A stretch of DNA of 64,000 nucleotides. Origin: Bacteroidetes bacterium UKL13-3 (GTDB taxonomy: Bacteria; Bacteroidota; Bacteroidia; UKL13-3). The notes beneath the pieces are model-generated. The model searched no databases and had not been told where the DNA came from. It worked only from the letters and a program-made list of their open reading frames with translations. Position numbers and translations under genes: made by a program. Positions within the stretch are counted from its first letter, which is position 1; each line of letters begins with the position of its first letter. The stretch spans positions 1,782,718 to 1,846,717 of the forward strand of contig CP012155.1 of the NCBI GenBank assembly GCA_001602415.1, in the 5' to 3' direction. Positions 1 through 64,000 of this stretch are shown here, in pieces.

Positions 1-547
1 GAGAAATTAAATAACCAATTTGAACAGCAGGAGGATCGGGGAAGTTAGCATTGGGGTATCCGTTGGGGTAATCTAAATATTCTTGATCAAGATATCGGCC
101 CATCCACCCAGTTTCCAAATTTTGGTCGGAGTCGCTTCCCGTAAGCCAAATATCGGTTGCTCTAAAGTGCGAATAATTAGGATTAGGATAACCAACACTT
201 TGAATAATACTTACCAAACCATCATTATACATATTACGGAAGTCGGTCATACCCGGGTGTAATCCAGTGGAAGTGTTATTGGTTATTTTTAACACTTTGT
301 TTTCGGCAATGGCAATATTGCTGCGTACAGCCATCAATTTACTATATTGATCGAGCGGAATAACCGTGTTGATACCATCGTTTCCACCGTTTAATTGGAT
401 TAAAACCAAAACGCGGTCATCGTGTGTAGCTTTACCCAAAAACTGCATGAGTGGGTTTTCTGCAAATGCTTTTACCCCCATTCCATTAATCACAACTGGA
501 GCCAATCCGCCTGTTATACTTTTGCGTAAAAAATCTTTTCTGTTCAT
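1..547 (-). CDS. DUF1501 family protein (N-terminal part, runs off window)
   Basis: The first 182 codons of a minus-strand gene are present; the 3' part lies beyond base 1. The start ATG at 547 opens MNRKDFLRKSITGG, a short basic N-terminus followed by a mildly hydrophobic export-type stretch. The conserved LVLIQLNGGNDGINTVIP stretch near residue 50 and HPGMTDFRNMYNDG further on are typical of DUF1501, a family related to alkaline phosphatase/sulfatase folds. It lies 21 bp downstream of a DUF1800 gene on the same strand, the usual pairing in Bacteroidota and Planctomycetes, so the two are probably co-transcribed and act together on the outside of the cell. The biochemical role of the pair is not established. 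Confidence 0.85.
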   Translation of the reverse strand, partial: MNRKDFLRKSITGGLAPVVINGMGVKAFAENPLMQFLGKATHDDRVLVLIQLNGGNDGINTVIPLDQYSKLMAVRSNIAIAENKVLKITNNTSTGLHPGMTDFRNMYNDGLVSIIQSVGYPNPNYSHFRATDIWLTGSDSDQNLETGWMGRYLDQEYLDYPNGYPNANFPDPPAVQIGYLIS

Positions 548-568
548 ACGTTATAAATTAAAGCGTGA

Positions 569-2284
569 TTAGCACAATTGATATTCAGCCAACCCAAACA
601 TATACTTCATCATTGCTTGCAACCTATCGGTTATGGTTTTTTTTGCAGCCGCATTGGTTGGGTTGTTTTTGTATGTGTTCCATGCATCTGTCCAATAAAT
701 ATCCGAATCTTGACCACTTAATAAATAGGCTTTTTTAATCGTGTCTTTGGATGCTTGAGAGAGAGGAACGGGGTGACATAAAGTTGATATTGCACTTATC
801 AATGCATTGGGATCTTCAGGATTTGGGAATTGATTCACAAAAGAGATTGTATCGTATATTAACTTAAACGAAAACCGATTGAACCCATTATACAGCATTG
901 TATCATTGTATAAGTTACGCTTAGGTAGGGTATCTGAATTAATCCATAATTCATAAAATTGAGGGTCTTCATAATATGCAGGCCAACCGGCAACATTGGG
1001 AGGGTCACCGATATCCTGTCCGCATAAAGCACTGAATTGTTGAAGATATATCCAATGTGCATATTGGGTTTGAATATTACTTGCGTCTGGAAAAACCAAT
1101 TCCATCATACGACTTGAACCAATAACTTGATCAATGGGCTGCTTAATCATGCAGCCCATGTTTAATGGATCAAAAAAGTGCTCACTTTTCAACAACTTTG
1201 ACACCACAACTTTGATATCATAATTGGAATCTCTAAATGCTTTTGCAAGCGGTTCAATCACATTTGTCTCTACAGATTCATCAATTACGTAATATATAAA
1301 GTAGCGGTAGAGTTTTCGGCAAATGTATTTGGATGTTTCTTGATGAGCAAAAATCATGTTGAGCATATCATTTAGCTCATCCATGCCCGCGTTGGTTCCT
1401 GTTCGTCCGTTTATAACTGTATTATTATAAAACGAAGAAAACTGTTTGTTATTTGTATCGTGTTTAGTTGTATCAAAAAAAGATGCAATATTAGTGCGAC
1501 TATTTCGCCAACCCGTTAGCACACGAGCAGCAGCTTTCACATCATCTTCCGTGTAGTGTTCTGCTATATCTTTTCCAATGGTAAACAACTCTTGTAATTC
1601 CCTGCCGTAATTTTCATCAGGTGATTTTTTTGTATTGTCTTCACCATTTAAATAAACAAGCATCGCAGGGTCTATTGTTACTTGTTTAACCAATTCTTTG
1701 AAATCTCCCAAACAGTTGGCTCTAAGCAACGAATGGTGCTTATAAACATATCGCGAATCTTGAACAATGGTTGTTTGTGTGGCAAAATGGTTGTGCCAAA
1801 ATAGGGTCATCTTTTCGCTTATGTTCCGATTGGGAGTGAGCATTAACCTTATCCACCATGATTTAAAGGAACTCATACGCGCACCTTCGAGGTTTGGATT
1901 CACAGCAGCATTCACCCAAGTTTGTCCAAATGGAACGGTAGGGTCTGCTGTGTTTGCGTTGTTTCCGTAATTATTAAGTGGCGGAGGAGGAGGGTTAGGA
2001 GGTATATTAAGTATACTATCAACAGCCTCACTCATTGTTTTGGTTTTGAAAAAATCCACATCAGCTTTTGATAAACCCAATAAGGTTCTTCGTAACAAGT
2101 GTAAAATTTGTGCTTCATTGAACAGGCCTGTATATTCGGTTAAGCCGGTGCTTGTTTTGGCAAGATGACGGGGTAATGTTTTGTTCGAAGGATCTATATA
2201 ATCAATCGTAGCAAATGTTGGCTTCTCTTGAACAATTGTTGTTGCTGCATCTTTTAAAAAAATTCTGCGCGATATTTTGGCCAT
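569..2284 (-). CDS. DUF1800 domain-containing protein
   Basis: A 571-residue protein of the DUF1800 family. Recognisable blocks are LLRRTLLGLSKADVDFF (about residue 65), KMTLFWHNHFAT (about 160), NYGRELQELFTIG (about 225) and GWPAYY in the last third; the NRELQELFT-type block is the family signature. The N-terminus has a twin-arginine-like SRRIFLK, but no clear hydrophobic core follows, so export by Tat is uncertain. It is transcribed just upstream of the DUF1501 gene (21 bp gap), forming the common DUF1800/DUF1501 pair. The molecular function is unknown; association with secreted or surface polymer processing is only inferred from family context. Confidence 0.9.
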   Translation of the reverse strand: MAKISRRIFLKDAATTIVQEKPTFATIDYIDPSNKTLPRHLAKTSTGLTEYTGLFNEAQILHLLRRTLLGLSKADVDFFKTKTMSEAVDSILNIPPNPPPPPLNNYGNNANTADPTVPFGQTWVNAAVNPNLEGARMSSFKSWWIRLMLTPNRNISEKMTLFWHNHFATQTTIVQDSRYVYKHHSLLRANCLGDFKELVKQVTIDPAMLVYLNGEDNTKKSPDENYGRELQELFTIGKDIAEHYTEDDVKAAARVLTGWRNSRTNIASFFDTTKHDTNNKQFSSFYNNTVINGRTGTNAGMDELNDMLNMIFAHQETSKYICRKLYRYFIYYVIDESVETNVIEPLAKAFRDSNYDIKVVVSKLLKSEHFFDPLNMGCMIKQPIDQVIGSSRMMELVFPDASNIQTQYAHWIYLQQFSALCGQDIGDPPNVAGWPAYYEDPQFYELWINSDTLPKRNLYNDTMLYNGFNRFSFKLIYDTISFVNQFPNPEDPNALISAISTLCHPVPLSQASKDTIKKAYLLSGQDSDIYWTDAWNTYKNNPTNAAAKKTITDRLQAMMKYMFGLAEYQLC

Positions 2285-2357
2285 AGCAAGTAATTTTAAC
2301 TATGACCAAGTTAGTTTAATATGGTATAATTTCTATGTGTTTTGATGTAAATTTAAT

Positions 2358-3212
2358 TTATGCAATACGGTCTGCTCCCGAGTAAATATTAAACCTATCT
2401 CCACGTAAAAAGCCGATTAGTGTTATCCCAAATTCGTTTGCAGTTTGAACAGCAAGACTACTGGGAGCTCCAACTGCGCATACAATAGGAATATTGGCCA
2501 TAGCTACTTTTTGCATGAGTTCGAAGCTAGCCCGGCCACTTAGTAACAGAATAGAATTATTGCTAGGAAATACCTCGGCAAACTCGGTGTGATAAGTGGC
2601 TCCTATTAATTTATCGAGTGCATTGTGTCTTCCAACATCTTCCCTTAGGATTTTAAGATTACCTTCACTATCAAACAATGCACATGCATGTATGCCACCA
2701 GTATGCTCAAACACACTCTGCTGTGCCCTTAATTTATTGGGAAGTCCAATGATGATTTCCTTCTGAATTCTTAATTCTAAGTTCTCAATTCTCAATTGAC
2801 AGCTTGTTCGTATGGCCTCAATACTCTCTTTTCCGCACACACCACAACTGCTGGTTGTATAGAAGTTTCGATGGAGTTTAACGAAATCAATTACCACTTG
2901 CGGCTTCAATTCTACCCGAACAATATTCTCTTTGTTTTCAATAGAATTGAGTTCGGTGCAATACTGTATTTTGTATACTTCATTGGGAGATGCTATAATT
3001 CCCTCGGTAAGTAAAAATCCTAAGGCTAATTCAAAATCATGCCCCGGAGTTCGCATGGTAACTGATATCCTTCTTTGCTCGCGCAGAGTATCTGGCCCAT
3101 ATCCCAGCCTTATTTCCAGAGGTTCTTCTACAGCGAGTAAATCAACGGTTTGCTCAATATGATTTCCGTTTACTTTCGTTATATGAATGGGAGATACGCT
3201 TGGTTGAGTCAT
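2358..3212 (-). CDS. fdhD: Formate dehydrogenase accessory sulfurtransferase FdhD
   Basis: 284 residues, normal length for FdhD. The family passes sulfur from a cysteine desulfurase to the bis-MGD cofactor of formate dehydrogenase, using a conserved CxxC pair; here it is C123 and C126 in TTSSCGVCGKESIEAI. Other family blocks are RTPGHDFELALGFLLTEGII, FEHTGGIHACALFD, REDVGRHNALDKLIG and LLLSGRASFELMQK. The segment after the CxxC (about residues 137-149) is encoded by a low-complexity run of ATTCTTAATTCTAAG-like repeats, unusual for this family. No formate dehydrogenase is in the window, so its client enzyme must be elsewhere. It heads towards the DUF pair but is probably grouped with the MobA fusion upstream (100 bp gap). 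Confidence 0.93.
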   Translation of the reverse strand: MTQPSVSPIHITKVNGNHIEQTVDLLAVEEPLEIRLGYGPDTLREQRRISVTMRTPGHDFELALGFLLTEGIIASPNEVYKIQYCTELNSIENKENIVRVELKPQVVIDFVKLHRNFYTTSSCGVCGKESIEAIRTSCQLRIENLELRIQKEIIIGLPNKLRAQQSVFEHTGGIHACALFDSEGNLKILREDVGRHNALDKLIGATYHTEFAEVFPSNNSILLLSGRASFELMQKVAMANIPIVCAVGAPSSLAVQTANEFGITLIGFLRGDRFNIYSGADRIA

Positions 3213-3312
3213 CTTATAAACGAATATAATTTATGTACACGAAGAAACGAATCTAATCTAATAGAAAAGGCAGAAGAACACGAAAAGTAAATGCTAATGA
3301 CTTAAAAAAATG

Positions 3313-4380
3313 TTAGGCTGTATCGATACTTTTTATCGCATCCAATGATGAAGGATAGATACGTTTCACGTTAACTGTTTTAAGAAATTGTTGAAGGGAT
3401 GTGTTCCCCTTTCGATAAAAATCAAAGAGGAGGGAAGCACACTGTTTTTCATAAATAGCCAACAATGGTTCATCAAAACCCGACTCCGGATTTTGATAAC
3501 AAACTACATCGTACTCTTCTTCTCTTGCATTAATCAATGCCTTCATATCAGATTGGTTGAAGTAAGGGTAATCGCAACCCATAACTAGTAACGATGATTC
3601 CGATAATTGATTGAATGCAGTTAATACGCCCGTCATTGGACCTGCATTTGCAAATGTCGCACTATCAAAGATAGATTGGTATTGTTGGGATATTTTCGAT
3701 TCCTGTTGCTTGTTGCACGAAACATAAACATTGCTAACAAACAACCCCATCATATCAGCAACAAAAGCATATTGTTCTTTAGGGTGGTACTTGATAAAGG
3801 CTTTATCTGCCCCCATTCTGACACTCTGTCCGCCACATAATACCAATCCTATTATCCCTTGCTGTAGTCCTTTTTGTTCGTTTTTGCATTCGTTTCTAGT
3901 CAAAAAAAAGTCCTTTGGTAACACAACAACCTCTTCGATACCATAATACTTTTTTGCATCTTCCAACAAATAATCTCGAATAACCAATAAGAGTTTTGTA
4001 TGTGTATTAAGAGTTTTGAAAGAATCAATTAAATATGAAAGATCAGGCTCCAATCCCTCTTTTCTATCCATTTCCAAACGCCCAATTTCATCAATAATAA
4101 TCCAATCAGGTTGTTCGTTGATAGCATTTCTAATGATGTTTCGGGCTATTTCAAATACACTTTTATCAAAAACAAATCGCCCAATTCTTATACCTTCATC
4201 TGTTTCGTTTAATTGTAAATTATGATAGGTGTGGTGTTGAATATCGAAGAGTTTTCGCTTGCCGTCAACATCAGGTGTAAGGATTCCTGCCACAGAATAT
4301 TGGTTGGAAATCCAATTCAATAGCAAGGTAGTTTTACCTGTTTGAATAGGTTCGCTTAAAATGTAAATGTGATTAATCAT
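3313..4380 (-). CDS. mobA: THEP1-like NTPase fused to MobA molybdenum cofactor guanylyltransferase
   Basis: 355 residues with two domains. Residues 1 to about 170 look like the NTPase_1/THEP1 family: P-loop SEPIQTGKTT at residues 9-18, a TPDVDGKRK block near 38, and Walker B WIIIDEIGRLEM near 95. Residues from about 178 onward are a MobA nucleotidyltransferase: LVLCGGQSVRMGADKAFI is the GGxSxRMGxDK motif, and LVMGCDYPYF is the metal-binding D region. MobA joins GMP from GTP to molybdopterin to make MGD. MobB-MobA fusions are known; a THEP1-type P-loop domain in the MobB position is less usual. The neighbours are FdhD and, 9 bp downstream in coordinate terms, a membrane protein gene transcribed just before it. 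Confidence 0.85.
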   Translation of the reverse strand: MINHIYILSEPIQTGKTTLLLNWISNQYSVAGILTPDVDGKRKLFDIQHHTYHNLQLNETDEGIRIGRFVFDKSVFEIARNIIRNAINEQPDWIIIDEIGRLEMDRKEGLEPDLSYLIDSFKTLNTHTKLLLVIRDYLLEDAKKYYGIEEVVVLPKDFFLTRNECKNEQKGLQQGIIGLVLCGGQSVRMGADKAFIKYHPKEQYAFVADMMGLFVSNVYVSCNKQQESKISQQYQSIFDSATFANAGPMTGVLTAFNQLSESSLLVMGCDYPYFNQSDMKALINAREEEYDVVCYQNPESGFDEPLLAIYEKQCASLLFDFYRKGNTSLQQFLKTVNVKRIYPSSLDAIKSIDTA

Positions 4381-4389
4381 TGCCCGGTG

Positions 4390-5400
4390 TTATTTGTATA
4401 ACGAAAACACAATGAAATTAACTACGAATGCTTTATATACAGCAAGACCTTTATGTTGCTTTCGGGCCAATTGCAAGGCAGGAGAGATGTGGGTTCTGAT
4501 TTCAGGAATACCGTCTAGTATAGACGTTAATTCTGTTGCTTTATGATTCCGTTGTTTGTTCAACCAAATTGTCATCCATTTTTTCACGAGAGGGTTGACA
4601 ATATAAAATAAGGTTAACAGAGCGGCAATAGTCCGACCAAGGACAAACCATATTTTACTCGTTGATCCTTGAAGGGCGAAGACCGTAACTATACATACTA
4701 ACACAAAAACGGCAGCAATTAGTTTGGAATACAATCGTTTTTGAGGAGTGGTTATATCATCGTACTTGGAGAGCGTTAACTCATTGTAAGATAATAATAA
4801 ATGTACTGATTGTTCATGCACAACTTTAGGCAATCCGGAGGCCCACCAACCCAATACAAATCCCCAGATAACATATACTCCCGTGTACACAGCAATCAAC
4901 CAAAAACTAAAGGAGAAATCATTAAAAATGGAAAGATCTTTTAAGATGCCTGCCACAAAAGCATCAAGTGCTTCCCAGATACTTTTTCCGAAGATGAGCG
5001 TGGCAAATAAAAATTTCTGAGCAGCTGATTCAAGTAAAGCTATCATTCCGAATAAACAGGCTGCTAATCTAAAAAAAGGAATTACCTTAAACAGGAGCGC
5101 TCCAATTAACCCTTGAAAGCCAACAGCAATGTAAGCCATAGGAGGTGAGTGGGGGCTTGCTGCTGCTTTAACAAGTATGACAAGTAGTGTTGCTTGAAGA
5201 ATTGCTTTGAATGGTTTATTACTTTCGAAGGCGATTAAAGTTATCATCACGATAGCAAATCCTCCCAAAAAAAATCCGGTAAAGGGAATTTTAAGTGCGT
5301 GCATCACACCGCCTAAGCCACTTTCGCTAAGTGCCCATAAAGCAGTGAGTTTTGTTATTGTATTTGATGGAGATGAAACCACGTTAGTGTTTGCTAACAA
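4390..5400 (-). CDS. Unrecognised polytopic membrane protein next to mobA
   Basis: 336 residues, with about seven to eight hydrophobic segments. The first half has a glycine/alanine-rich layout ([19 protein letters not shown], then [18 protein letters not shown], then [10 protein letters not shown]) that recalls substrate-binding S components of ECF-type importers; this is an impression, not an assignment. The second half has two more membrane spans ([17 protein letters not shown] and [15 protein letters not shown]) and an amphipathic basic C-terminal part. Its start lies 17 bp inside the 3' end of the MFS gene and it ends 9 bp before the NTPase-MobA gene, so the three are almost certainly co-transcribed. 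A role in molybdate or cofactor transport is inferred only from this position. Confidence 0.6.
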
Positions 5401-6610
5401 AGCGGGTTGATAAAGTTTGGTATGCGAAAAACAAGCTTAATACTGTGAGGATTGCAGCCAAATAAAACGCTGCTCCGGGTAAATAAATTGGTGCATCTTT
5501 AGCAGTAAAGTAGGCAAACAATCCATTCATAAGTACCGGACCAATAATTGAAGTTACACTCATTAAACTCGTGAGGGCACCTTGTAATTCGCCTTGCTCA
5601 TTTGCAGGAACCTGAGATGAAATAATTCCTTGTAAGGCCGGACCAGCAATTCCTCCTAAACAATATGGAACCAAAAAGGCAAACATCATCCAAGTAGTTG
5701 AGGCCATTCCAAATAAAAGTAATCCAACGGAATACAAGGCAATACCAAGGTAAATCGACTTTTGTTGTCCCAATTTGGGAATCACTACCCTAATTAATCC
5801 ACCTTGAACAATAGATACCAAAACACCCACAACTGCCAACGAGTAGCCTACCATTTTTTCATCCCACGAAAATTTAAACATGGTATAATAACTCCAGTTG
5901 CTTTGCACAGCGTGAGCTGCTATATATACCAATATCAACGAAACTACCAATCCAGAAACAACGGGATACTTTCTTAAATGCATCAGTGAACCGATTGGAT
6001 TGGCGCGTTTCCAATTAAAAGGTCTGCGTTGTGATGCATCTAATGATTCGGGCAGCACAAAAAAGCCATAAACAACATTGCAAATAGTTAGTGCTGCTGC
6101 AACCAAAAAGGGCGCTCTCGGACCCCAAGCTCCTCCAGCTAAACCACCGATTAGCGGACCAATAATAAAACCTAAACCAAAAGCTGCACCTATTAGTCCA
6201 AAGTTTTGTGCACGTTTTTCGGGTGTGCTTATATCTGCAATATATGCTGTTGCAGTGGTAAAGCTTGCGCCAAACATTCCGGCAATTAAACGCCCCACAA
6301 ATAACCAAGCCAATGTTGGTGCGTAGGCATGAAAAATGTAATCAATACCCAATCCCAATAAAGATAATAGCAAAACGGGTCTGCGGCCAAAACGGTCGCT
6401 TAATCCACCCATGATGGGCGAGAACAGAAATTGCATAATGGCAAACGAAAACATCAACCAACCGCCATAACGGGATGCCTCGCTAATACCTTCTCCCGTG
6501 AGTTGAGCAATCAATTTTGGCACAACCGGAATAATTACTCCTATTCCAATTACGTCTACTAAAATGGTTATGAAAATGAATATTAATGCATTGTTTCGTT
6601 TTACAGTCAT
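5384..6610 (-). CDS. MFS transporter, TetA-like (TCR/Tet family)
   Basis: 408 residues and about 12 membrane helices. The N-terminus [20 protein letters not shown] and the loop [16 protein letters not shown] carry the DxxGxGxxxPxxP helix-1 pattern and the GxxSDRxGRRxxL loop 2-3 motif of the Tet(A) group of drug:H+ antiporters, followed by the [20 protein letters not shown] motif of helix 4. Automatic annotation would call it tetracycline resistance, but this subfamily is widespread in Bacteroidota chromosomes and nothing here shows the substrate. Its stop codon lies inside the next gene (17 bp overlap), suggesting translational coupling with the membrane protein and MobA fusion. Confidence 0.88.
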
Positions 6611-6626
6611 TATAGGTTTACAATTT

Positions 6627-7952
6627 TTAAGCAGGTAAATCTAAATAAAAAGTTGAACCTTTCTGTTCTTCACTTTCAACCCAAAGCATGCCACCATGCT
6701 GTTCGGCTAGTTGTTTGCTAATGTGTAATCCCAATCCAGTAGAATCTTCCTCATGAAGTCCCTTACGGCCTGCTGGAGTAAATTTGTCAAATAAATAAGG
6801 TAGATACTCTTGTGGAATGCCAATTCCATTATCGCTAACCGAAATACGAACCTTGTTGTCAATCCTTCTTAATTCAATCTCAATACGTCCGTTTTTTTCT
6901 GGAGTAAACTTAATCGCATTACCAATTAAATTATCAATAATCCGTTGTATTTTGTTTTTGTTAACAGCTAAAACAATCCACTCTTCGGGCAGTACTAATG
7001 CTAATTCCACTTTGTTACTTACAATTCTTTTCCAATTTCGGTAAGCATCCTGCAACAGCATATTTAAATGTTCATTGGTTTTATGAAGCAGAGGTGTATT
7101 TTCCTCTTGAGCGGCTGTCACAATTTCACGTATAATACCATCTGCTTTAACACAACAATCTTTGATATACTGAAAATAAGCAGCTTGTTCGTTTTCCTGA
7201 CCAGGCATTTGCATGATTTCAACCAACGATTGTATATTATTAAGTGGTGAGCGTAAATCATGAGCAACCATGCTTAACAGTTCATTTTTTGATTGATTTG
7301 CCAATTCAATCTGTTCGTTTTTGGCTTCAATTATTTTTACTTTTTTAAAATAATTACAATGGTATGTGTAAAGTATACGAGAAATAACAAAGTAAACTAT
7401 TAATAGCATACAAAAGGCTGTAATATTGGTAATCCAGATTGTATTATCTACCTGCAAGAAAAACATACCACTCATAAATACAACGAATGAAACAACCTCG
7501 ATGGCAAATGTTTCTTTGGTGGAATACACAAGAACTGAAGCAATAACAAATAAGCCAACCATAAGCATGGCAAGCGTATTTGACGGATTGGGTGTGCTTT
7601 GCGCTAAAAAAGAAAATGCAATATTTTTAAGTATGAATAGTAAAGAATAAAGCCAAACAATAAAATGATAGCGAACCAAATTACGTGGTTCGATTTTTTT
7701 TCGCATGATGTATATAACGAAGGCGAAGATGATTGATAACCCAACAAAATAAGCATTGATAATACTAAATGCGTGGTAATTTACGAAGTTAGCTTGGTAG
7801 TTTGATGTAGAGGAAAAAACACGCCAAACAATACCCGCCACAACCGAAAACAGTGCAATAAATTGAACAACTTTAAAATTTTGAATTCGTGTTTGATGGC
7901 AGAATTCCTTTCTGAAGTTGGGGTCTATTGATGTGAGTATATATAGTTTCAT
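6627..7952 (-). CDS. Membrane-bound sensor histidine kinase
   Basis: I take the ATG at 7952 ([13 protein letters not shown]) rather than an upstream one at 8009, because the hydrophobic N-terminal region starts just after it; that gives 441 residues. Six or so membrane helices fill residues 25-200. A short coiled coil ([20 protein letters not shown]) leads into a HisKA domain with the phospho-acceptor H231 in [12 protein letters not shown]. The HATPase_c domain has the N box [13 protein letters not shown]1 box DNGIGIP, F box LFDKF and G2 box [16 protein letters not shown]. No receiver domain or response regulator is next to it, so the partner is elsewhere (orphan kinase). It lies 16 bp from the MFS gene and diverges from the helicase gene. 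Confidence 0.9.
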
Positions 7953-8025
7953 GGTGGGGTGAATCCTAACGCAATATATTATCCTATTAGTTATTATCTT
8001 ACCTTGCAAAAAAAAAATATATCAA

Positions 8026-9291
8026 GTGAATTTTAGAGATTTTAATTTTAATGAAACCCTTTTAGATGGATTAGATGCCATGGGTTTTGAAAAAGCAACC
8101 CCCATTCAAGAACAATCAATACCTGTAGTTTTAGCCAATAAAGATTTAATTGCGTGCGCACAAACCGGAACCGGAAAAACAGCAGCCTACCTTTTACCCA
8201 TTATGAACAAGATTAAAGAGGAAGGAAACGGCAAACTGAGCACGTTAATTATTGCACCTACTCGTGAACTGGCTCAACAAATTGACCAGCAAGTAGAAGG
8301 ATTGGCCTATTTTACTGGCATTACTTCCATACCTGTATACGGAGGTGGAGACGGAAATATTTTTGCGCAACAACAAAAAGCCATGCGCGAAGGTGCAGAT
8401 ATAGTGATTGCTACTCCCGGCAGGTTAATTGCCATGCTAACCTCCAGTGGATCGGTAGACATGAGCTCTATTAAACACTTGGTGTTGGATGAAGCCGATA
8501 GAATGTTGGACATGGGCTTTTTTGATGATATTGTTCGTATAATTAACTATTTGCCAGCTGAGCGTCAAACGTTATTATTTTCAGCTACTATGCCACCCAA
8601 AATTCGTTTGTTGGCCAATAAAATCCTTAAAAATCCTGAACAAATTAATATTGCTATTAGCAAACCCGCTGAAGGAATTTTGCAACAAGCCTACATGGCT
8701 TATGATAATCAGAAAATTGCCTTGGTAAAATCGGTATTGAAAGAACACCATACTGGAAGCATCATAATGTTTGCCGGAACCAAAGATAAGGTGAAAGATT
8801 TGAACAGGGAGCTGAACCGAGCAGGAATCTCCATCAAAGCTTTTCATAGCGACTTAGAACAATTAGAGCGCGAAGATATTATGCGCCAGTTTCGAAACAG
8901 AGAAATTCGTATTTTAATTGGCACGGATATTCTTTCACGCGGAATTGATGTTGATGGAATCAGTCTTGTTATCAATTATGACGTACCACCAGATCCGGAA
9001 GATTATGTTCACCGAATTGGTAGAACAGCCCGTGCCGAAACTACCGGAACAGCCATTACATTCATTACACCCAAAGATGCCCGCAGGTTTTTTGATATTG
9101 AAAGTTTAATTGGCTATGATATTGTTAAACTTCCTTTGCCTGAAGGATTAGGAGAAGCGCCATTATACCAGCCTGAAGTGCGTGTTAAAAGTGATTTTAA
9201 GAAGCCATCATTCCGCAAGAAGCCGGGATTTACAAAAAATGGACCTCGTAAAGAGGGAGCAAAACCTCATAAACCAGGTAAGAGTTCATAA
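8026..9291 (+). CDS. rhlE: DEAD-box ATP-dependent RNA helicase, RhlE-like
   Basis: 421 residues with every core motif: Q motif GFEKATPIQEQSIP, motif I AQTGTGKT, Ia PTRELAQQ, II DEAD, III SAT, IV IIMFAGT, V RGIDV and VI HRIGRTARA. The basic tail after about residue 385 (KKPSFRKKPGFTKNGPRKEG) is the short lysine/arginine-rich RNA-binding extension seen in RhlE proteins. These enzymes unwind short RNA duplexes in ribosome assembly and RNA decay. The start is a GTG with no Shine-Dalgarno sequence, preceded by an A-run; the next in-frame ATG would remove the Q motif, so GTG is preferred. A hairpin terminator follows at once. Confidence 0.93.
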   Translation: MNFRDFNFNETLLDGLDAMGFEKATPIQEQSIPVVLANKDLIACAQTGTGKTAAYLLPIMNKIKEEGNGKLSTLIIAPTRELAQQIDQQVEGLAYFTGITSIPVYGGGDGNIFAQQQKAMREGADIVIATPGRLIAMLTSSGSVDMSSIKHLVLDEADRMLDMGFFDDIVRIINYLPAERQTLLFSATMPPKIRLLANKILKNPEQINIAISKPAEGILQQAYMAYDNQKIALVKSVLKEHHTGSIIMFAGTKDKVKDLNRELNRAGISIKAFHSDLEQLEREDIMRQFRNREIRILIGTDILSRGIDVDGISLVINYDVPPDPEDYVHRIGRTARAETTGTAITFITPKDARRFFDIESLIGYDIVKLPLPEGLGEAPLYQPEVRVKSDFKKPSFRKKPGFTKNGPRKEGAKPHKPGKSS

Positions 9292-9294
9292 AAG

Positions 9295-9331
9295 AAGAGG
9301 CTGTTTCTGATGAAGAAATACCCTCTTTTTT
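9295..9331 (+). terminator. Intrinsic terminator after the DEAD-box helicase gene
   Basis: An AAGAGG...CCTCTT stem, with a second TTTCT/AGAAA helix inside it, runs straight into a T-run. It starts four bases after the helicase stop codon. Confidence 0.7.
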
Positions 9332-9342
9332 ATTGGTGATGT

Positions 9343-9555
9343 TTAGTTTAATAATATTTTCTGCGTGAGTGTGGTTCGATCTGATTTTTCTAATTGAATG
9401 AAGTATACTCCGCACTCAATGTCTTGCATATTTATCTGGGAATCTTCTTTAATAACTTGCTGCATTAAAACTTTTCCTGTTACATCCTATGTGTTTGCTT
9501 GCGCTATCGAACAAATTGTTAGTAAACTAAATGTGAATAGGAGGGTTGCTTTCAT
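9343..9555 (-). pseudogene. Remnant of a T9SS-secreted protein: signal peptide joined to a sorting-domain tail, with an in-frame TAG
   Basis: Reading the minus strand from the ATG at 9555 gives a clean signal peptide (MKATLLFTFSLLTICSIAQA), then N-T-TAG, and in the same frame DVTGKVLMQQVIKED, IECGVYFIQLEKSD and LTQKILLN before a TAA at 9343-9345. The second part matches the last 45 or so residues of a type A T9SS C-terminal sorting domain (the DVTGK... GVYFIQL...K motif order). All 71 codons stay in frame, but the whole mature domain is missing and one stop interrupts. This is best read as an internal deletion of a secreted-protein gene, then decay. It is probably not expressed as a functional protein. 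Confidence 0.7.
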
Positions 9556-9810
9556 TTTTCCTTATTGTTTATCTTAAGGACAACACGATGAGAATAAACC
9601 CCTATTAGTATCTTAATATTAAAATTCGTCCACATTGTTGTTGTGGTGCGGTGGTTGTCTCTTACAATGAATTATTTAGTGAAACTTGGTTAGACTTCAA
9701 ACAAGTATCAGATAGCTTGTGAGGTGAAATCTCTGAACTAAACTTGAAATAATTAATTACAAGCAATATCGCCTTCACTCTTATTCTTTAATATCATTAA
9801 TGCTTAACAA
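9556..9810. other. Intergenic spacer, no gene seen
   Basis: About 255 bp between the sorting-domain remnant and the hbd terminator. I see no plausible open frame, no tRNA and no strong hairpin. It may include the decayed promoter of the remnant. Confidence 0.5.
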
Positions 9811-9840
9811 AAAGCCCCTCAACCAAAAGTTGAGAGGCTT
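9811..9840 (-). terminator. Intrinsic terminator of the hbd gene
   Basis: AAGCC(C)CTCAAC pairs with GTTGAGAGGCTT around a CAAAA loop. On the minus strand the stem is followed by TTTTTG. It sits 30 bp beyond the hbd stop; A/T tracts on both sides may let it work in both directions. Confidence 0.8.
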
Positions 9841-9870
9841 GAAAAAAATATTGGGAAGCTAAGACTTAAC

Positions 9871-10764
9871 TTAACGCCCAGCAAATTGAGCCGAAACCAC
9901 TAAATCTTTACTTCCAGGAGTATACTTATAAAAACCTTCACCCGATTTGGCTCCAAGATTTCCAGCAGTAACCATGTTTACCAATAGCGGACAAGGTGCA
10001 TATTTAGGGTTGCCAAATCCATCGTGCAACACATTTAGGATGGCTAAACAAACGTCTAATCCAATGAAATCAGCTAATTGCAATGGTCCCATGGGGTGAG
10101 CCATACCCAGTTTCATTACCGTATCAATGGATTCTACGGTTCCAACACCTTCGTGTAAGGTCCAGATAGCCTCATTAATCATTGGCATTAAAATGCGGTT
10201 AGCAATAAAACCAGGATAATCATTGGCTTCAGCCGGTATTTTACCAATCGCTTTTGATAATGTAACAATTGTTTCTGTTACTTCTTTGGAAGTTTTGTAT
10301 CCGTTAATAACCTCAACCAGTTTCATCACCGGAACTGGGTTCATGAAGTGCATTCCAATAACCTTGTCCGCACGTTTGGTTACCGAACCAATTTTGGTAA
10401 TGGAAATGGAAGAGGTATTGGATGCCAAAATACAATGGGCAGGAGCAATTTCATCTAGTTGTTTAAATATATCAAGCTTGATGGTTACATTCTCCGTGGC
10501 TGCTTCAACAACTAGATCTGCATTTGCGGCACCTTCTTTTAATGTAGTAAACGTTTTAATGTTATTTAAAGTAGCAGCTTTTTGGTCTTCGGTAAGTCCA
10601 CCTTTAGCAACCTGGCGGTCGAGGTTTTTTCCAATGGTTTCAATAGCTTTTTCCAAAGCAGGTGCGCTAACATCTACCAAAGATACGTTGTATCCATACT
10701 GTGCAAATACGTGAGCAATTCCGTTGCCCATGGTTCCTGATCCGATTACGGTAATATTCTTCAT
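9871..10764 (-). CDS. hbd: 3-hydroxybutyryl-CoA dehydrogenase
   Basis: 297 residues of the 3-hydroxyacyl-CoA dehydrogenase family. The N-terminal Rossmann fold has VIGSGTMGNGIAHVFAQ (GxGxxG). The catalytic region shows the S-x18-H-x10-E pattern around SNTSSISITKIG and VIGMHFMNPVPVMKLVEVI. The C-terminal domain has NDYPGFIANRILMPMINEA and MGPLQLADFIGLDVCL. It oxidises or forms (S)-3-hydroxybutyryl-CoA with NAD(P) in butyrate-type or fatty-acid metabolism. It is monocistronic: its own promoter lies upstream, a terminator follows, and the MbnP-like lipoprotein gene diverges from it. Its promoter and first codons are duplicated 1.1 kb away (see the repeat at 11847). Confidence 0.95.
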   Translation of the reverse strand: MKNITVIGSGTMGNGIAHVFAQYGYNVSLVDVSAPALEKAIETIGKNLDRQVAKGGLTEDQKAATLNNIKTFTTLKEGAANADLVVEAATENVTIKLDIFKQLDEIAPAHCILASNTSSISITKIGSVTKRADKVIGMHFMNPVPVMKLVEVINGYKTSKEVTETIVTLSKAIGKIPAEANDYPGFIANRILMPMINEAIWTLHEGVGTVESIDTVMKLGMAHPMGPLQLADFIGLDVCLAILNVLHDGFGNPKYAPCPLLVNMVTAGNLGAKSGEGFYKYTPGSKDLVVSAQFAGR

Positions 10765-10794
10765 GTTCTGTTCGTTTGATAATTTTTAGTGCGG

Positions 10795-10824
10795 CAAATG
10801 TATAAAAGACTCGCACTTTGCAAA
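10795..10824 (-). promoter_or_regulatory. Bacteroidota-type promoter of hbd
   Basis: On the minus strand TTTG (10824-10821), 18 bp, then TACATTTG (10802-10795), close to the primary-sigma consensus TTTG-N19-21-TAnnTTTG of Bacteroidota. It is 30 bp from the hbd ATG. The same elements are recognisable in the degenerate copy at 11847-11931. Confidence 0.65.
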
Positions 10825-10839
10825 GCAGGTTTCTTGGGT

Positions 10840-10872
10840 GTTGATAAAAAAGCAAATGTATGCTTACATTTG
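10840..10872 (+). promoter_or_regulatory. Promoter of the MbnP-like lipoprotein gene, probably giving a near-leaderless transcript
   Basis: GTTG at 10840-10843, then 21 bp, then TACATTTG at 10865-10872 match the Bacteroidota promoter pattern. The ATG at 10879 is only 6 bases after the -7 box, so transcription would start at or within a few bases of the initiation codon. Confidence 0.5.
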
Positions 10873-10878
10873 TCTGGT

Positions 10879-11694
10879 ATGTTCATTATTAAATCCAAAT
10901 CTATTTCAGTAGCAATCTTATTGGCGCTATCGTTTGGTTGGGGCTGTTCTAAAAACGAAGAAATTGTTGAGAAAAATGTATTCGTTAAAGGTCCCGATTC
11001 AACTACTCCAACAATAATACAGAAGCCTCAGTTAGTATTAACTATTCAACATGTTGCAGGAAACCAGCCGTTGGAGTTTGATAAACGTTACACAAATGAG
11101 AGGGGTGAACAATTTACAGTTGATGTGCTCAAATATTACCTAAGCAATATCGAACTCATCTATGATACAGCAACGGTTTACCTTCCCGAAACTTATTTTT
11201 TAATAGACCAAGGCCGCGATGCCAGTCGTACCATAACTTTTCCATCCATTCCCAAAGGAAAGTTAAAGGGCGTTCAAATGCTTATTGGGGTTGATGCTCC
11301 GCGTAATTGCTCGGGAGCACAAACGGGTGCGTTGGATCCCGTTTTGGGGATGTTTTGGACCTGGAATTCGGGATATATAATGGCTAAAATGGAAGGTAGT
11401 TATACCAAAGGGAATAATCCTAATGCTCAATATATATGGCATTGTGGCGGGTATGCCGCACCGTTTTCGAGTTTACGAACCATTCAACTTTCGTTTAATC
11501 CAACAACTATTGATACAATTGAACAAACTACTGTTCATATAACTGCCGATGTGTTGGAATGGTTTAAAACTCCACACCAATTAAAAATTGACAGTATTCC
11601 TGTATTTAACGATCCATCCGAAATAGGCAAAAAAGTAGCCGATAACTATGCCGATATGTTTGCAGTTAAAGGTGTGATGAAAAAACCGTTCTGA
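10879..11694 (+). CDS. MbnP-like lipoprotein (putative copper-binding family)
   Basis: I choose the ATG at 10879 because it opens a lipoprotein signal peptide: MFIIKSK, a hydrophobic core, then LSFGWGC with the lipidated cysteine. The product is 271 residues. The body shows the MbnP-family order: LEFDKRYTNERGEQFTVD, then LKYYLSNIELI, YFLIDQGR, LKGVQMLIGVD, and FWTWNSGYIMAKMEG, and near the C-terminus IWHCGGY. MbnP proteins are periplasmic or surface proteins usually found with MbnH/MauG-type cytochromes and linked to copper handling; no MauG partner is in this window. It stands alone, divergent from hbd. Family assignment is good; copper binding is inferred from the family. Confidence 0.8.
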   Translation: MFIIKSKSISVAILLALSFGWGCSKNEEIVEKNVFVKGPDSTTPTIIQKPQLVLTIQHVAGNQPLEFDKRYTNERGEQFTVDVLKYYLSNIELIYDTATVYLPETYFLIDQGRDASRTITFPSIPKGKLKGVQMLIGVDAPRNCSGAQTGALDPVLGMFWTWNSGYIMAKMEGSYTKGNNPNAQYIWHCGGYAAPFSSLRTIQLSFNPTTIDTIEQTTVHITADVLEWFKTPHQLKIDSIPVFNDPSEIGKKVADNYADMFAVKGVMKKPF

Positions 11695-11735
11695 TGACAA
11701 CGGTAAAACCGCAAAGGCGGAGAGACGCAAGGTGT

Positions 11736-11856
11736 TTATTTTCGGATAAACTGTTGATTGAGGTTTCCGGTTGACGTTTTTAACGATAGGAAATAATTAC
11801 CCGGAATAAGTTTGCTAACGGAAAGTTCGTGAGCTAATAGCGCTAAAATTCTTCAT
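11736..11856 (-). pseudogene. Decayed T9SS sorting-domain tail behind a copied hbd start
   Basis: On the minus strand the ATG at 11856 (MKNFSAIS..., the first three codons as in hbd) opens a frame that stops after 13 codons. One frame over, the stretch LALLAHELSVSKLIPGNYF then LSLKTSTGNLNQQFIRK runs to TAA at 11736-11738 and reads as the end of a T9SS type A sorting domain (L-x-P-G-x-Y-F-L-x-L motif and final K). So a start region and a sorting tail are joined with a frame shift and no mature domain. It is almost surely non-functional; 11695-11735 also holds a decayed GCAAAG-type repeat. Confidence 0.6.
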
Positions 11857-11931
11857 ATTCTGTTCTCAATTAATTTTTAATTGTGGGCAAATTGTAAAAA
11901 AAACTGGCACTTTACAAAGTAGGGTTCTATG
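11847..11931. repeat. Degenerate direct duplicate of the hbd promoter/start region
   Basis: This stretch aligns base by base with 10755-10837 in the same orientation: ATTCTTCAT(A/G)TTCTGTTC, AATTTTTA, TG(C/G)GGCAAAT, and CGCACTTTGCAAAG versus GGCACTTTACAAAG. The -33 TTTG element is kept; the -7 box has gained a base (TACAATTTG). The MbnP-like gene lies between the copies. Confidence 0.75.
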
Positions 11932-11972
11932 GTAACGATACAAAGTTTAGTTACAGAGCATCAAGCATTCAT

Positions 11973-12593
11973 TTATTTGACCTTTATTGATTGGTTTTCA
12001 AACAGAAAAACCTTTCCATCGTTAAGTTTAACTATAATGTCAACAAGCAGTGTAACCGGTTGTTTGGGTCTAACATTAAGATAGAGTTGGATCGATTGGT
12101 TGCTGTAACCTGGAAAATAATTTGTAAGCTGATACTCCTCTAACTTAAATCGTACTGTAGAACCATTAATATCAACATTAAAATATGTATTCAACACATC
12201 GCCACGTTTTAAGATTATCTCATCATTATACAAACTATCCACTTTTGAAATAATTTCAAAGGAGGCTACTTTTTGTTGGATAATAAAATTGGGCTCATTG
12301 CAAGAACAGGCGTACGCAGAAGTAATAAATGAAAATGTAGGCTGTGAGAATAATGAACTGATTTGTTTTAAATGATTTACGGAAACAATAAAACCTATAC
12401 TATCAAATGGGTAATAGGCCGTAGAGTCGAATCCTAAACCGTAACAGTGATCGTATTGGGTCGTAACATTCATTGAATCGACACTAAAATATTTGTCGGG
12501 ACCCGGATCTTTACACCTACAGCAATCGGTAAAAGTTACCGGAATAATACCCATAAACATCAAGGTTAAAAGTATGGATGTGATTTTTTTCAT
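11973..12593 (-). CDS. Secreted hypothetical protein, cysteine-rich N-terminus
   Basis: 206 residues. The N-terminus MKKITSILLTLMFMGII is a signal peptide. It is followed by VTFTDCCRCKDPGPDKYFS; the first cysteine might be lipidated, but the TFTDC context is a poor lipobox. The mature part is mostly beta-prone (alternating hydrophobic residues, for example SIQLYLNVRPKQPVTLLVDIIV) with a further cysteine pair in AYACSCNEP. I do not recognise the family. It ends with LNDGKVFLFENQSIKVK. It is 14 bp downstream of the M1 aminopeptidase gene on the same strand, so it is probably in one operon with it and exported to the periplasm or surface. Confidence 0.6.
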   Translation of the reverse strand: MKKITSILLTLMFMGIIPVTFTDCCRCKDPGPDKYFSVDSMNVTTQYDHCYGLGFDSTAYYPFDSIGFIVSVNHLKQISSLFSQPTFSFITSAYACSCNEPNFIIQQKVASFEIISKVDSLYNDEIILKRGDVLNTYFNVDINGSTVRFKLEEYQLTNYFPGYSNQSIQLYLNVRPKQPVTLLVDIIVKLNDGKVFLFENQSIKVK

Positions 12594-12607
12594 CTCTTTA
12601 GTAGGTC

Positions 12608-15244
12608 TTACTTTTTAATAAAAAGCTGTGATAGAGATGTATCACGAAGTTCAACCATAATAACGTACGCATTAGGTTCTAAGAAATCGATGTTGATTGG
12701 GGTTGATGTTATCACAGTATTGATAGATAGGGTTTTGAGTAGTTTTCCTTGTTGTGAGTAAATATAAATATTTTTTACCTGCACCTTTCCCGGAAACTGC
12801 ACCAAAAGCTTGTCGTCAGCCGGATTTGGAATAAGCATAAACGATTCTTTTTGATCCGCAGGAAGGACTTCACTGATACTAACCACACTCGCATCGCGCA
12901 TCCCAAATGTGTATTCACCGCTTTTTACATCATTCACCCAAAAACGACCCACTTTATCTGTTTTGCTGTTCCCTGGTTGGAAGGTGTTTTCGGTATGGAT
13001 TTGCCATTCCTCTCCGGGAAATGCACGATATAATAATACAAGGCTATCTTCTGTTTTGTTGATCAATTCGGAATCCAAGTATGTTGAAGGAGTGCCATCA
13101 TAATTGAAAAAGCCCCAGGTTTTAAAACCCTCATTAACGTAACTGTTAATTGTCCAATACCTTTCGGCAGAAATTCTGATTCCTTTCTCATTTAACTTTT
13201 CATTTAGGGGACCCACCCAATGATGCGTAACGGCTAAGTTATTTCCTCCAGTTCCTGTTCCGGTTGATTGTACATTCAATGAGAATAGTACGTTAGGCAC
13301 TGCAACGTTTCCTGTTTGAGAGATGAGCAACGTTTCGGTTCTATTTCCTAAATAAATTTTATTGTCATGGTTTACAGACCATCCCACAATACTTTCATTT
13401 TGCGGAAAAGCACCTTCCCAACTGGATGTTCCATTAACTAGCTGTAAGAAATAGATCCGGGGAGTTGAATATAAAACGTAAAGAGTTAAAGTAAAAGGTA
13501 AAGATTCCGAAACATGTGTATTTTTACGCTGGAGTTCCGAAAACTCGAAACGATAATGGTTTTCGGAATTAACTTTAGAAAATGTATATTTTGATACGAC
13601 TACATCTGAATGCCCCGGACTGTAAATCCACTTTTGAAAGAAATTTGAAAGATTAATGGAGGTGCATTTTTGGAATTCATTTTTGAGGTCTTCACTGCTT
13701 ACATCGGCAAAAGTGTATTTATTCAAGTAACTTTTACACGCTGCAAAAAAAGATGAATCACCCATCAACGAACGAAGAGTATGTACCATTAAAGCGCCCT
13801 TTTTGTATACGTGTGTGCCGTAAGTAATATTCTGTGGAATACCCGAAACAGGATACCAACCACCATCATTTTTAGGCGCACGCAACAACACCTCATTCGA
13901 CTTATCTTTAATATCGCTCAAATACGCTTCTTTCCCATAAACACATTCTAAAAACAACGCTTCGTTAAAGCTAGCCCATCCTTCATTAAGCCACATATCT
14001 TCAGCTGTGCGGCAAGTGGCTAAATCGCCCCACCACATATGTGATATTTCGTGAGCAAACAATGTTTCATAATTGGTTCCGCCATCAATGGCATAATTCG
14101 GGTACGCAATATTGGTGGCATGTTCCATGGCTCCCGCATTAAACGGTACGCCAACATAACCCACTCTATCGAAAGGATAGGGGCCGTATTTACTCTCAAA
14201 ACACAACAAGGCATTATTAAGCTTGGCAAACGATTGTTTTGCTTTGGCAGTATCGGCAGCAACCACAGCCAGCCAAACCGGGTAAGTACGGTTCATTCCT
14301 TGAAACTCATACTTTATAAATTCATATTTACCAACAGCAACCGAAGCAAGGTAGGTAGGAATAGGTTGTTTGAGTTCCCAATTCCAAGTAGTGCTGCCAT
14401 CACCGTTTATCGTTTCGGGTAATTGTAAACCATTGCATACTGCTTTAAAAGTAGGGTCGGTTGTAATGTGAAAAGTATAGGTTGCTCGGTCGGTAAAATT
14501 ATCAATGCATGGGAACCAGCAACGACCAAAATTGTGCGGAACATTTTTAAAGGCAACGCCCATATTGTAAGCGTAGTTTCCACTAAAATAAAAGCCTCCC
14601 CATTGCGGATCGGTTTCGGGTTGGCCATTATAGGTTATTGCGACATTAATTAATGAATCATTCGTTGGGCTATTTTTTCTATTCACTACAACATATAATT
14701 CAGAATCATTTTGCGAAAAGGTAGTAACTGTGTTGTTCACTTTTACATCCGTTACTGCTAACTTAAGTAAATCGATTTTGATGGTAGAAAGACTATCCGT
14801 TTGAGTTGGGTCAATCGTTAGTATTGTGGTTCCCGAGATGGTTTTAGATGCAAGGTTTTGTATCGAAAGAGCAATATCGTAATGCACTACATTAAACGAA
14901 TCGGAAGGGGAAGGTGTTTTACTGGAATACACCACCTTTTGCGTTCTGCTCCAGTTTTGTCCGTTCACCATTAAAACATACATACCCGAAGATTGACCTT
15001 TGAGCGAATACCTCCGGCTATTCATGCCGGTTATCAGTTGAATTGAATCTACCAACACACTGCGTCCAAGCAAATCCATAAATTGTATGGAAGCCTTTTG
15101 GGTAGTTTTACTGTTAAAACTTACCGTAATATCCTCAACAAAAGGATTGGGTGAACAGCTTACGGTAGGGGTGTCTCTAGCAGTTTTAGCGTTAAGTGAT
15201 AAACTACAGCACAATAAGCCAAGGATTAGGTTCAGATATTTCAT
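12608..15244 (-). CDS. Secreted M1-family metallo-aminopeptidase with sorting-like modules at both ends
   Basis: 878 residues. A signal peptide (residues 1-19) is followed by a module of about 80 residues (SCSPNPFVEDITVSF, then IQFMDLLGRSVL, then SSGMYVLMVNGQNW) that reads like a T9SS sorting domain at the N-terminus. The M1 fold follows: GAMEHATNIAYP in place of the usual GAMEN near residue 372, the zinc site HEISH at H398-H402, and WLNEGWASF carrying the third ligand glutamate. At the C-terminus LIPNPADDKLLVQF, IYSQQGKLLKTLSI and the final LFIKK form a normal type A sorting domain. M1 enzymes remove N-terminal residues from peptides; this one should act outside the cell after T9SS export. 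It is probably followed in an operon by the secreted protein at 11973. Confidence 0.88.
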   Translation of the reverse strand: MKYLNLILGLLCCSLSLNAKTARDTPTVSCSPNPFVEDITVSFNSKTTQKASIQFMDLLGRSVLVDSIQLITGMNSRRYSLKGQSSGMYVLMVNGQNWSRTQKVVYSSKTPSPSDSFNVVHYDIALSIQNLASKTISGTTILTIDPTQTDSLSTIKIDLLKLAVTDVKVNNTVTTFSQNDSELYVVVNRKNSPTNDSLINVAITYNGQPETDPQWGGFYFSGNYAYNMGVAFKNVPHNFGRCWFPCIDNFTDRATYTFHITTDPTFKAVCNGLQLPETINGDGSTTWNWELKQPIPTYLASVAVGKYEFIKYEFQGMNRTYPVWLAVVAADTAKAKQSFAKLNNALLCFESKYGPYPFDRVGYVGVPFNAGAMEHATNIAYPNYAIDGGTNYETLFAHEISHMWWGDLATCRTAEDMWLNEGWASFNEALFLECVYGKEAYLSDIKDKSNEVLLRAPKNDGGWYPVSGIPQNITYGTHVYKKGALMVHTLRSLMGDSSFFAACKSYLNKYTFADVSSEDLKNEFQKCTSINLSNFFQKWIYSPGHSDVVVSKYTFSKVNSENHYRFEFSELQRKNTHVSESLPFTLTLYVLYSTPRIYFLQLVNGTSSWEGAFPQNESIVGWSVNHDNKIYLGNRTETLLISQTGNVAVPNVLFSLNVQSTGTGTGGNNLAVTHHWVGPLNEKLNEKGIRISAERYWTINSYVNEGFKTWGFFNYDGTPSTYLDSELINKTEDSLVLLYRAFPGEEWQIHTENTFQPGNSKTDKVGRFWVNDVKSGEYTFGMRDASVVSISEVLPADQKESFMLIPNPADDKLLVQFPGKVQVKNIYIYSQQGKLLKTLSINTVITSTPINIDFLEPNAYVIMVELRDTSLSQLFIKK

Positions 15245-15476
15245 GTAACAGGTTTTAAAACATCAAATCTACTCGGTTTTCATTATCCACAAACAGCAAA
15301 TTTTTTGTGGGTATTTTCCATTAAAAAATGGTGCTTAACACCTGCTGAACGAGTATCTTGCACTGCTTGCTGAAATGCAGTTCATAGCTCATTGTATACA
15401 GTTCGTAGTTACCAATACTATTGACTATTAAAACATAATAAACTATGATCCATGATCTAAAAAACTATTAACTAAA
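15245..15476. other. Spacer with low-complexity ACTATTAACTA-type repeats before gyrA
   Basis: The 232 bp between the divergent aminopeptidase and gyrA genes include degenerate units such as AACTATGATCCATGAT and CTATTAAC. Similar units lie at 21371-21415 and near 63577. No gene is visible; it should hold the promoters of both genes, though I see no clear box. Confidence 0.5.
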
Positions 15477-18041
15477 ATGGCAGAAGACAGAATTATTACC
15501 ATCAACATTGAAGATGAAATGAAAACGGCCTATATCGATTATTCGATGTCGGTTATTGTTTCGCGTGCGTTACCAGATGTGCGTGACGGATTAAAGCCCG
15601 TTCACAGGCGTGTTTTGTATGGAATGACCGAGTTGGGATTAGCATCCAACCGTCCGTACAAAAAATCGGCACGTATTGTAGGAGAGGTTTTAGGAAAGTT
15701 TCACCCGCATGGCGATAGTTCCGTATACGATGCGATGGTGCGTATGGCGCAGGATTGGAGCATGCGTTACACGTTGGTTGACGGACAAGGAAACTTTGGT
15801 TCGGTTGATGGTGATCCACCTGCAGCTATGCGTTATACGGAAGCACGTTTGCGCAAAATTGCCGAAGAGCTGTTAACGGATATTGAAAAAAATACGGTGG
15901 ATTTCCGCCCCAATTTTGACGACTCGTTGCAAGAGCCAACCGTGTTGCCGGCTAAAATTCCTCATTTATTGGTAAATGGTGCATCGGGTATTGCTGTGGG
16001 TATGGCTACTAATATGGCGCCACACAACCTTACTGAGGTTATTGATGGAACATTGGCTTATATCGACAATCGCGAAATTGAAATCAGTGAGTTAATGAAA
16101 TTTGTGAAAGCTCCCGATTTCCCTACAGGTGGTATCATCTACGGATATGAAGGAGTAAAAGAAGCCTTTGAAACAGGAAGAGGTCGCATAGTGATGCGCG
16201 CCAAAGCTGTGTTCGAAACATCTAAAACCGGTAAAGACCAGATTGTAGTAAACGAAATTCCTTACCAAATTAACAAAGCGGTATTGATAGCCAAAACAGC
16301 TGAGTTAATTAACGAAAAGGTAATTGAAGGTATTTCGGAAATACGTGACGAGAGTGACCGTGACGGTATGCGTATCGTTTACGATATTAAGCGTGATGCG
16401 ATTCCGAATATCGTACTCAACAAACTATACAAATACACAGCTCTTCAAACATCTTTTAGCGTAAACAACGTAGCCTTGGTAAAAGGTCGCCCGGAGATGC
16501 TAAACCTAAAAGATCAAATCAGGCATTTTGTGGATCACCGCCATGATGTGGTGGTGCGCAGAACCAAGTTTGAATTGGAAGAAGCTCAAAAACGTGCTCA
16601 TATTTTAGAAGGGTTATTAATTGCTTTAGATAACCTTGATGCCGTTATTAAATTAATTCGCGAAGCGAAAACTCCTGATGAGGCTCGTGAAGGGTTGATG
16701 ACCAATTTTAAGTTAAGTGAAATTCAAGCGAAAGCCATTTTGGATATGCGTTTACGCGTATTAACCGGACTGGAGCGTGATAAGATTAAAGATGAGTACG
16801 CAGAGTTAATGAACTTGATTAACTACCTGCAATCTGTATTGGCTGACGAAGGCTTGCGATTCCAAATCATCAAAGATGAGTTGGCCGAGATGAGAGAGAA
16901 GTACGGTGATAAACGCAGAACCGAAATTGTGTTTGCCGGAAATGATATGAGCATGGAAGATTTAATTCCGGATGATGAAGTGGTGATTACCATTTCGCAC
17001 ATGGGTTATGTAAAACGTACTTCATTAACCGAATACCGCACCCAAAACAGAGGAGGACGAGGTTCAAGAGGTGTTGCCAAACGCCAAGAGGATTTTGTTG
17101 AACACGTATTTATGGCTACCAACCACAACTATATGTTGTTCTTCACCAACCAGGGTAAATGCTTCTGGTTAAAAGTTTGGGAAATTCCGGAAGGTGATAA
17201 AACAGCTAAAGGAAGAGCTATCCAAAACCTCATTAATATTAGTCCAGAAGATAAAGTGATGGCCTACCTTAATGTAAAAACATTGAGTGATGAGGAATAC
17301 TTAGCCAACAACTATGTAATGATGTGTACCGAGCAGGGAACCATCAAGAAGACTACTTTAGAGGCTTATTCACGTCCGCGTGCCAATGGTGTAAATGCCA
17401 TCAATGTGCGTGAGGGAGATATGCTGGTAGAAGCTCGTTTAACCACAGGTTCAAGCGAAATCATTATTGCCAGCCAAGAAGGTAAAGCCATTCGTTTCAA
17501 CGAAAGCAGCGTTCGCCCAATGGGCAGAACGGCTACCGGAGTGAGAGCTATTCGTTTGGCCGATGGAGATACGGTATTGGGTATGATTGCCATCGAAAAT
17601 CCGCAAACAACCAATGTATTAGTAGTAACTGAAAATGGTATGGGTAAACGTTCGGATGTGGAAGATTACCGAATCACCAACCGTGGAGGTAAAGGAGTAA
17701 TGGCCATGAATGTTACCGAAAAAACAGGTAAACTCGTTGCTATTAAAGAGGTAGACGATACCAACGATATTATGATTATGACCAAAGCGGGTATTACTAT
17801 TCGCTTAAGTGTGAAAGACCTGAGAGTATTGGGTCGCGTAACCCAAGGAGTTCGTTTGATTAATATTGATGATAAGGATTCGATTGCTTCTATTGCAAAA
17901 GTGGATTATGTAGAAGAAGTGGAAGAGGTTGTAGAAGGCGCAGAAGTTACTGAAGGAACAGAACCAACAGGAGAGGAGCCAACTACAGATACTCCGGAAG
18001 CACCTCCAACCGGTGAAGCAGATGCACCGCCTGTTGAATAA
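15477..18041 (+). CDS. gyrA: DNA gyrase subunit A
   Basis: 854 residues. The N-terminal breakage-reunion domain has [21 protein letters not shown], the quinolone region [18 protein letters not shown] (wild-type-looking serine and tyrosine/aspartate positions) and the catalytic tyrosine in [10 protein letters not shown] near residue 121. The C-terminal DNA-wrapping beta-pinwheel carries a GyrA box variant QNRGGRG, which separates it from ParC. The last 45 residues are an acidic, proline- and threonine-rich tail ([20 protein letters not shown] and on). It cuts and passes DNA together with GyrB to add negative supercoils. It is monocistronic, with a terminator after it. Confidence 0.97.
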
Positions 18042-18063
18042 TTAATAATTAATAATTTAAAAG

Positions 18064-18099
18064 AAAGCCATCAATCGTTAAACCGGTTGGTGGCTTTTT
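18064..18099 (+). terminator. Intrinsic terminator of gyrA
   Basis: AAAGCCATCAATCG pairs with CGGTTGGTGGCTTT (two G-T wobbles) around TTAAAC and ends in TTTTT, 22 bp past the gyrA stop. Confidence 0.85.
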
Positions 18100-18233
18100 A
18101 AATTAACAGTAATACCTAAAACAAATCTGTAACAGTCTTATTCCAGTATTATTTCGACTGTTTTATTATGTCATCTAAAAGAAAAGTCAAACCCGTAACT
18201 CGCAATTAACACCCTCTAACATTTACTCATGGA

Positions 18234-18255
18234 AAAGGAGGCCGAAGCCTCCTTT
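18234..18255 (-). terminator. Intrinsic terminator of the RNase P RNA gene
   Basis: A perfect 9-bp stem AAAGGAGGC/GCCTCCTTT with a four-base loop (TTCG on the transcribed strand), followed by TTCC. It lies directly behind the 3' end of rnpB. Confidence 0.85.
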
Positions 18256-18420
18256 ATCTTAGCGCAAAACGATAAGCCGGGTTCTGTCCTTTAAACCAAT
18301 TACTTGATTCAAAGCGATTGTCATTTATCTCCGATAACCATCACTGATTACCTCTAGCAGCCTACCCACCGGCATCGAACGAGAAGTTCTTTTATCAGCT
18401 TACTCAATACAACCACTAAA

Positions 18421-18445
18421 GGTTGCTGAGCGAAGCCGAAGCACC
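18421..18445 (-). repeat. CTGAGCGAAGCCGAAG-type palindromic repeat in the P16/P17 region of rnpB
   Basis: GGTTGCTGAGCGAAGCCGAAGCACC folds on itself (outer GGTTGC with GCACC). Its core resembles the CACTGAGCG-N-AGTCGAAGTG palindromes common between Bacteroidota genes, and it resembles the element at 18541. Confidence 0.6.
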
Positions 18446-18540
18446 GGCCTATTTGGCCTTACAACCCGTGAGGTTTACCTTGCTTCCGTCATTACTGGCG
18501 GAACGGTGGTCTCTTACACCGCCTTTTCACCTTTTCCGCA

Positions 18541-18575
18541 AAAAGGTCACTGAGCCTAGGCCGAAGTGACTTTTT
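18541..18575 (-). repeat. CACTGAGCCTAGGCCGAAGTG-like palindrome in the P12 region of rnpB
   Basis: AAAAGGTCAC pairs with GTGACTTTTT around TGAGCCTAGGCCGAA. Aligned with the 18421 element, the two share CTGAGC..AG.CCGAAG. Confidence 0.6.
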
Positions 18576-18681
18576 GAGGTAGTTTAATTTTCTGCGGCAC
18601 TATCTGTAAACCCAATATTATACTGAGCTTCCCACCCGTTAGGTGGCACGGCACTCTGTGTTGCCCGGACTTTCCTCCATG

Positions 18682-18703
18682 TATCCCGATAGCTATCGGG
18701 ATA
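18682..18703. repeat. Perfect palindrome CCCGATAGCTATCGGG in the P3 helix of rnpB
   Basis: A 22-bp perfect palindrome (TAT...ATA around the named core). The same core occurs between genes at 61556, and with one change at 55042, so it is a dispersed element that has entered a structural RNA. Confidence 0.75.
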
Positions 18704-18728
18704 ACAAGGCGACAATCTGTTTTGCACG

Positions 18729-19004
18729 GTGCGAAGATAAGTGAATTGGTTGATTAAGTAATGAAGTTGATTGTGAAGATGAGTAAACTATTGGGAGAAA
18801 TTCGAAAGGAAGAAAAATCGAAATTCGAACATTGTTCCAGTTGAGAATGCTCAGTTATGTAAATTAGAATATGTAAAGAAGATATCAGTTAAATTAACAG
18901 TTTGTACAAAAGCATACTGAGCTCCGCATGGCGGAAAGGGTAGAATATAGCTAATTTTTTATTAATCGATTAGACGATCAACCGATTCTTCGATTCAATA
19001 ATAC
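18729..19004. other. Spacer between rnpB and ppk1
   Basis: About 275 bp with no open frame of note. Close to the ppk1 stop there is a run of degenerate CGATT units (AATCGATTAGACGATCAACC, then GATTCTTCGATT), a simple repeat. The rnpB promoter should lie at its left end. Confidence 0.4.
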
Positions 19005-21074
19005 TTACAACTGTTTTAAATACTCATAAGTATCATACTGCGCCCTTACTGCTTTACTTCCAGAAATGCGGTGAACATACTTATTATCAAAATCGTGATC
19101 AATAACGCGGGCTTTAACATTATCCTTCAACTGAATGTCGATAATATCTTTAATTTGTTGGCGGCAGTTTTCATCAAATATTGGAAAAGCACATTCTACT
19201 CTTCGGTAAAGGTTACGGGTCATCCAATCGGCAGAGGAGAGGTACATTTTTTCATCGCCACCATTGGCAAAAATAAACACTCGTGCATGTTCAAGTAACC
19301 TATCAATGATACTTACTACTTCAATATTTTCGCTTAATCCTTTTACACCCGGAACCAACGTACAAATACCACGAATAATCAGTTTAATATTCACACCTGC
19401 TCGGCTGGCTTCATAAAGTTTACGAACAACGCCATCATCCATCAAGCTATTCATCTTGGCAATAATATAGGCAGGTTTACCTTTTTTAGCATTGGCAATT
19501 TCTTTGTCAATTAGCTCTAAAAATTGTTTGAGCAAATAATCAGGGGCAACAAGTAAATGGTCGAATTTATGCTTACGCGGACCTTGGAACAAAACATCCA
19601 TTAGCTTTTCCATATCATCGGTTAAGCGTTTATCTTTAGTAAACAACCCATGATCACAGTATAGTTTAGCTGTTACACCATTATAGTTTCCTGTTGAAAG
19701 ATGTGCGTACTTAACTGTTTTTCCTTCTTCTTCACGGTATATCAAACAGGCTTTACAATGAACTTTTTGTCCTGGTTTGCCAAAATGCACACGTGCTCCA
19801 GCTTCCTGTAATTGGTTAGTCCAAAATATATTATGCTCCTCATCAAACCTAGCCTGAAGCTCCATTAAAACAGTTACCTTTTTGCCGTTTTTTACAGCAT
19901 TTATTAAAGCATTTACAACGTTACTATGCTTGGCAACTCGATACAAGGTAATTTTTATAGCTCTAACTTTAGGATCAATGGCGGCCTCGCGAAGCATGCG
20001 AATAAGGTAATCAAAACTTTGGTAGGGGTGGTGCAAAACAAAATCCTTATGCTTTATAATATCAAACATGGTGCGTGCCTTATCCAATTCGTTAACCGCT
20101 AATGGCGGCATAGGTGGATAATAATCATTCACATTACCCACTTTAGGAAAGTCCATAAAATCCTTAAAATTATGGTACCTGCCGCCCGGAATAAGGTTTA
20201 CGTTTTTAAGTTGCAATTTAAGCGAGAGTAAATCGAGCATAGTTTTAGGTAAACTGCTGTCGTATATGAATCGGGTAGGAACACCCTTTGAGCGCTGTTT
20301 AATGCTTTTTTGTATTTTATCGAGCAAGGTTTCTTTAAACACATCATTTTCTTCGCTTTCCAATACAAAATCGGCATCGCGGGTAAGTTTAACTGTAAAC
20401 GCATCGTATGTATTGTAATCAAAAATGGAGAAAATATGTTTGAGTGAAATACGAATTACATCATCCAAAAACATAATAAACGTATTTTCATCTGTGCGCG
20501 GCAAAATGTAAAAACGTTTTAATGCATCTTCCGGAATTTCGATAAGTGCATGTTTAGGCTTAAGGTCTTCGTTAGTATGACTTAGGCGAACAGCTAAATA
20601 AATCGATCGATCCTTTAAGTGAGGAATATGTTTGAGGTCGTCAATCAACACCGGAAATAAATGGGGAAGAACCTCTCGTTTAAAATAATCCTTAACAGTT
20701 ACCTTTTGGTTTTCATCCAACTGTTGCTCATTGATAATAAATATTTTTTGCAGAGCGAGTTCGGCAATAATGCTATTGTAAACCTTGTTAAAGCGATCTT
20801 GCTGAATAACAGCTACACGTTGAATTTCGGCAAGCGTGGTATCTGGAGGAAATTGTGTTTCGGATTGTTTGCGACTACCTTTTTGTCCTCTGCGCAAAGC
20901 AGCTACACGTACCCTAAAAAACTCATCGTTGTTTGACGAAAAAATGGCCAGAAATTTAAGCCGTTCCAATAGGGGCGTTTCAGTATTTTCGGCCTCTTGC
21001 AACACGCGCTCGTTAAACAACATCCAGCTGAGTTCACGGTCTTTATATAGATTGCCTTGGTATTCCTTAATCAT
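19005..21074 (-). CDS. ppk1: Polyphosphate kinase 1
   Basis: 689 residues, normal length for PPK1. The N domain begins KDRELSWMLFNERVLQEAEN and LERLKFLAIFSSNNDEFFRVR. The catalytic part holds YQSFDYLIRMLREAAIDPKVRAI, the first active histidine in YAHLSTGNYN with LYCDHGLFT, and the second in RLLEHARVFIF, preceded by RGICTLVPGVKGLSENI. It makes inorganic polyphosphate from ATP reversibly, usually as a membrane-associated tetramer. It is transcribed alone. A TATTTTTG box on the minus strand (21093-21086), 12 bases before the start codon, fits a -7 element, so its leader would be very short. Confidence 0.97.
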   Translation of the reverse strand: MIKEYQGNLYKDRELSWMLFNERVLQEAENTETPLLERLKFLAIFSSNNDEFFRVRVAALRRGQKGSRKQSETQFPPDTTLAEIQRVAVIQQDRFNKVYNSIIAELALQKIFIINEQQLDENQKVTVKDYFKREVLPHLFPVLIDDLKHIPHLKDRSIYLAVRLSHTNEDLKPKHALIEIPEDALKRFYILPRTDENTFIMFLDDVIRISLKHIFSIFDYNTYDAFTVKLTRDADFVLESEENDVFKETLLDKIQKSIKQRSKGVPTRFIYDSSLPKTMLDLLSLKLQLKNVNLIPGGRYHNFKDFMDFPKVGNVNDYYPPMPPLAVNELDKARTMFDIIKHKDFVLHHPYQSFDYLIRMLREAAIDPKVRAIKITLYRVAKHSNVVNALINAVKNGKKVTVLMELQARFDEEHNIFWTNQLQEAGARVHFGKPGQKVHCKACLIYREEEGKTVKYAHLSTGNYNGVTAKLYCDHGLFTKDKRLTDDMEKLMDVLFQGPRKHKFDHLLVAPDYLLKQFLELIDKEIANAKKGKPAYIIAKMNSLMDDGVVRKLYEASRAGVNIKLIIRGICTLVPGVKGLSENIEVVSIIDRLLEHARVFIFANGGDEKMYLSSADWMTRNLYRRVECAFPIFDENCRQQIKDIIDIQLKDNVKARVIDHDFDNKYVHRISGSKAVRAQYDTYEYLKQL

Positions 21075-21471
21075 AGTTTAGTAAGCAAAAATAAACAATA
21101 GCAGGTTGTAAACCCCCATGAATTACCAACGAAAATAATCTGTAGCTAACTTTTATGGACAATAACAGAAAGATTTAACGTTAAAATAACCTTCTTAATT
21201 GGATAAGGGTTGACTATTTGCCAATAGCTGTTGGGGGCATTGACAACTGATGATGACAGTATTGCTTGGGCCTTATTGGGAATAAGATTACTGCTGGCTT
21301 TAAACGATGATCCATGAACTACTGGAGGTCTGCTCCAGTATACTCAGCATGACATCATTCCCAATAGTCTATTAACTATGATCCACTAACTATTAACTAT
21401 TAACTATTAACTCATTCACTAATTACCAAAAAACTATTAGTTTCGCTTTTTTAAAACTTAAATATCGCTAC
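21075..21471. other. Spacer with nested palindrome and ACTATTAACT repeats
   Basis: Nearly 400 bp between divergent genes. No gene is visible. It includes the nested inverted-repeat structure at 21274-21366 and, at about 21371-21415, tandem-like CTATTAACTATGATCC/ACTATTAACTATTAACT units. Confidence 0.5.
21274..21366. repeat. Nested inverted repeat, 93 bp
   Basis: TATTGGGAAT (21274-21283) and ATTCCCAATA (21357-21366) are perfect 10-bp arms. Inside lies a second perfect hairpin, TACTGGAG-GTCTG-CTCCAGTA (21320-21340). It could be a small mobile-element relic or a structured RNA; nothing shows transcription. Confidence 0.6.
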
Positions 21472-22851
21472 ATGAAAAAATTACTGTTGATGTTGGCTGC
21501 CTTTTCAGGCTTAGCAGTGTATGCACAAAAAAGTGCAGTAGAGAGTGCCGCCATTTACCTCAGAAACGGAGAAATGGAAGATGCAAAAAAATCAATTGAT
21601 GCTGCATCGCAAGATGATGAAACCAAAAATGATCCTAAAATGTGGTTTTACAGAGCAGCTGTTTATGATACGTTGTATCGCAACCCAACAGCATATGCCG
21701 CCATAGCCGATCTCGAAACTGTTGAGAAGTTTGCTATTTCCTGTAAAAAGTGCTTGGAAACAGATACAAAAAAACGTTATGAGTATTATTGTGGAATCGC
21801 CATTATTAACAGTGCTTTTGCCAGTTATAATAAAGCAATTGAGTATATGCAAGCTAAAGACCCTAAGAATGCTGCCAAGTATTTTCAATACGTATTGGAT
21901 GTTGTTCCTTTTGATAAGGACAAAAATTTGCAAAAAAATAACATCAATGAAAAAACTATTTTATTGAGTATGGCCGATTTAGGGTTAAAGACTCAAGATT
22001 ATGTTGCTGCCAAAGCCAACCTGCAAAAGCTTATAAATATGGATTACCAGGATCCAATTGTGTATTTATTGATGGGTAATATTTGGTTTACCGAAAAAGA
22101 CACGGTAAAAGGGATGAGTTATATTGATCAGGGTAGAAGCAAATTTCCAACCGATAAAGACTTAATTAACACGGAACTCAATGTGTATTTAGCGCAAGGA
22201 AAACAAGATGTATTGTTAAAAAAGCTAAATGATGCTTTGGATTTAGATGGAGAAAACGTAACGTTATTATTTGTAAGAGCTAATGTGTTTGATAATTATG
22301 CTGCTGCTGCCATAAAAGGAGGCAAAAATGCTAAGGATACTGCCACAACACTTGGTAATAAAGCTAAAAATGCAACTCCGGCTAACAAACCAAAATTAGA
22401 TGCAGCCGCTAAAACATATACCAAACTTGCCGATTCATTATTTAAAATGAACAAGGAATATGTTACCAAAGCCGAGGCCGACTACAAAAAAGTGATTGAG
22501 GTAAAGGAAGATTACGTTGATGCTTACTTTAATCTAGGAGCGTTAACCAATAACAAAACTACCGAAATTGTAGATCGCATGAATGCGCTTAAAGCGCCAA
22601 CGCAAGCCGAATACGATAAAAAATGGGGTGTTATGAAAAAAGAACAAGATGCCATTTTAACAGTAGCTTTAGGATACTTTTCGAAAGCACTGGAGTATGC
22701 GGAATCATTGCCAGATAATGAACCTGCGAAAAAGGAATACAAAAACGAAACACTCAAAAGTATTTTGTTGAGTATGCAACAAGTATATGCCAACTTAGGG
22801 GATGAGAAAAAAACAATGGAAACCAAGAAGAGAAGAATGGAGTTGGAGTAG
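21472..22851 (+). CDS. Secreted TPR-repeat protein
   Basis: 459 residues. A signal peptide (MKKLLLMLAAFSGLAVYAQ) is followed by helical repeats of TPR type: AAIYLRNGEMEDAKKSIDAA, KAIEYMQAKDPKNAAKYFQY, DYVAAKANLQKLINMDYQDP with IVYLLMGNIWF, and DYKKVIEVKEDYVDAYFNLG. A lysine/alanine-rich helical insert (about residues 282-330) separates the repeats. TPR proteins serve as protein-binding scaffolds; in Bacteroidota many periplasmic ones belong to envelope or gliding/secretion complexes, but no partner is indicated here. It stands alone, convergent with the polysaccharide locus. Confidence 0.8.
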   Translation: MKKLLLMLAAFSGLAVYAQKSAVESAAIYLRNGEMEDAKKSIDAASQDDETKNDPKMWFYRAAVYDTLYRNPTAYAAIADLETVEKFAISCKKCLETDTKKRYEYYCGIAIINSAFASYNKAIEYMQAKDPKNAAKYFQYVLDVVPFDKDKNLQKNNINEKTILLSMADLGLKTQDYVAAKANLQKLINMDYQDPIVYLLMGNIWFTEKDTVKGMSYIDQGRSKFPTDKDLINTELNVYLAQGKQDVLLKKLNDALDLDGENVTLLFVRANVFDNYAAAAIKGGKNAKDTATTLGNKAKNATPANKPKLDAAAKTYTKLADSLFKMNKEYVTKAEADYKKVIEVKEDYVDAYFNLGALTNNKTTEIVDRMNALKAPTQAEYDKKWGVMKKEQDAILTVALGYFSKALEYAESLPDNEPAKKEYKNETLKSILLSMQQVYANLGDEKKTMETKKRRMELE

Positions 22852-22892
22852 TCTGAGGGTTTCGGATGAATGAATTCCAGATTTTTAAAAAT

Positions 22893-22925
22893 ACAGAGTG
22901 GGGAGTTACGACTCCCTAATTCTGT
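22893..22925 (-). terminator. Terminator at the end of the polysaccharide operon
   Basis: ACAGA/TCTGT and GGGAGT/ACTCCC helices around a TACG loop. On the minus strand the hairpin is followed by ATTTTTAAAAA. It overlaps the stop codon of the last minus-strand gene, and its other face lies 40 bp after the TPR gene. Confidence 0.65.
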
Positions 22926-23272
22926 CTCATACTATTTAACATAATATTAATTATATATACGGGTTCCTCTTCTCGCTTAATCCATAACAAGTAGTCTGAT
23001 TGCGTTTTTGATGATTTTAGAATTAAATTTGATACAGATGCATTGGCAAATAAGAAGCCTGCTGAAGCAATACACATCAATTGAGATAGTACAATTACGG
23101 AATCATCACTATAATCCTTAGCGTGAAAAATAATGTAGGATGGGCCATAAAAAACTAAAAAAAAGAGGAGGAACAACTTACTGAAATTCGATTTTGAAGA
23201 AGATCCAACCAAATACAAAAACAGCAGTACCATTAACACACTGTATACTACAATCTCAATCACGCGATGCAA
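22916..23272 (-). CDS. Short membrane protein, possibly the truncated N-terminal part of a Wzy-like polymerase
   Basis: 118 residues with three hydrophobic helices (VYSVLMVLLFLYLVGS, FLLFFLVFYGPSYIIFH, VIVLSQLMCIASAGFLFAN) and a polar end. I do not recognise a family. Its place after wzx at the end of the polysaccharide operon, and the polytopic start that stops after three helices, suggest the first third of an O-antigen polymerase or similar protein cut short, but a genuine small membrane protein is also possible. Its start overlaps the flippase gene by 17 bp, implying translational coupling. The terminator hairpin overlaps its stop codon. Confidence 0.5.
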   Translation of the reverse strand: MHRVIEIVVYSVLMVLLFLYLVGSSSKSNFSKLFLLFFLVFYGPSYIIFHAKDYSDDSVIVLSQLMCIASAGFLFANASVSNLILKSSKTQSDYLLWIKREEEPVYIINIMLNSMRQN

Positions 23273-24527
23273 TTTTGTATGAAAGAAAAACTGAAATCAC
23301 ATTTGCCAAAATTCCGAAACCAGAGTATAAAACAATTGAATAAATATCTCCTCCCCACCATTTACCTAAGAGAATACCTCCAACCGTAAAAAGTATTGTA
23401 ATTATCTGAACAAGAAAATATAGCTTTGACTTATTACAAATTATAAAAATACTGGATAATGGGAAGGCGACCAAATCAGAGTAAACGTATAATGACATTA
23501 TTTGAGCATACAATCCAGAAATCACCCACTTATCACCGAATGCAATTTGGAAGATAAATTGTCCTGCAATGAGAATCACCAAATATGGCAATAATCCTAC
23601 TAGCAAAAGCTTTTTAAGGGTACTTAAGTATATCGGTATAATGGGTTGATTGTTATTTTTTATTTTTATAGCTTCTACCCTAAAAACCCCCCAAATGGAA
23701 TTTGACAACAAAATAGATGGTATTTTTAAAATACGATTTGAAAAAGCAAACAATCCAACAATTGATGAGGTATAAATAGATGTGAGTAGAAGGGGCATTA
23801 ATTGCTGAGAAAATGTGACCAATAACTCTGCCCATAAAATCGTTAGCGGAAATTTCTTATACTCTATGCCTGCCCTTACAGCTTTGATAAGGGAGAGATT
23901 TTTTAATAGAGATGAAACCCCTTCCTTTTTTAGAAAGATTACAGACAGAAAAATTGTTGAAAACACAATCGAAAGAATATAGCCATACACTAGCCCAAAT
24001 ATTTTTATCCCTAGCAACCCAAAAAGAACATTGGTAATAATCGTAATTAGAGATTGTGTTATTGCATTTAAAGATGATATTGAAAACTCCTCTTTACGTT
24101 GAAACCATAATTGTAAGCATGAATAGACCGCTATGAAAACAGTCATAAATGGTACCAATAAAATTATTTGCCATGGGGATGCATTGAAATTAAAGAACCG
24201 AATAAATAAATGGTGGTTTAGTAGCATTATCCCTAGCAGTACTATGGATAATGACAATGATATCAAAAAACAAAAAAAACCAATATTTTTGGCTTTTTCA
24301 TCTTCCTTAGGTAGGATAATTGCATGTTCATATTTGCCTGAAAATAATGAGGCAAAAATCGCAGACATACTGGTAAACACCGCTAAAAGACCAAAAGACT
24401 CGGGAGCATAAATTCGAGTTAACACGGGACTTATAGCCACAATTAGGGCTTGACTTATCAGAGAACCCGAAGAGAGTATAAAAACCTTTTTATTAAATGC
24501 TGATAATTTTCCGAAATATTTAATCAT
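23256..24527 (-). CDS. wzx: Wzx-type polysaccharide flippase (PST/MATE-like)
   Basis: 423 residues and about 12 membrane helices. The start FNKKVFILSSGSLISQALIV and ISPVLTRIYAPESFGLLAVF, with the SPVLTRxYxPExFG pattern, is the typical N-terminus of oligosaccharide flippases of the polysaccharide transporter family. LWFQRKEEFSISSLNAITQS near the middle is another family feature. Wzx proteins move undecaprenyl-pyrophosphate-linked repeat units across the inner membrane. The upstream neighbour is wbpI (42 bp gap) and the downstream one is the short membrane protein (overlap). Confidence 0.85.
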   Translation of the reverse strand: MIKYFGKLSAFNKKVFILSSGSLISQALIVAISPVLTRIYAPESFGLLAVFTSMSAIFASLFSGKYEHAIILPKEDEKAKNIGFFCFLISLSLSIVLLGIMLLNHHLFIRFFNFNASPWQIILLVPFMTVFIAVYSCLQLWFQRKEEFSISSLNAITQSLITIITNVLFGLLGIKIFGLVYGYILSIVFSTIFLSVIFLKKEGVSSLLKNLSLIKAVRAGIEYKKFPLTILWAELLVTFSQQLMPLLLTSIYTSSIVGLFAFSNRILKIPSILLSNSIWGVFRVEAIKIKNNNQPIIPIYLSTLKKLLLVGLLPYLVILIAGQFIFQIAFGDKWVISGLYAQIMSLYVYSDLVAFPLSSIFIICNKSKLYFLVQIITILFTVGGILLGKWWGGDIYSIVLYSGFGILANVISVFLSYKIASRD

Positions 24528-24569
24528 TTACCTCTTTGGGCTGGGGGTTCTTATAAGCTTTCAAATATT

Positions 24570-25664
24570 CTATGACGCTAGAATCTTTAAAATTCTTTCC
24601 ACCGTTTTTCCATCACCATAATAATCTGGATGTTTTTCGGGTAATTCAATTGATTGTGCAAACTGCATAATTAAGTCGGGATTAGTTCCAGCAAGTTTAT
24701 TCCAACCTAATTCCATCGTTTCTACCCATTCTGTTTGTTCTCTGAGGGTAATACAAGGTTTGTTCATAAAGTATGCTTCTTTTTGCAAACCTCCGGAATC
24801 CGTAATGATAAAAGTCGACATCATTTGTAGTAATACGATTTCGATATATCCAACAGGATTTATTACCGAAATATTAGATGGAATTGAAATATTCAGTTCT
24901 TCAATCTTTTTGAGTGTTCGTGGATGCAATGGCAAGATACCATTCATTTTTATTTGAGATAATCCTTTGAAAATATCCCTTAGTTTGGCTGGATCTTCTG
25001 TATTTTCGGCCCTGTGTATTGTTAGCAGAAAAAACGACTCATCTTTAAGTTGCTCCGGAAATTTTATGGAATTAAGAAGCTTCCCTCTTTCATTATTGTC
25101 TTTCTGAGATACTAGCTCAGAATATTTCTTCGATACATCGTACATAACATCGCCAACCAAATGGGCCTCCTTGATACCTTCATTTAACAGATTTTCAACT
25201 GCGGTTTGAGTTGGGCAAAACAACCAGGTACTTAAATGATCCGTCAGCACTCTATTTTGCTCTTCCGGCATTTTTTTCCAAAAACTTCTGAGTCCCGCTT
25301 CAATATGAGCAATTGGAATGTCTAATTTTGATGCAGCCAATGCTCCTGCCAGTGTTGAGTTCGTATCACCATAAACAAGTACAATATCAGGCTTTTCAGA
25401 GAGAAGAACCTCTTCTATTTTGATTAACATCTCGCCAGTCATTTTACCGTGTGTACTGCCGCCTATATTCAGATTGTAATCGGGAGTTGGTATGCCCATT
25501 TCTGTAAAAAAAACCTCCGACATTCCGTGATCATAATGCTGTCCTGTGTGCACAATTATTTCTGAAAATAAATCTTTCCATTTAGCTGTAAGAACCATCC
25601 TGCTTAATACAGATGCTTTTATAAACTGGGGTCTAGCTCCTATTATTGTTACTATTTTTTTCAT
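24570..25664 (-). CDS. wbpI: UDP-N-acetylglucosamine-type 2-epimerase, probably WbpI (UDP-GlcNAc3NAcA 2-epimerase)
   Basis: 364 residues of the non-hydrolysing UDP-GlcNAc 2-epimerase family. Signatures are TIIGARPQFIKA at the N-terminus, HTGQHYDHGMSEVFF, VYGDTNSTLAGALAA, HIEAGLRSF followed by PEEQNRVLTDHLS, and TDSGGLQKEAYFMNKPCITLR. WecB makes UDP-ManNAc from UDP-GlcNAc; WbpI does the same on UDP-2,3-diacetamido-glucuronate. The wbpA/B/D/E neighbours favour WbpI here, giving UDP-ManNAc3NAcA. It overlaps the preceding GNAT gene by 4 bp (ATGA). It is cytoplasmic. Confidence 0.85.
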   Translation of the reverse strand: MKKIVTIIGARPQFIKASVLSRMVLTAKWKDLFSEIIVHTGQHYDHGMSEVFFTEMGIPTPDYNLNIGGSTHGKMTGEMLIKIEEVLLSEKPDIVLVYGDTNSTLAGALAASKLDIPIAHIEAGLRSFWKKMPEEQNRVLTDHLSTWLFCPTQTAVENLLNEGIKEAHLVGDVMYDVSKKYSELVSQKDNNERGKLLNSIKFPEQLKDESFFLLTIHRAENTEDPAKLRDIFKGLSQIKMNGILPLHPRTLKKIEELNISIPSNISVINPVGYIEIVLLQMMSTFIITDSGGLQKEAYFMNKPCITLREQTEWVETMELGWNKLAGTNPDLIMQFAQSIELPEKHPDYYGDGKTVERILKILAS

Positions 25665-26404
25665 TTTTTGAGTCTGTTCAAATGGTAGGTATAAAATGCT
25701 TTTTTAAGAATAAATCCTTCCCTTGTCCATACCTTTTGAACCGCAAAATTTTGGATTTGTGTTGATACCTTCATCGATTTAAAGTTCAATTCTTTAAAGT
25801 AGGATTGGGTAAATCTAATTATATCTGAATATACACCTCCTCCAGCAAAATCAGGATGCACGCCATACAAAACACCCTCACATTCGCTGTGTTCAACCGA
25901 AAAAGAACATGTTGCAAAACCGATTGGTGTATTGTCTTTAAGGACTATCCAAGACACTTTTCCATTATCCTCATTCACATAACTACTTGCCCACTCTACA
26001 TATCCCTCTGTAATTTTATCTTTTGGCAGATCCGGATTACTGAAATAGTGATTGGTATAATTACTAAAAATAATAGGAACCAATTGACCTATCAAGCTTA
26101 TATTTTGATTGGTAACCCTTTCAAAAGAAAGGTTTTCATTCTTTAACTTGTGTAGACTTATTTTAGTTAAGTCTGCGTAATAATAAACCAATGTATCTGC
26201 CAAAACAACATCACAATTCAAACTTGACAGCTGATGATACTCCGTAATATTCTCAACAGGAAGACGCATAATCAACAAATCAACATCTTTATTTGTGATA
26301 CACTTTATAATCAATTCTATATTCAGTTTTTCCTGAACCGTTCGGTATACATTTATCCCAAATCTTTTACTTTCAACGGGTGAATATTCTATCGTGTTAC
26401 TCAT
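25661..26404 (-). CDS. GNAT-family acetyltransferase, WecD-like, in the sugar operon
   Basis: 247 residues. A poorly conserved N-terminal half precedes a GNAT domain: VSWIVLKDNTPIGFATCSF, VLYGVHPDFAGGGVYSDII as the acetyl-CoA-binding A-motif equivalent, and MKVSTQIQNFAVQKVWTREGFILKK as motif B. The layout recalls WecD/FdtC sugar N-acetyltransferases. The operon already has a hexapeptide acetyltransferase (WbpD-like), so this second enzyme may modify another amino sugar or add a different acyl group. Its last codons overlap wbpI by 4 bp, so the two are translated together. Confidence 0.75.
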   Translation of the reverse strand: MSNTIEYSPVESKRFGINVYRTVQEKLNIELIIKCITNKDVDLLIMRLPVENITEYHQLSSLNCDVVLADTLVYYYADLTKISLHKLKNENLSFERVTNQNISLIGQLVPIIFSNYTNHYFSNPDLPKDKITEGYVEWASSYVNEDNGKVSWIVLKDNTPIGFATCSFSVEHSECEGVLYGVHPDFAGGGVYSDIIRFTQSYFKELNFKSMKVSTQIQNFAVQKVWTREGFILKKAFYTYHLNRLKK

Positions 26405-26458
26405 ACAATTAATTTAAATTTATGGTTTCCTAATGCAGTTAAGCGACAATTGTGGAGA

Positions 26459-27484
26459 TTATCGACTTTTGGTTTCGTAAATTCTTTCTATGATATCAAC
26501 CACCTTCAGTCCTTCTAATGCATTGGTCGTAATTTGATCGCGCCCCTTCAAAACATCAACCGTATTTTCAATAACGTAATGATGATTAGCTGCAGATCCT
26601 TTGTATGCTCCATAGTCATTACCAGGGTTTGTTGGAGCCAAAACAGGCATTTCATAATCTTTAATATGGCAATACTCAACCTCATTCATGTATTGGCCGC
26701 CTATTTTCACACTTCCGTTTTCGGCTATGATAGTCATACTGCTTTCCAAATTTTGATTCCACACTGAGGTAGAGTAATTTAATGAACCCATTCCTCCATT
26801 TACAAAATCAAAGCTCACAAATCCACTATCCTCAAAATCTGTTAATGTAGCGTGGTTAAAATCGTTAAATTTCGCTTGAATATTATGAATATCACCAAAT
26901 AGCCAATACATGATGTCAATAAAATGCGAGAACTGAGTGAATAGTGTTCCCCCATCTAAATCTTTTTTTCCATGCCAACTCTCCTTTTTGTAATATCTAT
27001 CATCTCTATTCCAATAACAATTAAGTTGTACCATAAAAACCTTTCCCAACTTTCCCGACTCTATTAGTTCCTTAATCCAAACAGAGGGTGGCGAATACCT
27101 ATTTTGCATAACTGCAAACACTTGTTTGTGAACATGGAGCGCCTTGAATATCACTTTTTCGGCATCCAACTTTGATAGCGCCATTGGTTTTTCTACTACA
27201 ATATGCTTTTTAGCCTCAAGGCATTTCAACGCTTGCTCTGCATGAAATCCATTTGGAGATGCTATGTTTACAACATCTATCTCAATTCCAGAAGCCAAAC
27301 ACTCATCAATTGTGGAAAAAAAAGGAACATTGTATTGATCAATATTCAGTTGACTTTTGTCTTTCACATCGATAAGTGCTACCAACTCTGATTCCTCGTT
27401 TCGTGAAATCATTTCAGCATGTCGCTTTCCTATATGGCCACATCCAATAACAGCGAATTTTATTTTTGAATTCTTCTCCTTCAT
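26459..27484 (-). CDS. wbpB: Gfo/Idh/MocA oxidoreductase, WbpB-like (UDP-GlcNAcA 3-dehydrogenase)
   Basis: 341 residues. The N-terminal Rossmann fold KFAVIGCGHIGKRHAEMI is followed by VNIASPNGFHAEQALKCLEA and the EKPMALSKLDAE block, the latter with the EKP motif of the Gfo/Idh/MocA family. GGTLFTQFSHFIDIMYWLFG includes the conserved histidine/aspartate pair of the active site. In the Pseudomonas O-antigen pathway WbpB oxidises C3 of UDP-GlcNAcA and works with the aminotransferase WbpE. Its end lies one base from the wbpD start codon region, and all neighbours belong to the same pathway, which supports this assignment over a generic sugar dehydrogenase. Confidence 0.85.
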   Translation of the reverse strand: MKEKNSKIKFAVIGCGHIGKRHAEMISRNEESELVALIDVKDKSQLNIDQYNVPFFSTIDECLASGIEIDVVNIASPNGFHAEQALKCLEAKKHIVVEKPMALSKLDAEKVIFKALHVHKQVFAVMQNRYSPPSVWIKELIESGKLGKVFMVQLNCYWNRDDRYYKKESWHGKKDLDGGTLFTQFSHFIDIMYWLFGDIHNIQAKFNDFNHATLTDFEDSGFVSFDFVNGGMGSLNYSTSVWNQNLESSMTIIAENGSVKIGGQYMNEVEYCHIKDYEMPVLAPTNPGNDYGAYKGSAANHHYVIENTVDVLKGRDQITTNALEGLKVVDIIERIYETKSR

Positions 27485-28072
27485 TTATTTAACTCTAATA
27501 ACCTTATTTGTTTCTAACTTATACTCCTGGCCGCTTTCTGAACAAATTGCCTTACCATTTTTATCGAACGCTAATTTTTGACCGTATTCGCTCTTCCACC
27601 CTATTTGTTTGGCTGGATTTCCTACAACGAGTGCATAGTCTGGAACTTCTTTCGTTACCACTGCTCCCGCTCCGATAAAGGCATATTTACCGATATTGTG
27701 TCCGCATACAATAGTTGCATTGGCTCCAATACTAGCTCCCTTACCCACATTTGTTTTCGAATACTGCCCTCTCCTATTCACAGCACTACGAGGATTAATC
27801 ACATTCGTAAATACCATTGAGGGACCTAAAAACACATCCGACTCACAGGTAACACCCGTGTATATGGATACATTGTTTTGCACTTTTACATTGTTTCCCA
27901 AAACCACCTCGGGCGATACCACTACGTTTTGACCAATATTGCAATTATTACCTAACGTACAGTTTGACATAATATGCGAAAAATGCCAGATCTTCGTTCC
28001 AGGTCCGATGGTACAACCTTCATCAACAATTGCCGTTTCGTGTGCAAAATATTGCTGTTCTGCCTTCTCCAT
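27485..28072 (-). CDS. wbpD: Hexapeptide-repeat acetyltransferase, WbpD-like
   Basis: 195 residues made of left-handed beta-helix hexads: [69 protein letters not shown] and [20 protein letters not shown]. The YxxxxGNPAKxIG end is standard for sugar N-acetyltransferases. WbpD acetylates the C3 amino group of UDP-GlcNAc(3NH2)A with acetyl-CoA. The stop and the next gene's start are adjacent (27484/27485), showing tight operon packing between wbpE and wbpB. Confidence 0.87.
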
Positions 28073-28075
28073 TTT

Positions 28076-29203
28076 TTACTTATAAAATGATTTAATCTCG
28101 TTTACAATATATTCTTGCGTTTCCCTACTCAACTCCGTATGCATGGGTAGCGACAATACACAATCCGTTAGCGACTCCGCTATTGAGAATGAACCCTTAG
28201 GATATTTATCCGAATAATATGCTTTTTGCAAATGCATCGGAATAGGGTAATAAATCATTGTTGGAATACCTTTTCCTTCAAGGTGTTTTTTTAGTTCATC
28301 GCGTTTGCCATCACTCACTTTTAAAGTGTATTGATGAAACACATGTGTTGATTGTTTATTGCGAACAGGGATTTGCAATTGATTGACTTCTTTGAGCAAC
28401 TCATCATAAACTGAAGCTGCTGCCGAACGTGCCTCGCTGTATTGGGTGAGATAGTTTAATTTAACAGCTAAAATAGCTGCTTGTAAAGTATCTAATCGTG
28501 AGTTCACACCAATCGTATCGTGATGGTATTTTTTCTCCTGGCCATGATTGGCAATCATTTTAATGTAATTCCCAAGATAATCGTCATTGGTAAACATTGC
28601 ACCACCATCTCCATAACAGCCTAAGTTTTTTGATGGAAAAAAAGAGGTGCAACCAATCGTTCCAATCGTTCCTGCCATTTTTTTACCCCCATCTAAAAAA
28701 GTGAATTCAGCTCCAATTGCCTGGGCTGTGTCTTCAATTACATAAATATTGTGCTTATCGGCTATGGCAATAATTTGTTCCATATCGGAACATTGTCCGT
28801 ATAAATGAACAGGAACAATTGCTTTAGTTTTGGGTGTAATGGCAGCTTCAATCTTACCACAATCAATGTTAAACGTATCTGGATTCACATCTACCCAAAC
28901 AGGAGTTAATCCCAATAAGGCAATTACTTCGGCAGTAGCCACATAGGTGAAGGCCGGCACAATTACTTCGTCTATGGGTTTCAAATTCAATGCCATCATG
29001 GCTATTTGAAGCGCATCCGTTCCATTGGCACAAGGAATCACATGTTTAGCACCTGTGAATTTAGCTAGATTTCCTGCAAACTGTTGCACCAATTTACCAT
29101 TAATAAACTCAGCAGATTCCACACATGTAATAATTGCCGAATCAATTTCAGCCTTTATTTGCTTGTACTGACCCTTAAGGTCAACCATTTCAATTTTGTT
29201 CAT
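28076..29203 (-). CDS. wbpE: DegT/DnrJ/EryC1 aminotransferase, WbpE-like
   Basis: I choose the ATG at 29203 (MNKIEMVDLKGQYKQIK) because the family normally starts near xMVDLxxQ; seven extra codons upstream look untranslated. The product is 375 residues. PLP-binding features: FTGAKHVIPCANGTDALQIA, VIVPAFTYVATAEVIA, VIEDTAQAIGAEF, and the Schiff-base lysine in TSFFPSKNLGCYGDGGAMF. The family adds an amino group to keto-sugars using glutamate; WbpE works on UDP-3-keto-GlcNAcA made by WbpB. It sits between wbpA and wbpD. Confidence 0.9.
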   Translation of the reverse strand: MNKIEMVDLKGQYKQIKAEIDSAIITCVESAEFINGKLVQQFAGNLAKFTGAKHVIPCANGTDALQIAMMALNLKPIDEVIVPAFTYVATAEVIALLGLTPVWVDVNPDTFNIDCGKIEAAITPKTKAIVPVHLYGQCSDMEQIIAIADKHNIYVIEDTAQAIGAEFTFLDGGKKMAGTIGTIGCTSFFPSKNLGCYGDGGAMFTNDDYLGNYIKMIANHGQEKKYHHDTIGVNSRLDTLQAAILAVKLNYLTQYSEARSAAASVYDELLKEVNQLQIPVRNKQSTHVFHQYTLKVSDGKRDELKKHLEGKGIPTMIYYPIPMHLQKAYYSDKYPKGSFSIAESLTDCVLSLPMHTELSRETQEYIVNEIKSFYK

Positions 29204-29224
29204 TAAGCAATAATATTCTATCAA

Positions 29225-30499
29225 TTATAATCTACCATCAACAAGCGTTCTGTCAATACATGCTTTGGTATCAAAAATAACCGCATTATTTGCCTTAAAA
29301 GCACTGTAATCTAAGGTTAAAAATTCGTTGTGCGCCACGGCAACAATCACAGCAGCGTATGGTTTAACCGATAGTTTTGGCAGTAAATCAATATTGTATT
29401 CGTGTTTTACTTCTGCGATATCGGCCCAAGGATCATACACATCTACATTGATTTGAAATTGTTTCAACTCATTATAAATATCAACAACCTTGGTATTACG
29501 CACATCAGGACAATTTTCCTTAAAGGTAACACCCAATATTAATACATCTGCTCCTTTAATGGAACCTCCTTTTGCAATCATCAACTTCACTACTTTGTTG
29601 GCAACAAACATCCCCATATTATCATTTACCCTTCGGCCTGATAGAATAACTTGAGGGTGATAGCCGAGTGATTCGGCTTTATGTGCCAAATAATAAGGAT
29701 CAACTCCAATACAATGTCCACCAACCAACCCCGGTTTATATTTCAAAAAGTTCCATTTGGTGCCAGCTGCCTCCAAAACATCATGGGTATCTATTCCGAT
29801 GCGATCAAAAATAAGGGAGAGTTCGTTTACAAACGAAATATTGACATCCCGTTGGGCATTTTCTATAGCCTTGCTAGCTTCGGCAACTTTCATACTTGGA
29901 GCTTTATGTGTTCCAGCGGTAATGATGGATGCGTATAATTTATCAACGATTTCGGCAATCTCGGGAGTTGAGCCTGATGTTACCTTTTTAATTTTAGTAA
30001 GGGTGTTTACCTTGTCTCCCGGATTGATTCGTTCAGGCGAATATCCACAATAAAAATCTTTATTGAAGGTTAATCCGGAGTACTTTTCCAATACAGGAAC
30101 ACACTCTTCTTCTGTACAACCAGGATAGACTGTTGATTCATATATCACAATGTCTCCCCTTTTCAATACCTTACCCAACATTTCGGATGCCTTAATCAAT
30201 GGCGTCAAATCTGGGGCCTTAAATTGGTCGATAGGTGTTGGTACCGTTACAATAAAAATAGTGCACGACTGCAGGTCCAAAACATCAGATGAAAAAGAAA
30301 GCCCCTTATCGCCAGTTAATGACATGGCCATTCTCATCCCTTCCAAATCAGCCTCTTGTGTACTATCAAAACCTGATTTTAAGCCTTCTATCCTTTGGGT
30401 ATTAATATCAAATCCGAGAACCTTATATTTTTTCCCAAATTCGATGGCCAATGGCAATCCAACATATCCTAATCCTATAATTGCTATATTAAATTTCAT
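29225..30499 (-). CDS. wbpA: Nucleotide-sugar dehydrogenase, WbpA/WbpO type (copy 1)
   Basis: 424 residues of the UDP-glucose/GDP-mannose dehydrogenase family. NAD site IAIIGLGYVGLPLAIEFGKK; TVPTPIDQFKAPDLTPL; YESTVYPGCTEEECVP; catalytic C263 in GGHCIGVDPYYLAH; C-terminal FKENCPDVRNTKVVDI. Members with YSPERINPGD oxidise UDP-GlcNAc or UDP-GalNAc to the uronic acid. This is the first step of the wbpB/E/D/I pathway downstream of it. A second gene of the same length with roughly 85 percent identical protein lies at 34686, yet the DNA differs at many third positions. The 161-bp spacer upstream may hold an internal promoter. Confidence 0.92.
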   Translation of the reverse strand: MKFNIAIIGLGYVGLPLAIEFGKKYKVLGFDINTQRIEGLKSGFDSTQEADLEGMRMAMSLTGDKGLSFSSDVLDLQSCTIFIVTVPTPIDQFKAPDLTPLIKASEMLGKVLKRGDIVIYESTVYPGCTEEECVPVLEKYSGLTFNKDFYCGYSPERINPGDKVNTLTKIKKVTSGSTPEIAEIVDKLYASIITAGTHKAPSMKVAEASKAIENAQRDVNISFVNELSLIFDRIGIDTHDVLEAAGTKWNFLKYKPGLVGGHCIGVDPYYLAHKAESLGYHPQVILSGRRVNDNMGMFVANKVVKLMIAKGGSIKGADVLILGVTFKENCPDVRNTKVVDIYNELKQFQINVDVYDPWADIAEVKHEYNIDLLPKLSVKPYAAVIVAVAHNEFLTLDYSAFKANNAVIFDTKACIDRTLVDGRL

Positions 30500-30660
30500 A
30501 TTTCCAATTGTATTTTTCTATATTAAATTACTTTTTATACAGCTTCGCCCCTTCAGTCACAATCTGAACTTGGTTAAACAATATTTAATTAAACTACTCA
30601 CCTATTAATACCAATATTAATAATACCATAACAACCGCTTCGGAAATTGCTAGATGGATT

Positions 30661-31731
30661 CTAAGCAAGAAAACCATTCATGAGCATTTTTCTGAAACGA
30701 GAAAATGTTAACAATAATAGAGAGGTGAAAAGTCCAAAAAAACCACCCCCAATTAATCCAGTCAATTTTCCTTTTTTTACTTTTTCGAGAGGAAAAATAG
30801 GACGATCAATAATTTGAATTAATGGCTCTTCTCTCATTAAAGTGTATTTCGCGATTTCAGTATTTTTTATTAACTCACCATACATTGTGGTTAAAATCTG
30901 CACATTCAGCTGCTTTTTAGAAAAAGAAACATTTCCCTGAGCCCTAATAATATTTATATTCTGATCTTTAGTGGAAGCAGCTCCATAAATATTGATATCA
31001 AGTTGCCTCTTGACTGAATCCAACCTGGCTTCAAGTATGTCTAGGTTTCTCTTAGATTTTTGCGTTTTACTCTCAATATACATATTGGAAGCTGCATTCA
31101 CAAGAACCTCGGTAAAATACTTTGCAAACAACTCATCAGGAGATTTAACCTTCACACTTATTATGCTTAGCTTCTTTTCTACTTTTGCAACTGATAAACT
31201 TACAGTTTTAATTGATTTGTAAACGGAATACAAAACACTGTCCTTTTTAATTCCGAATGCCGCCCTGTCCTCATTTTCTGTGAAGGTAATTGAGGCTAAA
31301 TCAGGTCTACTTTTCTCCCACTCTTCTCTTATTTTGTTATACTCAAGATATCTGTTTATTAATAAAATTCGTTTTCCTTCTATTTCGACCGCACTTAGAA
31401 GAGCTTTCTCTATTATATATCTTGATTTGATTAATTCTATATTATTCTCACCAGAAAATGCTCCTCCTCCGCTTGTCCCCCCTAATTCAATACCTAATTG
31501 ACTCGCAATTCCTGAATAGGAGCTTCCTGTTCCTTTTTCTTCTAGCGCAAAAGTTAATTCAGCGGTGTAAATTGGTTTGGAAACATATGCTCTAATAAAA
31601 CCAATGCAAGCACCAATCAAACTACAAATTAGAATTAATACCCATTTAGATTTAAAATAGTTATACCAATCCGTTAGCCTCAGAATAATCTGTCTGAGCG
31701 TTATTTCATCACTTGTTATCTGCTCACTCAT
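30661..31731 (-). CDS. wzz: Wzz-like chain-length determinant protein
   Basis: 356 residues. Two membrane helices frame a large periplasmic part: SKWVLILICSLIGACIGFIRA near residues 29-50 and LTGLIGGGFFGLFTSLLLL near 322-342, with the proline-containing PIFPLEKVKKGK just before the second, as in Wzz/PCP proteins. The middle is rich in helix with KSKRNLDILEARLDSVKRQL as a coiled coil. There is no tyrosine-kinase domain. Such proteins set the length of polysaccharide chains. It lies 9 bp downstream of the first SLBB export protein. Confidence 0.85.
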   Translation of the reverse strand: MSEQITSDEITLRQIILRLTDWYNYFKSKWVLILICSLIGACIGFIRAYVSKPIYTAELTFALEEKGTGSSYSGIASQLGIELGGTSGGGAFSGENNIELIKSRYIIEKALLSAVEIEGKRILLINRYLEYNKIREEWEKSRPDLASITFTENEDRAAFGIKKDSVLYSVYKSIKTVSLSVAKVEKKLSIISVKVKSPDELFAKYFTEVLVNAASNMYIESKTQKSKRNLDILEARLDSVKRQLDINIYGAASTKDQNINIIRAQGNVSFSKKQLNVQILTTMYGELIKNTEIAKYTLMREEPLIQIIDRPIFPLEKVKKGKLTGLIGGGFFGLFTSLLLLTFSRFRKMLMNGFLA

Positions 31732-31740
31732 AATGTTGTT

Positions 31741-34494
31741 TTATCGTGTAACAGTTTGCAATAGTAGATACAGGGTAATTAACCCAGTGATTTTAACGGT
31801 AGTTCTTTCAATCACATTGGTCCAATTTACCGGTTCCGATTGTTTTTTCAATTCTTTGTCCTTTTTGGGTTTGGTCACCACATAAACTGTTCCACCTTTT
31901 TTAACTTTTGGATAGATTTTAAAGACCACAAAATTCTTGGTGCGGCTTACTTTACCATTGTTCTCTAATACGTATGTTTTGCGTTTAAAACTGGTTTTGG
32001 TAAACCCGTTGGCAAATTCCTTTACATAATAATTTGCGCGTTTACCTTGTGTAAAGGGAGCATTTACTTGCTCTTGGTTTACAACAGCTAAATATTCAAC
32101 ATCGCCCCTAATACCGGTAAAATCAATCACACGGGGTATGGATACTACATCGCCCTCTTTCAAAATATAATTGTACCTGGATCTTGGGCGCTTTACTGCG
32201 TCTTTTAAATTCATCACCACATATCCTCCTGGTAACGATGGTCGGTATAAGGTTGCTCCTTCCGGGAACGCAAAGCGGTTTAATCCCCCGGCACGTTTAA
32301 TCAATTCATCCAAATGTTCGTCCTTGCGTGCAAGGGCATACGTACCTGGGTATTTAACCTCTCCATTAATCGTTAAGTTTTTTGGCAATTCAAAATCGGG
32401 AACCATCCGCACAAATACTTGATCGAACGGATTAAGCTTAAAGTCGAGTTGATCTTGTGAAAGTTTGGCATCTTTGCCCATTTGCATGGTTTTAATAACC
32501 ACACGCGAAGCTTCACCGGGTTTATAATCATCAGCAAAAAAGCTGATGCGCGATATTTCAATATTAAGCAAGTCGGCTTCCATTTTAACCCCACCTGCCA
32601 CAAACAATAAATCAGAAACGGTCATGCCATTTACATAATCGTAATAACCGGGCTTGCGGAACAATCCAACTGCATTCACCTCCATTTTGTCTAAATAATC
32701 GGTAACAGCCACCACCGTTAATATATCGCCCCTTTGCAACAATTTGTTTTTGGCCGTATCCTCTGGGTTAGCCATCACCTCGGTGAGGTTAACCGGTATA
32801 AATACTTTGGTAAAATCGGGCAACGTGCGTACCAAGAAACTTCGCTCTTTGTTGGCCTCTTCCCTCACACCTCCGCTTAAGAAAACTAAATCGCTTAAGC
32901 GAATGCCTTCAAAATATTCAAACGTTGCGGGCCTGCGAAACAATCCTGAAGAAGAAACTTTTTTGGCGTCAATAAAATCGATGGTAGAAGAAATGCGCAG
33001 CACATCTCCTTCTTGCAACAACTTGTTCTCAGTTGCATCAATAGGCATGCCCACAATTTTTTGAAGGTTGATAGAGATATATTCTTTTGTTTTGTCTGGG
33101 TTTGTACGAATTAGGTAAGCCTTTTCGAGCAAGGCTTCTTTGCGCAATCCATTGGCGCGTTTAATCAAGTCGGAAATGCGGTCGCCCTTTACAAATTGGT
33201 AATTGCCTGCACGGTAAACAGGACCTGATATTTCTAGGTACTGGCGGAGTTCGGTTGATTTTGAGCCAATACTGATACGGTCACCATCTTTTAACGGATA
33301 TTTTTTCTTTGCAGCCCGCAGGCTGTCAAGCGAAAAATTGAACAATTGTTGTTGTGTTCCATCATCGCCTGAGCGGCTAACTTCAATCAATTTGGTATAA
33401 GCCGATGCACTTAATCCTCCGGCAAAAGCAATGAGATCCTCGAGATCCTCCTGAGGTTTAAGTTCATACAACATCGGTCGCTTTACCTCTCCTGATATGG
33501 TCACAATCTTGGCTGAAGGAGCAATATAGATATAATCATTGTCTTCAAGGTAAAAATCCATTTTAGAATTAGGATTGTTCAGGTACTCGTATACATCTAA
33601 CACCTTAATGGTTTTACCGTTTCGCCTAATTTGAATGGCACGCACAGAACCTAATTCGTTTGGTCCGCCAACAGCAATTAACGCATTGAAAGCGGTATTG
33701 AGGGCTGGTATTTTATAACTACCAGGTCTATTCACCTCACCAACAAAATTAACTGTTATGACACGAGAATACGATAGTGTTACCGTGAGTTGATTATTAG
33801 CTAAATCGAAAAACTGACCAAATTTGCTTCTGATTAAGGCTTTGGCATTTCCAAATGTTAATCCTTTAAGCATAATGGGGCCAATATTGGTTGGGTTGAT
33901 GGCTCCTTTGGGATCAACTTTTAACACCTCGTTAAAATAGGAAAACCCGAATACCGAAACCGTTAATTCGTCATTGGGACCAATGATATAACCATCGGGC
34001 GCTTTGGCATCGGTTGCTTTTTCGAAAAATTGAAGGTTATTGTTTTTAAAGAGATGATGTCCGTATATTTCGTTAGGGTTAAGTGCTGAATTCACTTCAA
34101 CCGGAGCAGCTACTTGCGGTGCGGGCGCAATAGGATTCACAATATTGGAACTTGCAGGAGGTGCAATATCTTTAATGTTTTGCGGAACCGATACACTTGT
34201 TTCGTTTACAACGGCAGCATCTACTTTTGGCGGAGCTGCCGCGGCAGGAGTAGCCCGAATTTTGGCCACTCTATCCTTGAGTTTTTGCAACTCGGCCGGG
34301 GGCATTCCATTTTTGAGTGCCAGTGCCTCTTGTTGCGATTCCGGGATACCACTTTTCTCCGATTCAACGATGTACTGACGAATCTGCGCATCCGACAGCT
34401 CATCCACTTTTACATTTTTAACATCAGCAGGAAGTTGCGCAAAAGCCGTGTGAACAAACAGCGACATCAATACGAAAAAAAATACTTTTCGCAT
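31741..34494 (-). CDS. Large SLBB-domain polysaccharide export protein (Wza-like), copy 1
   Basis: The ATG at 34494 starts a signal peptide (MRKVFFFVLMSLFVHTAFAQ), so the 27 upstream in-frame codons are left out; the product is 917 residues, far longer than E. coli Wza. After an N-terminal helical segment (VKVDELSDAQIRQYIVESE) comes the Poly_export core YIIGPNDELTVSVFGFSYF. Then a series of SLBB repeats follows, each with a V.GEV.RPG.Y or V...GLFR.PGYYDY type start and an ...L...AGG... centre. The C-terminus ends in a membrane span (ITGLITLYLLLQ). It should form or line the outer-membrane pore for a surface polysaccharide. Its paralog lies at 37166. Confidence 0.9.
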   Translation of the reverse strand: MRKVFFFVLMSLFVHTAFAQLPADVKNVKVDELSDAQIRQYIVESEKSGIPESQQEALALKNGMPPAELQKLKDRVAKIRATPAAAAPPKVDAAVVNETSVSVPQNIKDIAPPASSNIVNPIAPAPQVAAPVEVNSALNPNEIYGHHLFKNNNLQFFEKATDAKAPDGYIIGPNDELTVSVFGFSYFNEVLKVDPKGAINPTNIGPIMLKGLTFGNAKALIRSKFGQFFDLANNQLTVTLSYSRVITVNFVGEVNRPGSYKIPALNTAFNALIAVGGPNELGSVRAIQIRRNGKTIKVLDVYEYLNNPNSKMDFYLEDNDYIYIAPSAKIVTISGEVKRPMLYELKPQEDLEDLIAFAGGLSASAYTKLIEVSRSGDDGTQQQLFNFSLDSLRAAKKKYPLKDGDRISIGSKSTELRQYLEISGPVYRAGNYQFVKGDRISDLIKRANGLRKEALLEKAYLIRTNPDKTKEYISINLQKIVGMPIDATENKLLQEGDVLRISSTIDFIDAKKVSSSGLFRRPATFEYFEGIRLSDLVFLSGGVREEANKERSFLVRTLPDFTKVFIPVNLTEVMANPEDTAKNKLLQRGDILTVVAVTDYLDKMEVNAVGLFRKPGYYDYVNGMTVSDLLFVAGGVKMEADLLNIEISRISFFADDYKPGEASRVVIKTMQMGKDAKLSQDQLDFKLNPFDQVFVRMVPDFELPKNLTINGEVKYPGTYALARKDEHLDELIKRAGGLNRFAFPEGATLYRPSLPGGYVVMNLKDAVKRPRSRYNYILKEGDVVSIPRVIDFTGIRGDVEYLAVVNQEQVNAPFTQGKRANYYVKEFANGFTKTSFKRKTYVLENNGKVSRTKNFVVFKIYPKVKKGGTVYVVTKPKKDKELKKQSEPVNWTNVIERTTVKITGLITLYLLLQTVTR

Positions 34495-34685
34495 GTGGAT
34501 GGTACCGCAAAAAGAACCAAAACAGTTATGAATCATAGGTTTAACAAAACGAATATTTTTACAAGTATAGGTCATTTGAGGAAAATGCGGATAGTTTACT
34601 TTGGTTGTCTAATCGGGGTGCTGTTGAATCATTGTCTTTAGTGCTGCGGGACTCCCTTTAGGGTCGGTGTAGCGAATGTTACGAA

Positions 34686-35960
34686 CTACAATCTGCCATC
34701 AACCAGCGTTCTATCTATACAAGCTTTGGTATCAAAAATAACGGCACCATGTGCTTTAAAAGCTGGGTAATCGAGAGTTAAAAATTCGGTATGGGCTACT
34801 GCAACAATTACCGCATCATAATCTTTGTTAGGAAGAGCTGGTAACAACTCAAGTTGGTATTCGTGCTTTACTTCAGCAGCGTTTGCCCAAGGATCGTATA
34901 TGTCGACATTAATTTGAAACTGCTTTAATTCGTTGTAGATGTCAACCACTTTGGTATTGCGCACATCAGGGCAGTTTTCTTTGAAGGTAACACCCAAAAT
35001 AAGTACGTTGGCGCCTTTAATAGACTTGCCTTTGCCAATCATGAGTTTCACAACCTTGTTGGCAACAAACATTCCCATATTATCATTCACTCTTCTGCCC
35101 GATAAAATAACTTGCGGGTGGTAGCCTAGAGATTCAGCCTTGTGAGCAAGGTAATAAGGATCTACGCCAATGCAATGTCCGCCTACCAAACCCGGTTTAT
35201 ACTTCAAGAAATTCCATTTTGTTCCTGCTGCTTCCAGCACATCATTGGTATCAATACCGATACGGTCAAAAATCAATGCCAGTTCGTTTACAAAAGAAAT
35301 ATTGACATCGCGCTGAGCATTTTCGATTGCTTTACTGGCTTCGGCAACTTTTATGCTTGGTGCCTGATGTGTTCCAGCTTCGATAATAGAACCATACAAT
35401 TGATTGACCAAAGTAGCAATTTCCGGGGTTGATCCGGATGTTACCTTTTTAATTTTGGTTAAGGTATTTATTTTGTCGCCTGGGTTAATGCGCTCAGGAG
35501 AGTAACCACAAAAGAAATCAATATTAAACTTCAACCCGGAGTGTTTTTCTAGAACAGGTACGCACTCTTCTTCGGTACAGCCGGGATATACGGTAGATTC
35601 ATAAATGACGATATCTCCTTTTTTGAGTACTTTGCCCAACATCTCAGAAGCTTTTAACAGAGGCGTTAAATCGGGTGCTTTAAACTGATCAATTGGAGTA
35701 GGAACTGTTACAATAAAAACTGTTGCCGAATGAAGGTCATTTACATCAGCTGAAAAACGAAGCCCATTGTTAACCGTTGTGCTCGTTGCCACCTTCATTC
35801 CTTCGAGGTCGGCTTCTTGCGTGCAATCAATGCCCGATTGCAATTCGGCTACACGTTTGGTGTTGATATCAAAACCAATAACGTTGTATTTTTTACCAAA
35901 CTCAATAGCAAGGGGTAATCCAACATATCCTAAACCAATAACGGCAATTGTACTTTTCAT
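34686..35960 (-). CDS. Nucleotide-sugar dehydrogenase, WbpA/WbpO type (copy 2)
   Basis: I choose the ATG at 35960 (MKSTIAVIGLGYVGLPL), which matches the start of copy 1; both are then 424 residues. All family motifs are present, with the catalytic cysteine in GGHCIGVDPYYLAH. Differences from copy 1 cluster in the first 90 residues and around residues 170-205 and 365-395; residues 205-340 are nearly identical. Its upstream neighbour is a WbpP-like UDP-GlcNAc 4-epimerase. In Pseudomonas and in the Vi antigen system such an epimerase is paired with a UDP-GalNAc(A) dehydrogenase (WbpO/TviB), so this copy may supply UDP-GalNAcA while copy 1 feeds the ManNAc3NAcA route; substrates cannot be read from sequence alone. 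Confidence 0.9.
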   Translation of the reverse strand: MKSTIAVIGLGYVGLPLAIEFGKKYNVIGFDINTKRVAELQSGIDCTQEADLEGMKVATSTTVNNGLRFSADVNDLHSATVFIVTVPTPIDQFKAPDLTPLLKASEMLGKVLKKGDIVIYESTVYPGCTEEECVPVLEKHSGLKFNIDFFCGYSPERINPGDKINTLTKIKKVTSGSTPEIATLVNQLYGSIIEAGTHQAPSIKVAEASKAIENAQRDVNISFVNELALIFDRIGIDTNDVLEAAGTKWNFLKYKPGLVGGHCIGVDPYYLAHKAESLGYHPQVILSGRRVNDNMGMFVANKVVKLMIGKGKSIKGANVLILGVTFKENCPDVRNTKVVDIYNELKQFQINVDIYDPWANAAEVKHEYQLELLPALPNKDYDAVIVAVAHTEFLTLDYPAFKAHGAVIFDTKACIDRTLVDGRL

Positions 35961-36138
35961 TCTACATTTTTTTGCTAGTAACCCAACACAGCTTCGCTTG
36001 GTCAGTCCCATTATTTTTTAGGTTAAGGGGATCTGTAAAGCGTTTTAGGGCTGCAATAATACTGTTTATTCGTAGATTATGCGTGTAAATAAGTGAGCTA
36101 AACCGTTAATGCTAGTTATCAAGATTTTATAATACTCC

Positions 36139-37125
36139 TTAATCTGCGTTCCGATACCATTCGAATGTTTTCCGAATACCGTCCTCTAGGTGAATCGTTG
36201 GGGTGTAAGCCAATTTTTGCTTTGCCTTGCTTATATCAGCCAAACTATCCACGATTTCGCTTTTGGGTAAGTCGATATAGATTGGGGTAATATTTTTGGC
36301 GGCAATTGCTGCTAGCATCTCTAGTATTTCTTTTACTGATGCACTCCCTCCTGCTGAAATATTATAAACATCATTCAATGCCTGTTCATTTTCGGTGAGC
36401 ATGGCTAAAACATTTGCCTGCAACACATTATCGATATAGGTAAAATCGCGCGTTTGTTCTCCGGTTCCTTTAATGATTGGAGATTCATTTTTGAGTATGG
36501 CTTGAATAAATAAAGGAATAACAGCAGCATAGGAGCCCAATGGATTTTGTTTGGGGCCAAACACGTTGAAATAACGCAAGCCAATAAGTTCCATGCCAAA
36601 GTTTAAGGCAAAAACCTTTGCATACAGTTCATTGGTGTATTTAGACACAGCATAAGGCGACAGCGGTGAGCCCACAAACGCTTCCAATTTGGGTAATTGT
36701 TGGTTATCGCCATATACCGATGAGGAGGAAGCATACACAAAACGCTTAATGCCATTATCACGCGCAGCAATGAGCATGTTTAAAAATCCGGTAATGTTTA
36801 CGTCATTCGTATCAATAGGATTTTCAATCGACCGTTTAACAGAGCCTAATGCAGCTTGGTGCGAAACATAATCAATATCTTTACACGCCTTTAAACAGGT
36901 GAGTGGATTCCGAATATCTCCCTCGATAAATTGAAAGGCGGGATGATGAATGAACGGTTCAATATTTTTATAAAACCCATTGCTCAAATTATCAAGCACC
37001 ACAACCTTTTTAGCTCCCTTGTTAAGCAAGTGTTCAACCAAGTTGGATCCAATAAATCCGGCACCGCCTGTAATTAAAAATCGTGTATCTTCTATTTTCC
37101 GCATGTGTACTTGATTGATGGGCAT
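36139..37125 (-). CDS. wbpP: NAD-dependent epimerase, WbpP/TviC-like (UDP-GlcNAc 4-epimerase)
   Basis: Up to 328 residues (an ATG at 37104 would give 321). An extended SDR: FLITGGAGFIGSNLVEHLL (GxxGxxG), VVLDNLSNG, the catalytic SSSVYGD...Y-x3-K in SPYAVSKYTNELYAKVFA, and GLRYFNVFGPKQNP. The block HQAALGSVKRSIENPIDTND is characteristic of the WbpP group, which interconverts UDP-GlcNAc(A) and UDP-GalNAc(A) rather than the simple glucose/galactose pair. It lies between the second SLBB gene and the second dehydrogenase. Confidence 0.88.
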   Translation of the reverse strand: MPINQVHMRKIEDTRFLITGGAGFIGSNLVEHLLNKGAKKVVVLDNLSNGFYKNIEPFIHHPAFQFIEGDIRNPLTCLKACKDIDYVSHQAALGSVKRSIENPIDTNDVNITGFLNMLIAARDNGIKRFVYASSSSVYGDNQQLPKLEAFVGSPLSPYAVSKYTNELYAKVFALNFGMELIGLRYFNVFGPKQNPLGSYAAVIPLFIQAILKNESPIIKGTGEQTRDFTYIDNVLQANVLAMLTENEQALNDVYNISAGGSASVKEILEMLAAIAAKNITPIYIDLPKSEIVDSLADISKAKQKLAYTPTIHLEDGIRKTFEWYRNAD

Positions 37126-37165
37126 GGATTATCAATTATTTTATTGCTCAATCCCCAATTCTTAA

Positions 37166-39652
37166 TTACTTAACGAGTGTGGTGATAATTAACACCAATG
37201 TAGCCAAACTCGAAGTAATACCAACCACTTCAACTGCCGATAACTTTCGTCTTTCCTCACGCGGTGGAACAATAATTTCAGAACCTGGTTTAACCTTTGG
37301 GTGAATGTTAAATACCAAAAATTTTCGAGTGCTTTCTGCAGATCCGTTCGTGTACACCACATATCCTTTTCGTTTGAGTGCTCGATGGGTATACCCCCCT
37401 GCGCCTCTTACATATCTGTTAAAAAGTCTACCCTTTTTATATTGAATACTAATTGGGTACAACACTTCTCCTGTAATTTTTACGGTTTGGGTTTCACGCG
37501 GAATGCGAATGATATCACCTTCCTCCATTTTAAGGTCGTTTTCCCCTCCGGAATTGCTTAATATTTTATCCAACTCAATTCCAACTATACTATAATTATC
37601 AGCTAACTCAAGCTCTGTCCTATCTTTGGCTATTGAAGTATCTTTACTTTGCTTTTTCAACGACTCTAATTGTTTTTTGCGAATGAGTAAATCAACACCT
37701 GTTATTTTTTTCGTTCTTACCAATACAGCACCTTCTATGTAAGCACTTGCAGTTAAACCTCCGGATCTTTTGATGATTTCTGATATTTTTTCGTTACTGC
37801 GCGTTAAGGTGTATTGTCCAGGATGAGCTACTTCGCCTTCTAACGTAATGTTTCGTTGAGCACCAAAGCCCGGTAACCTGTATATAGATACCACATCAAA
37901 TGGCAACAATACAATCTCTTTACCATCGGCTGTTTTTAACTCATCATTTACTTCATACGTAATGATATTGGATACTGGAGCGTTGGCGCTGTTTACATCA
38001 ACCGTTTTAATTCTACGGGCTATCTCAATTTTAGTTTTAGAAGCCGATTCTTTCAATCCACCTGCAGTAATAATAAGATCCTCCACCTTCATATTTTCAG
38101 CAAACGGATATTCACCCGGTATCAACACCTCTCCTGATATCGACACCGTATACTCTTCACGTAACTTAAGTTTGGAAAGTATTTGAATATTATCTTCACG
38201 TTGCAAGTTGATATCTTTTCCATTCAACACCTCGGAAATGTCAAATGAAATCACTTCTAGGGAATTATCCGGCTTCAATCTATAAATAAGCGCCCTGCTC
38301 ATAAAAGCATCCTCTGTTAAGCCATCCGCTTTTTTAATTAATTTAGCCAATGTTAAACCTCCATCTAACGCAAAATATCCGGGACGAAAAACGGCACCAT
38401 TAATTTGAACACGATTGGAAAATCTACCCAATACTTTATCGATGGTGAAAACATCTCCTGCTTTGGGAACAAACATGTTAATGAGTTCTGCTGGAACATC
38501 TGCAACACTTTTTTCCTTGGCTGTATTCCTGTATACCTTAATACGCTCGCGGTAGGCATCATTGGTATAGCCACCTGCAAATTCAATCACATCTTTGAGC
38601 GTTTCTTTTGCTGTTACTTCATACAACCCTTCACGTTTTACTTCACCTTTCAATTCAACCCTTGTTTCGTAACTTCCAACTTTAATGATATCCTGATCTT
38701 GTAACCTGACATTTCCTTTGGCTTCGCCTTTTAGCAAAAAATCATACACATCAATGGTTGTTAACAACTTACCATTTCGGATAACTCTAATGTTACGAAA
38801 TGACCCGTTTTTATTCGGCCCACCTGATACATATAAAGAATTGAAAACTGTTGCCAATGAAGGAAGTGTGTAGGTTCCTGGATTGGTAACTTCACCCAAT
38901 ACCGTAACTTTAATGCTTCTGATATTACCTAACGCAATATTTACCGATGTTTCACCGGTTTGAATGGTTCCGTATATTGAAGCCAATTTATTCGTAATTT
39001 TTTTGCGTGCTTGCTCAATACTCAATCCACTTACGGCAATTAAACCCACTTGAGGAATACGCAAGGTGCCATCAGGTGTAATTTTGAGTTTGTAACTTAC
39101 CTCAGAGTATCCCGAAACATCTATAACAAGCTCATCATCCGGACCAAGTTGATAGTTTTGAGGTGTAGCAATTTTTAAATTCGGTTCAAATGTTAGCATT
39201 TTGTTGTTGAACAAATCGGCACCAAATATTTTTTGCGACTCTTTCTTGTCTTTATTAGCGTTTTTGTAATTTTTTTCTTTTTCCGAATCAACATTCTTAC
39301 CCTCTTCTAAATTCTCCTCAGCATTTTCATATCCGAAGTATTCTCTATTACTCGATGATTCTTCCTTTTTTATTTTGTTGGATGATTGTGTGAGATTTTG
39401 AATGCGCAACTTAAGTTTGGCAAACTCCTGCAGATTCATATTCCTTTGGTTAGCTATATGTTGCAATTGAGTTAAGGATAATCCCTTTTCTTGCGCTTGG
39501 TTCCAAAATGCTAATACTTGTTCATCTGTTAAATCGTCAACCTTCGCATTGGCAAAATTCTGAATATTAAGATTGGCTTGTGTTTGAGCAAATGTAAATA
39601 CAGAAATAAACAGCGAAAGAAACAAGAGTAACCTGGAAAAATATGGATTCAT
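37166..39652 (-). CDS. Large SLBB-domain polysaccharide export protein (Wza-like), copy 2
   Basis: The ATG at 39652 opens a signal peptide (MNPYFSRLLLFLSLFISVFTF, cut after AQ); product 828 residues. Like the first SLBB protein it has a KVDDLTDEQVLAFWNQAQEK helical block after the signal, a charged linker (residues 100-150, many lysines and glutamates), the Poly_export core YQLGPDDELVIDVSGYSEV, multiple SLBB units (VLGEVTNPGTYTLPS, LKGEVKREGLYEV, ISGEVLIPGEYPF, LEGEVAHPGQYTL, ITGEVLYPISIQY), and a C-terminal membrane span. It is the first gene of the minus-strand polysaccharide locus, divergent from the TonB receptor gene (about 195 bp between starts). Confidence 0.9.
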   Translation of the reverse strand: MNPYFSRLLLFLSLFISVFTFAQTQANLNIQNFANAKVDDLTDEQVLAFWNQAQEKGLSLTQLQHIANQRNMNLQEFAKLKLRIQNLTQSSNKIKKEESSSNREYFGYENAEENLEEGKNVDSEKEKNYKNANKDKKESQKIFGADLFNNKMLTFEPNLKIATPQNYQLGPDDELVIDVSGYSEVSYKLKITPDGTLRIPQVGLIAVSGLSIEQARKKITNKLASIYGTIQTGETSVNIALGNIRSIKVTVLGEVTNPGTYTLPSLATVFNSLYVSGGPNKNGSFRNIRVIRNGKLLTTIDVYDFLLKGEAKGNVRLQDQDIIKVGSYETRVELKGEVKREGLYEVTAKETLKDVIEFAGGYTNDAYRERIKVYRNTAKEKSVADVPAELINMFVPKAGDVFTIDKVLGRFSNRVQINGAVFRPGYFALDGGLTLAKLIKKADGLTEDAFMSRALIYRLKPDNSLEVISFDISEVLNGKDINLQREDNIQILSKLKLREEYTVSISGEVLIPGEYPFAENMKVEDLIITAGGLKESASKTKIEIARRIKTVDVNSANAPVSNIITYEVNDELKTADGKEIVLLPFDVVSIYRLPGFGAQRNITLEGEVAHPGQYTLTRSNEKISEIIKRSGGLTASAYIEGAVLVRTKKITGVDLLIRKKQLESLKKQSKDTSIAKDRTELELADNYSIVGIELDKILSNSGGENDLKMEEGDIIRIPRETQTVKITGEVLYPISIQYKKGRLFNRYVRGAGGYTHRALKRKGYVVYTNGSAESTRKFLVFNIHPKVKPGSEIIVPPREERRKLSAVEVVGITSSLATLVLIITTLVK

Positions 39653-39846
39653 GTGCAATGAAATAACTTTGGTTTGATTTGTAAAAATAAATAGCAGACA
39701 AAAATAATAATAAAACGATGTTGTGCAAGCTATTGTGTTATTAGGTACTGGAACATATCTAGGCACATACAACCAATTGCAACGGATTGATGTCTTTATG
39801 GAACTAATACAAAAAAATCCAAATTAGTATATATTCGCCTCCTTGT

Positions 39847-42171
39847 ATGAAATACCTTAACCTATTTAGAGCATGCCTCATTTGTATAGCAAGTCTATTT
39901 TCTCTTTCCGATTCAGCTGCTCAATCCAACACGGGTGAAATTCGTGGGTTTGTATACGACAAAGAAACGGGCGAGCCAATTATATACACCAACGTATTTA
40001 TTCGTGAGTTGCTAATTGGCAAGGCAACCGATTTAAACGGATTTTACGTTATCAGTAAATTGAAAGAAGGAACCTACGTTATACAATGTTATTCTATTGG
40101 ATACGATACCGTGAGGGCAACCGTAACCGTTGGGGCTGGCAAAATCTCAACACAAAATTTATACTTGCGTAAAGTATCGCAAAACCTCAAAGAGGTGAGC
40201 ATTACTGCCGAGAAACAAAAAGCGCAAACCGAAGTTAAAATATCCAACATCACTATTACCCAAAAAGACCTTAAACAACTACCAACCTTTGGTGGGGAGC
40301 CTGATTTGGTGCAATACCTTCAAATTTTACCAGGGGTGGTTTTTAGTGGCGATCAAGGTGGTCAGTTGTACATCCGAGGAGGACCTCCTGTGCAGAATAA
40401 AGTATTGTTAGATGGAATGATTATTTACAATCCCTTCCACTCTATTGGTTTATTCTCCGTTTTTGATGCAGATATTATACGCAGTGCCGATGTGTTTGCA
40501 GGTGGTTTTAATGCGCAATATGGCGGACGAATTGGCGCTATTATTGATGTTACCACCCGTGAAGGAAATAAAAAACGTTTCAGCTCCAAACTATCAGCAA
40601 ATACCATTACAGCTAAAGCATTGGTGGAAGGCCCTATTCAAAAATTTAGTGAAGGAGGCGGAAGTGCATCGTACATTTTATCTTACAAAACATCTTATTT
40701 AGACAAAACATCAAAAGGTTTTTATGGATATGCCGATCCGGATAACCGCACCAATGGATTGCCCTACAGCTTCAATGATTTATACGGAAAAATTTCATAC
40801 ATTGGCGATGGAGGAAGCAAATTGAATGTTTTTGGTTTCAATTTTCAAGATGATGTAAGGCTACCACAAACACAATATGGTTGGACGGCACAAGGCATCG
40901 GAACGAACTTTTTTGTGATACCCGAGGGTTCAACCATTATAAACGGATCGGTTGCTTACTCTAATTACAACATGAAACAAATGGAGTCGGACGGAAGGCC
41001 CCGCGAAAGTGGTATCAACGGATTTAATGTGGCGTTAAATTTTACCAACTTCTTAGGAAAAGACGACATCAAATACGGGTTTGAGATGAATGGTTTTAAT
41101 ACGTCATTCAAATTTATCAATGCTTATGGCAAAGAGTTAAGTCAGGATGAATCGACAACCGAACTTGCCGGTTTTGTGAAATATAAAAAAACCGTTGGAC
41201 GGTTAATTATTGAGCCTGGACTGAGGATTCAAGCTTATGCTTCACTTGGTAATTATTCTGTTGAGCCTCGATTGGGTGCTAAGTTAAATGTAACCGATCG
41301 GTTTAGGTTAAAAGCCGCAACAGGAATGTATTCACAAAACTTATTAAGTGCTGTTTCTGATCAGGATGTGGTGAATTTGTTTTATGGATTTTTATCTGGT
41401 CCGGATGAGTTGCCAGAGAAGTTTAATGGTAAAGATGTTACCAGCAAAATGCAAACTGCTATTCATTATGTTGGAGGTGCAGAGTTTAACATTGGCGAAC
41501 ATGCCGAAATTAATGTGGAAGGATTTTATAAAGATTTCACCCAACTCACCAATATTAACCGAGACAAGCGTTACGACAATACTACCGAGAACCAAAACAT
41601 TCCCGAAACGCAAAGACGGGATTATATTATTGAAACGGGAAGTTCATACGGAGCAGATATTACTTATAAGTATGAATACAAGCGATTTTATTTCTGGGCA
41701 GTTTATTCGTTAACCTATGTAAAACGTTTTGATGGAACACGTAACTACTTCCCTAATTTTGATAGAAGACATAACATTAACTTAGTTGGAACCATTAACT
41801 GGGGAAAAGAAGCAGCTTGGAGCTTTAATACACGTTGGAATTTTGGTTCAGGATTTCCATTCACACAAACCCAAGGAAACTACGAACAACTTAATTTTTC
41901 AAATGGTGTTTCAAGCAACTATGCCACGCAAAACGGTCAGTTGGGAATATATTTTACGGATATTAATACCGGTCGCCTACCATATTTCCACCGTTTAGAT
42001 GCCTCACTGTCCAGAAAAGTAAAATTAAGCGAACACACATTAATGACGCTTACTGCTGCTGCTACCAACGTATACAGCCGCGACAACATCTTTTACTTTG
42101 ATAGGGTAAATTTTAGACGCATCAATCAGCTGCCAATTATACCCACCGTGGGGATAAATTTGACCTTCTAA
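39847..42171 (+). CDS. TonB-dependent outer-membrane receptor with carboxypeptidase-regulatory-like N-domain
   Basis: 774 residues. A signal peptide (ends near SDSAAQ) is followed by a CarboxypepD_reg-like beta-sandwich, GEIRGFVYDKETGEPIIYTN and GKATDLNGFYVISKLKEGTY. The plug domain starts at KDLKQLPTFGGEPDLVQYLQ and contains GGQLYIRGGPPVQNKVLLDG. A 22-stranded barrel then runs to the terminal aromatic PTVGINLTF, the usual C-terminal strand. No SusD partner follows, so it is not a SusC-type glycan importer; the ligand is unknown. It opens a plus-strand group with the TPR and barrel genes (48-bp gap to the next). Confidence 0.9.
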   Translation: MKYLNLFRACLICIASLFSLSDSAAQSNTGEIRGFVYDKETGEPIIYTNVFIRELLIGKATDLNGFYVISKLKEGTYVIQCYSIGYDTVRATVTVGAGKISTQNLYLRKVSQNLKEVSITAEKQKAQTEVKISNITITQKDLKQLPTFGGEPDLVQYLQILPGVVFSGDQGGQLYIRGGPPVQNKVLLDGMIIYNPFHSIGLFSVFDADIIRSADVFAGGFNAQYGGRIGAIIDVTTREGNKKRFSSKLSANTITAKALVEGPIQKFSEGGGSASYILSYKTSYLDKTSKGFYGYADPDNRTNGLPYSFNDLYGKISYIGDGGSKLNVFGFNFQDDVRLPQTQYGWTAQGIGTNFFVIPEGSTIINGSVAYSNYNMKQMESDGRPRESGINGFNVALNFTNFLGKDDIKYGFEMNGFNTSFKFINAYGKELSQDESTTELAGFVKYKKTVGRLIIEPGLRIQAYASLGNYSVEPRLGAKLNVTDRFRLKAATGMYSQNLLSAVSDQDVVNLFYGFLSGPDELPEKFNGKDVTSKMQTAIHYVGGAEFNIGEHAEINVEGFYKDFTQLTNINRDKRYDNTTENQNIPETQRRDYIIETGSSYGADITYKYEYKRFYFWAVYSLTYVKRFDGTRNYFPNFDRRHNINLVGTINWGKEAAWSFNTRWNFGSGFPFTQTQGNYEQLNFSNGVSSNYATQNGQLGIYFTDINTGRLPYFHRLDASLSRKVKLSEHTLMTLTAAATNVYSRDNIFYFDRVNFRRINQLPIIPTVGINLTF

Positions 42172-42219
42172 AAAAAGACTTCCTCTTAGTTTTGAGCGTT
42201 ACACGTTCAAATCCATTTT

Positions 42220-45200
42220 ATGATAAAGCTGAGAGGAGCCATTTTACTTTATTACTGCATAGCTGCATGTGTTTTTGCATTACCCCAAAACTCTTTCGCA
42301 CAACGCACTCAAACATACGATAGTGATATTCGCTACTACAACCGAGCGCTTGAGTTACTCGACAAGGAAAAATATGGCGATGCTCAAAAGCATTTCTTGA
42401 TGTATGCCAATATAAGCACCGACCGAGAAACGCGCATCAACGCGGAGTTTTATGCCGGTGTATGTGCCATGGAATTGTTTAATCCCGATGCCATTAATAT
42501 GCTCAATGCGGTGGTGCTTAAATATCCCGAACACAGCAAATCGCAACCTGCATTGTTTAATTTAGGCAAATATTTTTACCGTGTAAAAGACAATAAATCG
42601 GCCTTAAAATATCTAACACAAGTAAATGATGTTGCCCTCACGCCTGCTGATGCATCTGAATTCTGGTTTATCAAAGGTTATTGCCATTTTAAAACGGAAC
42701 AATTTGATGAAGCAAAACTTGCTTTCAAACATATTAAGGATGATCAAGGTAAATACTATGATGCATCTAACTATTATTATGGATATGTCGCCTACCGTCA
42801 AGGTAACCAAGTAGAGGCAATGGATCATTTTCAGCGCATCCAAAAATCAAAAACATTTGGTCCTTTATCACAAGTATACATAGCCCAAATTTATTTTTCG
42901 CGCAAGCAATACAAAGAGGTTGTTTCGTTTGCCGATACCATTTCAAATAAAGAAATTATATATGATGTTGCCGGAATTGTGGGTCAATCATACTACGAAA
43001 TGGCCGAATACAAAAAAGCTCTCCCATACCTTGAGCGCTTTAACAGCAATCCACCCGTGAGTAAAACCAACAAAGATGTTTACCGCTTAGGATATTGCTA
43101 TTTAATTGCCGGGAACTATGAAAAAGCAATTGACCAGCTTGGAAGCATTGCTACCGAAAAAGATAGCTTATCACAATATGCAAGCTTCAATTTGGCACAA
43201 GCATATTTAAAAAGTGATAAAAAGCAACAATCCCGCAAGGCTTTTGATGTTGCTTATAAACTTGGTTTCAATAGCGATTTAACAGAACTCTCTCTTTTTA
43301 ATTTCGCCAAACTTTCATTTGAGTTATCCTACCAACAAGATGCACTCAAAGATTTAGTAAAGTTTGTAAACGATTATCCTGAGTCGCCCTATATTGATGA
43401 AGCTCGCTCTTCATTAGGTGAGTTATTGCTAAGCACCAAAAATTATAAAGATGCCGTTAAAACGTTGGAGAGCATTAAAAAACCAACACGCGAAAACAAC
43501 ATGGCTTACCAACGCGTAGCCTATTACCGTGCTGAGGAATTATACCTCAACAACGAATACGTAAATAGCGAAACGTACTTTGAAAAATCAATGCAATTTG
43601 ATTTTGATAAACGCTTGTTTGCGCTGGCTCATTTTTGGATGGGTGAATTGCAATACAAAAAAGGAAACTATGCAAAAGCATACGTATACTATCAAAAGTT
43701 TCAGCAATTCCCGCAAACCAAAGACACCCGTTTCTTTTCGATGGCCCTTTACAATAAAGGGTATACGCATGTAAAACAAGATAACTATTCAGAGGCGATT
43801 GATGATTTGAAAAAATTTATTGAAACCGATTATGCCAAAAACAATGTAGAAGTATACACCGATGCCATGATGCGAATTTCCGATTGTTATTTTGTGTTGC
43901 GCAACTATGCAAAAGCAATTGAATCGTATGAGGTAATTGTATTGAAAAAACTCAATGGTGCCGATTATGCCTTATACCAACAGGCTATGATTTTAGGTGT
44001 TGAAAATAAGTTTAAGCAAAAAATAACTACACTCAATACCCTAATTTCGAACTACAAAAAATCGCCATATATTGATGATGCTTTGTTTGAAATTGCTAAC
44101 GTCAATCTGCAAACCGAAAATTACCTTGAAGCTTTGCAAGGATTTCAATTGATTATTGATAACTATCCGCGCAGTATGTATATACGCAAAGCCATGCTCA
44201 ATAAAGGATTGTGTTACTACAATCAAAATAAAGATGAACAAGCGCTTGATGCATTTAAGGTTTTAATAATCAACTACTCAACCAGCGATGAAGCACGCGA
44301 AGCATTGGTGATTGTGAAGAATATATTCGTAAACAAAGGTGAAAGCGAAGAATACTTGGAGTTTGTTAAAGTTTTGCCCAATATTACCCTCTCTCCTACC
44401 TACCAAGATTCGGTTACGTATGAATCTGCTTTTAATGCTTACAAAAATGGTGATTGCGATAAAGCAATTAAAGGATTTGGAAACTACATCACAAAATTTG
44501 GTGGAGGATTTTTTATACTAAAAGCCAACTATTACAAAGCTGAATGTGATTTTAAATTAAAGAACAATGATGCCGCGCTGGTAGGTTATGAATATGCTGC
44601 AACCTATAACCGAAATGATTTTACAGAACGCAGTACACGCCATACGGCAGTATTGTATTTCATGAAAAAAAATTACGAAAAAGCGTTTGAGTATTATAGT
44701 TCATTAGAGCGCATTGCAAGTACGCGCGATAATATTGGTATTGCTTTATTAGGTCAAATGAAATCGGCTTCATTGCTAAATAAAGGCGATACCGTTTCCC
44801 AAATTGGATTCAAATACATCAACTCTGCGGTAACGCAAAAAGACGGACTGATAGAAGCTCACCTGCATATTGCACGTTACTACACCAAGCTAAACATGAT
44901 AGATTCAGCGTTTGCCGAGTATCAATATGTTTTAAAGGAAACGAAAAATGTACTAGCTGCAGAGGCTAAGTTCAATATTGCTTTGATTCAATCACAGAAA
45001 AAAGATTTGAAAAAATCGAAGAAAACCATTTTTGAATTGGCTGATAACTTTTCGGCATACGAATATTGGGTGGCCAAAGGATATATTTTGTTAGCGGATA
45101 TTTACCTCATCGAAAAAGATAACTTCCAAGCGAAAGCCACCCTGCAAAGTATTATTGAGAACTACGAAGGTGCCGACTTAAAACAAATTGCCATTGATAA

Positions 45201-45282
45201 AATGAAAGCCATTATTGATGCTGAAGACCGATTGAAAAAACCTCAAACACCTCCTGCCGACAGGGAAGTTCAACCTAATTAA
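42220..45282 (+). CDS. Large secreted TPR-repeat protein (1020 residues)
   Basis: After a signal peptide ending near NSFAQ the protein is almost wholly tetratricopeptide repeats, about 20 units (for example YYNRALELLDKEKYGDAQKH, AIDDLKKFIETDYAKNNVEV, YLEALQGFQLIIDNYPRSMY). The repeats sharing ..Y.KS.Y..DA.FE are of the Tol-Pal/YbgF and outer-membrane assembly lipoprotein type. The C-terminus is proline-rich and polar. It lies 14 bp upstream of the beta-barrel gene and 48 bp after the TonB receptor, so it is probably a periplasmic partner of that barrel. A TAGTTTTG box at 42187-42194 could serve as a local -7 element. Confidence 0.85.
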   Translation: MIKLRGAILLYYCIAACVFALPQNSFAQRTQTYDSDIRYYNRALELLDKEKYGDAQKHFLMYANISTDRETRINAEFYAGVCAMELFNPDAINMLNAVVLKYPEHSKSQPALFNLGKYFYRVKDNKSALKYLTQVNDVALTPADASEFWFIKGYCHFKTEQFDEAKLAFKHIKDDQGKYYDASNYYYGYVAYRQGNQVEAMDHFQRIQKSKTFGPLSQVYIAQIYFSRKQYKEVVSFADTISNKEIIYDVAGIVGQSYYEMAEYKKALPYLERFNSNPPVSKTNKDVYRLGYCYLIAGNYEKAIDQLGSIATEKDSLSQYASFNLAQAYLKSDKKQQSRKAFDVAYKLGFNSDLTELSLFNFAKLSFELSYQQDALKDLVKFVNDYPESPYIDEARSSLGELLLSTKNYKDAVKTLESIKKPTRENNMAYQRVAYYRAEELYLNNEYVNSETYFEKSMQFDFDKRLFALAHFWMGELQYKKGNYAKAYVYYQKFQQFPQTKDTRFFSMALYNKGYTHVKQDNYSEAIDDLKKFIETDYAKNNVEVYTDAMMRISDCYFVLRNYAKAIESYEVIVLKKLNGADYALYQQAMILGVENKFKQKITTLNTLISNYKKSPYIDDALFEIANVNLQTENYLEALQGFQLIIDNYPRSMYIRKAMLNKGLCYYNQNKDEQALDAFKVLIINYSTSDEAREALVIVKNIFVNKGESEEYLEFVKVLPNITLSPTYQDSVTYESAFNAYKNGDCDKAIKGFGNYITKFGGGFFILKANYYKAECDFKLKNNDAALVGYEYAATYNRNDFTERSTRHTAVLYFMKKNYEKAFEYYSSLERIASTRDNIGIALLGQMKSASLLNKGDTVSQIGFKYINSAVTQKDGLIEAHLHIARYYTKLNMIDSAFAEYQYVLKETKNVLAAEAKFNIALIQSQKKDLKKSKKTIFELADNFSAYEYWVAKGYILLADIYLIEKDNFQAKATLQSIIENYEGADLKQIAIDKMKAIIDAEDRLKKPQTPPADREVQPN

Positions 45283-45296
45283 GGAAGCAAGTAAAC

Positions 45297-46937
45297 ATGA
45301 CAACAAAATTAAATACATTGAAATTATACACAATTGCTGCACTCATAGTAGCAAATTTGCCGGCATTTGCACAAGATACTTTGCGCACCGATTGGGTTGA
45401 TGTGGTAAAAGCATTCAAGCCCATTTTAAGTGAGTCGATGAAAATTCAAAGCAACCCCAATCCTGAAATTCCAGAAACGCAAACACCTGTATTTTCATAC
45501 GAAGTTCCAGAGAAACGAATGGATGGACAACCAACTCTGTATACTATTAAACCGCTATCCTTAGGCACATCTTTGTTACCTAAACTCAAAAATAATTATA
45601 CCAAAATTGGATATGGAAATTACAATGCCCCGTTGTTTGAAACGTACCTTAATACCACACGTAACAAAAATGTGCAGGCTGGTTTATTTGTAAAGCATTT
45701 ATCGTTTAACCCCAATGGCGACAGACAGTTTAGTAATAACACCGTATACGGATTTGGAAAACGTTTTTTAGGTTCTGGAATACTATCAGCTGATGCATTG
45801 TATTACCGCAATGTGGTAAATCTTTATGGATACAATACGTTGGCGGATGTTGGTCCAAACAATAATATTAAACAAAAATTTCAAACGATAGAAGGTAAAG
45901 TTGGCTACCAAAATATTTTGAAAGACACCTCTAAACTGAGCTATAAATTGGATGGTGGTTTTTACAACTTTTCGGATAACCGCGATGTAACGGAAAATGA
46001 TTTTAAACTATACGGAACATTTGGTAAACGTATCAATGGTAACCCGATCGACATCAAAACAGGGGTGAATATTTCTAACTTGAAATTTGGAAACACAGAA
46101 TACAATCGTGTGTTTGTTGATATCAATCCACGTTATAAACTCAACATGGATCAATTGTATATCAACTTAGGTTTTAATTCCACCTTTTTTAACGATAGCA
46201 CCGGAACCACATTTTACTTCTTCCCCATTGCCGAAGCGGGTATTAACCTTATTAAAAACAGCTTAACTACCTACGTGGGGATAACAGGAAACCTGCAACG
46301 TAATACCTACCGAAGTATTGCTAACGAAAATCCTTTTGTGCGCTCAGCAGGATTCAGAAATACAGAAAACTCCTTTGAAATGTATGGAGGTTTGAAAGGG
46401 ATTATCAGTCCGCAAACTTCCTTTTTGTTAAACGCTTCGTTGGCTAATGTTAAAAACTTATTGTTTTATGTGGGCGACTCGGCAAACCTCAATAGCCAGA
46501 AAGTAGTATTCGATACCAAGAGTTCAAGTGTGTTTAATGTGAAAGCAGAGTTGAACCACGAATTTGGAAACCAATTTTTGTTGGGATTTGTGATGAACTA
46601 TTACAGCTACAGCATCAGCATTAAAGCACCATATTCAATGCCAACCTTTACCACACAGTTAAACCTAGGTTACAATATGAGTGATAAATTTTTGTGGAAG
46701 GCCTCAGTATTAACCATGAATAAACGTGAAAGTGGAATTGAAGTAGCACCAAATACCATCAATGCTACAACGTTAAAAGGATTTGTTGACCTTAACTTGG
46801 GATTGGACTATCGCTACACCAAAAACATTTCGTTGTTTGTAAACCTTAACAACCTCACCAACAACCAGTACGAGCGCTGGGTAAACCTTCCGGTTTATGG
46901 ATTTAATGTAATGGGCGGATTAACCGTATCATTTTAA
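45297..46937 (+). CDS. Outer-membrane beta-barrel protein, TonB-receptor-like barrel without a plug
   Basis: 546 residues. Signal peptide ending in NLPAFAQ, a short periplasmic part (DVVKAFKPILSESMKI, then TPVFSYEVPEKRMDG), then alternating beta-strands with aromatic girdles (NNYTKIGYGNYNAPLFETYL, LNLGLDYRYTKNISLFVNLN) and the TonB-barrel ending NLTNNQYERWVNLP...VMGGLTVSF. The regulatory and plug domains are missing, so it is a fixed barrel rather than a normal receptor. Its fixed neighbours (TPR protein before, HU/SPOR protein after) suggest an envelope complex. I cannot name the family more closely. Confidence 0.8.
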   Translation: MTTKLNTLKLYTIAALIVANLPAFAQDTLRTDWVDVVKAFKPILSESMKIQSNPNPEIPETQTPVFSYEVPEKRMDGQPTLYTIKPLSLGTSLLPKLKNNYTKIGYGNYNAPLFETYLNTTRNKNVQAGLFVKHLSFNPNGDRQFSNNTVYGFGKRFLGSGILSADALYYRNVVNLYGYNTLADVGPNNNIKQKFQTIEGKVGYQNILKDTSKLSYKLDGGFYNFSDNRDVTENDFKLYGTFGKRINGNPIDIKTGVNISNLKFGNTEYNRVFVDINPRYKLNMDQLYINLGFNSTFFNDSTGTTFYFFPIAEAGINLIKNSLTTYVGITGNLQRNTYRSIANENPFVRSAGFRNTENSFEMYGGLKGIISPQTSFLLNASLANVKNLLFYVGDSANLNSQKVVFDTKSSSVFNVKAELNHEFGNQFLLGFVMNYYSYSISIKAPYSMPTFTTQLNLGYNMSDKFLWKASVLTMNKRESGIEVAPNTINATTLKGFVDLNLGLDYRYTKNISLFVNLNNLTNNQYERWVNLPVYGFNVMGGLTVSF

Positions 46938-46947
46938 TTGGCTGTAA

Positions 46948-46985
46948 AATAGCAGTATTCCCTATTTATAGTGCACACTGCTATT
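46948..46985. repeat. 9-bp inverted repeat between the barrel and HU-SPOR genes
   Basis: AATAGCAGT (46948-46956) and ACTGCTATT (46977-46985) are perfect arms around a 20-base loop. No T-run follows, so it is a weak terminator or an attenuator/binding-site candidate. Confidence 0.4.
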
Positions 46986-47021
46986 GCCTAAATGATCGCA
47001 AAGCTGTATGTTGCGGTTTAA

Positions 47022-48311
47022 ATGGGAACCGAAAAACCAACACAACAATCAATTTGGGACTTTGTAAAGGACCTGCTTCACCAGCATGATTGTGTAATTG
47101 TGCCCGGATTTGGAGGTTTTGTGTGCAACCGCGAACCGTCAAGAATTGACCAGGTTTCGCATGTTATTACGCCTCCTTCACGTAAAATTGTGTTTAACCA
47201 AAACCTCAAATCAAATGATGGGTTGTTGGCAGGCTATCTTGCGCAAAAACAAGGAATTAGTTACAAGGAAGCTATTGGTTTTATAGAAGGAAACGTTCAG
47301 CAAACTTTAACCCTTCTGCAAGATCAAAAACAATTGATGATTGACTTGTTCGGTAATTTTAGGTTGAATGCCGATGCCAATTATGTTTTTTTACCGGATA
47401 AACGAAACAACTACCTAACCAGTTCATACGGATTAGGGTTGATTCAAGCTTCACCAGTTTCCGCTCGCACCATCAAAGTAGGTAAGGCTAAAATATTTAG
47501 AGATATTCAAACACCTAAAAAAGCACGTGCTGATAAAAATACTTGGCCCAAAGTACTGGCAGGTGTATTGGTTTTGTTGTTGAGCGTAAACGGCTACATT
47601 TTTTTAAGTGATCATTCTATTGCTGATCTACGCTTGGGTGGTGAAAACACAATGAGCATAACCTCTTGGTTTGATTCATTGTTTCGCACAAATGATTCGG
47701 TATCGCCCGTTGCACCTATTGTTGAACCCACCCCAATAGTTGAAGAGAAAATAGCGTTAACACCCGCACCTTCTGCTCCTGCACCTACTGAAGATATTAG
47801 TGTTACAGAGAATGAAGTTATAGTAGCACCAATAGAAAGTACTGTTTCGAAAGCTATTGATACCAAAGCTGAATTATTAGATACATATGCTCCTCTTTAT
47901 TCATTTGCATCTCATTTTGCAGCAGCACGTGGTATCATCTCATTTCCTCAACGTTCGGCTGAAGAAACAATTACCGAAGAACAACCAACCATTAATGTTC
48001 CAGTAGAAACGAATGTAAATCCGATTACTCCAACTACCATTAAACCTACCTCGAATCATCTATCAACTGCCGGAATTGCAAAGGGATATTATGTAATTGG
48101 TGGTGTGTTTTGCAAAGAGCGCAATGCTAAACGTTTTATTAAACAACTCAACGAAGCTGGTTATGCGCAAGCAGATTTGCTCGTAAATGCCGATATTAAT
48201 TGCAAACGTGTGAGCTACCAACGTTTTAACACACGTAAGGATGCAGAAAAATTTTGCCAAGAATTGAAACGCGATGTGAATCCCGGAGTTTGGATCTTAG
48301 CTGCCGAATAG
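47022..48311 (+). CDS. HU-CCDC81 and SPOR domain protein, single membrane span
   Basis: 429 residues. Residues 1-65 and about 70-140 are the two CCDC81-like prokaryotic HU domains: VKDLLHQHDCVIVPGFGGFV, IVFNQNLKSNDGLLAGYLAQ and DLFGNFRLNADANYVFLP. A membrane helix (WPKVLAGVLVLLLSVNGYIF) near residues 174-194 follows, then a proline/threonine-rich linker, and a SPOR domain at the C-terminus (YYVIGGVFCKERNAKRFIKQ to FCQELKRDVNPGVWILAAE), which binds denuded peptidoglycan at division septa. HU domains therefore face the cytoplasm and SPOR the periplasm, which suggests a bridge between the cell interior and the wall. It is widely conserved in Bacteroidota, with unknown exact role. Confidence 0.9.
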   Translation: MGTEKPTQQSIWDFVKDLLHQHDCVIVPGFGGFVCNREPSRIDQVSHVITPPSRKIVFNQNLKSNDGLLAGYLAQKQGISYKEAIGFIEGNVQQTLTLLQDQKQLMIDLFGNFRLNADANYVFLPDKRNNYLTSSYGLGLIQASPVSARTIKVGKAKIFRDIQTPKKARADKNTWPKVLAGVLVLLLSVNGYIFLSDHSIADLRLGGENTMSITSWFDSLFRTNDSVSPVAPIVEPTPIVEEKIALTPAPSAPAPTEDISVTENEVIVAPIESTVSKAIDTKAELLDTYAPLYSFASHFAAARGIISFPQRSAEETITEEQPTINVPVETNVNPITPTTIKPTSNHLSTAGIAKGYYVIGGVFCKERNAKRFIKQLNEAGYAQADLLVNADINCKRVSYQRFNTRKDAEKFCQELKRDVNPGVWILAAE

Positions 48312-48332
48312 CCTTTATTCTGCCGTTACGAT

Positions 48333-48680
48333 TTACCCATTAAAACAATGGTGTTTATCTTCATCAACAAGTGCTAAAAAAGCTTTTAAACTTTTGACTT
48401 CAGGCTTGGGTTCGTACGATTCCCATTTACCACTTGCTCTCATCCAAAAAACCTTCCAACAGTTTTTATTTTTTACAAAGGTGGTTTTAGCATAAGCTGA
48501 ATGATGGATTTCAGATGGATTATTCCATCGCGGACGAATCTCATGTAGTATCACACTTTGACCGCTGATTTCGTATCCAATATCCAACAAAGGCCTTATT
48601 TCAGGTTCAGGCCTATTCTTTTCAATATAGTTTTCCATAGTTTCAATGATATCAACCATAGAAAAAATTTCAAGTGCCAT
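48333..48680 (-). CDS. DUF3024 family protein
   Basis: 115 residues, the usual length. The family pattern is clear: IRPRWNNPSEIHHSAYAKTT, then VKNKNCWKVFWMRASGKWES, and the end ALVDEDKHHCFNG with a cysteine near the C-terminus. DUF3024 proteins are small soluble proteins of unknown function. There is no partner on the same strand within 200 bp; the HU-SPOR gene is convergent with it. Confidence 0.85.
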   Translation of the reverse strand: MALEIFSMVDIIETMENYIEKNRPEPEIRPLLDIGYEISGQSVILHEIRPRWNNPSEIHHSAYAKTTFVKNKNCWKVFWMRASGKWESYEPKPEVKSLKAFLALVDEDKHHCFNG

Positions 48681-48895
48681 CGTTTTATTTAATTAAATTG
48701 GACATATTGTGAGGCTTTATTCCTAATTAAAACAGGACATTGTTGAGTATTTTTTTTGCAGTCCCGAAAGCAATTGAGACCACTGATTAAACTGTAAATA
48801 AAATATTTTTTATGCTTAATTGATGCTGTAATTTCAACCTTTAATCTTTGCTAATCTGTGGCATTTCTTCTCAACAATATTCTACAGCATATCAA
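48681..48895. other. Spacer with a dispersed repeat copy
   Basis: 215 bp without a gene. It contains the 37-bp repeat copy at 48831-48867 just past the 3' end of the next minus-strand gene. Confidence 0.5.
48831..48867. repeat. 37-bp dispersed repeat, copy A
   Basis: ATTTCAACCTTTAATCTTTG followed by CTAATCTGTGGCATTTC. It matches copy B at 53851-53887 in 33 of 37 positions. Both lie about 30 bp behind the 3' end of a minus-strand gene. Confidence 0.75.
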
Positions 48896-50155
48896 TTACG
48901 TTTTCATCTTTTTCTTTTTAGCCGAAGGAAACAAGATATTGTTTAAAATAAGACGGTAACCCGGTGAATTCGGGTGTAACGCTAAATCTGTGGGTGGTTC
49001 GCCAACTTGGTGCTGGTAATCTTCCGGATCATGACCGCCATAAAACGTCCAAGTGCCTTTGCCAATTGTTCCATGAATATAACGTGCTTCTCCAAGAGCT
49101 TTACTCTCGCCCATCACTAATACCTCGCTTTTAATAAATTGTTTGCGAAAAGCTGTTGTTTGTCCATAAAACCCTTTCACTACTTTGGTATGATTTTGAC
49201 ACAACATGGTAGGTATTACATCCCATTTAGCCGAAAAATCAAACAACGTAAACACATCGTTGGGTTCATTTACGGCACGTGTTTCGGGAGTCGCATCGAT
49301 GTATGAATATTCATACACGTATGGATTCATCATCAACTTAAAATCTTTAAACGCAAACGTATTGCTAAAATTAAGTTTGGCATCGGCTCGTTGGTCGGCA
49401 GGATCACCATCAAACATCGATTCACAAATATCAACACCATCGGCTGCCAATGCAATATCATAACTATCCGTAGCAGAGCACATGGCAAACAAAAATCCGC
49501 CACCTGTGGTAAAATCACGAATCTTTTTGGCTACTGCTAATTTTAGCTCCGACACTTTCTTATAACCATGTTTGGCCGCCATCGCTTCCGATTCCCTCAC
49601 TTCTGATTGATACCAAGCTGCATTCGCAAAGCTTGCGTAAAATTTTCCATATTGACCTGTGAAATCCTCGTGGTGCAAATGCAGCCAGTCATACAACGGT
49701 AGTTTTCCATCTAAAACCTCATCATCAAAAACTGTTTCGTAAGGAATTTCAGCATAGGATAGAACCAGTGTTACTGCATCATCCCAGGGTTGTTTGGTTT
49801 TAGGAGAGTATACTGCAATTTTAGGTGCCTTGTGAAGCTTAACCAATTCCATGTTAACCTCAGGCTTGGCAATTTCTTGTAAGATTTGCGATGTTTGTCC
49901 TTCGCTAATTACCTCATAACTCACACCTCGCACCCTACACTCTTTTTCGGCCGCTTCACTAAATTGAAGCATAAAACTTCCATCACGGTAATTGAGCAAC
50001 CAATCCACATCTAAATCGCGCTTCAATTCCCAAAAAGCAATTCCATATGCTTTCAAGTGATTTTTCTGCCCCTCATCCATGGGAATCAGAATACGTGTGG
50101 CTTGAGCCGATAAGCTCAACAGAAATACTAAAATTAAGCTAAAGCGTGTTTTCAT
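48896..50155 (-). CDS. Secreted protein often labelled 'asparagine synthetase B' in databases; true function unknown
   Basis: 419 residues. A signal peptide (MKTRFSLILVFLLSLSAQA) precedes RILIPMDEGQKNHLKAYGIA. The middle has LYDWLHLHHEDFTGQYGKF, then GGGFLFAMCSATDSYDIALA with a cysteine in a nucleophile-elbow-like setting, and GKGTWTFYGGHDPEDYQHQV near the end, a layout that recalls class I glutamine-amidotransferase or ThuA-like folds. None of the N-terminal-cysteine amidotransferase or ATP-pyrophosphatase features of real AsnB is present, and the protein is exported, so that label should not be trusted. It stands alone between two repeat-bearing spacers. Confidence 0.7.
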   Translation of the reverse strand: MKTRFSLILVFLLSLSAQATRILIPMDEGQKNHLKAYGIAFWELKRDLDVDWLLNYRDGSFMLQFSEAAEKECRVRGVSYEVISEGQTSQILQEIAKPEVNMELVKLHKAPKIAVYSPKTKQPWDDAVTLVLSYAEIPYETVFDDEVLDGKLPLYDWLHLHHEDFTGQYGKFYASFANAAWYQSEVRESEAMAAKHGYKKVSELKLAVAKKIRDFTTGGGFLFAMCSATDSYDIALAADGVDICESMFDGDPADQRADAKLNFSNTFAFKDFKLMMNPYVYEYSYIDATPETRAVNEPNDVFTLFDFSAKWDVIPTMLCQNHTKVVKGFYGQTTAFRKQFIKSEVLVMGESKALGEARYIHGTIGKGTWTFYGGHDPEDYQHQVGEPPTDLALHPNSPGYRLILNNILFPSAKKKKMKT

Positions 50156-50512
50156 ATATGCTACCTAACGCAAATATATCAAATCTTATCATGCATTGAT
50201 TTGAATAATATGTGCCCATTTGAATAATTTCAAAACCATCTATTCAATCTACTGAAATAATATACATCACTCTATAGTTAAAGGTTGTTCAATTACATAA
50301 ATCTCTTTTGTACTTAGCAAAAAACTTTCACCAACCAATGCTTATGCTACATAACCTCAAACACAAATATACACTCATAAACGAGCTTAAAATAAACCAT
50401 AAATAACTAATATATAATAATTTAAAATTTATAACGAATATTTATTCATTAAAATGAATCAACTCATTTGAAATACCTTTACTTTTGCGTTGAAACAAAT
50501 TACACAGTTGTT
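50156..50512. other. AT-rich spacer before the TetR gene
   Basis: About 357 bp. No gene is seen. It holds the inverted repeat at 50444 and a TACTTTTG box at 50480-50487 that may be the -7 element of the TetR promoter. Confidence 0.45.
50444..50459 (+). promoter_or_regulatory. Candidate operator of the TetR regulator
   Basis: ATTCATT-AA-AATGAAT is a perfect 7-bp inverted repeat, 20 bp upstream of the TACTTTTG box and 53 bp before the TetR start. TetR proteins commonly bind such palindromes next to their own promoter. No experiment supports it here. Confidence 0.4.
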
Positions 50513-51097
50513 ATGCCTAAAGTAAAAGACGAGAAAAAAGTAACCGACATTCACAAAGCTGCGATGAAGTTACTTATTCAAACAGGTTTTGCCGGACTTA
50601 AAATGGCTGATGTAGCCAAAGAGGCAAACATTGCAACGGGTACACTTTACATCTATTACAAAAGCAAAGAGGCATTGGTAAACGATGTTTATGAGCATAC
50701 GCGCAAAGAAATGGTAAGCGTGTTATTGGATAGTAAAAATGCTGTGAGCGGTGATTTTTACAAAACCTTTGCCAGCATGTGGCTTTCCTACTTTAATTAT
50801 TGTTTGCGGTACCCTGAAAAAATGATTTTTGTAGAGCAATTTGTTTACAGTGGGTTGATTGATTCAACCATCATAGATGAAACCGAAAAAGAGCTAAAAC
50901 CGCTGAACCAGTTTATTGAATTTGGACAAGAAAAGGGTATTTTTAAACCATTGAATGTAGAGCTTTTAAAAGCGCAAATGCAGGGAGCTGTCCACGACAT
51001 AATCAAGGTGATTCACAAAAAAAATATTGAACTTAGCGATACTGAAATATTGCAGTGCTTGGGAATGTCGTGGGATGCGATGAAACGAACATTTTAA
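50513..51097 (+). CDS. TetR/AcrR family transcriptional regulator
   Basis: I choose the ATG at 50513 (MPKVKDEKKVTDIHKAAMKL), which places the helix-turn-helix as usual; product 194 residues. The N-terminal HTH reads LIQTGFAGLKMADVAKEANI followed by ATGTLYIYYKSKEALVNDVY, standard TetR. The C-terminal ligand domain is AT-rich and not assignable. The neighbour downstream is lon (93 bp), so it may regulate itself or an unlinked transporter; no efflux gene is adjacent. Confidence 0.9.
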   Translation: MPKVKDEKKVTDIHKAAMKLLIQTGFAGLKMADVAKEANIATGTLYIYYKSKEALVNDVYEHTRKEMVSVLLDSKNAVSGDFYKTFASMWLSYFNYCLRYPEKMIFVEQFVYSGLIDSTIIDETEKELKPLNQFIEFGQEKGIFKPLNVELLKAQMQGAVHDIIKVIHKKNIELSDTEILQCLGMSWDAMKRTF

Positions 51098-51190
51098 TAC
51101 TGCCAAAAAACTTTTGTAGCGTTGGCATGAAGGTTGAAACAATAAGCAACTTCAACCCAAAAGCGGTTTTAAAAACAGAATATAATTTAC

Positions 51191-53674
51191 ATGAACGATA
51201 ACAATCCCTTTATAATTCAAAGCTTTATAAGCGATGAAAACGATAATCAAGAGTTTATTTCCCTCCTTTCGCAAGAAGAAGAGGACGAAATGAACAAGGA
51301 AATTTTGCCCGAAAGTCTGCCAATATTGCCGTTACGCAATACCGTTTTGTTTCCGGGTGTCGTAATTCCCATTACCGTTGGCCGCGATAAATCCATTAGC
51401 CTCATTAAAGATGCTTACAAAGCCAAAAAAAGTATTGGCGTGGTAACTCAGCTTAACGCCAATATTGAAGATCCGGGTTTCGAAGATTTATACAAAATTG
51501 GAACCGTGGCACATATCATGAAAATGTTGCGCATGCCCGATGGAAATACAACGGTAATTATTCAAGGCAAAAGACGATTTGAATTGAATGAGTGTTTAAC
51601 AACAGATCCATACATTACAGCCTCCATAACGGCACTTCCTGAAAAGAAAGTTGATATGGACAAAGAGCTTACTGCTTTGGTTTCATCCATTAAGGATATT
51701 GCCTTGCAAATTATTGAGGTATCTCCCTATATCCCATCGGAAGCAAGCATTGCTATTCGCAATATTGAAAGTCCTAAGTTTTTGGTAAACTTCATTTCAT
51801 CCAACATGAACTTGGATGTTGCAGGTAAACAATCCATCTTAGAAATTGAGGCGTTTAAAACACGTGGTGAAAAGGTGCTCGAATATTTGGGTAAAGAATT
51901 GCAGCAGTTGCAACTTAAAAACGAAATTCAGAGCAAGGTGAGAGTGGATATGGACAAGCAACAAAGAGAATTCTTTTTGCAACAACAAATCCGTGCACTG
52001 CAAGATGAACTTGGACAAGACTCTCCCGAGCGTGAGATTGAAAACATGCTTAAGGCTGGCGAAGCCAAAAAATGGGCAGAGCCTGTATACAACGCCTTTA
52101 AAAAAGATGTTGAAAAGTTGCGCAGAATGAATCCGATGGCGCCCGATTATTCGATGCAAACAAGCTATTTGCAAACCCTACTCGATTTGCCCTGGGACGC
52201 TTACACCAAAGATAATTTTGATTTAAAACGTGCCCAAAAAATATTAGACGAAGATCATTTTGGGTTAGAAAAAATAAAAGATAGGATTCTCGAATACCTT
52301 GCTGTTCTTAAGCTTAAGGGCAATATGAAAAGTCCTATTTTATGTTTGGTAGGACCTCCGGGTGTGGGAAAAACATCATTGGGAAAATCGATTGCCAAAT
52401 CACTGGATCGTAAGTATGCGCGTATTGCTTTAGGTGGATTGCATGATGAAAGTGAAATTCGTGGTCACCGCAGAACCTATATTGGTGCAATGCCCGGACG
52501 TATCATTCAAAACCTGAAAAAAGTTAATTCATCTAATCCTGTTTTTGTGTTGGATGAGATTGACAAAATAGGAAACAGTTTCCGTGGCGATCCTTCATCA
52601 GCTCTTTTAGAAGTATTGGATCCGGAACAAAACCATGCTTTTTACGATAACTATATTGAGATTGATTACGACCTTTCGAACGTAATGTTTATTGCCACTG
52701 CAAACTCATTAGATACCATTCAGCCAGCTTTGCTCGACCGCATGGAGATTATTGAGCTGAGTGGTTATACCATGGAAGAAAAAATTCAAATTGCCAAAAA
52801 ATATCTACTACCTAAACAAAAAGAAAACCATGGTTTGAAAAAAGCTGATTTCGATTTAACGAATGAAGCCTTAGAGAAAATTGTAGAGGGATATACGCGC
52901 GAGTCGGGTGTGAGAGGATTGGAAAAACAAATTGCATCAATGGCGCGCAGTGTTGCTAAGCAAAAAGTACTTGGTGATAAAACCAAAAAGAAATTAGATG
53001 CAACAGATGTGATTAGAGTTTTAGGGATTGAACGTGTTGAAAAAGAAAGCTACCAAAACAATGATGTTGCTGGCGTGGTTACAGGATTAGCTTGGACAAG
53101 TGTAGGTGGCGAGATTTTGTTTATTGAGAGTTCCTTAACCAAAGGAACAGGCAAATTAACCCTAACCGGCCATCTGGGTGAAGTGATGAAAGAATCAGCT
53201 ATCACCGCTTTAACTTTCCTAAAATCACACGCTGAGTATTTGCATATTGATGTTAAAGTTTTTGATAAATGGGATTTACATATTCACGTTCCTGCTGGTG
53301 CTGTACCTAAAGATGGTCCATCTGCTGGTATTACAATGTTAACGTCTCTTGCATCTGTATTCACCCAACGTAAGGTTCGTCAGCGTTTAGCAATGACCGG
53401 TGAGATTACCCTTCGTGGAAAAGTATTGCCTATTGGTGGAGTGAAAGAAAAAATATTGGCCGCCAAACGCGCAGGAATACACGATATTATTTTGTGCGAA
53501 AGCAACCGTAAAGATGTTGAAGATATTAAAGCTGATTATTTAAAAGAGTTGAACTTCCACTTTGTAAGTAATATGTTAGAAGTATTAGATGTTGCCTTGC
53601 TCGAAGAAAAAGTGACTGATGCCATTGATATGACCATCAAAGAAGAAAATAAAACGGCTAAAGCCACTGTATAA
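51191..53674 (+). CDS. lon: Lon protease
   Basis: 827 residues. N-terminal LON substrate domain (LPILPLRNTVLFPGVVIPIT), a coiled-coil region, the AAA+ module with Walker A GPPGVGKTSLGKSIA near residue 387, Walker B PVFVLDEIDKIG and sensor regions, and the peptidase domain with the catalytic serine in PKDGPSAGITMLTSL (near residue 710) and lysine in GGVKEKILAAKRAG (near 752). It degrades misfolded and short-lived proteins in the cytoplasm. The length and acidic N-terminal extension (residues 1-40) are usual in Bacteroidota. A terminator follows. Confidence 0.97.
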   Translation: MNDNNPFIIQSFISDENDNQEFISLLSQEEEDEMNKEILPESLPILPLRNTVLFPGVVIPITVGRDKSISLIKDAYKAKKSIGVVTQLNANIEDPGFEDLYKIGTVAHIMKMLRMPDGNTTVIIQGKRRFELNECLTTDPYITASITALPEKKVDMDKELTALVSSIKDIALQIIEVSPYIPSEASIAIRNIESPKFLVNFISSNMNLDVAGKQSILEIEAFKTRGEKVLEYLGKELQQLQLKNEIQSKVRVDMDKQQREFFLQQQIRALQDELGQDSPEREIENMLKAGEAKKWAEPVYNAFKKDVEKLRRMNPMAPDYSMQTSYLQTLLDLPWDAYTKDNFDLKRAQKILDEDHFGLEKIKDRILEYLAVLKLKGNMKSPILCLVGPPGVGKTSLGKSIAKSLDRKYARIALGGLHDESEIRGHRRTYIGAMPGRIIQNLKKVNSSNPVFVLDEIDKIGNSFRGDPSSALLEVLDPEQNHAFYDNYIEIDYDLSNVMFIATANSLDTIQPALLDRMEIIELSGYTMEEKIQIAKKYLLPKQKENHGLKKADFDLTNEALEKIVEGYTRESGVRGLEKQIASMARSVAKQKVLGDKTKKKLDATDVIRVLGIERVEKESYQNNDVAGVVTGLAWTSVGGEILFIESSLTKGTGKLTLTGHLGEVMKESAITALTFLKSHAEYLHIDVKVFDKWDLHIHVPAGAVPKDGPSAGITMLTSLASVFTQRKVRQRLAMTGEITLRGKVLPIGGVKEKILAAKRAGIHDIILCESNRKDVEDIKADYLKELNFHFVSNMLEVLDVALLEEKVTDAIDMTIKEENKTAKATV

Positions 53675-53678
53675 TTTT

Positions 53679-53714
53679 AAAAGGCTGATTTCACATTTCG
53701 TGAGTCAGCCTTTT
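53679..53714 (+). terminator. Intrinsic terminator of lon
   Basis: AAAAGGCTGATTTCAC pairs with GTGAGTCAGCCTTTT around ATTTC, 4 bp after the lon stop codon. The stem ends in TTTT. Confidence 0.85.
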
Positions 53715-53850
53715 ACGTTTCAAATACTGAGCATTATGCAATATTACGTTACAATTTAATCAGACATTGTGAGCTATACTTGGCAAATACCAGTAAATCA
53801 GGACCAATAAACAACGCAAAAAATATGCACTAATTGTAATCAATAATTTA

Positions 53851-53887
53851 ATTTCAACACTTAATCTGTGGTAATCTGTGGCATTTC
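53851..53887. repeat. 37-bp dispersed repeat, copy B
   Basis: ATTTCAACACTTAATCTGTG followed by GTAATCTGTGGCATTTC. Matches copy A at 48831-48867 in 33 of 37 positions; both sit next to the 3' end of a minus-strand gene. Confidence 0.75.
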
Positions 53888-53918
53888 CCTTACCACTTTC
53901 TAATAAACATCGAATACT

Positions 53919-54572
53919 TTATCGTCCCCCAAAAATAGAGCTCCCAACCCTAACCATATTGGAGCCTTCTTCGATAGCAATTTTATAGTCGCCACTCATG
54001 CCAAATGATAGAATGTTAAAATTTTGCATGCTGAATTCGGAATGAAGTTCCTCATAGATGGATTTGAGCATTCGGAACTCAGCTCGAACCTGTTGTTCAT
54101 TATCTGTAAAACTTGCCATTCCCATAACTCCTGGTATGGCAATGTTTTGCATTGATTGGTAAGAATCACTTTTCAATAATGCTTTAGCTTCATCTAAATC
54201 TAAACCGAATTTTGTTTCCTCGTTGGCTATGTGAAATTGCAACAAACAATTAATCACTCTATTGTTTTTAGCGCCTTCTTTATTAATTACTTCCAATAGC
54301 TTTAGCGAATCAACTGCATGAATAAGGTGAACAAAAGCTGCAATGTATTTTACCTTATTGCTTTGTAAGTGACCAATAAGATGCCACTCAATATCTTTGG
54401 GTAACTGTTCATACTTAATCACCAGTTCTTGCACTTTATTTTCACCAAAAGCACGCTGACCTATTTCATAGGCTTCCATAATCTGTTCGGCAGGCTTGGT
54501 TTTGCTCACTGCAATCAATTTTACATGAGGAGGTAATTCTTCTCTAATTTTTAGGATATTTGCGCGAATCAT
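53919..54572 (-). CDS. yggS: YggS family pyridoxal-phosphate homeostasis protein
   Basis: 217 residues. The family begins LIAVSKTKPAEQIMEAYEIG with the PLP lysine, then AFGENKVQELVIKYEQLP, IEWHLIGHLQSNKVKYIAAF, VNCL-like NCLLQFHIANEETKFGLDLD and LSFGMSGDYKIAIEEGSNMV, RVGSSIFGGR at the C-terminus. YggS binds PLP and keeps vitamin B6 and amino/keto acid pools in balance; no enzyme reaction is known. It faces the DUF4296 lipoprotein gene with only 15 bp between start codons. Confidence 0.95.
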   Translation of the reverse strand: MIRANILKIREELPPHVKLIAVSKTKPAEQIMEAYEIGQRAFGENKVQELVIKYEQLPKDIEWHLIGHLQSNKVKYIAAFVHLIHAVDSLKLLEVINKEGAKNNRVINCLLQFHIANEETKFGLDLDEAKALLKSDSYQSMQNIAIPGVMGMASFTDNEQQVRAEFRMLKSIYEELHSEFSMQNFNILSFGMSGDYKIAIEEGSNMVRVGSSIFGGR

Positions 54573-54587
54573 ATTTAAGAAAATAAC

Positions 54588-54929
54588 GTGCGAAAATATC
54601 TTTATCTATCCATAATACTATTGCTTTTTGCTTGCGCTCCAGAAAAACCTAAAGCTCCTGCCGATGCGCTAACCCAACAACAAATGAGCGATGTACTTGC
54701 CGATATGCATTTAGCAGATGTAATATCCAGCGGAAAGATGGGCACAGATAGTGCTAACCAAGCCGCTGTTAATTACCGCGAAGTTATTTATAAAAAACAT
54801 AACACCAATCACCAACAATTCACAGAGAGTTTTAACTTTTATAAAGAGCATCCAATACTAATGGATTCAATTTATGCCGAAGTGATTACCAAGCTCAGCA
54901 ACAAGGAAACGGAATATCGGGGTAAGTAA
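54588..54929 (+). CDS. DUF4296 lipoprotein
   Basis: 113 residues from a GTG start. A lipoprotein signal (MRKYLYLSIILLLFAC) puts the modified cysteine at residue 16. The DUF4296 body LTQQQMSDVLADMHLADVIS and YKKHNTNHQQFTESFNFYKE is easily recognised. Function is unknown; the family is confined to Bacteroidota. It diverges from yggS with 15 bp between starts, so its promoter must lie inside the yggS coding region; a GATATTTG box there (54554-54561) is a rough -7 match. Confidence 0.85.
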   Translation: MRKYLYLSIILLLFACAPEKPKAPADALTQQQMSDVLADMHLADVISSGKMGTDSANQAAVNYREVIYKKHNTNHQQFTESFNFYKEHPILMDSIYAEVITKLSNKETEYRGK

Positions 54930-55033
54930 TGCGGAATTCGGATCGTAGACTTCGGAATGGCAGGGAAATACTTGAACACAAAAGCACGAAATTCGAAACA
55001 CGCAATAAATAACACGTAACAAAACAACTTCTC

Positions 55034-55068
55034 AAATCTCTCCCGATAGCTATCGAGACTCAAATCAC
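55034..55068. repeat. Dispersed repeat carrying CCCGATAGCTATCG(A)G, copy 1
   Basis: AAATCTCTCCCGATAGCTAT followed by CGAGACTCAAATCAC. It matches the copy at 61548 in all but three or so of the 35 positions. It lies just upstream of mutS2. Confidence 0.7.
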
Positions 55069-55076
55069 AATTAACA

Positions 55077-57467
55077 GTGCCATATCCTAAACACATAGAA
55101 CAAAAATTAGAATTCGACCAAATTAAAATATTGCTTCACAAAAAGTGTATTTCGGAAATGGGACAACAATACATTGAGAAAATTCGTTTTGTAAATCGTT
55201 TTGATGTGTTGGAAAAATTACTCATTCAGGTTAAAGAATTTAAAACCATTTTGATTGAGGATACCCCCTTTCCTGCCGATCATTACTATAATATTGAATC
55301 ATACCTAAACAAAGCAGTTGTTGAAGGAACTTTTTTAACAGAGGAGGAATTTCACCAACTAAGATTATTGTTACAAACATTCGGCAACATCTGTAAATAT
55401 TTTGAACAACGAAACGATAGATACACGCAATTGGCTTCGTTGTTTGGAAGCATCCAATTTAACCAATCGCTAAGTAAACACATCGAAAAAATATTGGATG
55501 AAAAAGGTTTAATGCGCACCAATGCTTCGCCTGAACTTGCCAAAATTTCGAGTGCCATAAACGAGAAAGAAAAAGACGTGAGGAGGCGACTGAATTCGAT
55601 TTATGAAAAAGCAAACAAGGACGGATGGCTTGCCGACTCAGGAATAACGGTGCGTGATGGAAGACTTGTTTTACCAGTATTAGCCGAACATAAACGTAAA
55701 ATTTCAGGCTTAGTGCATGATGAATCGTCAACCGGGCAAACGGTTTATATTGAACCTACGGATGTTTTTGAAACTAATAATATTATCCGCGAATACCAAA
55801 TTGCCTACAAACGGGAGCGTGAGAAAATATTAATTGAACTCACCAATAAAACACGTCCCGACTTGCCCATTCTATCATTGTATTTGCAGCGCATGGGACT
55901 CATTGATTTTATTAGAGCCAAGGCATTGCTCGCCATTGATTTGGATGCCCAAATGCCAATTCTACATAAACAAGCACAAGCAAAATGGGTTGATGCCTAT
56001 CATCCATTACTAAAACTCAATCATCAAAAAGTCGGCTTATCAGTTGTTACATTGAGCGCGCAACTAACCAAGGAAAAGCGAATTTTAGTAATATCAGGAC
56101 CCAATGCGGGGGGTAAATCGGTATGTTTAAAAACAATTGGATTGTTGCAATACATGCTGCAATGTGGATTTTTGGTACCATGCAAGAGTCATTCAGAGAT
56201 TGGAATTTTTAGTGATATGCTGGTTGATATTGGTGACGAACAATCTATTGAAAACGACTTAAGCACATACAGTTCGCATTTGTTGCACATGAAATATTTC
56301 ACCGAATTTGCCGATGCTAAAACCTTATTTTTAATTGATGAATTTGGAACTGGAACTGACCCTCAATTTGGTGGTCCGCTGGCCGAATCAATTCTCAACC
56401 GATTGAATCAAAAAAATGCATTTGGTGTGGTAACAACCCATTACAGCAATCTCAAAAATTTTGCTGCCAATGCTCATGGATTGGAAAATGCATGCATGTT
56501 GTTTGACAATAGCAAAATGCAACCATTATATGTGTTAGAGATTGGAAAACCGGGTAGCTCCTACGCATTTGAGATTGCTCAAAAAACCGGATTAAGCACC
56601 CAAATTATTGATTATGCCAAATTAAAAGTTGGTGATAAACAAAAGCGTGTTGATGATTTATTGATTGAGTTGGAGAAAGAAAAAGCACATGTTCACGAGC
56701 TCAAAAAGCGATTCACCGAAAAGGAAGAAAAATCAAAACAGCTCATTGACGATTATACAAAACTCAAAACAGAGTTAGATACCAACCGAAAAAAACTCTT
56801 AACAGAGGCAAGGCAAGAAGCGTTAGCTATCATCACCGAAGCGAACAGCCGAATTGAAAATACCATACGCGAAATCAGAGAGAAAAAAGCGGATACAGAA
56901 ACCATTCGCAAAGTTCGTTCTGAAATTAAAGTAGAGGTTGAAAATATTAAACATAAAAACAAAACGGAAGCGCCCAAACCTCAACCGGTTCCTTTTAATG
57001 TTGCTAATATTGGGCCAATAGAAGTTGGTGCTCATGTTCAAATAGTAGGTCAGACTAATATTGGTGAGATTGTAGAATTAACGAAAAATAAAGCACTGAT
57101 AGCATTTGGCGACTTGCGAAGCTGGGTTGATATGACTAAACTCCAAACAGTTCAAGCGCCTAAAAAAGAGGAAAAAAGAAAAGGTACAAAAGGTGTTGAT
57201 TTAAACAGCAAGCTTCAACACTTCCAAACTGAGTTAAATATTATTGGAACACGCGGAGAGGATGCTATGCGCCAAGTGCAAGAGTTTATTGATGATGCTT
57301 ATTTATTAGGATTTAAAGAGGTTCGAATTGTACATGGACAGGGTTACGGAATCCTCAGAAAACTGGTAAAAGAGTTTTTGCAACGCAGCCCTTTTGTAGA
57401 AAGTTTTAAACACGAACATATTGAAATGGGTGGCGATGGTGTGAGTTTGGTTACACTTAAAACCTAA
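55077..57467 (+). CDS. mutS2: MutS2 ATPase with C-terminal Smr domain
   Basis: 796 residues from a GTG start (MPYPKHIEQKLEFDQIK). There is no MutS domain I mismatch-binding part, as expected of MutS2. The ATPase has Walker A GPNAGGKSVCLKTIG near residue 341, Walker B TLFLIDEFGTGTDP and GVVTTHYSNLKNF. A long coiled-coil arm (about residues 520-620) and a KOW-like strand region precede the Smr domain (VDLNSKLQHFQTELNIIG, VRIVHGQGYGILRKLV, near 715-796), where the HGxG motif is seen. MutS2 acts in recombination control and, in some bacteria, in splitting collided ribosomes. The palindromic repeat copy lies only a few bases upstream. Confidence 0.96.
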   Translation: MPYPKHIEQKLEFDQIKILLHKKCISEMGQQYIEKIRFVNRFDVLEKLLIQVKEFKTILIEDTPFPADHYYNIESYLNKAVVEGTFLTEEEFHQLRLLLQTFGNICKYFEQRNDRYTQLASLFGSIQFNQSLSKHIEKILDEKGLMRTNASPELAKISSAINEKEKDVRRRLNSIYEKANKDGWLADSGITVRDGRLVLPVLAEHKRKISGLVHDESSTGQTVYIEPTDVFETNNIIREYQIAYKREREKILIELTNKTRPDLPILSLYLQRMGLIDFIRAKALLAIDLDAQMPILHKQAQAKWVDAYHPLLKLNHQKVGLSVVTLSAQLTKEKRILVISGPNAGGKSVCLKTIGLLQYMLQCGFLVPCKSHSEIGIFSDMLVDIGDEQSIENDLSTYSSHLLHMKYFTEFADAKTLFLIDEFGTGTDPQFGGPLAESILNRLNQKNAFGVVTTHYSNLKNFAANAHGLENACMLFDNSKMQPLYVLEIGKPGSSYAFEIAQKTGLSTQIIDYAKLKVGDKQKRVDDLLIELEKEKAHVHELKKRFTEKEEKSKQLIDDYTKLKTELDTNRKKLLTEARQEALAIITEANSRIENTIREIREKKADTETIRKVRSEIKVEVENIKHKNKTEAPKPQPVPFNVANIGPIEVGAHVQIVGQTNIGEIVELTKNKALIAFGDLRSWVDMTKLQTVQAPKKEEKRKGTKGVDLNSKLQHFQTELNIIGTRGEDAMRQVQEFIDDAYLLGFKEVRIVHGQGYGILRKLVKEFLQRSPFVESFKHEHIEMGGDGVSLVTLKT

Positions 57468-57481
57468 TAAGCTTATACTAC

Positions 57482-58828
57482 TTATTTAAAGTAAGCCGAA
57501 ACCGCTCCTGCAATTTGACGTGCTGCTTGTCGTTGTGTTTCTGTCGCCAATTGATCTTTCGATAATGGTTGACGTTTTACGTTGGTAAATAAATCGCGCC
57601 AAGCCTGATTGGCTGGTGGTAAAAAATTTCCGGTAGGAAGTTCTTCGTAAATATTGGCAATATTTCCTTTGTAAACATATTGATGCTGTTCGTCTTTCAT
57701 TGAAGGATGAATAATATCAGAGAGCACAACTTTCCCATCTTGAGTTGCAATCAAATGATAGGATAGAACCATGTCGTATGAACGTTGTTCATAGGTATCA
57801 TCATAAGTCACTTTTCTAAACTTAGTAATGGCTGAATAGGTTCCGGTGTATGGATTGGGAATGTTTTCAGAAAATGCTTCGTAAGCATTTTTTTGCTCAG
57901 TTTTAGAAGGACTTTCAGTGTATGCTACTTTTTGAACTTCAAGCCACACTACGTATTTCATTCCAATATTTCTGCCTGCTTCAGCGGCTTTTGCAGCATC
58001 CGAAATAATACTCCAGCCCCTACTTTCTAATGTAGATTTTATTGAAAGTGCATCTTGTATTTTCACATATGCAAACGAATGCTGCATGAGTCGTTCACTC
58101 AAATAAGCATCTAACTGAGTGAGTTTATCTATTCCGGTAATGTATTGAACAGGCAATAAACCAATGGTAGTTGTAGCTTTTTCTATTGCCTCAACTTTTA
58201 GCTTTTTTGAATCTTTGTAGGTATCATCTTGTTGAACAATTTTGGTAAATGTTTGATAAGCTTGTTTATATTTACCTTGGCTCATTTGCAATAAACCTGT
58301 TTGATACAATGGTTCCAAAACTGTGTTAATTCGGAGTACAGTTATTCCTTTATAACTTGAGTCCAATGCCGCTATTCGTTCAAAGGTTTTTTCTGCTTGC
58401 TCGTATCGTTTCAGATTCATCAACTCAATAGCCTCATCATATAGTTTAGATACATATTCAGCCCTAATATCCGTATAAACCTCATCATACTCAGTTGGCC
58501 AGCGTAAGTTCACACCAATATTGGTTGCAGTTTCAGCATAACGTTCGGCATTTTTGTATACCTTCATTGCTTCGTCAACATTGTTCTCTACAACTAATTT
58601 ATTAAAGCTAGTAAACTTATCGTTCAATACTTGTTGTGCCGAAATACTTAACCCTTCTTTGGCCTTACCATTTTTAGGTTTGCGCAAGAGTGCATTGTAA
58701 TAGTAGGTAGTTGCTTCTTCATGCATCCCAGCATCACGTTTTCGGTCACCTTCTTGCACAAGCTTACCAACAGGATTGCAAGCCATACAAAAAAGAATAC
58801 TGAGTAATATGAAAAAGGAATACTTCAT
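57482..58828 (-). CDS. TPR-containing lipoprotein of unknown function
   Basis: 448 residues. A lipobox in ILFCMAC places the lipidated cysteine near residue 17. TPR-like units follow (HEEATTYYYNALLRKPKNGK, LMNLKRYEQAEKTFERIAAL, QGKYKQAYQTFTKIVQQDDT). The C-terminal half (LLPVQYITGIDKLTQLDAYL, then GRNIGMKYVVWLEVQKVAYT, then VLSYHLIATQDGKVV) has the alternating layout of CsgG/FlgT-like lipoproteins, but I would not assign it. It ends next to argS (one base from its start) and is convergent with mutS2. It is probably anchored in the outer membrane. Confidence 0.75.
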   Translation of the reverse strand: MKYSFFILLSILFCMACNPVGKLVQEGDRKRDAGMHEEATTYYYNALLRKPKNGKAKEGLSISAQQVLNDKFTSFNKLVVENNVDEAMKVYKNAERYAETATNIGVNLRWPTEYDEVYTDIRAEYVSKLYDEAIELMNLKRYEQAEKTFERIAALDSSYKGITVLRINTVLEPLYQTGLLQMSQGKYKQAYQTFTKIVQQDDTYKDSKKLKVEAIEKATTTIGLLPVQYITGIDKLTQLDAYLSERLMQHSFAYVKIQDALSIKSTLESRGWSIISDAAKAAEAGRNIGMKYVVWLEVQKVAYTESPSKTEQKNAYEAFSENIPNPYTGTYSAITKFRKVTYDDTYEQRSYDMVLSYHLIATQDGKVVLSDIIHPSMKDEQHQYVYKGNIANIYEELPTGNFLPPANQAWRDLFTNVKRQPLSKDQLATETQRQAARQIAGAVSAYFK

Positions 58829-60613
58829 CTACATTCTTTCGGGAACATTAATGCCTAACAACGAAAATGCTGATTGAATGGTATGGGCCGTCATCATGCA
58901 TAACTGCAAACGCAAATTGCGTGTGGCTTTATTCTCTTCTTTAATAATGGAACACTCATGGTAAAAATGACTAAACGATTTAGCCAAATCATATACATAA
59001 TTTGCTACCAAGCCCGGACTCAAATCTTTGCCTGCATCGGCAATTACCGTTGGATATTGATACAAAGTTTGAATCAACTTGTTTTCCAAATAATTGGGAA
59101 CAACTCCATTTGTTTCTCCAACATCCGTTGCACCCGAGTTGCGCAAAATAGATTTGATACGTGCGTAAGTGTATTGAATAAACGGACCAGTGTTTCCTTG
59201 AAAATCAATAGACTCTTCGGGATTAAACAACATTTTTTTACGCGGATCTACTTTCAATAAAAAGTATTTTAACGCACCCAAGCCAATAGTTTGATAGAGT
59301 TCTTGCAGTTCAGTTTCGGCAAATCCATCGGTTTTGCCTAAAGCTTTGGTTGTATCTTCGGCTGCTTGGATCATTTCGGCCACCAAATCATCAGCATCTA
59401 CAACTGTTCCTTCGCGGCTTTTCATTTTACCATGAGGGAGTTCAACCATTCCATAACTCAAATGATAAATCCCTTTAGCGTATGATTTACCGAGTTTTTC
59501 GCATATTAGCTGCAATACTTTAAAATGGTAATCCTGTTCATTCCCTACAACATAAATAGAACGTTCAGCACCAAAATCTTTATATTTTAACTCGGCAGTT
59601 CCAATATCTTGGGTGATGTAAACAGAAGTGCCATCTCCACGTAATAACAATTTTTGATCAAGGCCATCGGCAGTTAAATCAACCCATACCGAACCATCAT
59701 CTTTTTTAAAGAAAACATTTTTGCCTAATCCTTCCTGCACAATTTCTTTTCCCAATAAATAGGTATTGCTTTCGTAGTAAAATTGATCAAACGAAACGCC
59801 AAGACTTTTATAACTTACATCAAAACCATCATACACCCATCCATTCATGGTCTTCCACACATCAACCGTTTCAGTATCGCCTGCTTCCCACTTGCGTAAA
59901 AGCTCTTGTGCTGCAAGTATTGATGGCGATTTTTTTTCAGCTTCCTCCTCGCTCATTCCTGCTGCTACTAATTCCTTTTGCTCTGCTTTAAATACCTTAT
60001 CAAACGCCACATAGTATTTTCCAACCAAGTGATCACCTTTCATTCCTGAAGATTGAGGTGTTTCACCCTTTCCGTGTTGCATCCATGCATACATGCTTTT
60101 ACAAATATGTATGCCTCGATCGTTTACAAGGTTGCACATAACCACATCGTAGCCGTTTGCTTTTAAAATATTGGATACCGAAAATCCTAGCAGATTATTG
60201 CGAACATGACCTAAATGAAGTGGTTTATTGGTGTTGGGAGAAGAGTATTCTACCAATACTTTTTCCTTACTCTTTGGAGTAGCAAAACCATATTGAGCAT
60301 TGCGATAATGCTGCGCCACAAAATCTACCCAATACTGTTTATAGATAACTAAGTTTAAGAAACCTTTAATTACATTAAAAGAGTCAATTTGACTAAGATG
60401 TTGTTGTAAGTATGTTCCAATATCATTAGCTGTTTGCTCAGGACCTTTTTTACTTTGTTTTAAATATGGAAACACCACAAACGTAAAGTCTCCTTCAAAC
60501 TCAATACGAGTAGGCTCAATAACCACTGTTGGGTTTTCGATACCGAACAATTGAGTTAATGCTGCCGAAATATGTTGTTTTAGTTCTTGTTCCATGTGAT
60601 TGTCGTGCTTCAC
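58829..60613 (-). CDS. argS: Arginine-tRNA ligase
   Basis: 594 residues; a second in-frame ATG at 60595 (MEQELKQHISAALTQ) is an alternative start. Class I synthetase features: the HIGH variant HLGH in NKPLHLGHVRNNLLG near residue 131, QDIGTAELKY, ELPHGKMKSREGTVVDAD as the KMSKS-equivalent loop, and QFTYARIKSILR-like YTYARIKSILR with the anticodon-binding C-terminal domain. ArgRS loads arginine on tRNA-Arg. It lies between an SDR gene (13 bp upstream) and the TPR lipoprotein (adjacent), and these three should form an operon. Confidence 0.96.
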   Translation of the reverse strand: MKHDNHMEQELKQHISAALTQLFGIENPTVVIEPTRIEFEGDFTFVVFPYLKQSKKGPEQTANDIGTYLQQHLSQIDSFNVIKGFLNLVIYKQYWVDFVAQHYRNAQYGFATPKSKEKVLVEYSSPNTNKPLHLGHVRNNLLGFSVSNILKANGYDVVMCNLVNDRGIHICKSMYAWMQHGKGETPQSSGMKGDHLVGKYYVAFDKVFKAEQKELVAAGMSEEEAEKKSPSILAAQELLRKWEAGDTETVDVWKTMNGWVYDGFDVSYKSLGVSFDQFYYESNTYLLGKEIVQEGLGKNVFFKKDDGSVWVDLTADGLDQKLLLRGDGTSVYITQDIGTAELKYKDFGAERSIYVVGNEQDYHFKVLQLICEKLGKSYAKGIYHLSYGMVELPHGKMKSREGTVVDADDLVAEMIQAAEDTTKALGKTDGFAETELQELYQTIGLGALKYFLLKVDPRKKMLFNPEESIDFQGNTGPFIQYTYARIKSILRNSGATDVGETNGVVPNYLENKLIQTLYQYPTVIADAGKDLSPGLVANYVYDLAKSFSHFYHECSIIKEENKATRNLRLQLCMMTAHTIQSAFSLLGINVPERM

Positions 60614-60626
60614 TTATCTTTACTTA

Positions 60627-61445
60627 CTATTTAAAAGGACTGTCTTTTTCTTTGCTTACTACGTTAAACACCACTCTATCAACTAACCTTGGGAAAAACT
60701 TATTTAGCCATTTAGTGATTTTTCCTTGCAGGGTAAGCACAACCTCTGCCTTCCGATACCTTATCATATCCACCATTTCGGTGGCTACCTGATGGGGTTG
60801 CATGAGTTTACTTTCATCCAAGGGTGTTTCGGTTTGCGACTTGCCTTCTTTGTTGAGGGCTGTATTGCGAATATTTGAAGCCGTATATCCTGGGCAAATA
60901 ACTCCCACATATAATCCTGTTTTACTATTCTCAATACGCAGTGCTTCCATAAAACCGTTCATGGCAAATTTGCTTGCGCTGTATCCCGTTCGTCCCGGTA
61001 AACCTTTAATACCGGCAACCGAACTCACACTTAATACACTTCCTTTTTGTTGTAATAAATAGGGCAAGGCATATTTTGTGCAGTACACCGTACCCCAAAA
61101 GTTGATATCAAAAACTTGTTTCAATACTTGCATATCCAATTCACTGAACAAGGAGCGCATGCTAATTCCTGCATTGTTGATGAGAATATCAACCGTTCCA
61201 AATTGCTTAACCGTTTCCGCAATCAGGTTTTTACAATCCTGCTCGTTGCTCACATCACATTTTACTACAAACGACTCCCCGCCAATTGTTTCGCAACGTT
61301 GTTTCACATCCATCAATTTCTCAACTGAACGAGCTGCCAACACAACTTTACACTGCAAGGCTGCAAATGCATATGCTGTAGCTTCTCCAATGCCTGAAGA
61401 TGCTCCCGTAATAACTACAACTTTGTTTTTAAAATATGTATCCAA
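60627..61445 (-). CDS. Short-chain dehydrogenase/reductase
   Basis: 272 residues. Classic SDR: VVITGASSGIGEATAYAFAA (TGxxxGxG), DILINNAGISMRSLF (NNAG), the catalytic SVSSVAGIKG...GYSASKFAMNGF (Ser-Tyr-x3-Lys), and VICPGYTASNIR. It ends in a hydrophobic-basic tail (ITKWLNKFFPRLVDRVVFNV) typical of membrane-peripheral SDRs of the dehydrogenase/reductase 7-like type. The substrate is unknown. It precedes argS by 13 bp. Confidence 0.9.
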   Translation of the reverse strand: MDTYFKNKVVVITGASSGIGEATAYAFAALQCKVVLAARSVEKLMDVKQRCETIGGESFVVKCDVSNEQDCKNLIAETVKQFGTVDILINNAGISMRSLFSELDMQVLKQVFDINFWGTVYCTKYALPYLLQQKGSVLSVSSVAGIKGLPGRTGYSASKFAMNGFMEALRIENSKTGLYVGVICPGYTASNIRNTALNKEGKSQTETPLDESKLMQPHQVATEMVDMIRYRKAEVVLTLQGKITKWLNKFFPRLVDRVVFNVVSKEKDSPFK

Positions 61446-61547
61446 TGAAATTTATTACTGAGTTACCCTTGAAGTTTGACTATATCGACTGATCTTAATG
61501 AATCTGATTCAAACATCCATCCTCCAACATCTATCTTCTAACATCTT

Positions 61548-61582
61548 AAATCTCTCCCGATAGCTATCGGGACTCAAGTCTC
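61548..61582. repeat. Dispersed repeat carrying CCCGATAGCTATCGGG, copy 2
   Basis: AAATCTCTCCCGATAGCTAT followed by CGGGACTCAAGTCTC. It lies between the SDR and redoxin genes, beside ACATCTAACATC-like units. The core is a perfect 16-bp palindrome, as in rnpB. Confidence 0.75.
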
Positions 61583-61588
61583 ACTTCG

Positions 61589-62131
61589 TTACCCTTTTTT
61601 CCAAACAATTGGCGAGCCGTTTGTTGGAATTTCGGGAAAATCAATTTCCATTCCATCCAAAGCTTCTTCAATGGCATCTTCCAAGTATGCACCTGTTACA
61701 CCCGATTCTGTCTCCCAATTATCATCAATAGCTCCCTTATATACAAGTTCTCGTTTAGAGTTAAACAAAAATACTTCAGGATTGGCTGTTGCACCAAAAC
61801 GTTTAGCCACACTCTGATCGGCATCTTTTAAATACATAAAATGAATTTCGTGTAACTTAAAATGAAACGCAGCTAGTTTCATTTTTTCTAAACTATCCTC
61901 GGGCATCTGCACCGCATCGTTTGCGTTAATTCCAATAATACCCAAATTGTCATCTTCATACTTTTCAAACAACTTAATTAAACGTTCACTGTATGCTTGC
62001 GAAATAGGAGAACTGTTGCAGGTAAATACAACTGCCAAAGCATACTTATCTGCATACTCATAATTTGAATGCATCTTATCATCAAATCCAATGAGATTAA
62101 ATTCCGGTAATCTGTCGCCAATTTGTAACAT
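61589..62131 (-). CDS. Redoxin-like thioredoxin-fold protein lacking the second active-site cysteine
   Basis: 180 residues of the AhpC/TSA-type thioredoxin fold (IGDRLPEFNLIGFDD start, LGIIGINANDA, FGATANPEVFLFNS with the cis-proline region, YKGAIDDNW). Homologs usually have FTCNHCP at the active site and a cysteine in the C-terminal GCSIKW motif. Here the active site reads FTCNSSP, so only C38 is left of the CxxC, and the C-terminus reads NGSPIVWKKG with no cysteine. Disulfide reductase activity is therefore doubtful; a one-cysteine peroxidase or a binding role is possible. No neighbour hints at its partner. Confidence 0.8.
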   Translation of the reverse strand: MLQIGDRLPEFNLIGFDDKMHSNYEYADKYALAVVFTCNSSPISQAYSERLIKLFEKYEDDNLGIIGINANDAVQMPEDSLEKMKLAAFHFKLHEIHFMYLKDADQSVAKRFGATANPEVFLFNSKRELVYKGAIDDNWETESGVTGAYLEDAIEEALDGMEIDFPEIPTNGSPIVWKKG

Positions 62132-62254
62132 ATCAGTGTTGTATTAAGAAGTGGTTGAAATTATTTATTTTTAGGACTCGCAAAATAGTATTTTATTGCA
62201 GCAAATAGAAACCATACCCCTGGAATCTTATAAAACTTTCAACACCAGCATTAC

Positions 62255-63376
62255 ATGAGGATTATTGAGGTAGTTTCGCCACAAGATATTAAGTCGTTTT
62301 TACGCTTACCACATAAACTATATGCCAATGACCCTGAATGGGTTTGTCCGCTTGATGACGATATTGAATTGGTATTCGATCGTTCACAAAATCCATATTT
62401 TAAAAACGGTGATGCCAAACGTTGGCTGCTCCTCAACAATCAACAAAAAGCCATAGGACGTGTAGCCGCATTTTACAATGAAAAACATTTCACACAATTA
62501 GGTCGCAAAATTGGTGGAATGGGCTTTTTTGAGTGTATTGAAGATGAAGGAGCTGCTCAACTGTTACTAAACACCTGCAAAAATTGGTTGAAAGAAAAAG
62601 GAATTGAAGGAATGGACGGCCCCATCAATTTTGGGGAACGCGATCGTTTTTGGGGATTGATGGTAAAAGGATTCAAACATCCATCCTACTTGGAAAATTA
62701 CAATCCTCCATACTACGAAACCTATTTTACCAACTTCGGCTTTAAAACCATTATTGAACAATCAACCTCCGAAATTACCATGGAGGATTTTAGCTTTGAG
62801 CGATTCAACCGTATTTCGCAGCGCGTAATCAATAACCCAAATTACCGTTTCGAACACTTTAAAATGAATGAACTGGATCGGTTCGCAACCGACTTTATGA
62901 CCATCTACAACAAAGCGTGGGCGCATCGTGCTGATTTTTCACCCATGACCCAAGAGCGTGTTGAAATTGTTTTGAGATCTATTAAACCTATATTAGTTGA
63001 AGATATAATTTGGTTTGCTTACGCCAATAATGAGCCGGCCGGTTTTTACATTAATGTGATTGATGTAAACCAAATATTTAAACACATGAAAGGCAAAATG
63101 GACCTACTCGCAAAATTGAAATTTGTGTGGTATAAAACTTTTGGTAAAATTGACCGTGTTCGCGGAATTGTTTTTGGAGTAGTTCCTCAATATCAAAACC
63201 TCGGATTGGAAACAGGAATGATTATAAAGTTTTATGATGCCGTTCGCAAATACCCAAACATACGAGCGTCCGAACTTGCATGGATTGGCGATTTTAATCC
63301 AAAAATGCATTCTTTATTTGATGCCCTTGGAGCCAAAACCACCAAAGTACATCATACCATGCGTGTTGAGTTTTAG
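62255..63376 (+). CDS. GNAT-like N-acetyltransferase family protein
   Basis: 373 residues. It has YANDPEWVCPLDDDIELVFD and NPYFKNGDAKRWLL near the N-terminus, GRVAAFYN followed by GGMGFFECIEDEGAAQLLLN as a GNAT-like core, and GPINFGERDRFWGLMVKGF. The second half repeats a GNAT layout (GFYINVIDVNQIF, then GIVFGVVPQYQNLGLETGMI). This is a large Bacteroidota-rich family with unknown substrate, often seen near lipid or sphingolipid genes. It is free-standing here, divergent from the redoxin gene. Confidence 0.75.
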   Translation: MRIIEVVSPQDIKSFLRLPHKLYANDPEWVCPLDDDIELVFDRSQNPYFKNGDAKRWLLLNNQQKAIGRVAAFYNEKHFTQLGRKIGGMGFFECIEDEGAAQLLLNTCKNWLKEKGIEGMDGPINFGERDRFWGLMVKGFKHPSYLENYNPPYYETYFTNFGFKTIIEQSTSEITMEDFSFERFNRISQRVINNPNYRFEHFKMNELDRFATDFMTIYNKAWAHRADFSPMTQERVEIVLRSIKPILVEDIIWFAYANNEPAGFYINVIDVNQIFKHMKGKMDLLAKLKFVWYKTFGKIDRVRGIVFGVVPQYQNLGLETGMIIKFYDAVRKYPNIRASELAWIGDFNPKMHSLFDALGAKTTKVHHTMRVEF

Positions 63377-63798
63377 TTCAGACAAATAGTATATTGTTTC
63401 CCGTAGATTGCGCTGATGATTGCAGTTTTTTTTTAGTTAGCATAATCTGTGGCGATAATTGTTTCCCGCAGATTGCGCTGATGATCGCAGATTCAATCTT
63501 AATTAGTGCAATTACCAGCTACTAAAATACTTTCAACAACTCAAAAATTATCCATTCCAATCAATAGCTACAAGTAAACTATGATCCTAAAGTAAAGGCG
63601 TCATGACGCAAGGCAATGAGTCTTTGCGCATCTCAGTCTTTGCGGCTATAAAAATCATCTGTGATAATCAGTGACGATTTTTGGCACAGATTTATTTTAA
63701 ATAAAAAATTAGCGGAATTAGCGGCTAACAAATTCCTCTCGACAGCTCAAAATTATCTGTGATAATCATTGGCGATCAATTGGTAGATGTCAATATAA
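63377..63798. repeat. Repeat-rich spacer
   Basis: 422 bp without a gene. It contains a 32-bp direct repeat TTGTTTCCCG(T/C)AGATTGCGC...GCAG at 63394-63425 and 63459-63490 (30 of 32 identical), a 22-bp repeat ATCTGTGATAATCA..G.CGAT at 63657-63678 and 63754-63775, and a decayed GCGTCATGACGC / CTTTGCGCATCTCAGTCTTTGCGG block near 63596-63647. These are the CGCAGATT/GCAAAGACGC-type units common between Bacteroidota genes. Confidence 0.7.
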
Positions 63799-64000
63799 CT
63801 AATATACTCCTGTGTAATTATGCGGAGTAATTTTATTCAATTCAGCTTTTACCTTGACGCTAACTTTGAGGGTGCCAATAAATTTCTTGATATCCTTCTC
63901 CCCTATTTTTTTGTTGGTGCGGGTGAGTGTTTTGAGTGCTTCATAAGGTTTAGGATACCCTTCTCTGCGCAAAACTGTTTGAATGGCCTCGGCAACAACA
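63799..64000 (-). CDS. purB: Adenylosuccinate lyase (C-terminal end, runs off window)
   Basis: The last 66 codons are present. Reading the minus strand gives VVAEAIQTVLRREGYPKPYE, then LTRTNKKIGEKDIKKFIGTL, and AELNKITPHNYTGVY before TAG at 63801-63799. EGIQTVLRREGY.NPYE...LTR and the ending ITP.NYTG are characteristic of Bacteroidota PurB, which splits adenylosuccinate and SAICAR in purine synthesis. The remainder lies beyond base 64000. Confidence 0.88.
   Translation of the reverse strand, partial: VVAEAIQTVLRREGYPKPYEALKTLTRTNKKIGEKDIKKFIGTLKVSVKVKAELNKITPHNYTGVY

Follow-up and report, generated by a model that had tools for sequence, protein, structure and literature searches.

In the window analysed here (the whole stretch of 64,000 nucleotides), rnpB most probably encodes a type A RNase P RNA that is intact and presumably functional, and in which the tips of helices P3, P12 and P16/P17 have been replaced or extended by two families of dispersed palindromes, PAL1 and PAL2; we put the probability of this reading at roughly 0.88. 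The repeats are dispersed in the genome and lie within its own rnpB, are missing from the rnpB of the nearest relatives, and recur in the same or other peripheral helices of many unrelated Bacteroidota.

A complete RNase P RNA gene with three extended helices

The rnpB gene spans the whole of the Rfam type A model RF00010 with a score (Table 1) well above the gathering score of 100, and its conserved blocks are present and intact, in agreement with the first-pass annotation, which had described the core of the RNA in the same terms. There is no second RF00010 match elsewhere in the 3.24-Mb single-contig genome, rnpB thus being single. Given its conservation, intact core and single copy, it presumably yields a working RNase P RNA. 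It is flanked by open reading frames that, from their translations, we take to be gyrA (15477-18041, + strand) and the gene for polyphosphate kinase (19005-21074, - strand).

Within a family set of 54 rnpBs (its own included, together with a single congener), this gene is the longest: the 53 other complete family rnpBs measure 367-421 nt, and 405 nt separate its first from its 3' conserved block, where the others have a median of 346 nt and a maximum of 372 nt. A search for relatives at the level of the order gave the same 64 genomes as that for the family. In the alignment, three stretches (18686-18696, 18552-18568 and 18398-18428) have no counterpart in at least 90% of family rnpBs; they form the outer ends of P3, P12 and P16/P17, the same three sites in which palindromes had initially been annotated. 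In type A RNAs these helices are peripheral and variable in length. The window's rnpB is a full member of RF00010, and differs from an ordinary type A RNase P RNA in the repeat-derived tips of these three helices.

Table 1 Positions of rnpB, its repeats and further PAL1 copies (window coordinates unless a contig is given).
Feature	Position	Strand	Details
rnpB, type A RNase P RNA	18257-18728	-	472 nt; RF00010, 250.4 bits, E 2.3e-80, model 1-367
PAL1 in distal P3	18682-18703	.	TATCCCGATAGCTATCGGGATA; 18-bp unit TCCCGATAGCTATCGGGA plus TA/TA
P12 tip on PAL2 copy	18543-18575	-	PAL2 core 18550-18566, CTGAGCCTAGGCCGAAG on the + strand
P16/P17 extra hairpin	18397-18445	-	PAL2 core 18426-18441 as 5' arm; CAACC..GGTTG tip
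Dispersed intergenic PAL1 copy	61556-61571	.	exact match
Dispersed PAL1 copy	55042-55057	.	one mismatch
PAL1 tandem arrays	G000:C1:170711-174043, 174093-174993, 2179644-2180118, 2327855-2328568		outside the window

Two palindrome families dispersed in the genome

PAL1 is a perfect palindrome of 18 bp (TCCCGATAGCTATCGGGA), the unit common to dispersed copies whose flanks are mostly unrelated. Its 16-bp core, CCCGATAGCTATCGGG, occurs in 52 exact copies in the genome (reversed control, 0), about 20 of them at single sites and the remainder inside four unrelated tandem arrays. The window itself holds three PAL1 matches where shuffled sequence predicts 0.01. Both spacer copies noted in the initial annotation are real, each lying 8 bases beyond the position given for it (55034 and 61548) and the first carrying a mismatch. 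PAL2 (CTGAGC-N-GNCGAAG) is an imperfect palindrome with eight strict genome copies, two of them in rnpB (control, 0); its total comes to about 13 when the 12 sites with at most two mismatches are taken together with the 17-nt form in P12. PAL1 thus has the character of a REP-type repeat, with many short palindromic copies dispersed mostly outside genes, and PAL2 is the less numerous of the two. These counts bear out the annotation's description of the palindromes as dispersed, which it had named as a point on which its reading could fail.

The arrays have periods of 410, 80, 65 and 99, and each of their units holds a single PAL1, as though PAL1 had seeded tandem amplification or favours it. 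The 99-bp array (L103:1015-1770, + strand) can be read as an open frame of about 252 codons in which 33 residues repeat, although it may be open by chance. PAL2 lies inside a 30-bp tandem array at L108:1011-1150 (CTTCGACTCCGCTCAGCAACCCAACCACTG).

All three palindromes annotated within rnpB were recovered, the one in P3 (TATCCCGATAGCTATCGGGATA) exactly as described and the two CTGAGC..CGAAG elements as the PAL2 cores of P16/P17 and P12 (Table 1). Folding places the P12 copy at the centre of one predicted hairpin and makes the P16/P17 copy the 5' arm of a long one, the 3' arm of which, by inspection, resembles a decayed inverted PAL2. Since this 3' arm pairs with the PAL2 copy, the hairpin extends to about 18397, and the extent first given for the element (18421-18445) was too short. 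Each repeat in rnpB is a single palindrome, free of tandem units. PAL1 and PAL2 together occupy three helices of one rnpB, and its nearest relatives have neither there.

The repeats are missing from nearly all family relatives

The best PAL1 match in the 54 family rnpBs has no mismatch in the window's own gene, one in L036 and at least five in all others; for PAL2, the corresponding values are none in the window's gene, none in L012 and at least five in all others. The repeats are therefore missing from 51 of the 53 other family rnpBs. L036 (PAL1) and L012 (PAL2) both carry their repeat in P12 and belong to two different genera, neither of them that of the window; PAL1 is also dispersed in the L036 genome, as is PAL2 in that of L012 (12 copies in all). 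L029, a congener of L036, has a shorter P12 of the form CCCGAT-loop-ATCGGG. The P12 repeats of L012 and L036 are independent occurrences.

All three repeats are likewise missing from the window's one congener (G001), which has short, unrelated hairpins at P3 (GCTGCC-GCAA-GGTGGT), P12 and P16/P17. Its genome contains 13 PAL1-type sites, although its rnpB is without PAL1, and no strict PAL2 was found in that genome. The two rnpBs are only 76% identical, and this single comparison represents the window's lineage; the pairs of close relatives described below come from Flavobacterium. The alignment of relatives was one of the checks that the first-pass annotation had proposed, with the same hairpins at the same places and with compensatory changes in relatives as the outcome that would count against it; the hairpins are not shared.

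The three hairpins might instead be native helices that resemble the dispersed palindromes by convergence, given that GC-rich hairpins with CCGAT/ATCGG arms are common in these genomes. Native P3 stems of a Flavobacterium-like genus often read TCCCGAT-loop-ATCGGGA, the P12 of L029 is of the same kind, and a few such stems are found across the class. However, the window's copies are exact to the genomic repeats over 16-18 nt, including the AGCT centre, whereas unoccupied family rnpBs remain at least five mismatches away; a helix does not require the exact sequence of an imperfect palindrome such as PAL2; and the congener's hairpins are unrelated in sequence. Convergence is very improbable on this evidence, and we reject it for the window's rnpB on the strength of the mismatch counts.

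PAL1 recurs in rnpB across Bacteroidota and turns over between close relatives

We scanned 84,980 species genomes for a PAL1-type palindrome at most 30 nt from the first conserved rnpB block and found 22 further species, all of them Bacteroidota and all with the palindrome placed in P3. The genera include Flavobacterium, Algoriphagus, Salinimicrobium, Neolewinella, Mucilaginibacter, Aequorivita, Psychroflexus and Maribacter. The rnpBs of these species match Rfam, that of L059, which runs off the end of its stretch, scoring below threshold. Some of the 22 carry further PAL1 copies in P9, P12, P16/P17 or the region after P18: PAL1 is found in P3, P12 and after P18 in Neolewinella xylanilytica, in P3, P9 and P12 in L059, in P3 and P9 in Flavobacterium ASV13, in P3 and after P18 in Mucilaginibacter corticis, and in three copies in Aequorivita capsosiphonis. 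Surveyed across the class, P3 is usually a short hairpin, and among the matches listed no P3 contains PAL1. In the P3s of L064, L072 and L076, PAL1 is enclosed by nested TCCCG/CGGGA arms, as though one palindrome had entered another. In Flavobacterium tagetis, a Flavo-1 RNA (RF01705; L062:5638-5712, + strand) lies about 430 nt upstream of rnpB.

Turnover can be followed in the Flavobacterium-like genus, where 5 of the 88 P3s listed contain PAL1. In two pairs, L225/L227 and L223/L231, only one member has PAL1 in P3, the rest of rnpB being 97.7% and 96.1% identical, respectively; in the alignment of both pairs, the lower P3 stem is kept and the old tip is replaced. On a tree of 193 rnpBs from which the P3 region had been left out, the distribution of PAL1 in P3 requires at least 16 changes, and well-supported branches make 8 of these unavoidable; gain and loss are indistinguishable here, and rnpB trees are weak at depth. 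PAL1 in rnpB thus turns over between close relatives, and in the close pairs a hairpin tip seems to have been exchanged, with no sign of a clean insertion. The proposal of repeated insertion into tolerant loops, made when the window was first annotated, is supported as far as repetition is concerned (22 species, rnpBs with several occupied helices, at least 16 changes on the tree), with the refinement that the palindrome seems to take the place of the old tip.

Many native Flavobacterium P3 stems (L221-L240 and the genus listing) have PAL1 arms around another loop. Such PAL1-like arms could go back to an old arrival, offer an easy path for exchange or be coincidental, and part of the Flavobacterium resemblance could stem from shared ancestry or convergence instead of fresh arrival. 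The window is unaffected by this caveat, because the P3 stems of its family are unrelated. That such arms are native to Flavobacterium P3 also raises the converse idea, namely that dispersed PAL1 derives from an rnpB P3 helix; but the window's family combines unrelated P3 stems with many PAL1 copies, and several different helices hold PAL1, so that we give a P3 origin almost no credence.

Frequency of repeats in rnpB and in flanking DNA

The presence of three repeats within one 472-nt gene raises the possibility that rnpB hairpins are a preferred target for these palindromes. Two of the about 13 PAL2 copies lie in rnpB (p = 1.6e-4, assuming a 10% non-coding genome), and the rnpBs of 20 named loci contain 27 PAL1 copies, while 149 kb of their flanks contain none. 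However, it was this load that drew attention to the window, so its exceptional PAL2 value belongs to a gene picked for that reason, and carrying a copy in P3 was the criterion for choosing the named set. In an unselected sample of 99 class rnpBs and 54 family rnpBs (the window's own included), 63 kb of rnpB yielded 6 copies. Non-coding flanks gave 2 in 85 kb, a difference that is not significant (p = 0.07), and coding flanks gave 3 in 734 kb, a rate far below that of rnpB (p = 1.7e-5). As rnpB in the unselected samples carries repeats at about the same rate as spacer DNA, targeting of rnpB is not shown, and we consider a hot spot unlikely.

Proposed arrival and persistence of the palindromes

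A palindrome may reach rnpB by either of two routes: replication or repair of a hairpin-forming stretch could switch template to a palindrome elsewhere, or a palindrome could insert, with subsequent loss of the old tip. A copy would then survive by folding as a hairpin, so extending a helix that is remote from the active site; its survival would follow from the peripheral, length-variable nature of these helices, in which a palindrome adds helix rather than disrupting one. Later decay would proceed through changes that often keep pairing. More tentatively, and at less than even odds, the peripheral helices of the ribozyme may have been renewed repeatedly throughout the phylum by transposase-free tip exchange with dispersed palindromes through template switching, older arrivals, such as the PAL1-armed P3 of Flavobacterium, now looking ordinary.

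A different route would be REP-type transposition, in which a Y1 transposase (RAYT or IS200-like) makes clean insertions. The repeats are indeed short, palindromic and dispersed, ten Y1 transposase matches occur in the genome, and direct repeats of 3-4 bp edge 4 of 18 distinct dispersed PAL1 sites (shuffles, 1.2; p = 0.014), a weak sign of target-site duplication that is partly owed to a common TTTGAG context. By contrast, the 1.5 kb around each of the ten Y1 genes contains neither PAL1 nor PAL2, three identical Y1 genes carry unrelated palindromes of their own, and the close pairs show an old tip replaced with nothing added. On balance, such transposition seems unlikely. No enzyme linked to PAL1 or PAL2 was found in the search of 1.5 kb around the ten Y1 matches, and mobilisation by this genome's Y1 transposases is rejected because the palindromes are not nearby.

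The three identical matches are of IS200 type (G000:C1:1047438, 2537944 and 2718804), the first being flanked by palindromes of 38 and 28 bp that are unrelated to PAL1 and PAL2. Many PAL1 copies have GAG or CTC at each edge as part of a TTTGAG/CTCAAA context (L089, L097, L100, L101, L104 and 61556 in the window); these edges possibly represent a 3-bp target duplication or a target preference.

Discussion

Repeats inside rnpB are already known, the nearest precedent being the STRR sequences that heterocyst-forming cyanobacteria have in rnpB (Vioque 1997, NAR 25:3471; cited in PMC2858038). The likeness lies in dispersed short repeats within an RNase P RNA gene, and the Bacteroidota case differs in involving two palindrome families, several helices, and presence or absence between close relatives. 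The cyanobacterial STRR are reportedly tandem short repeats, unlike the single palindromes in the window's rnpB. REP, BIME and REPIN elements are similarly short, dispersed, intergenic and hairpin-forming; PAL1 differs from them as a perfect 18-bp palindrome with no RAYT gene found associated and with copies within a structured RNA that is essential. The palindromic elements of Rickettsia are likewise accepted inside functional genes, chiefly protein genes, and are much longer. Searches of the open literature, outside which most subscription papers lie, found no paper on the PAL1 letters or on palindromes in Bacteroidota RNase P RNA, and none that treats Rickettsia palindromes together with RNase P RNA.

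For structure-based annotation, repeat-derived helices of this kind are a warning. The close pairs provide material for asking how short palindromes without an enzyme of their own move, and exchange with such repeats is a candidate reason for the wide variation of the peripheral helices of RNase P RNA in Bacteroidota. Together, these rnpBs form a natural series of changes made to an essential ribozyme by repetitive DNA, which can remodel such an RNA and yet leave it intact.

Follow-up and report, generated by a model that had tools for sequence, protein, structure and literature searches.

A TPR protein, a plug-less barrel and an HU/SPOR protein encoded in a row in Bacteroidia: possible parts of a Tol-like trans-envelope system

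The DNA analysed, referred to here as the window, is a 64,000-nucleotide stretch of Bacteroidetes bacterium UKL13-3 (GCA_001602415.1, contig CP012155.1, positions 1,782,718-1,846,717, forward strand). An earlier note had described genes for a TPR protein, a plug-less barrel and an HU/SPOR protein lying in order on one strand, and the open reading frames confirm that they are consecutive, all on the + strand, from 42220 to 48311. Gaps of 14 bases (TPR to barrel) and 84 bases (barrel to HU/SPOR) separate them. A fourth gene on the same strand, 48 bases upstream of the TPR gene, encodes a plug-bearing TonB-dependent receptor, and such a receptor precedes the TPR gene in five of the six loci of family f1 (L096-L099 and the window). 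The features are as follows.

39847..42171, + strand: TonB-dependent receptor with CarboxypepD_reg and plug (Pfam CarbopepD_reg_2, 1.5e-15; Plug, 2.1e-10)
42220..45282, + strand: periplasmic TPR protein, YbgF/CpoB-like, 1020 aa (TPR models, TIGR02795)
45297..46937, + strand: plug-less TonB-receptor-like outer-membrane barrel, 546 aa (profile match and homologues; no Pfam match)
45372..45443, + strand: conserved N-terminal segment of the mature barrel, residues 26-49 (alignment of 60 barrels)
47022..48311, + strand: HU(CCDC81)1-HU2-membrane helix-SPOR protein, 429 aa (Pfam, AF2 model, structure matches)
47052..47441, + strand: tandem HU pseudo-dimer, residues 11-140, cytoplasmic by topology (pLDDT >90 over most of it)
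48084..48305, + strand: SPOR domain, residues 355-428, periplasmic by topology (fold and profile matches)

Scans of the TPR protein gave many TPR models as well as TIGR02795 (tol_pal_ybgF; 177 bits, cut-off 90), and its one hydrophobic segment is N-terminal, in agreement with its earlier description as a periplasmic TPR protein. It scores 38 bits with the CpoB equivalog NF008068, against a cut-off of 383. Identity with the type IX secretion (T9SS) protein PorW/SprE was rejected, the score with NF052312 being 74 bits against an equivalog cut-off of 250. A role for the TPR protein or the barrel as subunits of the Bacteroidota BAM complex was also dropped; neither PMC12611786 nor PMC12578637 uses the words TPR, tetratricopeptide or SPOR in its main text. 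Homologues of the TPR protein are present in 185 of the 198 genomes of our sample of class Bacteroidia.

No Pfam family matches the barrel at E ≤ 0.1, so neither a plug nor a CarboxypepD_reg domain is recognized, and the single NCBIfam hit, to a TonB-receptor model, is partial and below cut-off (4.8e-5); the previous description of a barrel lacking plug and regulatory domain thus holds. Positions 459-531 of the barrel profile match ferric enterobactin receptors (5e-4). A homologue occurs in 181 of the 198 class genomes. In the phylum sample it was present in all 49 in-class genomes, a count obtained by comparing the matches listed there, which leave out the 93 genomes without a match, with the class members listed in an earlier search; among the 149 other genomes the best match (2.8e-23) was partial, and full-length matches to the family were confined to Bacteroidia. 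Alignment of 60 barrels, a set that includes near-duplicates such as L098 and L135, reveals an N-terminal segment in which all 60 have K or R at one column, 45 have P and 54 have A or S. A strict regular expression matched 30 of the 60, and the alignment displays a looser form in the remainder. This segment, residues 26-49, comes right behind the signal peptide and presumably resembles a TonB box, a likeness that we take as suggestive only. The AF2 model of the barrel, built from five sequences, has a mean pLDDT of 45.8 and no claim is drawn from it.

The third protein carries HU-CCDC81_bac_1 (PF18174; 1.7e-21, 76 bits), HU-CCDC81_bac_2 (PF18175; 1.9e-17, 63 bits) and SPOR (PF05036; 3.6e-5, 24 bits), all above cut-off. 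It has one hydrophobic segment (178-196) with positive residues on the N-terminal side. The AF2 model is confident for HU1-HU2 (about 11-140) and SPOR (355-428) and places a helix at 175-197. The architecture put forward earlier, HU domains followed by a single membrane span and SPOR, is therefore borne out. Foldseek with the whole model gave no match at E ≤ 0.001. In VIA, applied as a second look at the Foldseek candidates, the top row was 6ozd, a Burkholderia exported protein matched in its SPOR part (Z 10.2), and the SPOR domain aligned with that of RlpA at Z 8.6 and 8.5, the latter entry containing denuded glycan. A sequence-profile match to the FtsN SPOR domain (1.7e-5) was also obtained, and matches to RlpA, CwlC, DedD and FtsN place the domain in the SPOR fold. 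Among relatives, four proteins of family f3 end after HU and the membrane segment, without SPOR, and two f9 proteins at the equivalent position have no Pfam HU match. A scan of genome contigs for close relatives, with the HU/SPOR protein as query, gave no match.

The three-gene order is conserved beyond the species, recurring in families f1, f2, f3, f10 and f11, so that the gene-order condition named in the earlier note as refuting its reading does not hold. Adjacency was counted on the same strand, among genomes of the class sample with both genes among the matches listed, which leave out the weaker ones (barrel in at least 147, TPR in at least 146, HU in at least 150 and TolQ in at least 150 of 198 genomes). 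TPR and barrel form a gene pair nearly throughout the class sample: among the matches listed they are adjacent in 128 of 135 genomes and 44 of 46 families. Barrel and HU/SPOR are recurrent neighbours (17 of 125 genomes, six families), as are HU/SPOR and TolQ (17 of 121, eight families), together or separately, and barrel and TolQ adjoin in 16 of 127 genomes from five families. Among the same matches, HU does not lie beside the barrel in 108 of 125 genomes, or beside TolQ in 104 of 121. Uniform placement gives an expectation below 0.2 for each of TPR-barrel, barrel-HU and HU-TolQ. The first loci to be fetched came from 40 of the 64 genomes with matches in the phylum search; later ones were hand-picked, partly for adjacency already seen, so that only the counts over 198 genomes are unselected.

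In several families the cluster runs on into TolQ-TolR-TolA/TonB, mostly followed by FolC. Among the fetched loci, TPR-barrel-HU-TolQ-TolR-TolA-FolC occurs in seven of family f2 and two of f10, the same row without TPR in three of f83 and two of f95, and TPR-barrel-TolQ-TolR-TolA, with a protein lacking HU after the barrel, in three of f9. One locus (L121, f99) has HU-TolQ-TolR-TolA with TPR and barrel on a different contig, and in another (L104, f95) TolQ lies on another contig. The UKL13-3 genome has TolQ-TolR-TolA-FolC grouped about 105 kb from the row described here, with TolQ matched at 2.5e-98 and TolR found by profile, both at that other locus. One linked cluster was scanned and gave MotA_ExbB at 2.7e-22 and ExbD at 5.2e-23, as befits a TolQ-TolR proton motor. 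Pfam searches with three TolA-type proteins found no match; a TolA profile run against the PDB with E up to 1 returned five matches, all TonB chains, the best a weak one to the TonB C-terminal domain (0.053). By eye, the TolA-type proteins have a membrane segment and a spacer.

An FtsE-like gene lies divergently beside or near the TPR gene in 14 of 40 loci; FtsE was the best NCBIfam model, below its cut-off, in seven of seven tested. The TolB N-terminal domain is essentially absent from the class sample: TolB_N, a model of that domain only, was detected in one of 198 genomes and not in that of UKL13-3, the E. coli control being positive. Other neighbours are housekeeping genes (FolC, GyrB-like, MurA, DprA and a thioesterase). 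In many f5 and f4 loci the gene after HU encodes a 4HBT-family thioesterase; a parallel with YbgC was dropped, the enzyme looking YciA-like by eye only.

Since they stand in a row with proton-motor genes in some relatives, the TPR, barrel and HU/SPOR proteins are candidates for the inward pull on the outer membrane during division. On balance we consider it probable, by a little, that class Bacteroidia has a Tol-like trans-envelope system powered by protons, in which they make up the parts at the outer membrane, in the periplasm and for targeting to the septum. A TolQ-TolR motor would drive a TolA/TonB-like transducer, whose C-terminal domain might engage the plug-less barrel at its conserved N-terminal segment and thereby exert a pull on the outer membrane. 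The TPR protein would act as periplasmic scaffold of the barrel, taking the place of CpoB. The HU-membrane-SPOR protein would bring the machine to the septum or hold it there, with SPOR on denuded septal glycan outside, and the tandem HU, together with the [FY]GL motif that comes after it, on a partner in the cytoplasm, more likely protein than DNA. In favour we count the adjacency counts, motor genes, FtsE-like neighbour, SPOR fold, the single TolB_N in 198 genomes and the barrel in 49 of 49 in-class genomes. Against it stand the many genomes without HU beside barrel or TolQ, the motor genes placed elsewhere in UKL13-3, the weak TolA-TonB similarity and the failed barrel model; gene neighbourhood is also distinct from physical interaction. 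Published work weighs on the same side. In PMC5891637, Cytophaga hutchinsonii mutants of genes designated tolA and tolB by the authors equalled the wild type in PY6 growth and filter-paper digestion, and a Pal-like mutant had no division defect. PorE, a proposed CpoB-TolB-Pal fusion, has been put forward in place of the genes described here as the outer membrane-wall tether of Bacteroidetes (PMC12204202, section 10), and TolB-like parts are reported in fusion proteins of Bacteroidetes (PMC12204202).

The three proteins had earlier been envisaged as joining outer membrane, peptidoglycan and nucleoid at the division site. The TolQ-TolR-TolA neighbours and the FtsE-like gene add weight to a connection that runs from the outer membrane through peptidoglycan to the inner membrane. 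The part about the nucleoid does not find support: the HU region is acidic in most homologues, the second HU copy is armless, and the two f9 proteins scanned gave no Pfam HU match. That the HU/SPOR protein tethers the nucleoid to the septal wall seems to us improbable, although it would suit an arrangement in which a single membrane helix separates a pair of cytoplasmic HU folds from SPOR, and Burroughs and colleagues reportedly predicted in 2017 a chromosome-partition role for CCDC81-type HU proteins. Single-chain IHF with DNA aligns with the HU region over 100 residues (Z 5.6), and copy 1 keeps a mildly basic arm, with a charge of +1 to +5 in 46 of 53 homologues. Set against this, the net charge of the region is -7 to +2, and negative in 43 of 53, compared with +13 for each of the two ordinary HU proteins of this genome (arms +7 and +5). 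The RNPxTG-type motif is found in none of the 53, although only one of the two ordinary HUs has it. Copy 2 has 12-13 residues where copy 1 has 28 and hence no arm, so the basic arm in both protomers that we took as the mark of a DNA-binding HU was not found. With both copies together, the highest scores went to chains of microtubule entries and of a Mycoplasma gliding complex. We rejected the HU pair as a DNA binder.

Alternatively, TPR and barrel may form a module for export or assembly at the outer membrane (T9SS-like or of the nutrient-type Ton kind), energized by TolQRA and unconnected with division, with HU-SPOR as a passenger. The TonB-receptor descent of the barrel, the true TonB receptor heading the row in family f1 and the sub-threshold PorW/SprE score speak for it, but that score is far under the family cut-off and the barrel has no recognized plug; moreover, HU-SPOR stays linked to TolQ when TPR and barrel lie elsewhere (L121), and an FtsE-like neighbour is present in 14 of 40 loci. 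We regard this module as rather unlikely. Less likely still is a chance cluster of broadly conserved genes that share no process, as the housekeeping neighbours might suggest; these pairs turn up in one family after another, in varying subsets of the row, and for the three with a computed expectation they do so far more often than uniform placement would give. The products also fit a single envelope topology.

The Tol-like system just preferred may be extended to a tentative reading, which we hold to be somewhat short of an even chance: Bacteroidia would own a Tol system in which TolQ-TolR-TolA drive a plug-less, TonB-box-bearing barrel replacing TolB-Pal, with a giant TPR scaffold standing in for CpoB and, at the septum, a SPOR protein in which the tandem HU has turned into a cytoplasmic protein-docking module. 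Its genes, spread across two or three loci in most genomes, could for that reason have been overlooked. If true, this would be the machine, so far missing, that constricts the outer membrane in the main class of the phylum. The barrel, full-length only in Bacteroidia in the phylum sample, would be a lineage-specific envelope component. A recent account finds no identifiable tol-pal loci in Bacteroidetes and expects further outer-membrane-stabilizing systems to be revealed (PMC12204202, section 10; 2025), and no Pal in Bacteroidetes in the database used there; the cluster supplies concrete, class-wide genes for this gap.

With Tol-Pal (TolQ-TolR-TolA-TolB-Pal-CpoB) the cluster shares the TolQ/TolR families, a TPR protein of YbgF type, the clustering of the genes and, putatively, a transducer resembling TonB/TolA; it differs in that the TolB N-terminal domain is essentially absent, FolC stands at the end and the row includes a plug-less barrel and an HU-SPOR protein. 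PorE has been proposed for the same gap and likewise has a TPR part, but it is a lipoprotein that combines TPR, TolB-like, carboxypeptidase-like and Pal parts, a set that none of our three proteins possesses. The barrel resembles TonB-dependent receptors in its C-terminal strands and possibly in a TonB-box-like N-terminus, and departs from them in having no recognized plug or CarboxypepD_reg. Domain content is shared with the CCDC81-type HU/SPOR proteins of Bacteroidetes (PF18174/PF18175), for which we report here the operon-like link to TolQRA and the barrel, the loss of HU in some cases and of SPOR in others, and an HU region of acidic character. The HU-SPOR protein shares the SPOR fold with FtsN, DedD, DamX and RlpA, none of which is known to carry a tandem HU on the cytoplasmic side.

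The earlier note described three genes in a row, and these are confirmed on the forward strand, separated by 14 and 84 bases. A plug-bearing receptor gene precedes them.

39847-42171, +, TonB-dependent receptor with plug and CarboxypepD_reg domains, 48 bases upstream of the TPR gene
42220-45282, +, periplasmic TPR protein, 14 bases before the barrel gene
45297-46937, +, plug-less TonB-receptor-like outer-membrane barrel, 84 bases before the HU-SPOR gene
47022-48311, +, HU-SPOR protein (two HU domains, a membrane helix and a SPOR domain), third of the row

Such a receptor lies directly before the TPR gene in five of the six loci of f1, the family to which the window belongs, and a convergent DUF3024 gene is found downstream of HU-SPOR. 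The TPR protein scores above the cut-off of TIGR02795 (tol_pal_ybgF) and below those of the CpoB and PorW/SprE equivalog models. The Pfam scan of the barrel was without any match; its profile matched the ferric enterobactin receptor at 5e-4 (positions 459-531 of 554). Directly after the signal peptide the barrel carries a segment conserved among 60 aligned barrels, with Lys or Arg at one column in all 60, Pro in 45, Ala or Ser in 54 and, at another column, Val or Ile in 49. We take this segment to resemble TonB boxes.

Elsewhere in the window, a Peptidase M1 protein (12608-15244) has a type IX sorting-domain match (Por_Secre_tail, 1.4e-14) near its N-terminus, at residues 32-105, rather than at the usual C-terminus. 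Two SLBB/Poly_export (Wza-like) proteins (31741-34575 and 37166-39772) share a stretch with sugar-nucleotide enzymes, and a 419-residue protein (48896-50155), with a signal-like start by eye, gave no match in the Pfam scan.

The gene order extends beyond the species, recurring in loci of families f1, f2, f3, f10 and f11. In loci from 40 of the 64 genomes matching HU-CCDC81_bac_1 it was found, within f2, f3, f10 and f11, in 14 by pairwise search and 15 by profile, and four of the six f1 loci have it, the window counted in. Among 198 genomes of the class Bacteroidia the barrel is present in 181, TPR in 185, HU-SPOR in 183 and TolQ of the cluster's type in 189. Counting only genomes with both genes among the matches listed, TPR and barrel adjoin in 128 of 135, barrel and HU in 17 of 125, HU and TolQ in 17 of 121, and barrel and TolQ in 16 of 127. 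The expectation under uniform placement, calculated for the first three pairs, is below 0.2 in each case. Among 198 genomes sampled across the phylum the barrel occurs in all 49 in-class genomes, which are the class members from the HU-CCDC81_bac_1 search listing, and the best match in the 149 out-of-class genomes was 2.8e-23, matches there being partial.

Flanking genes were surveyed in 40 loci with TPR or barrel at their centre; the TPR gene is present in 34. Fourteen of the 40 have a divergent ABC ATPase next to TPR or close to it, immediately adjoining in 12. Seven of these 14 were tested, and in each the top NCBIfam model was FtsE, leading by more than 55 bits, with scores under that model's cut-off. 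In eight loci a GyrB-like gene comes after the barrel, directly in seven (one tested by model). In two f1 loci, L099 and L100, the place of HU-SPOR after the barrel is taken by MurA, which a model search confirmed in one of them. In L034-L037, L163 (Lutibacter citreus) and L203 (Salegentibacter echinorum), HU-SPOR is remote from TPR and barrel; there its neighbours are a divergent DprA and, following it, a 4HBT thioesterase.

It had been suggested that the row links outer membrane, peptidoglycan and nucleoid at the division site. The HU region does not bear out the nucleoid part, since 43 of 53 homologues carry a net negative charge there, an RNPxTG-type motif occurs in none of the 53 and the second HU copy has no arm. 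The arm of the first copy does carry +1 to +5 in 46 of the 53. UKL13-3 has two ordinary HUs, both with a charge of +13, and an RNPxTG-type motif is present in one of these. The AF2 model of HU-SPOR is confident at HU1-HU2 (about 11-140) and SPOR (355-428) and places a helix at 175-197; its SPOR domain aligns with that of RlpA (Z 8.5-8.6). Over 116 residues the HU pair aligns with a Tetrahymena microtubule inner-protein entry chain (Z 8.1); the matches to a Mycoplasma mobile gliding complex chain (Z 7.0, 116 residues), single HU protomers (Z near 6.6, about 70 residues) and single-chain IHF (Z 5.6, 100 residues) fall below Z 8 and may reflect no more than a common arrangement. An [FY]G[LMI] motif follows HU2 in 50 of 53 homologues. 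We suggest that the HU pair may serve as a protein-docking module.

In family f9 the HU domain is not recognisable in the proteins at the HU position.

L079, 10628-11395, f9 protein at the HU position
L106, 10389-11132, f9 protein at the HU position
L111, 10138-10986, f9 protein at the HU position

Neither of the two scanned gave a Pfam HU match; one has a SPOR match that falls short of the cut-off (18 bits against 21), and the other has none. Inspected by eye, the f9 proteins have a SPOR-like end and all three a membrane helix; all three also contain an [FY]GLP motif. Four f3 proteins (L059, L061, L062 and L102) have HU and the membrane helix and lack SPOR; two others (L063 and L101) have a SPOR-like end by eye. 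HU and SPOR therefore appear to be separable.

In the fetched loci HU is followed by TolQ/ExbB, TolR/ExbD, a TolA/TonB-like protein and, in most cases, FolC, the motor genes being identified by Pfam in the one cluster scanned. The full HU-TolQ-TolR-TolA-FolC set is present in seven f2, two f10, three f83 and two f95 loci. Loss among loci is piecemeal: f83 and f95 loci retain barrel-HU-motor with TPR elsewhere; TolQ is absent from a third f95 locus (L104), where TolA and FolC remain; L121 (f99) has HU-TolQ-TolR-TolA, its TPR-barrel pair being on a different contig; and L047 (f11) and L096 (f1) have TolA after HU. The three f9 loci run TPR-barrel, HU-less protein, then TolQ-TolR-TolA, with FolC in two. 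UKL13-3 itself has TolQ-TolR-TolA-FolC as one cluster at 1717.1-1720.4 kb of its genome, which falls outside the window; the start of TPR is at 1824.9 kb. Against the PDB the TolA-like profile matched only TonB chains, weakly. A TolB_N search over the 198 class genomes gave one match, in L215 (G238, f12; 3.2e-6), and a signal came from the Bacteroides ihuae control genome as well.

No published description of the TPR-barrel-HU-motor cluster was found in the literature covered, mostly outside subscription journals. One paper reports that Bacteroidetes lack identifiable tol-pal loci and proposes PorE as the outer membrane-wall tether (PMC12204202). Another reports wild-type-like PY6 growth and filter paper digestion for Cytophaga hutchinsonii mutants that its authors name tolA and tolB (PMC5891637). 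Neighbourhood, domains and topology suggest the function of the cluster, and on these grounds the three-gene row is a candidate Tol-like envelope system, a better description than a nucleoid bridge.
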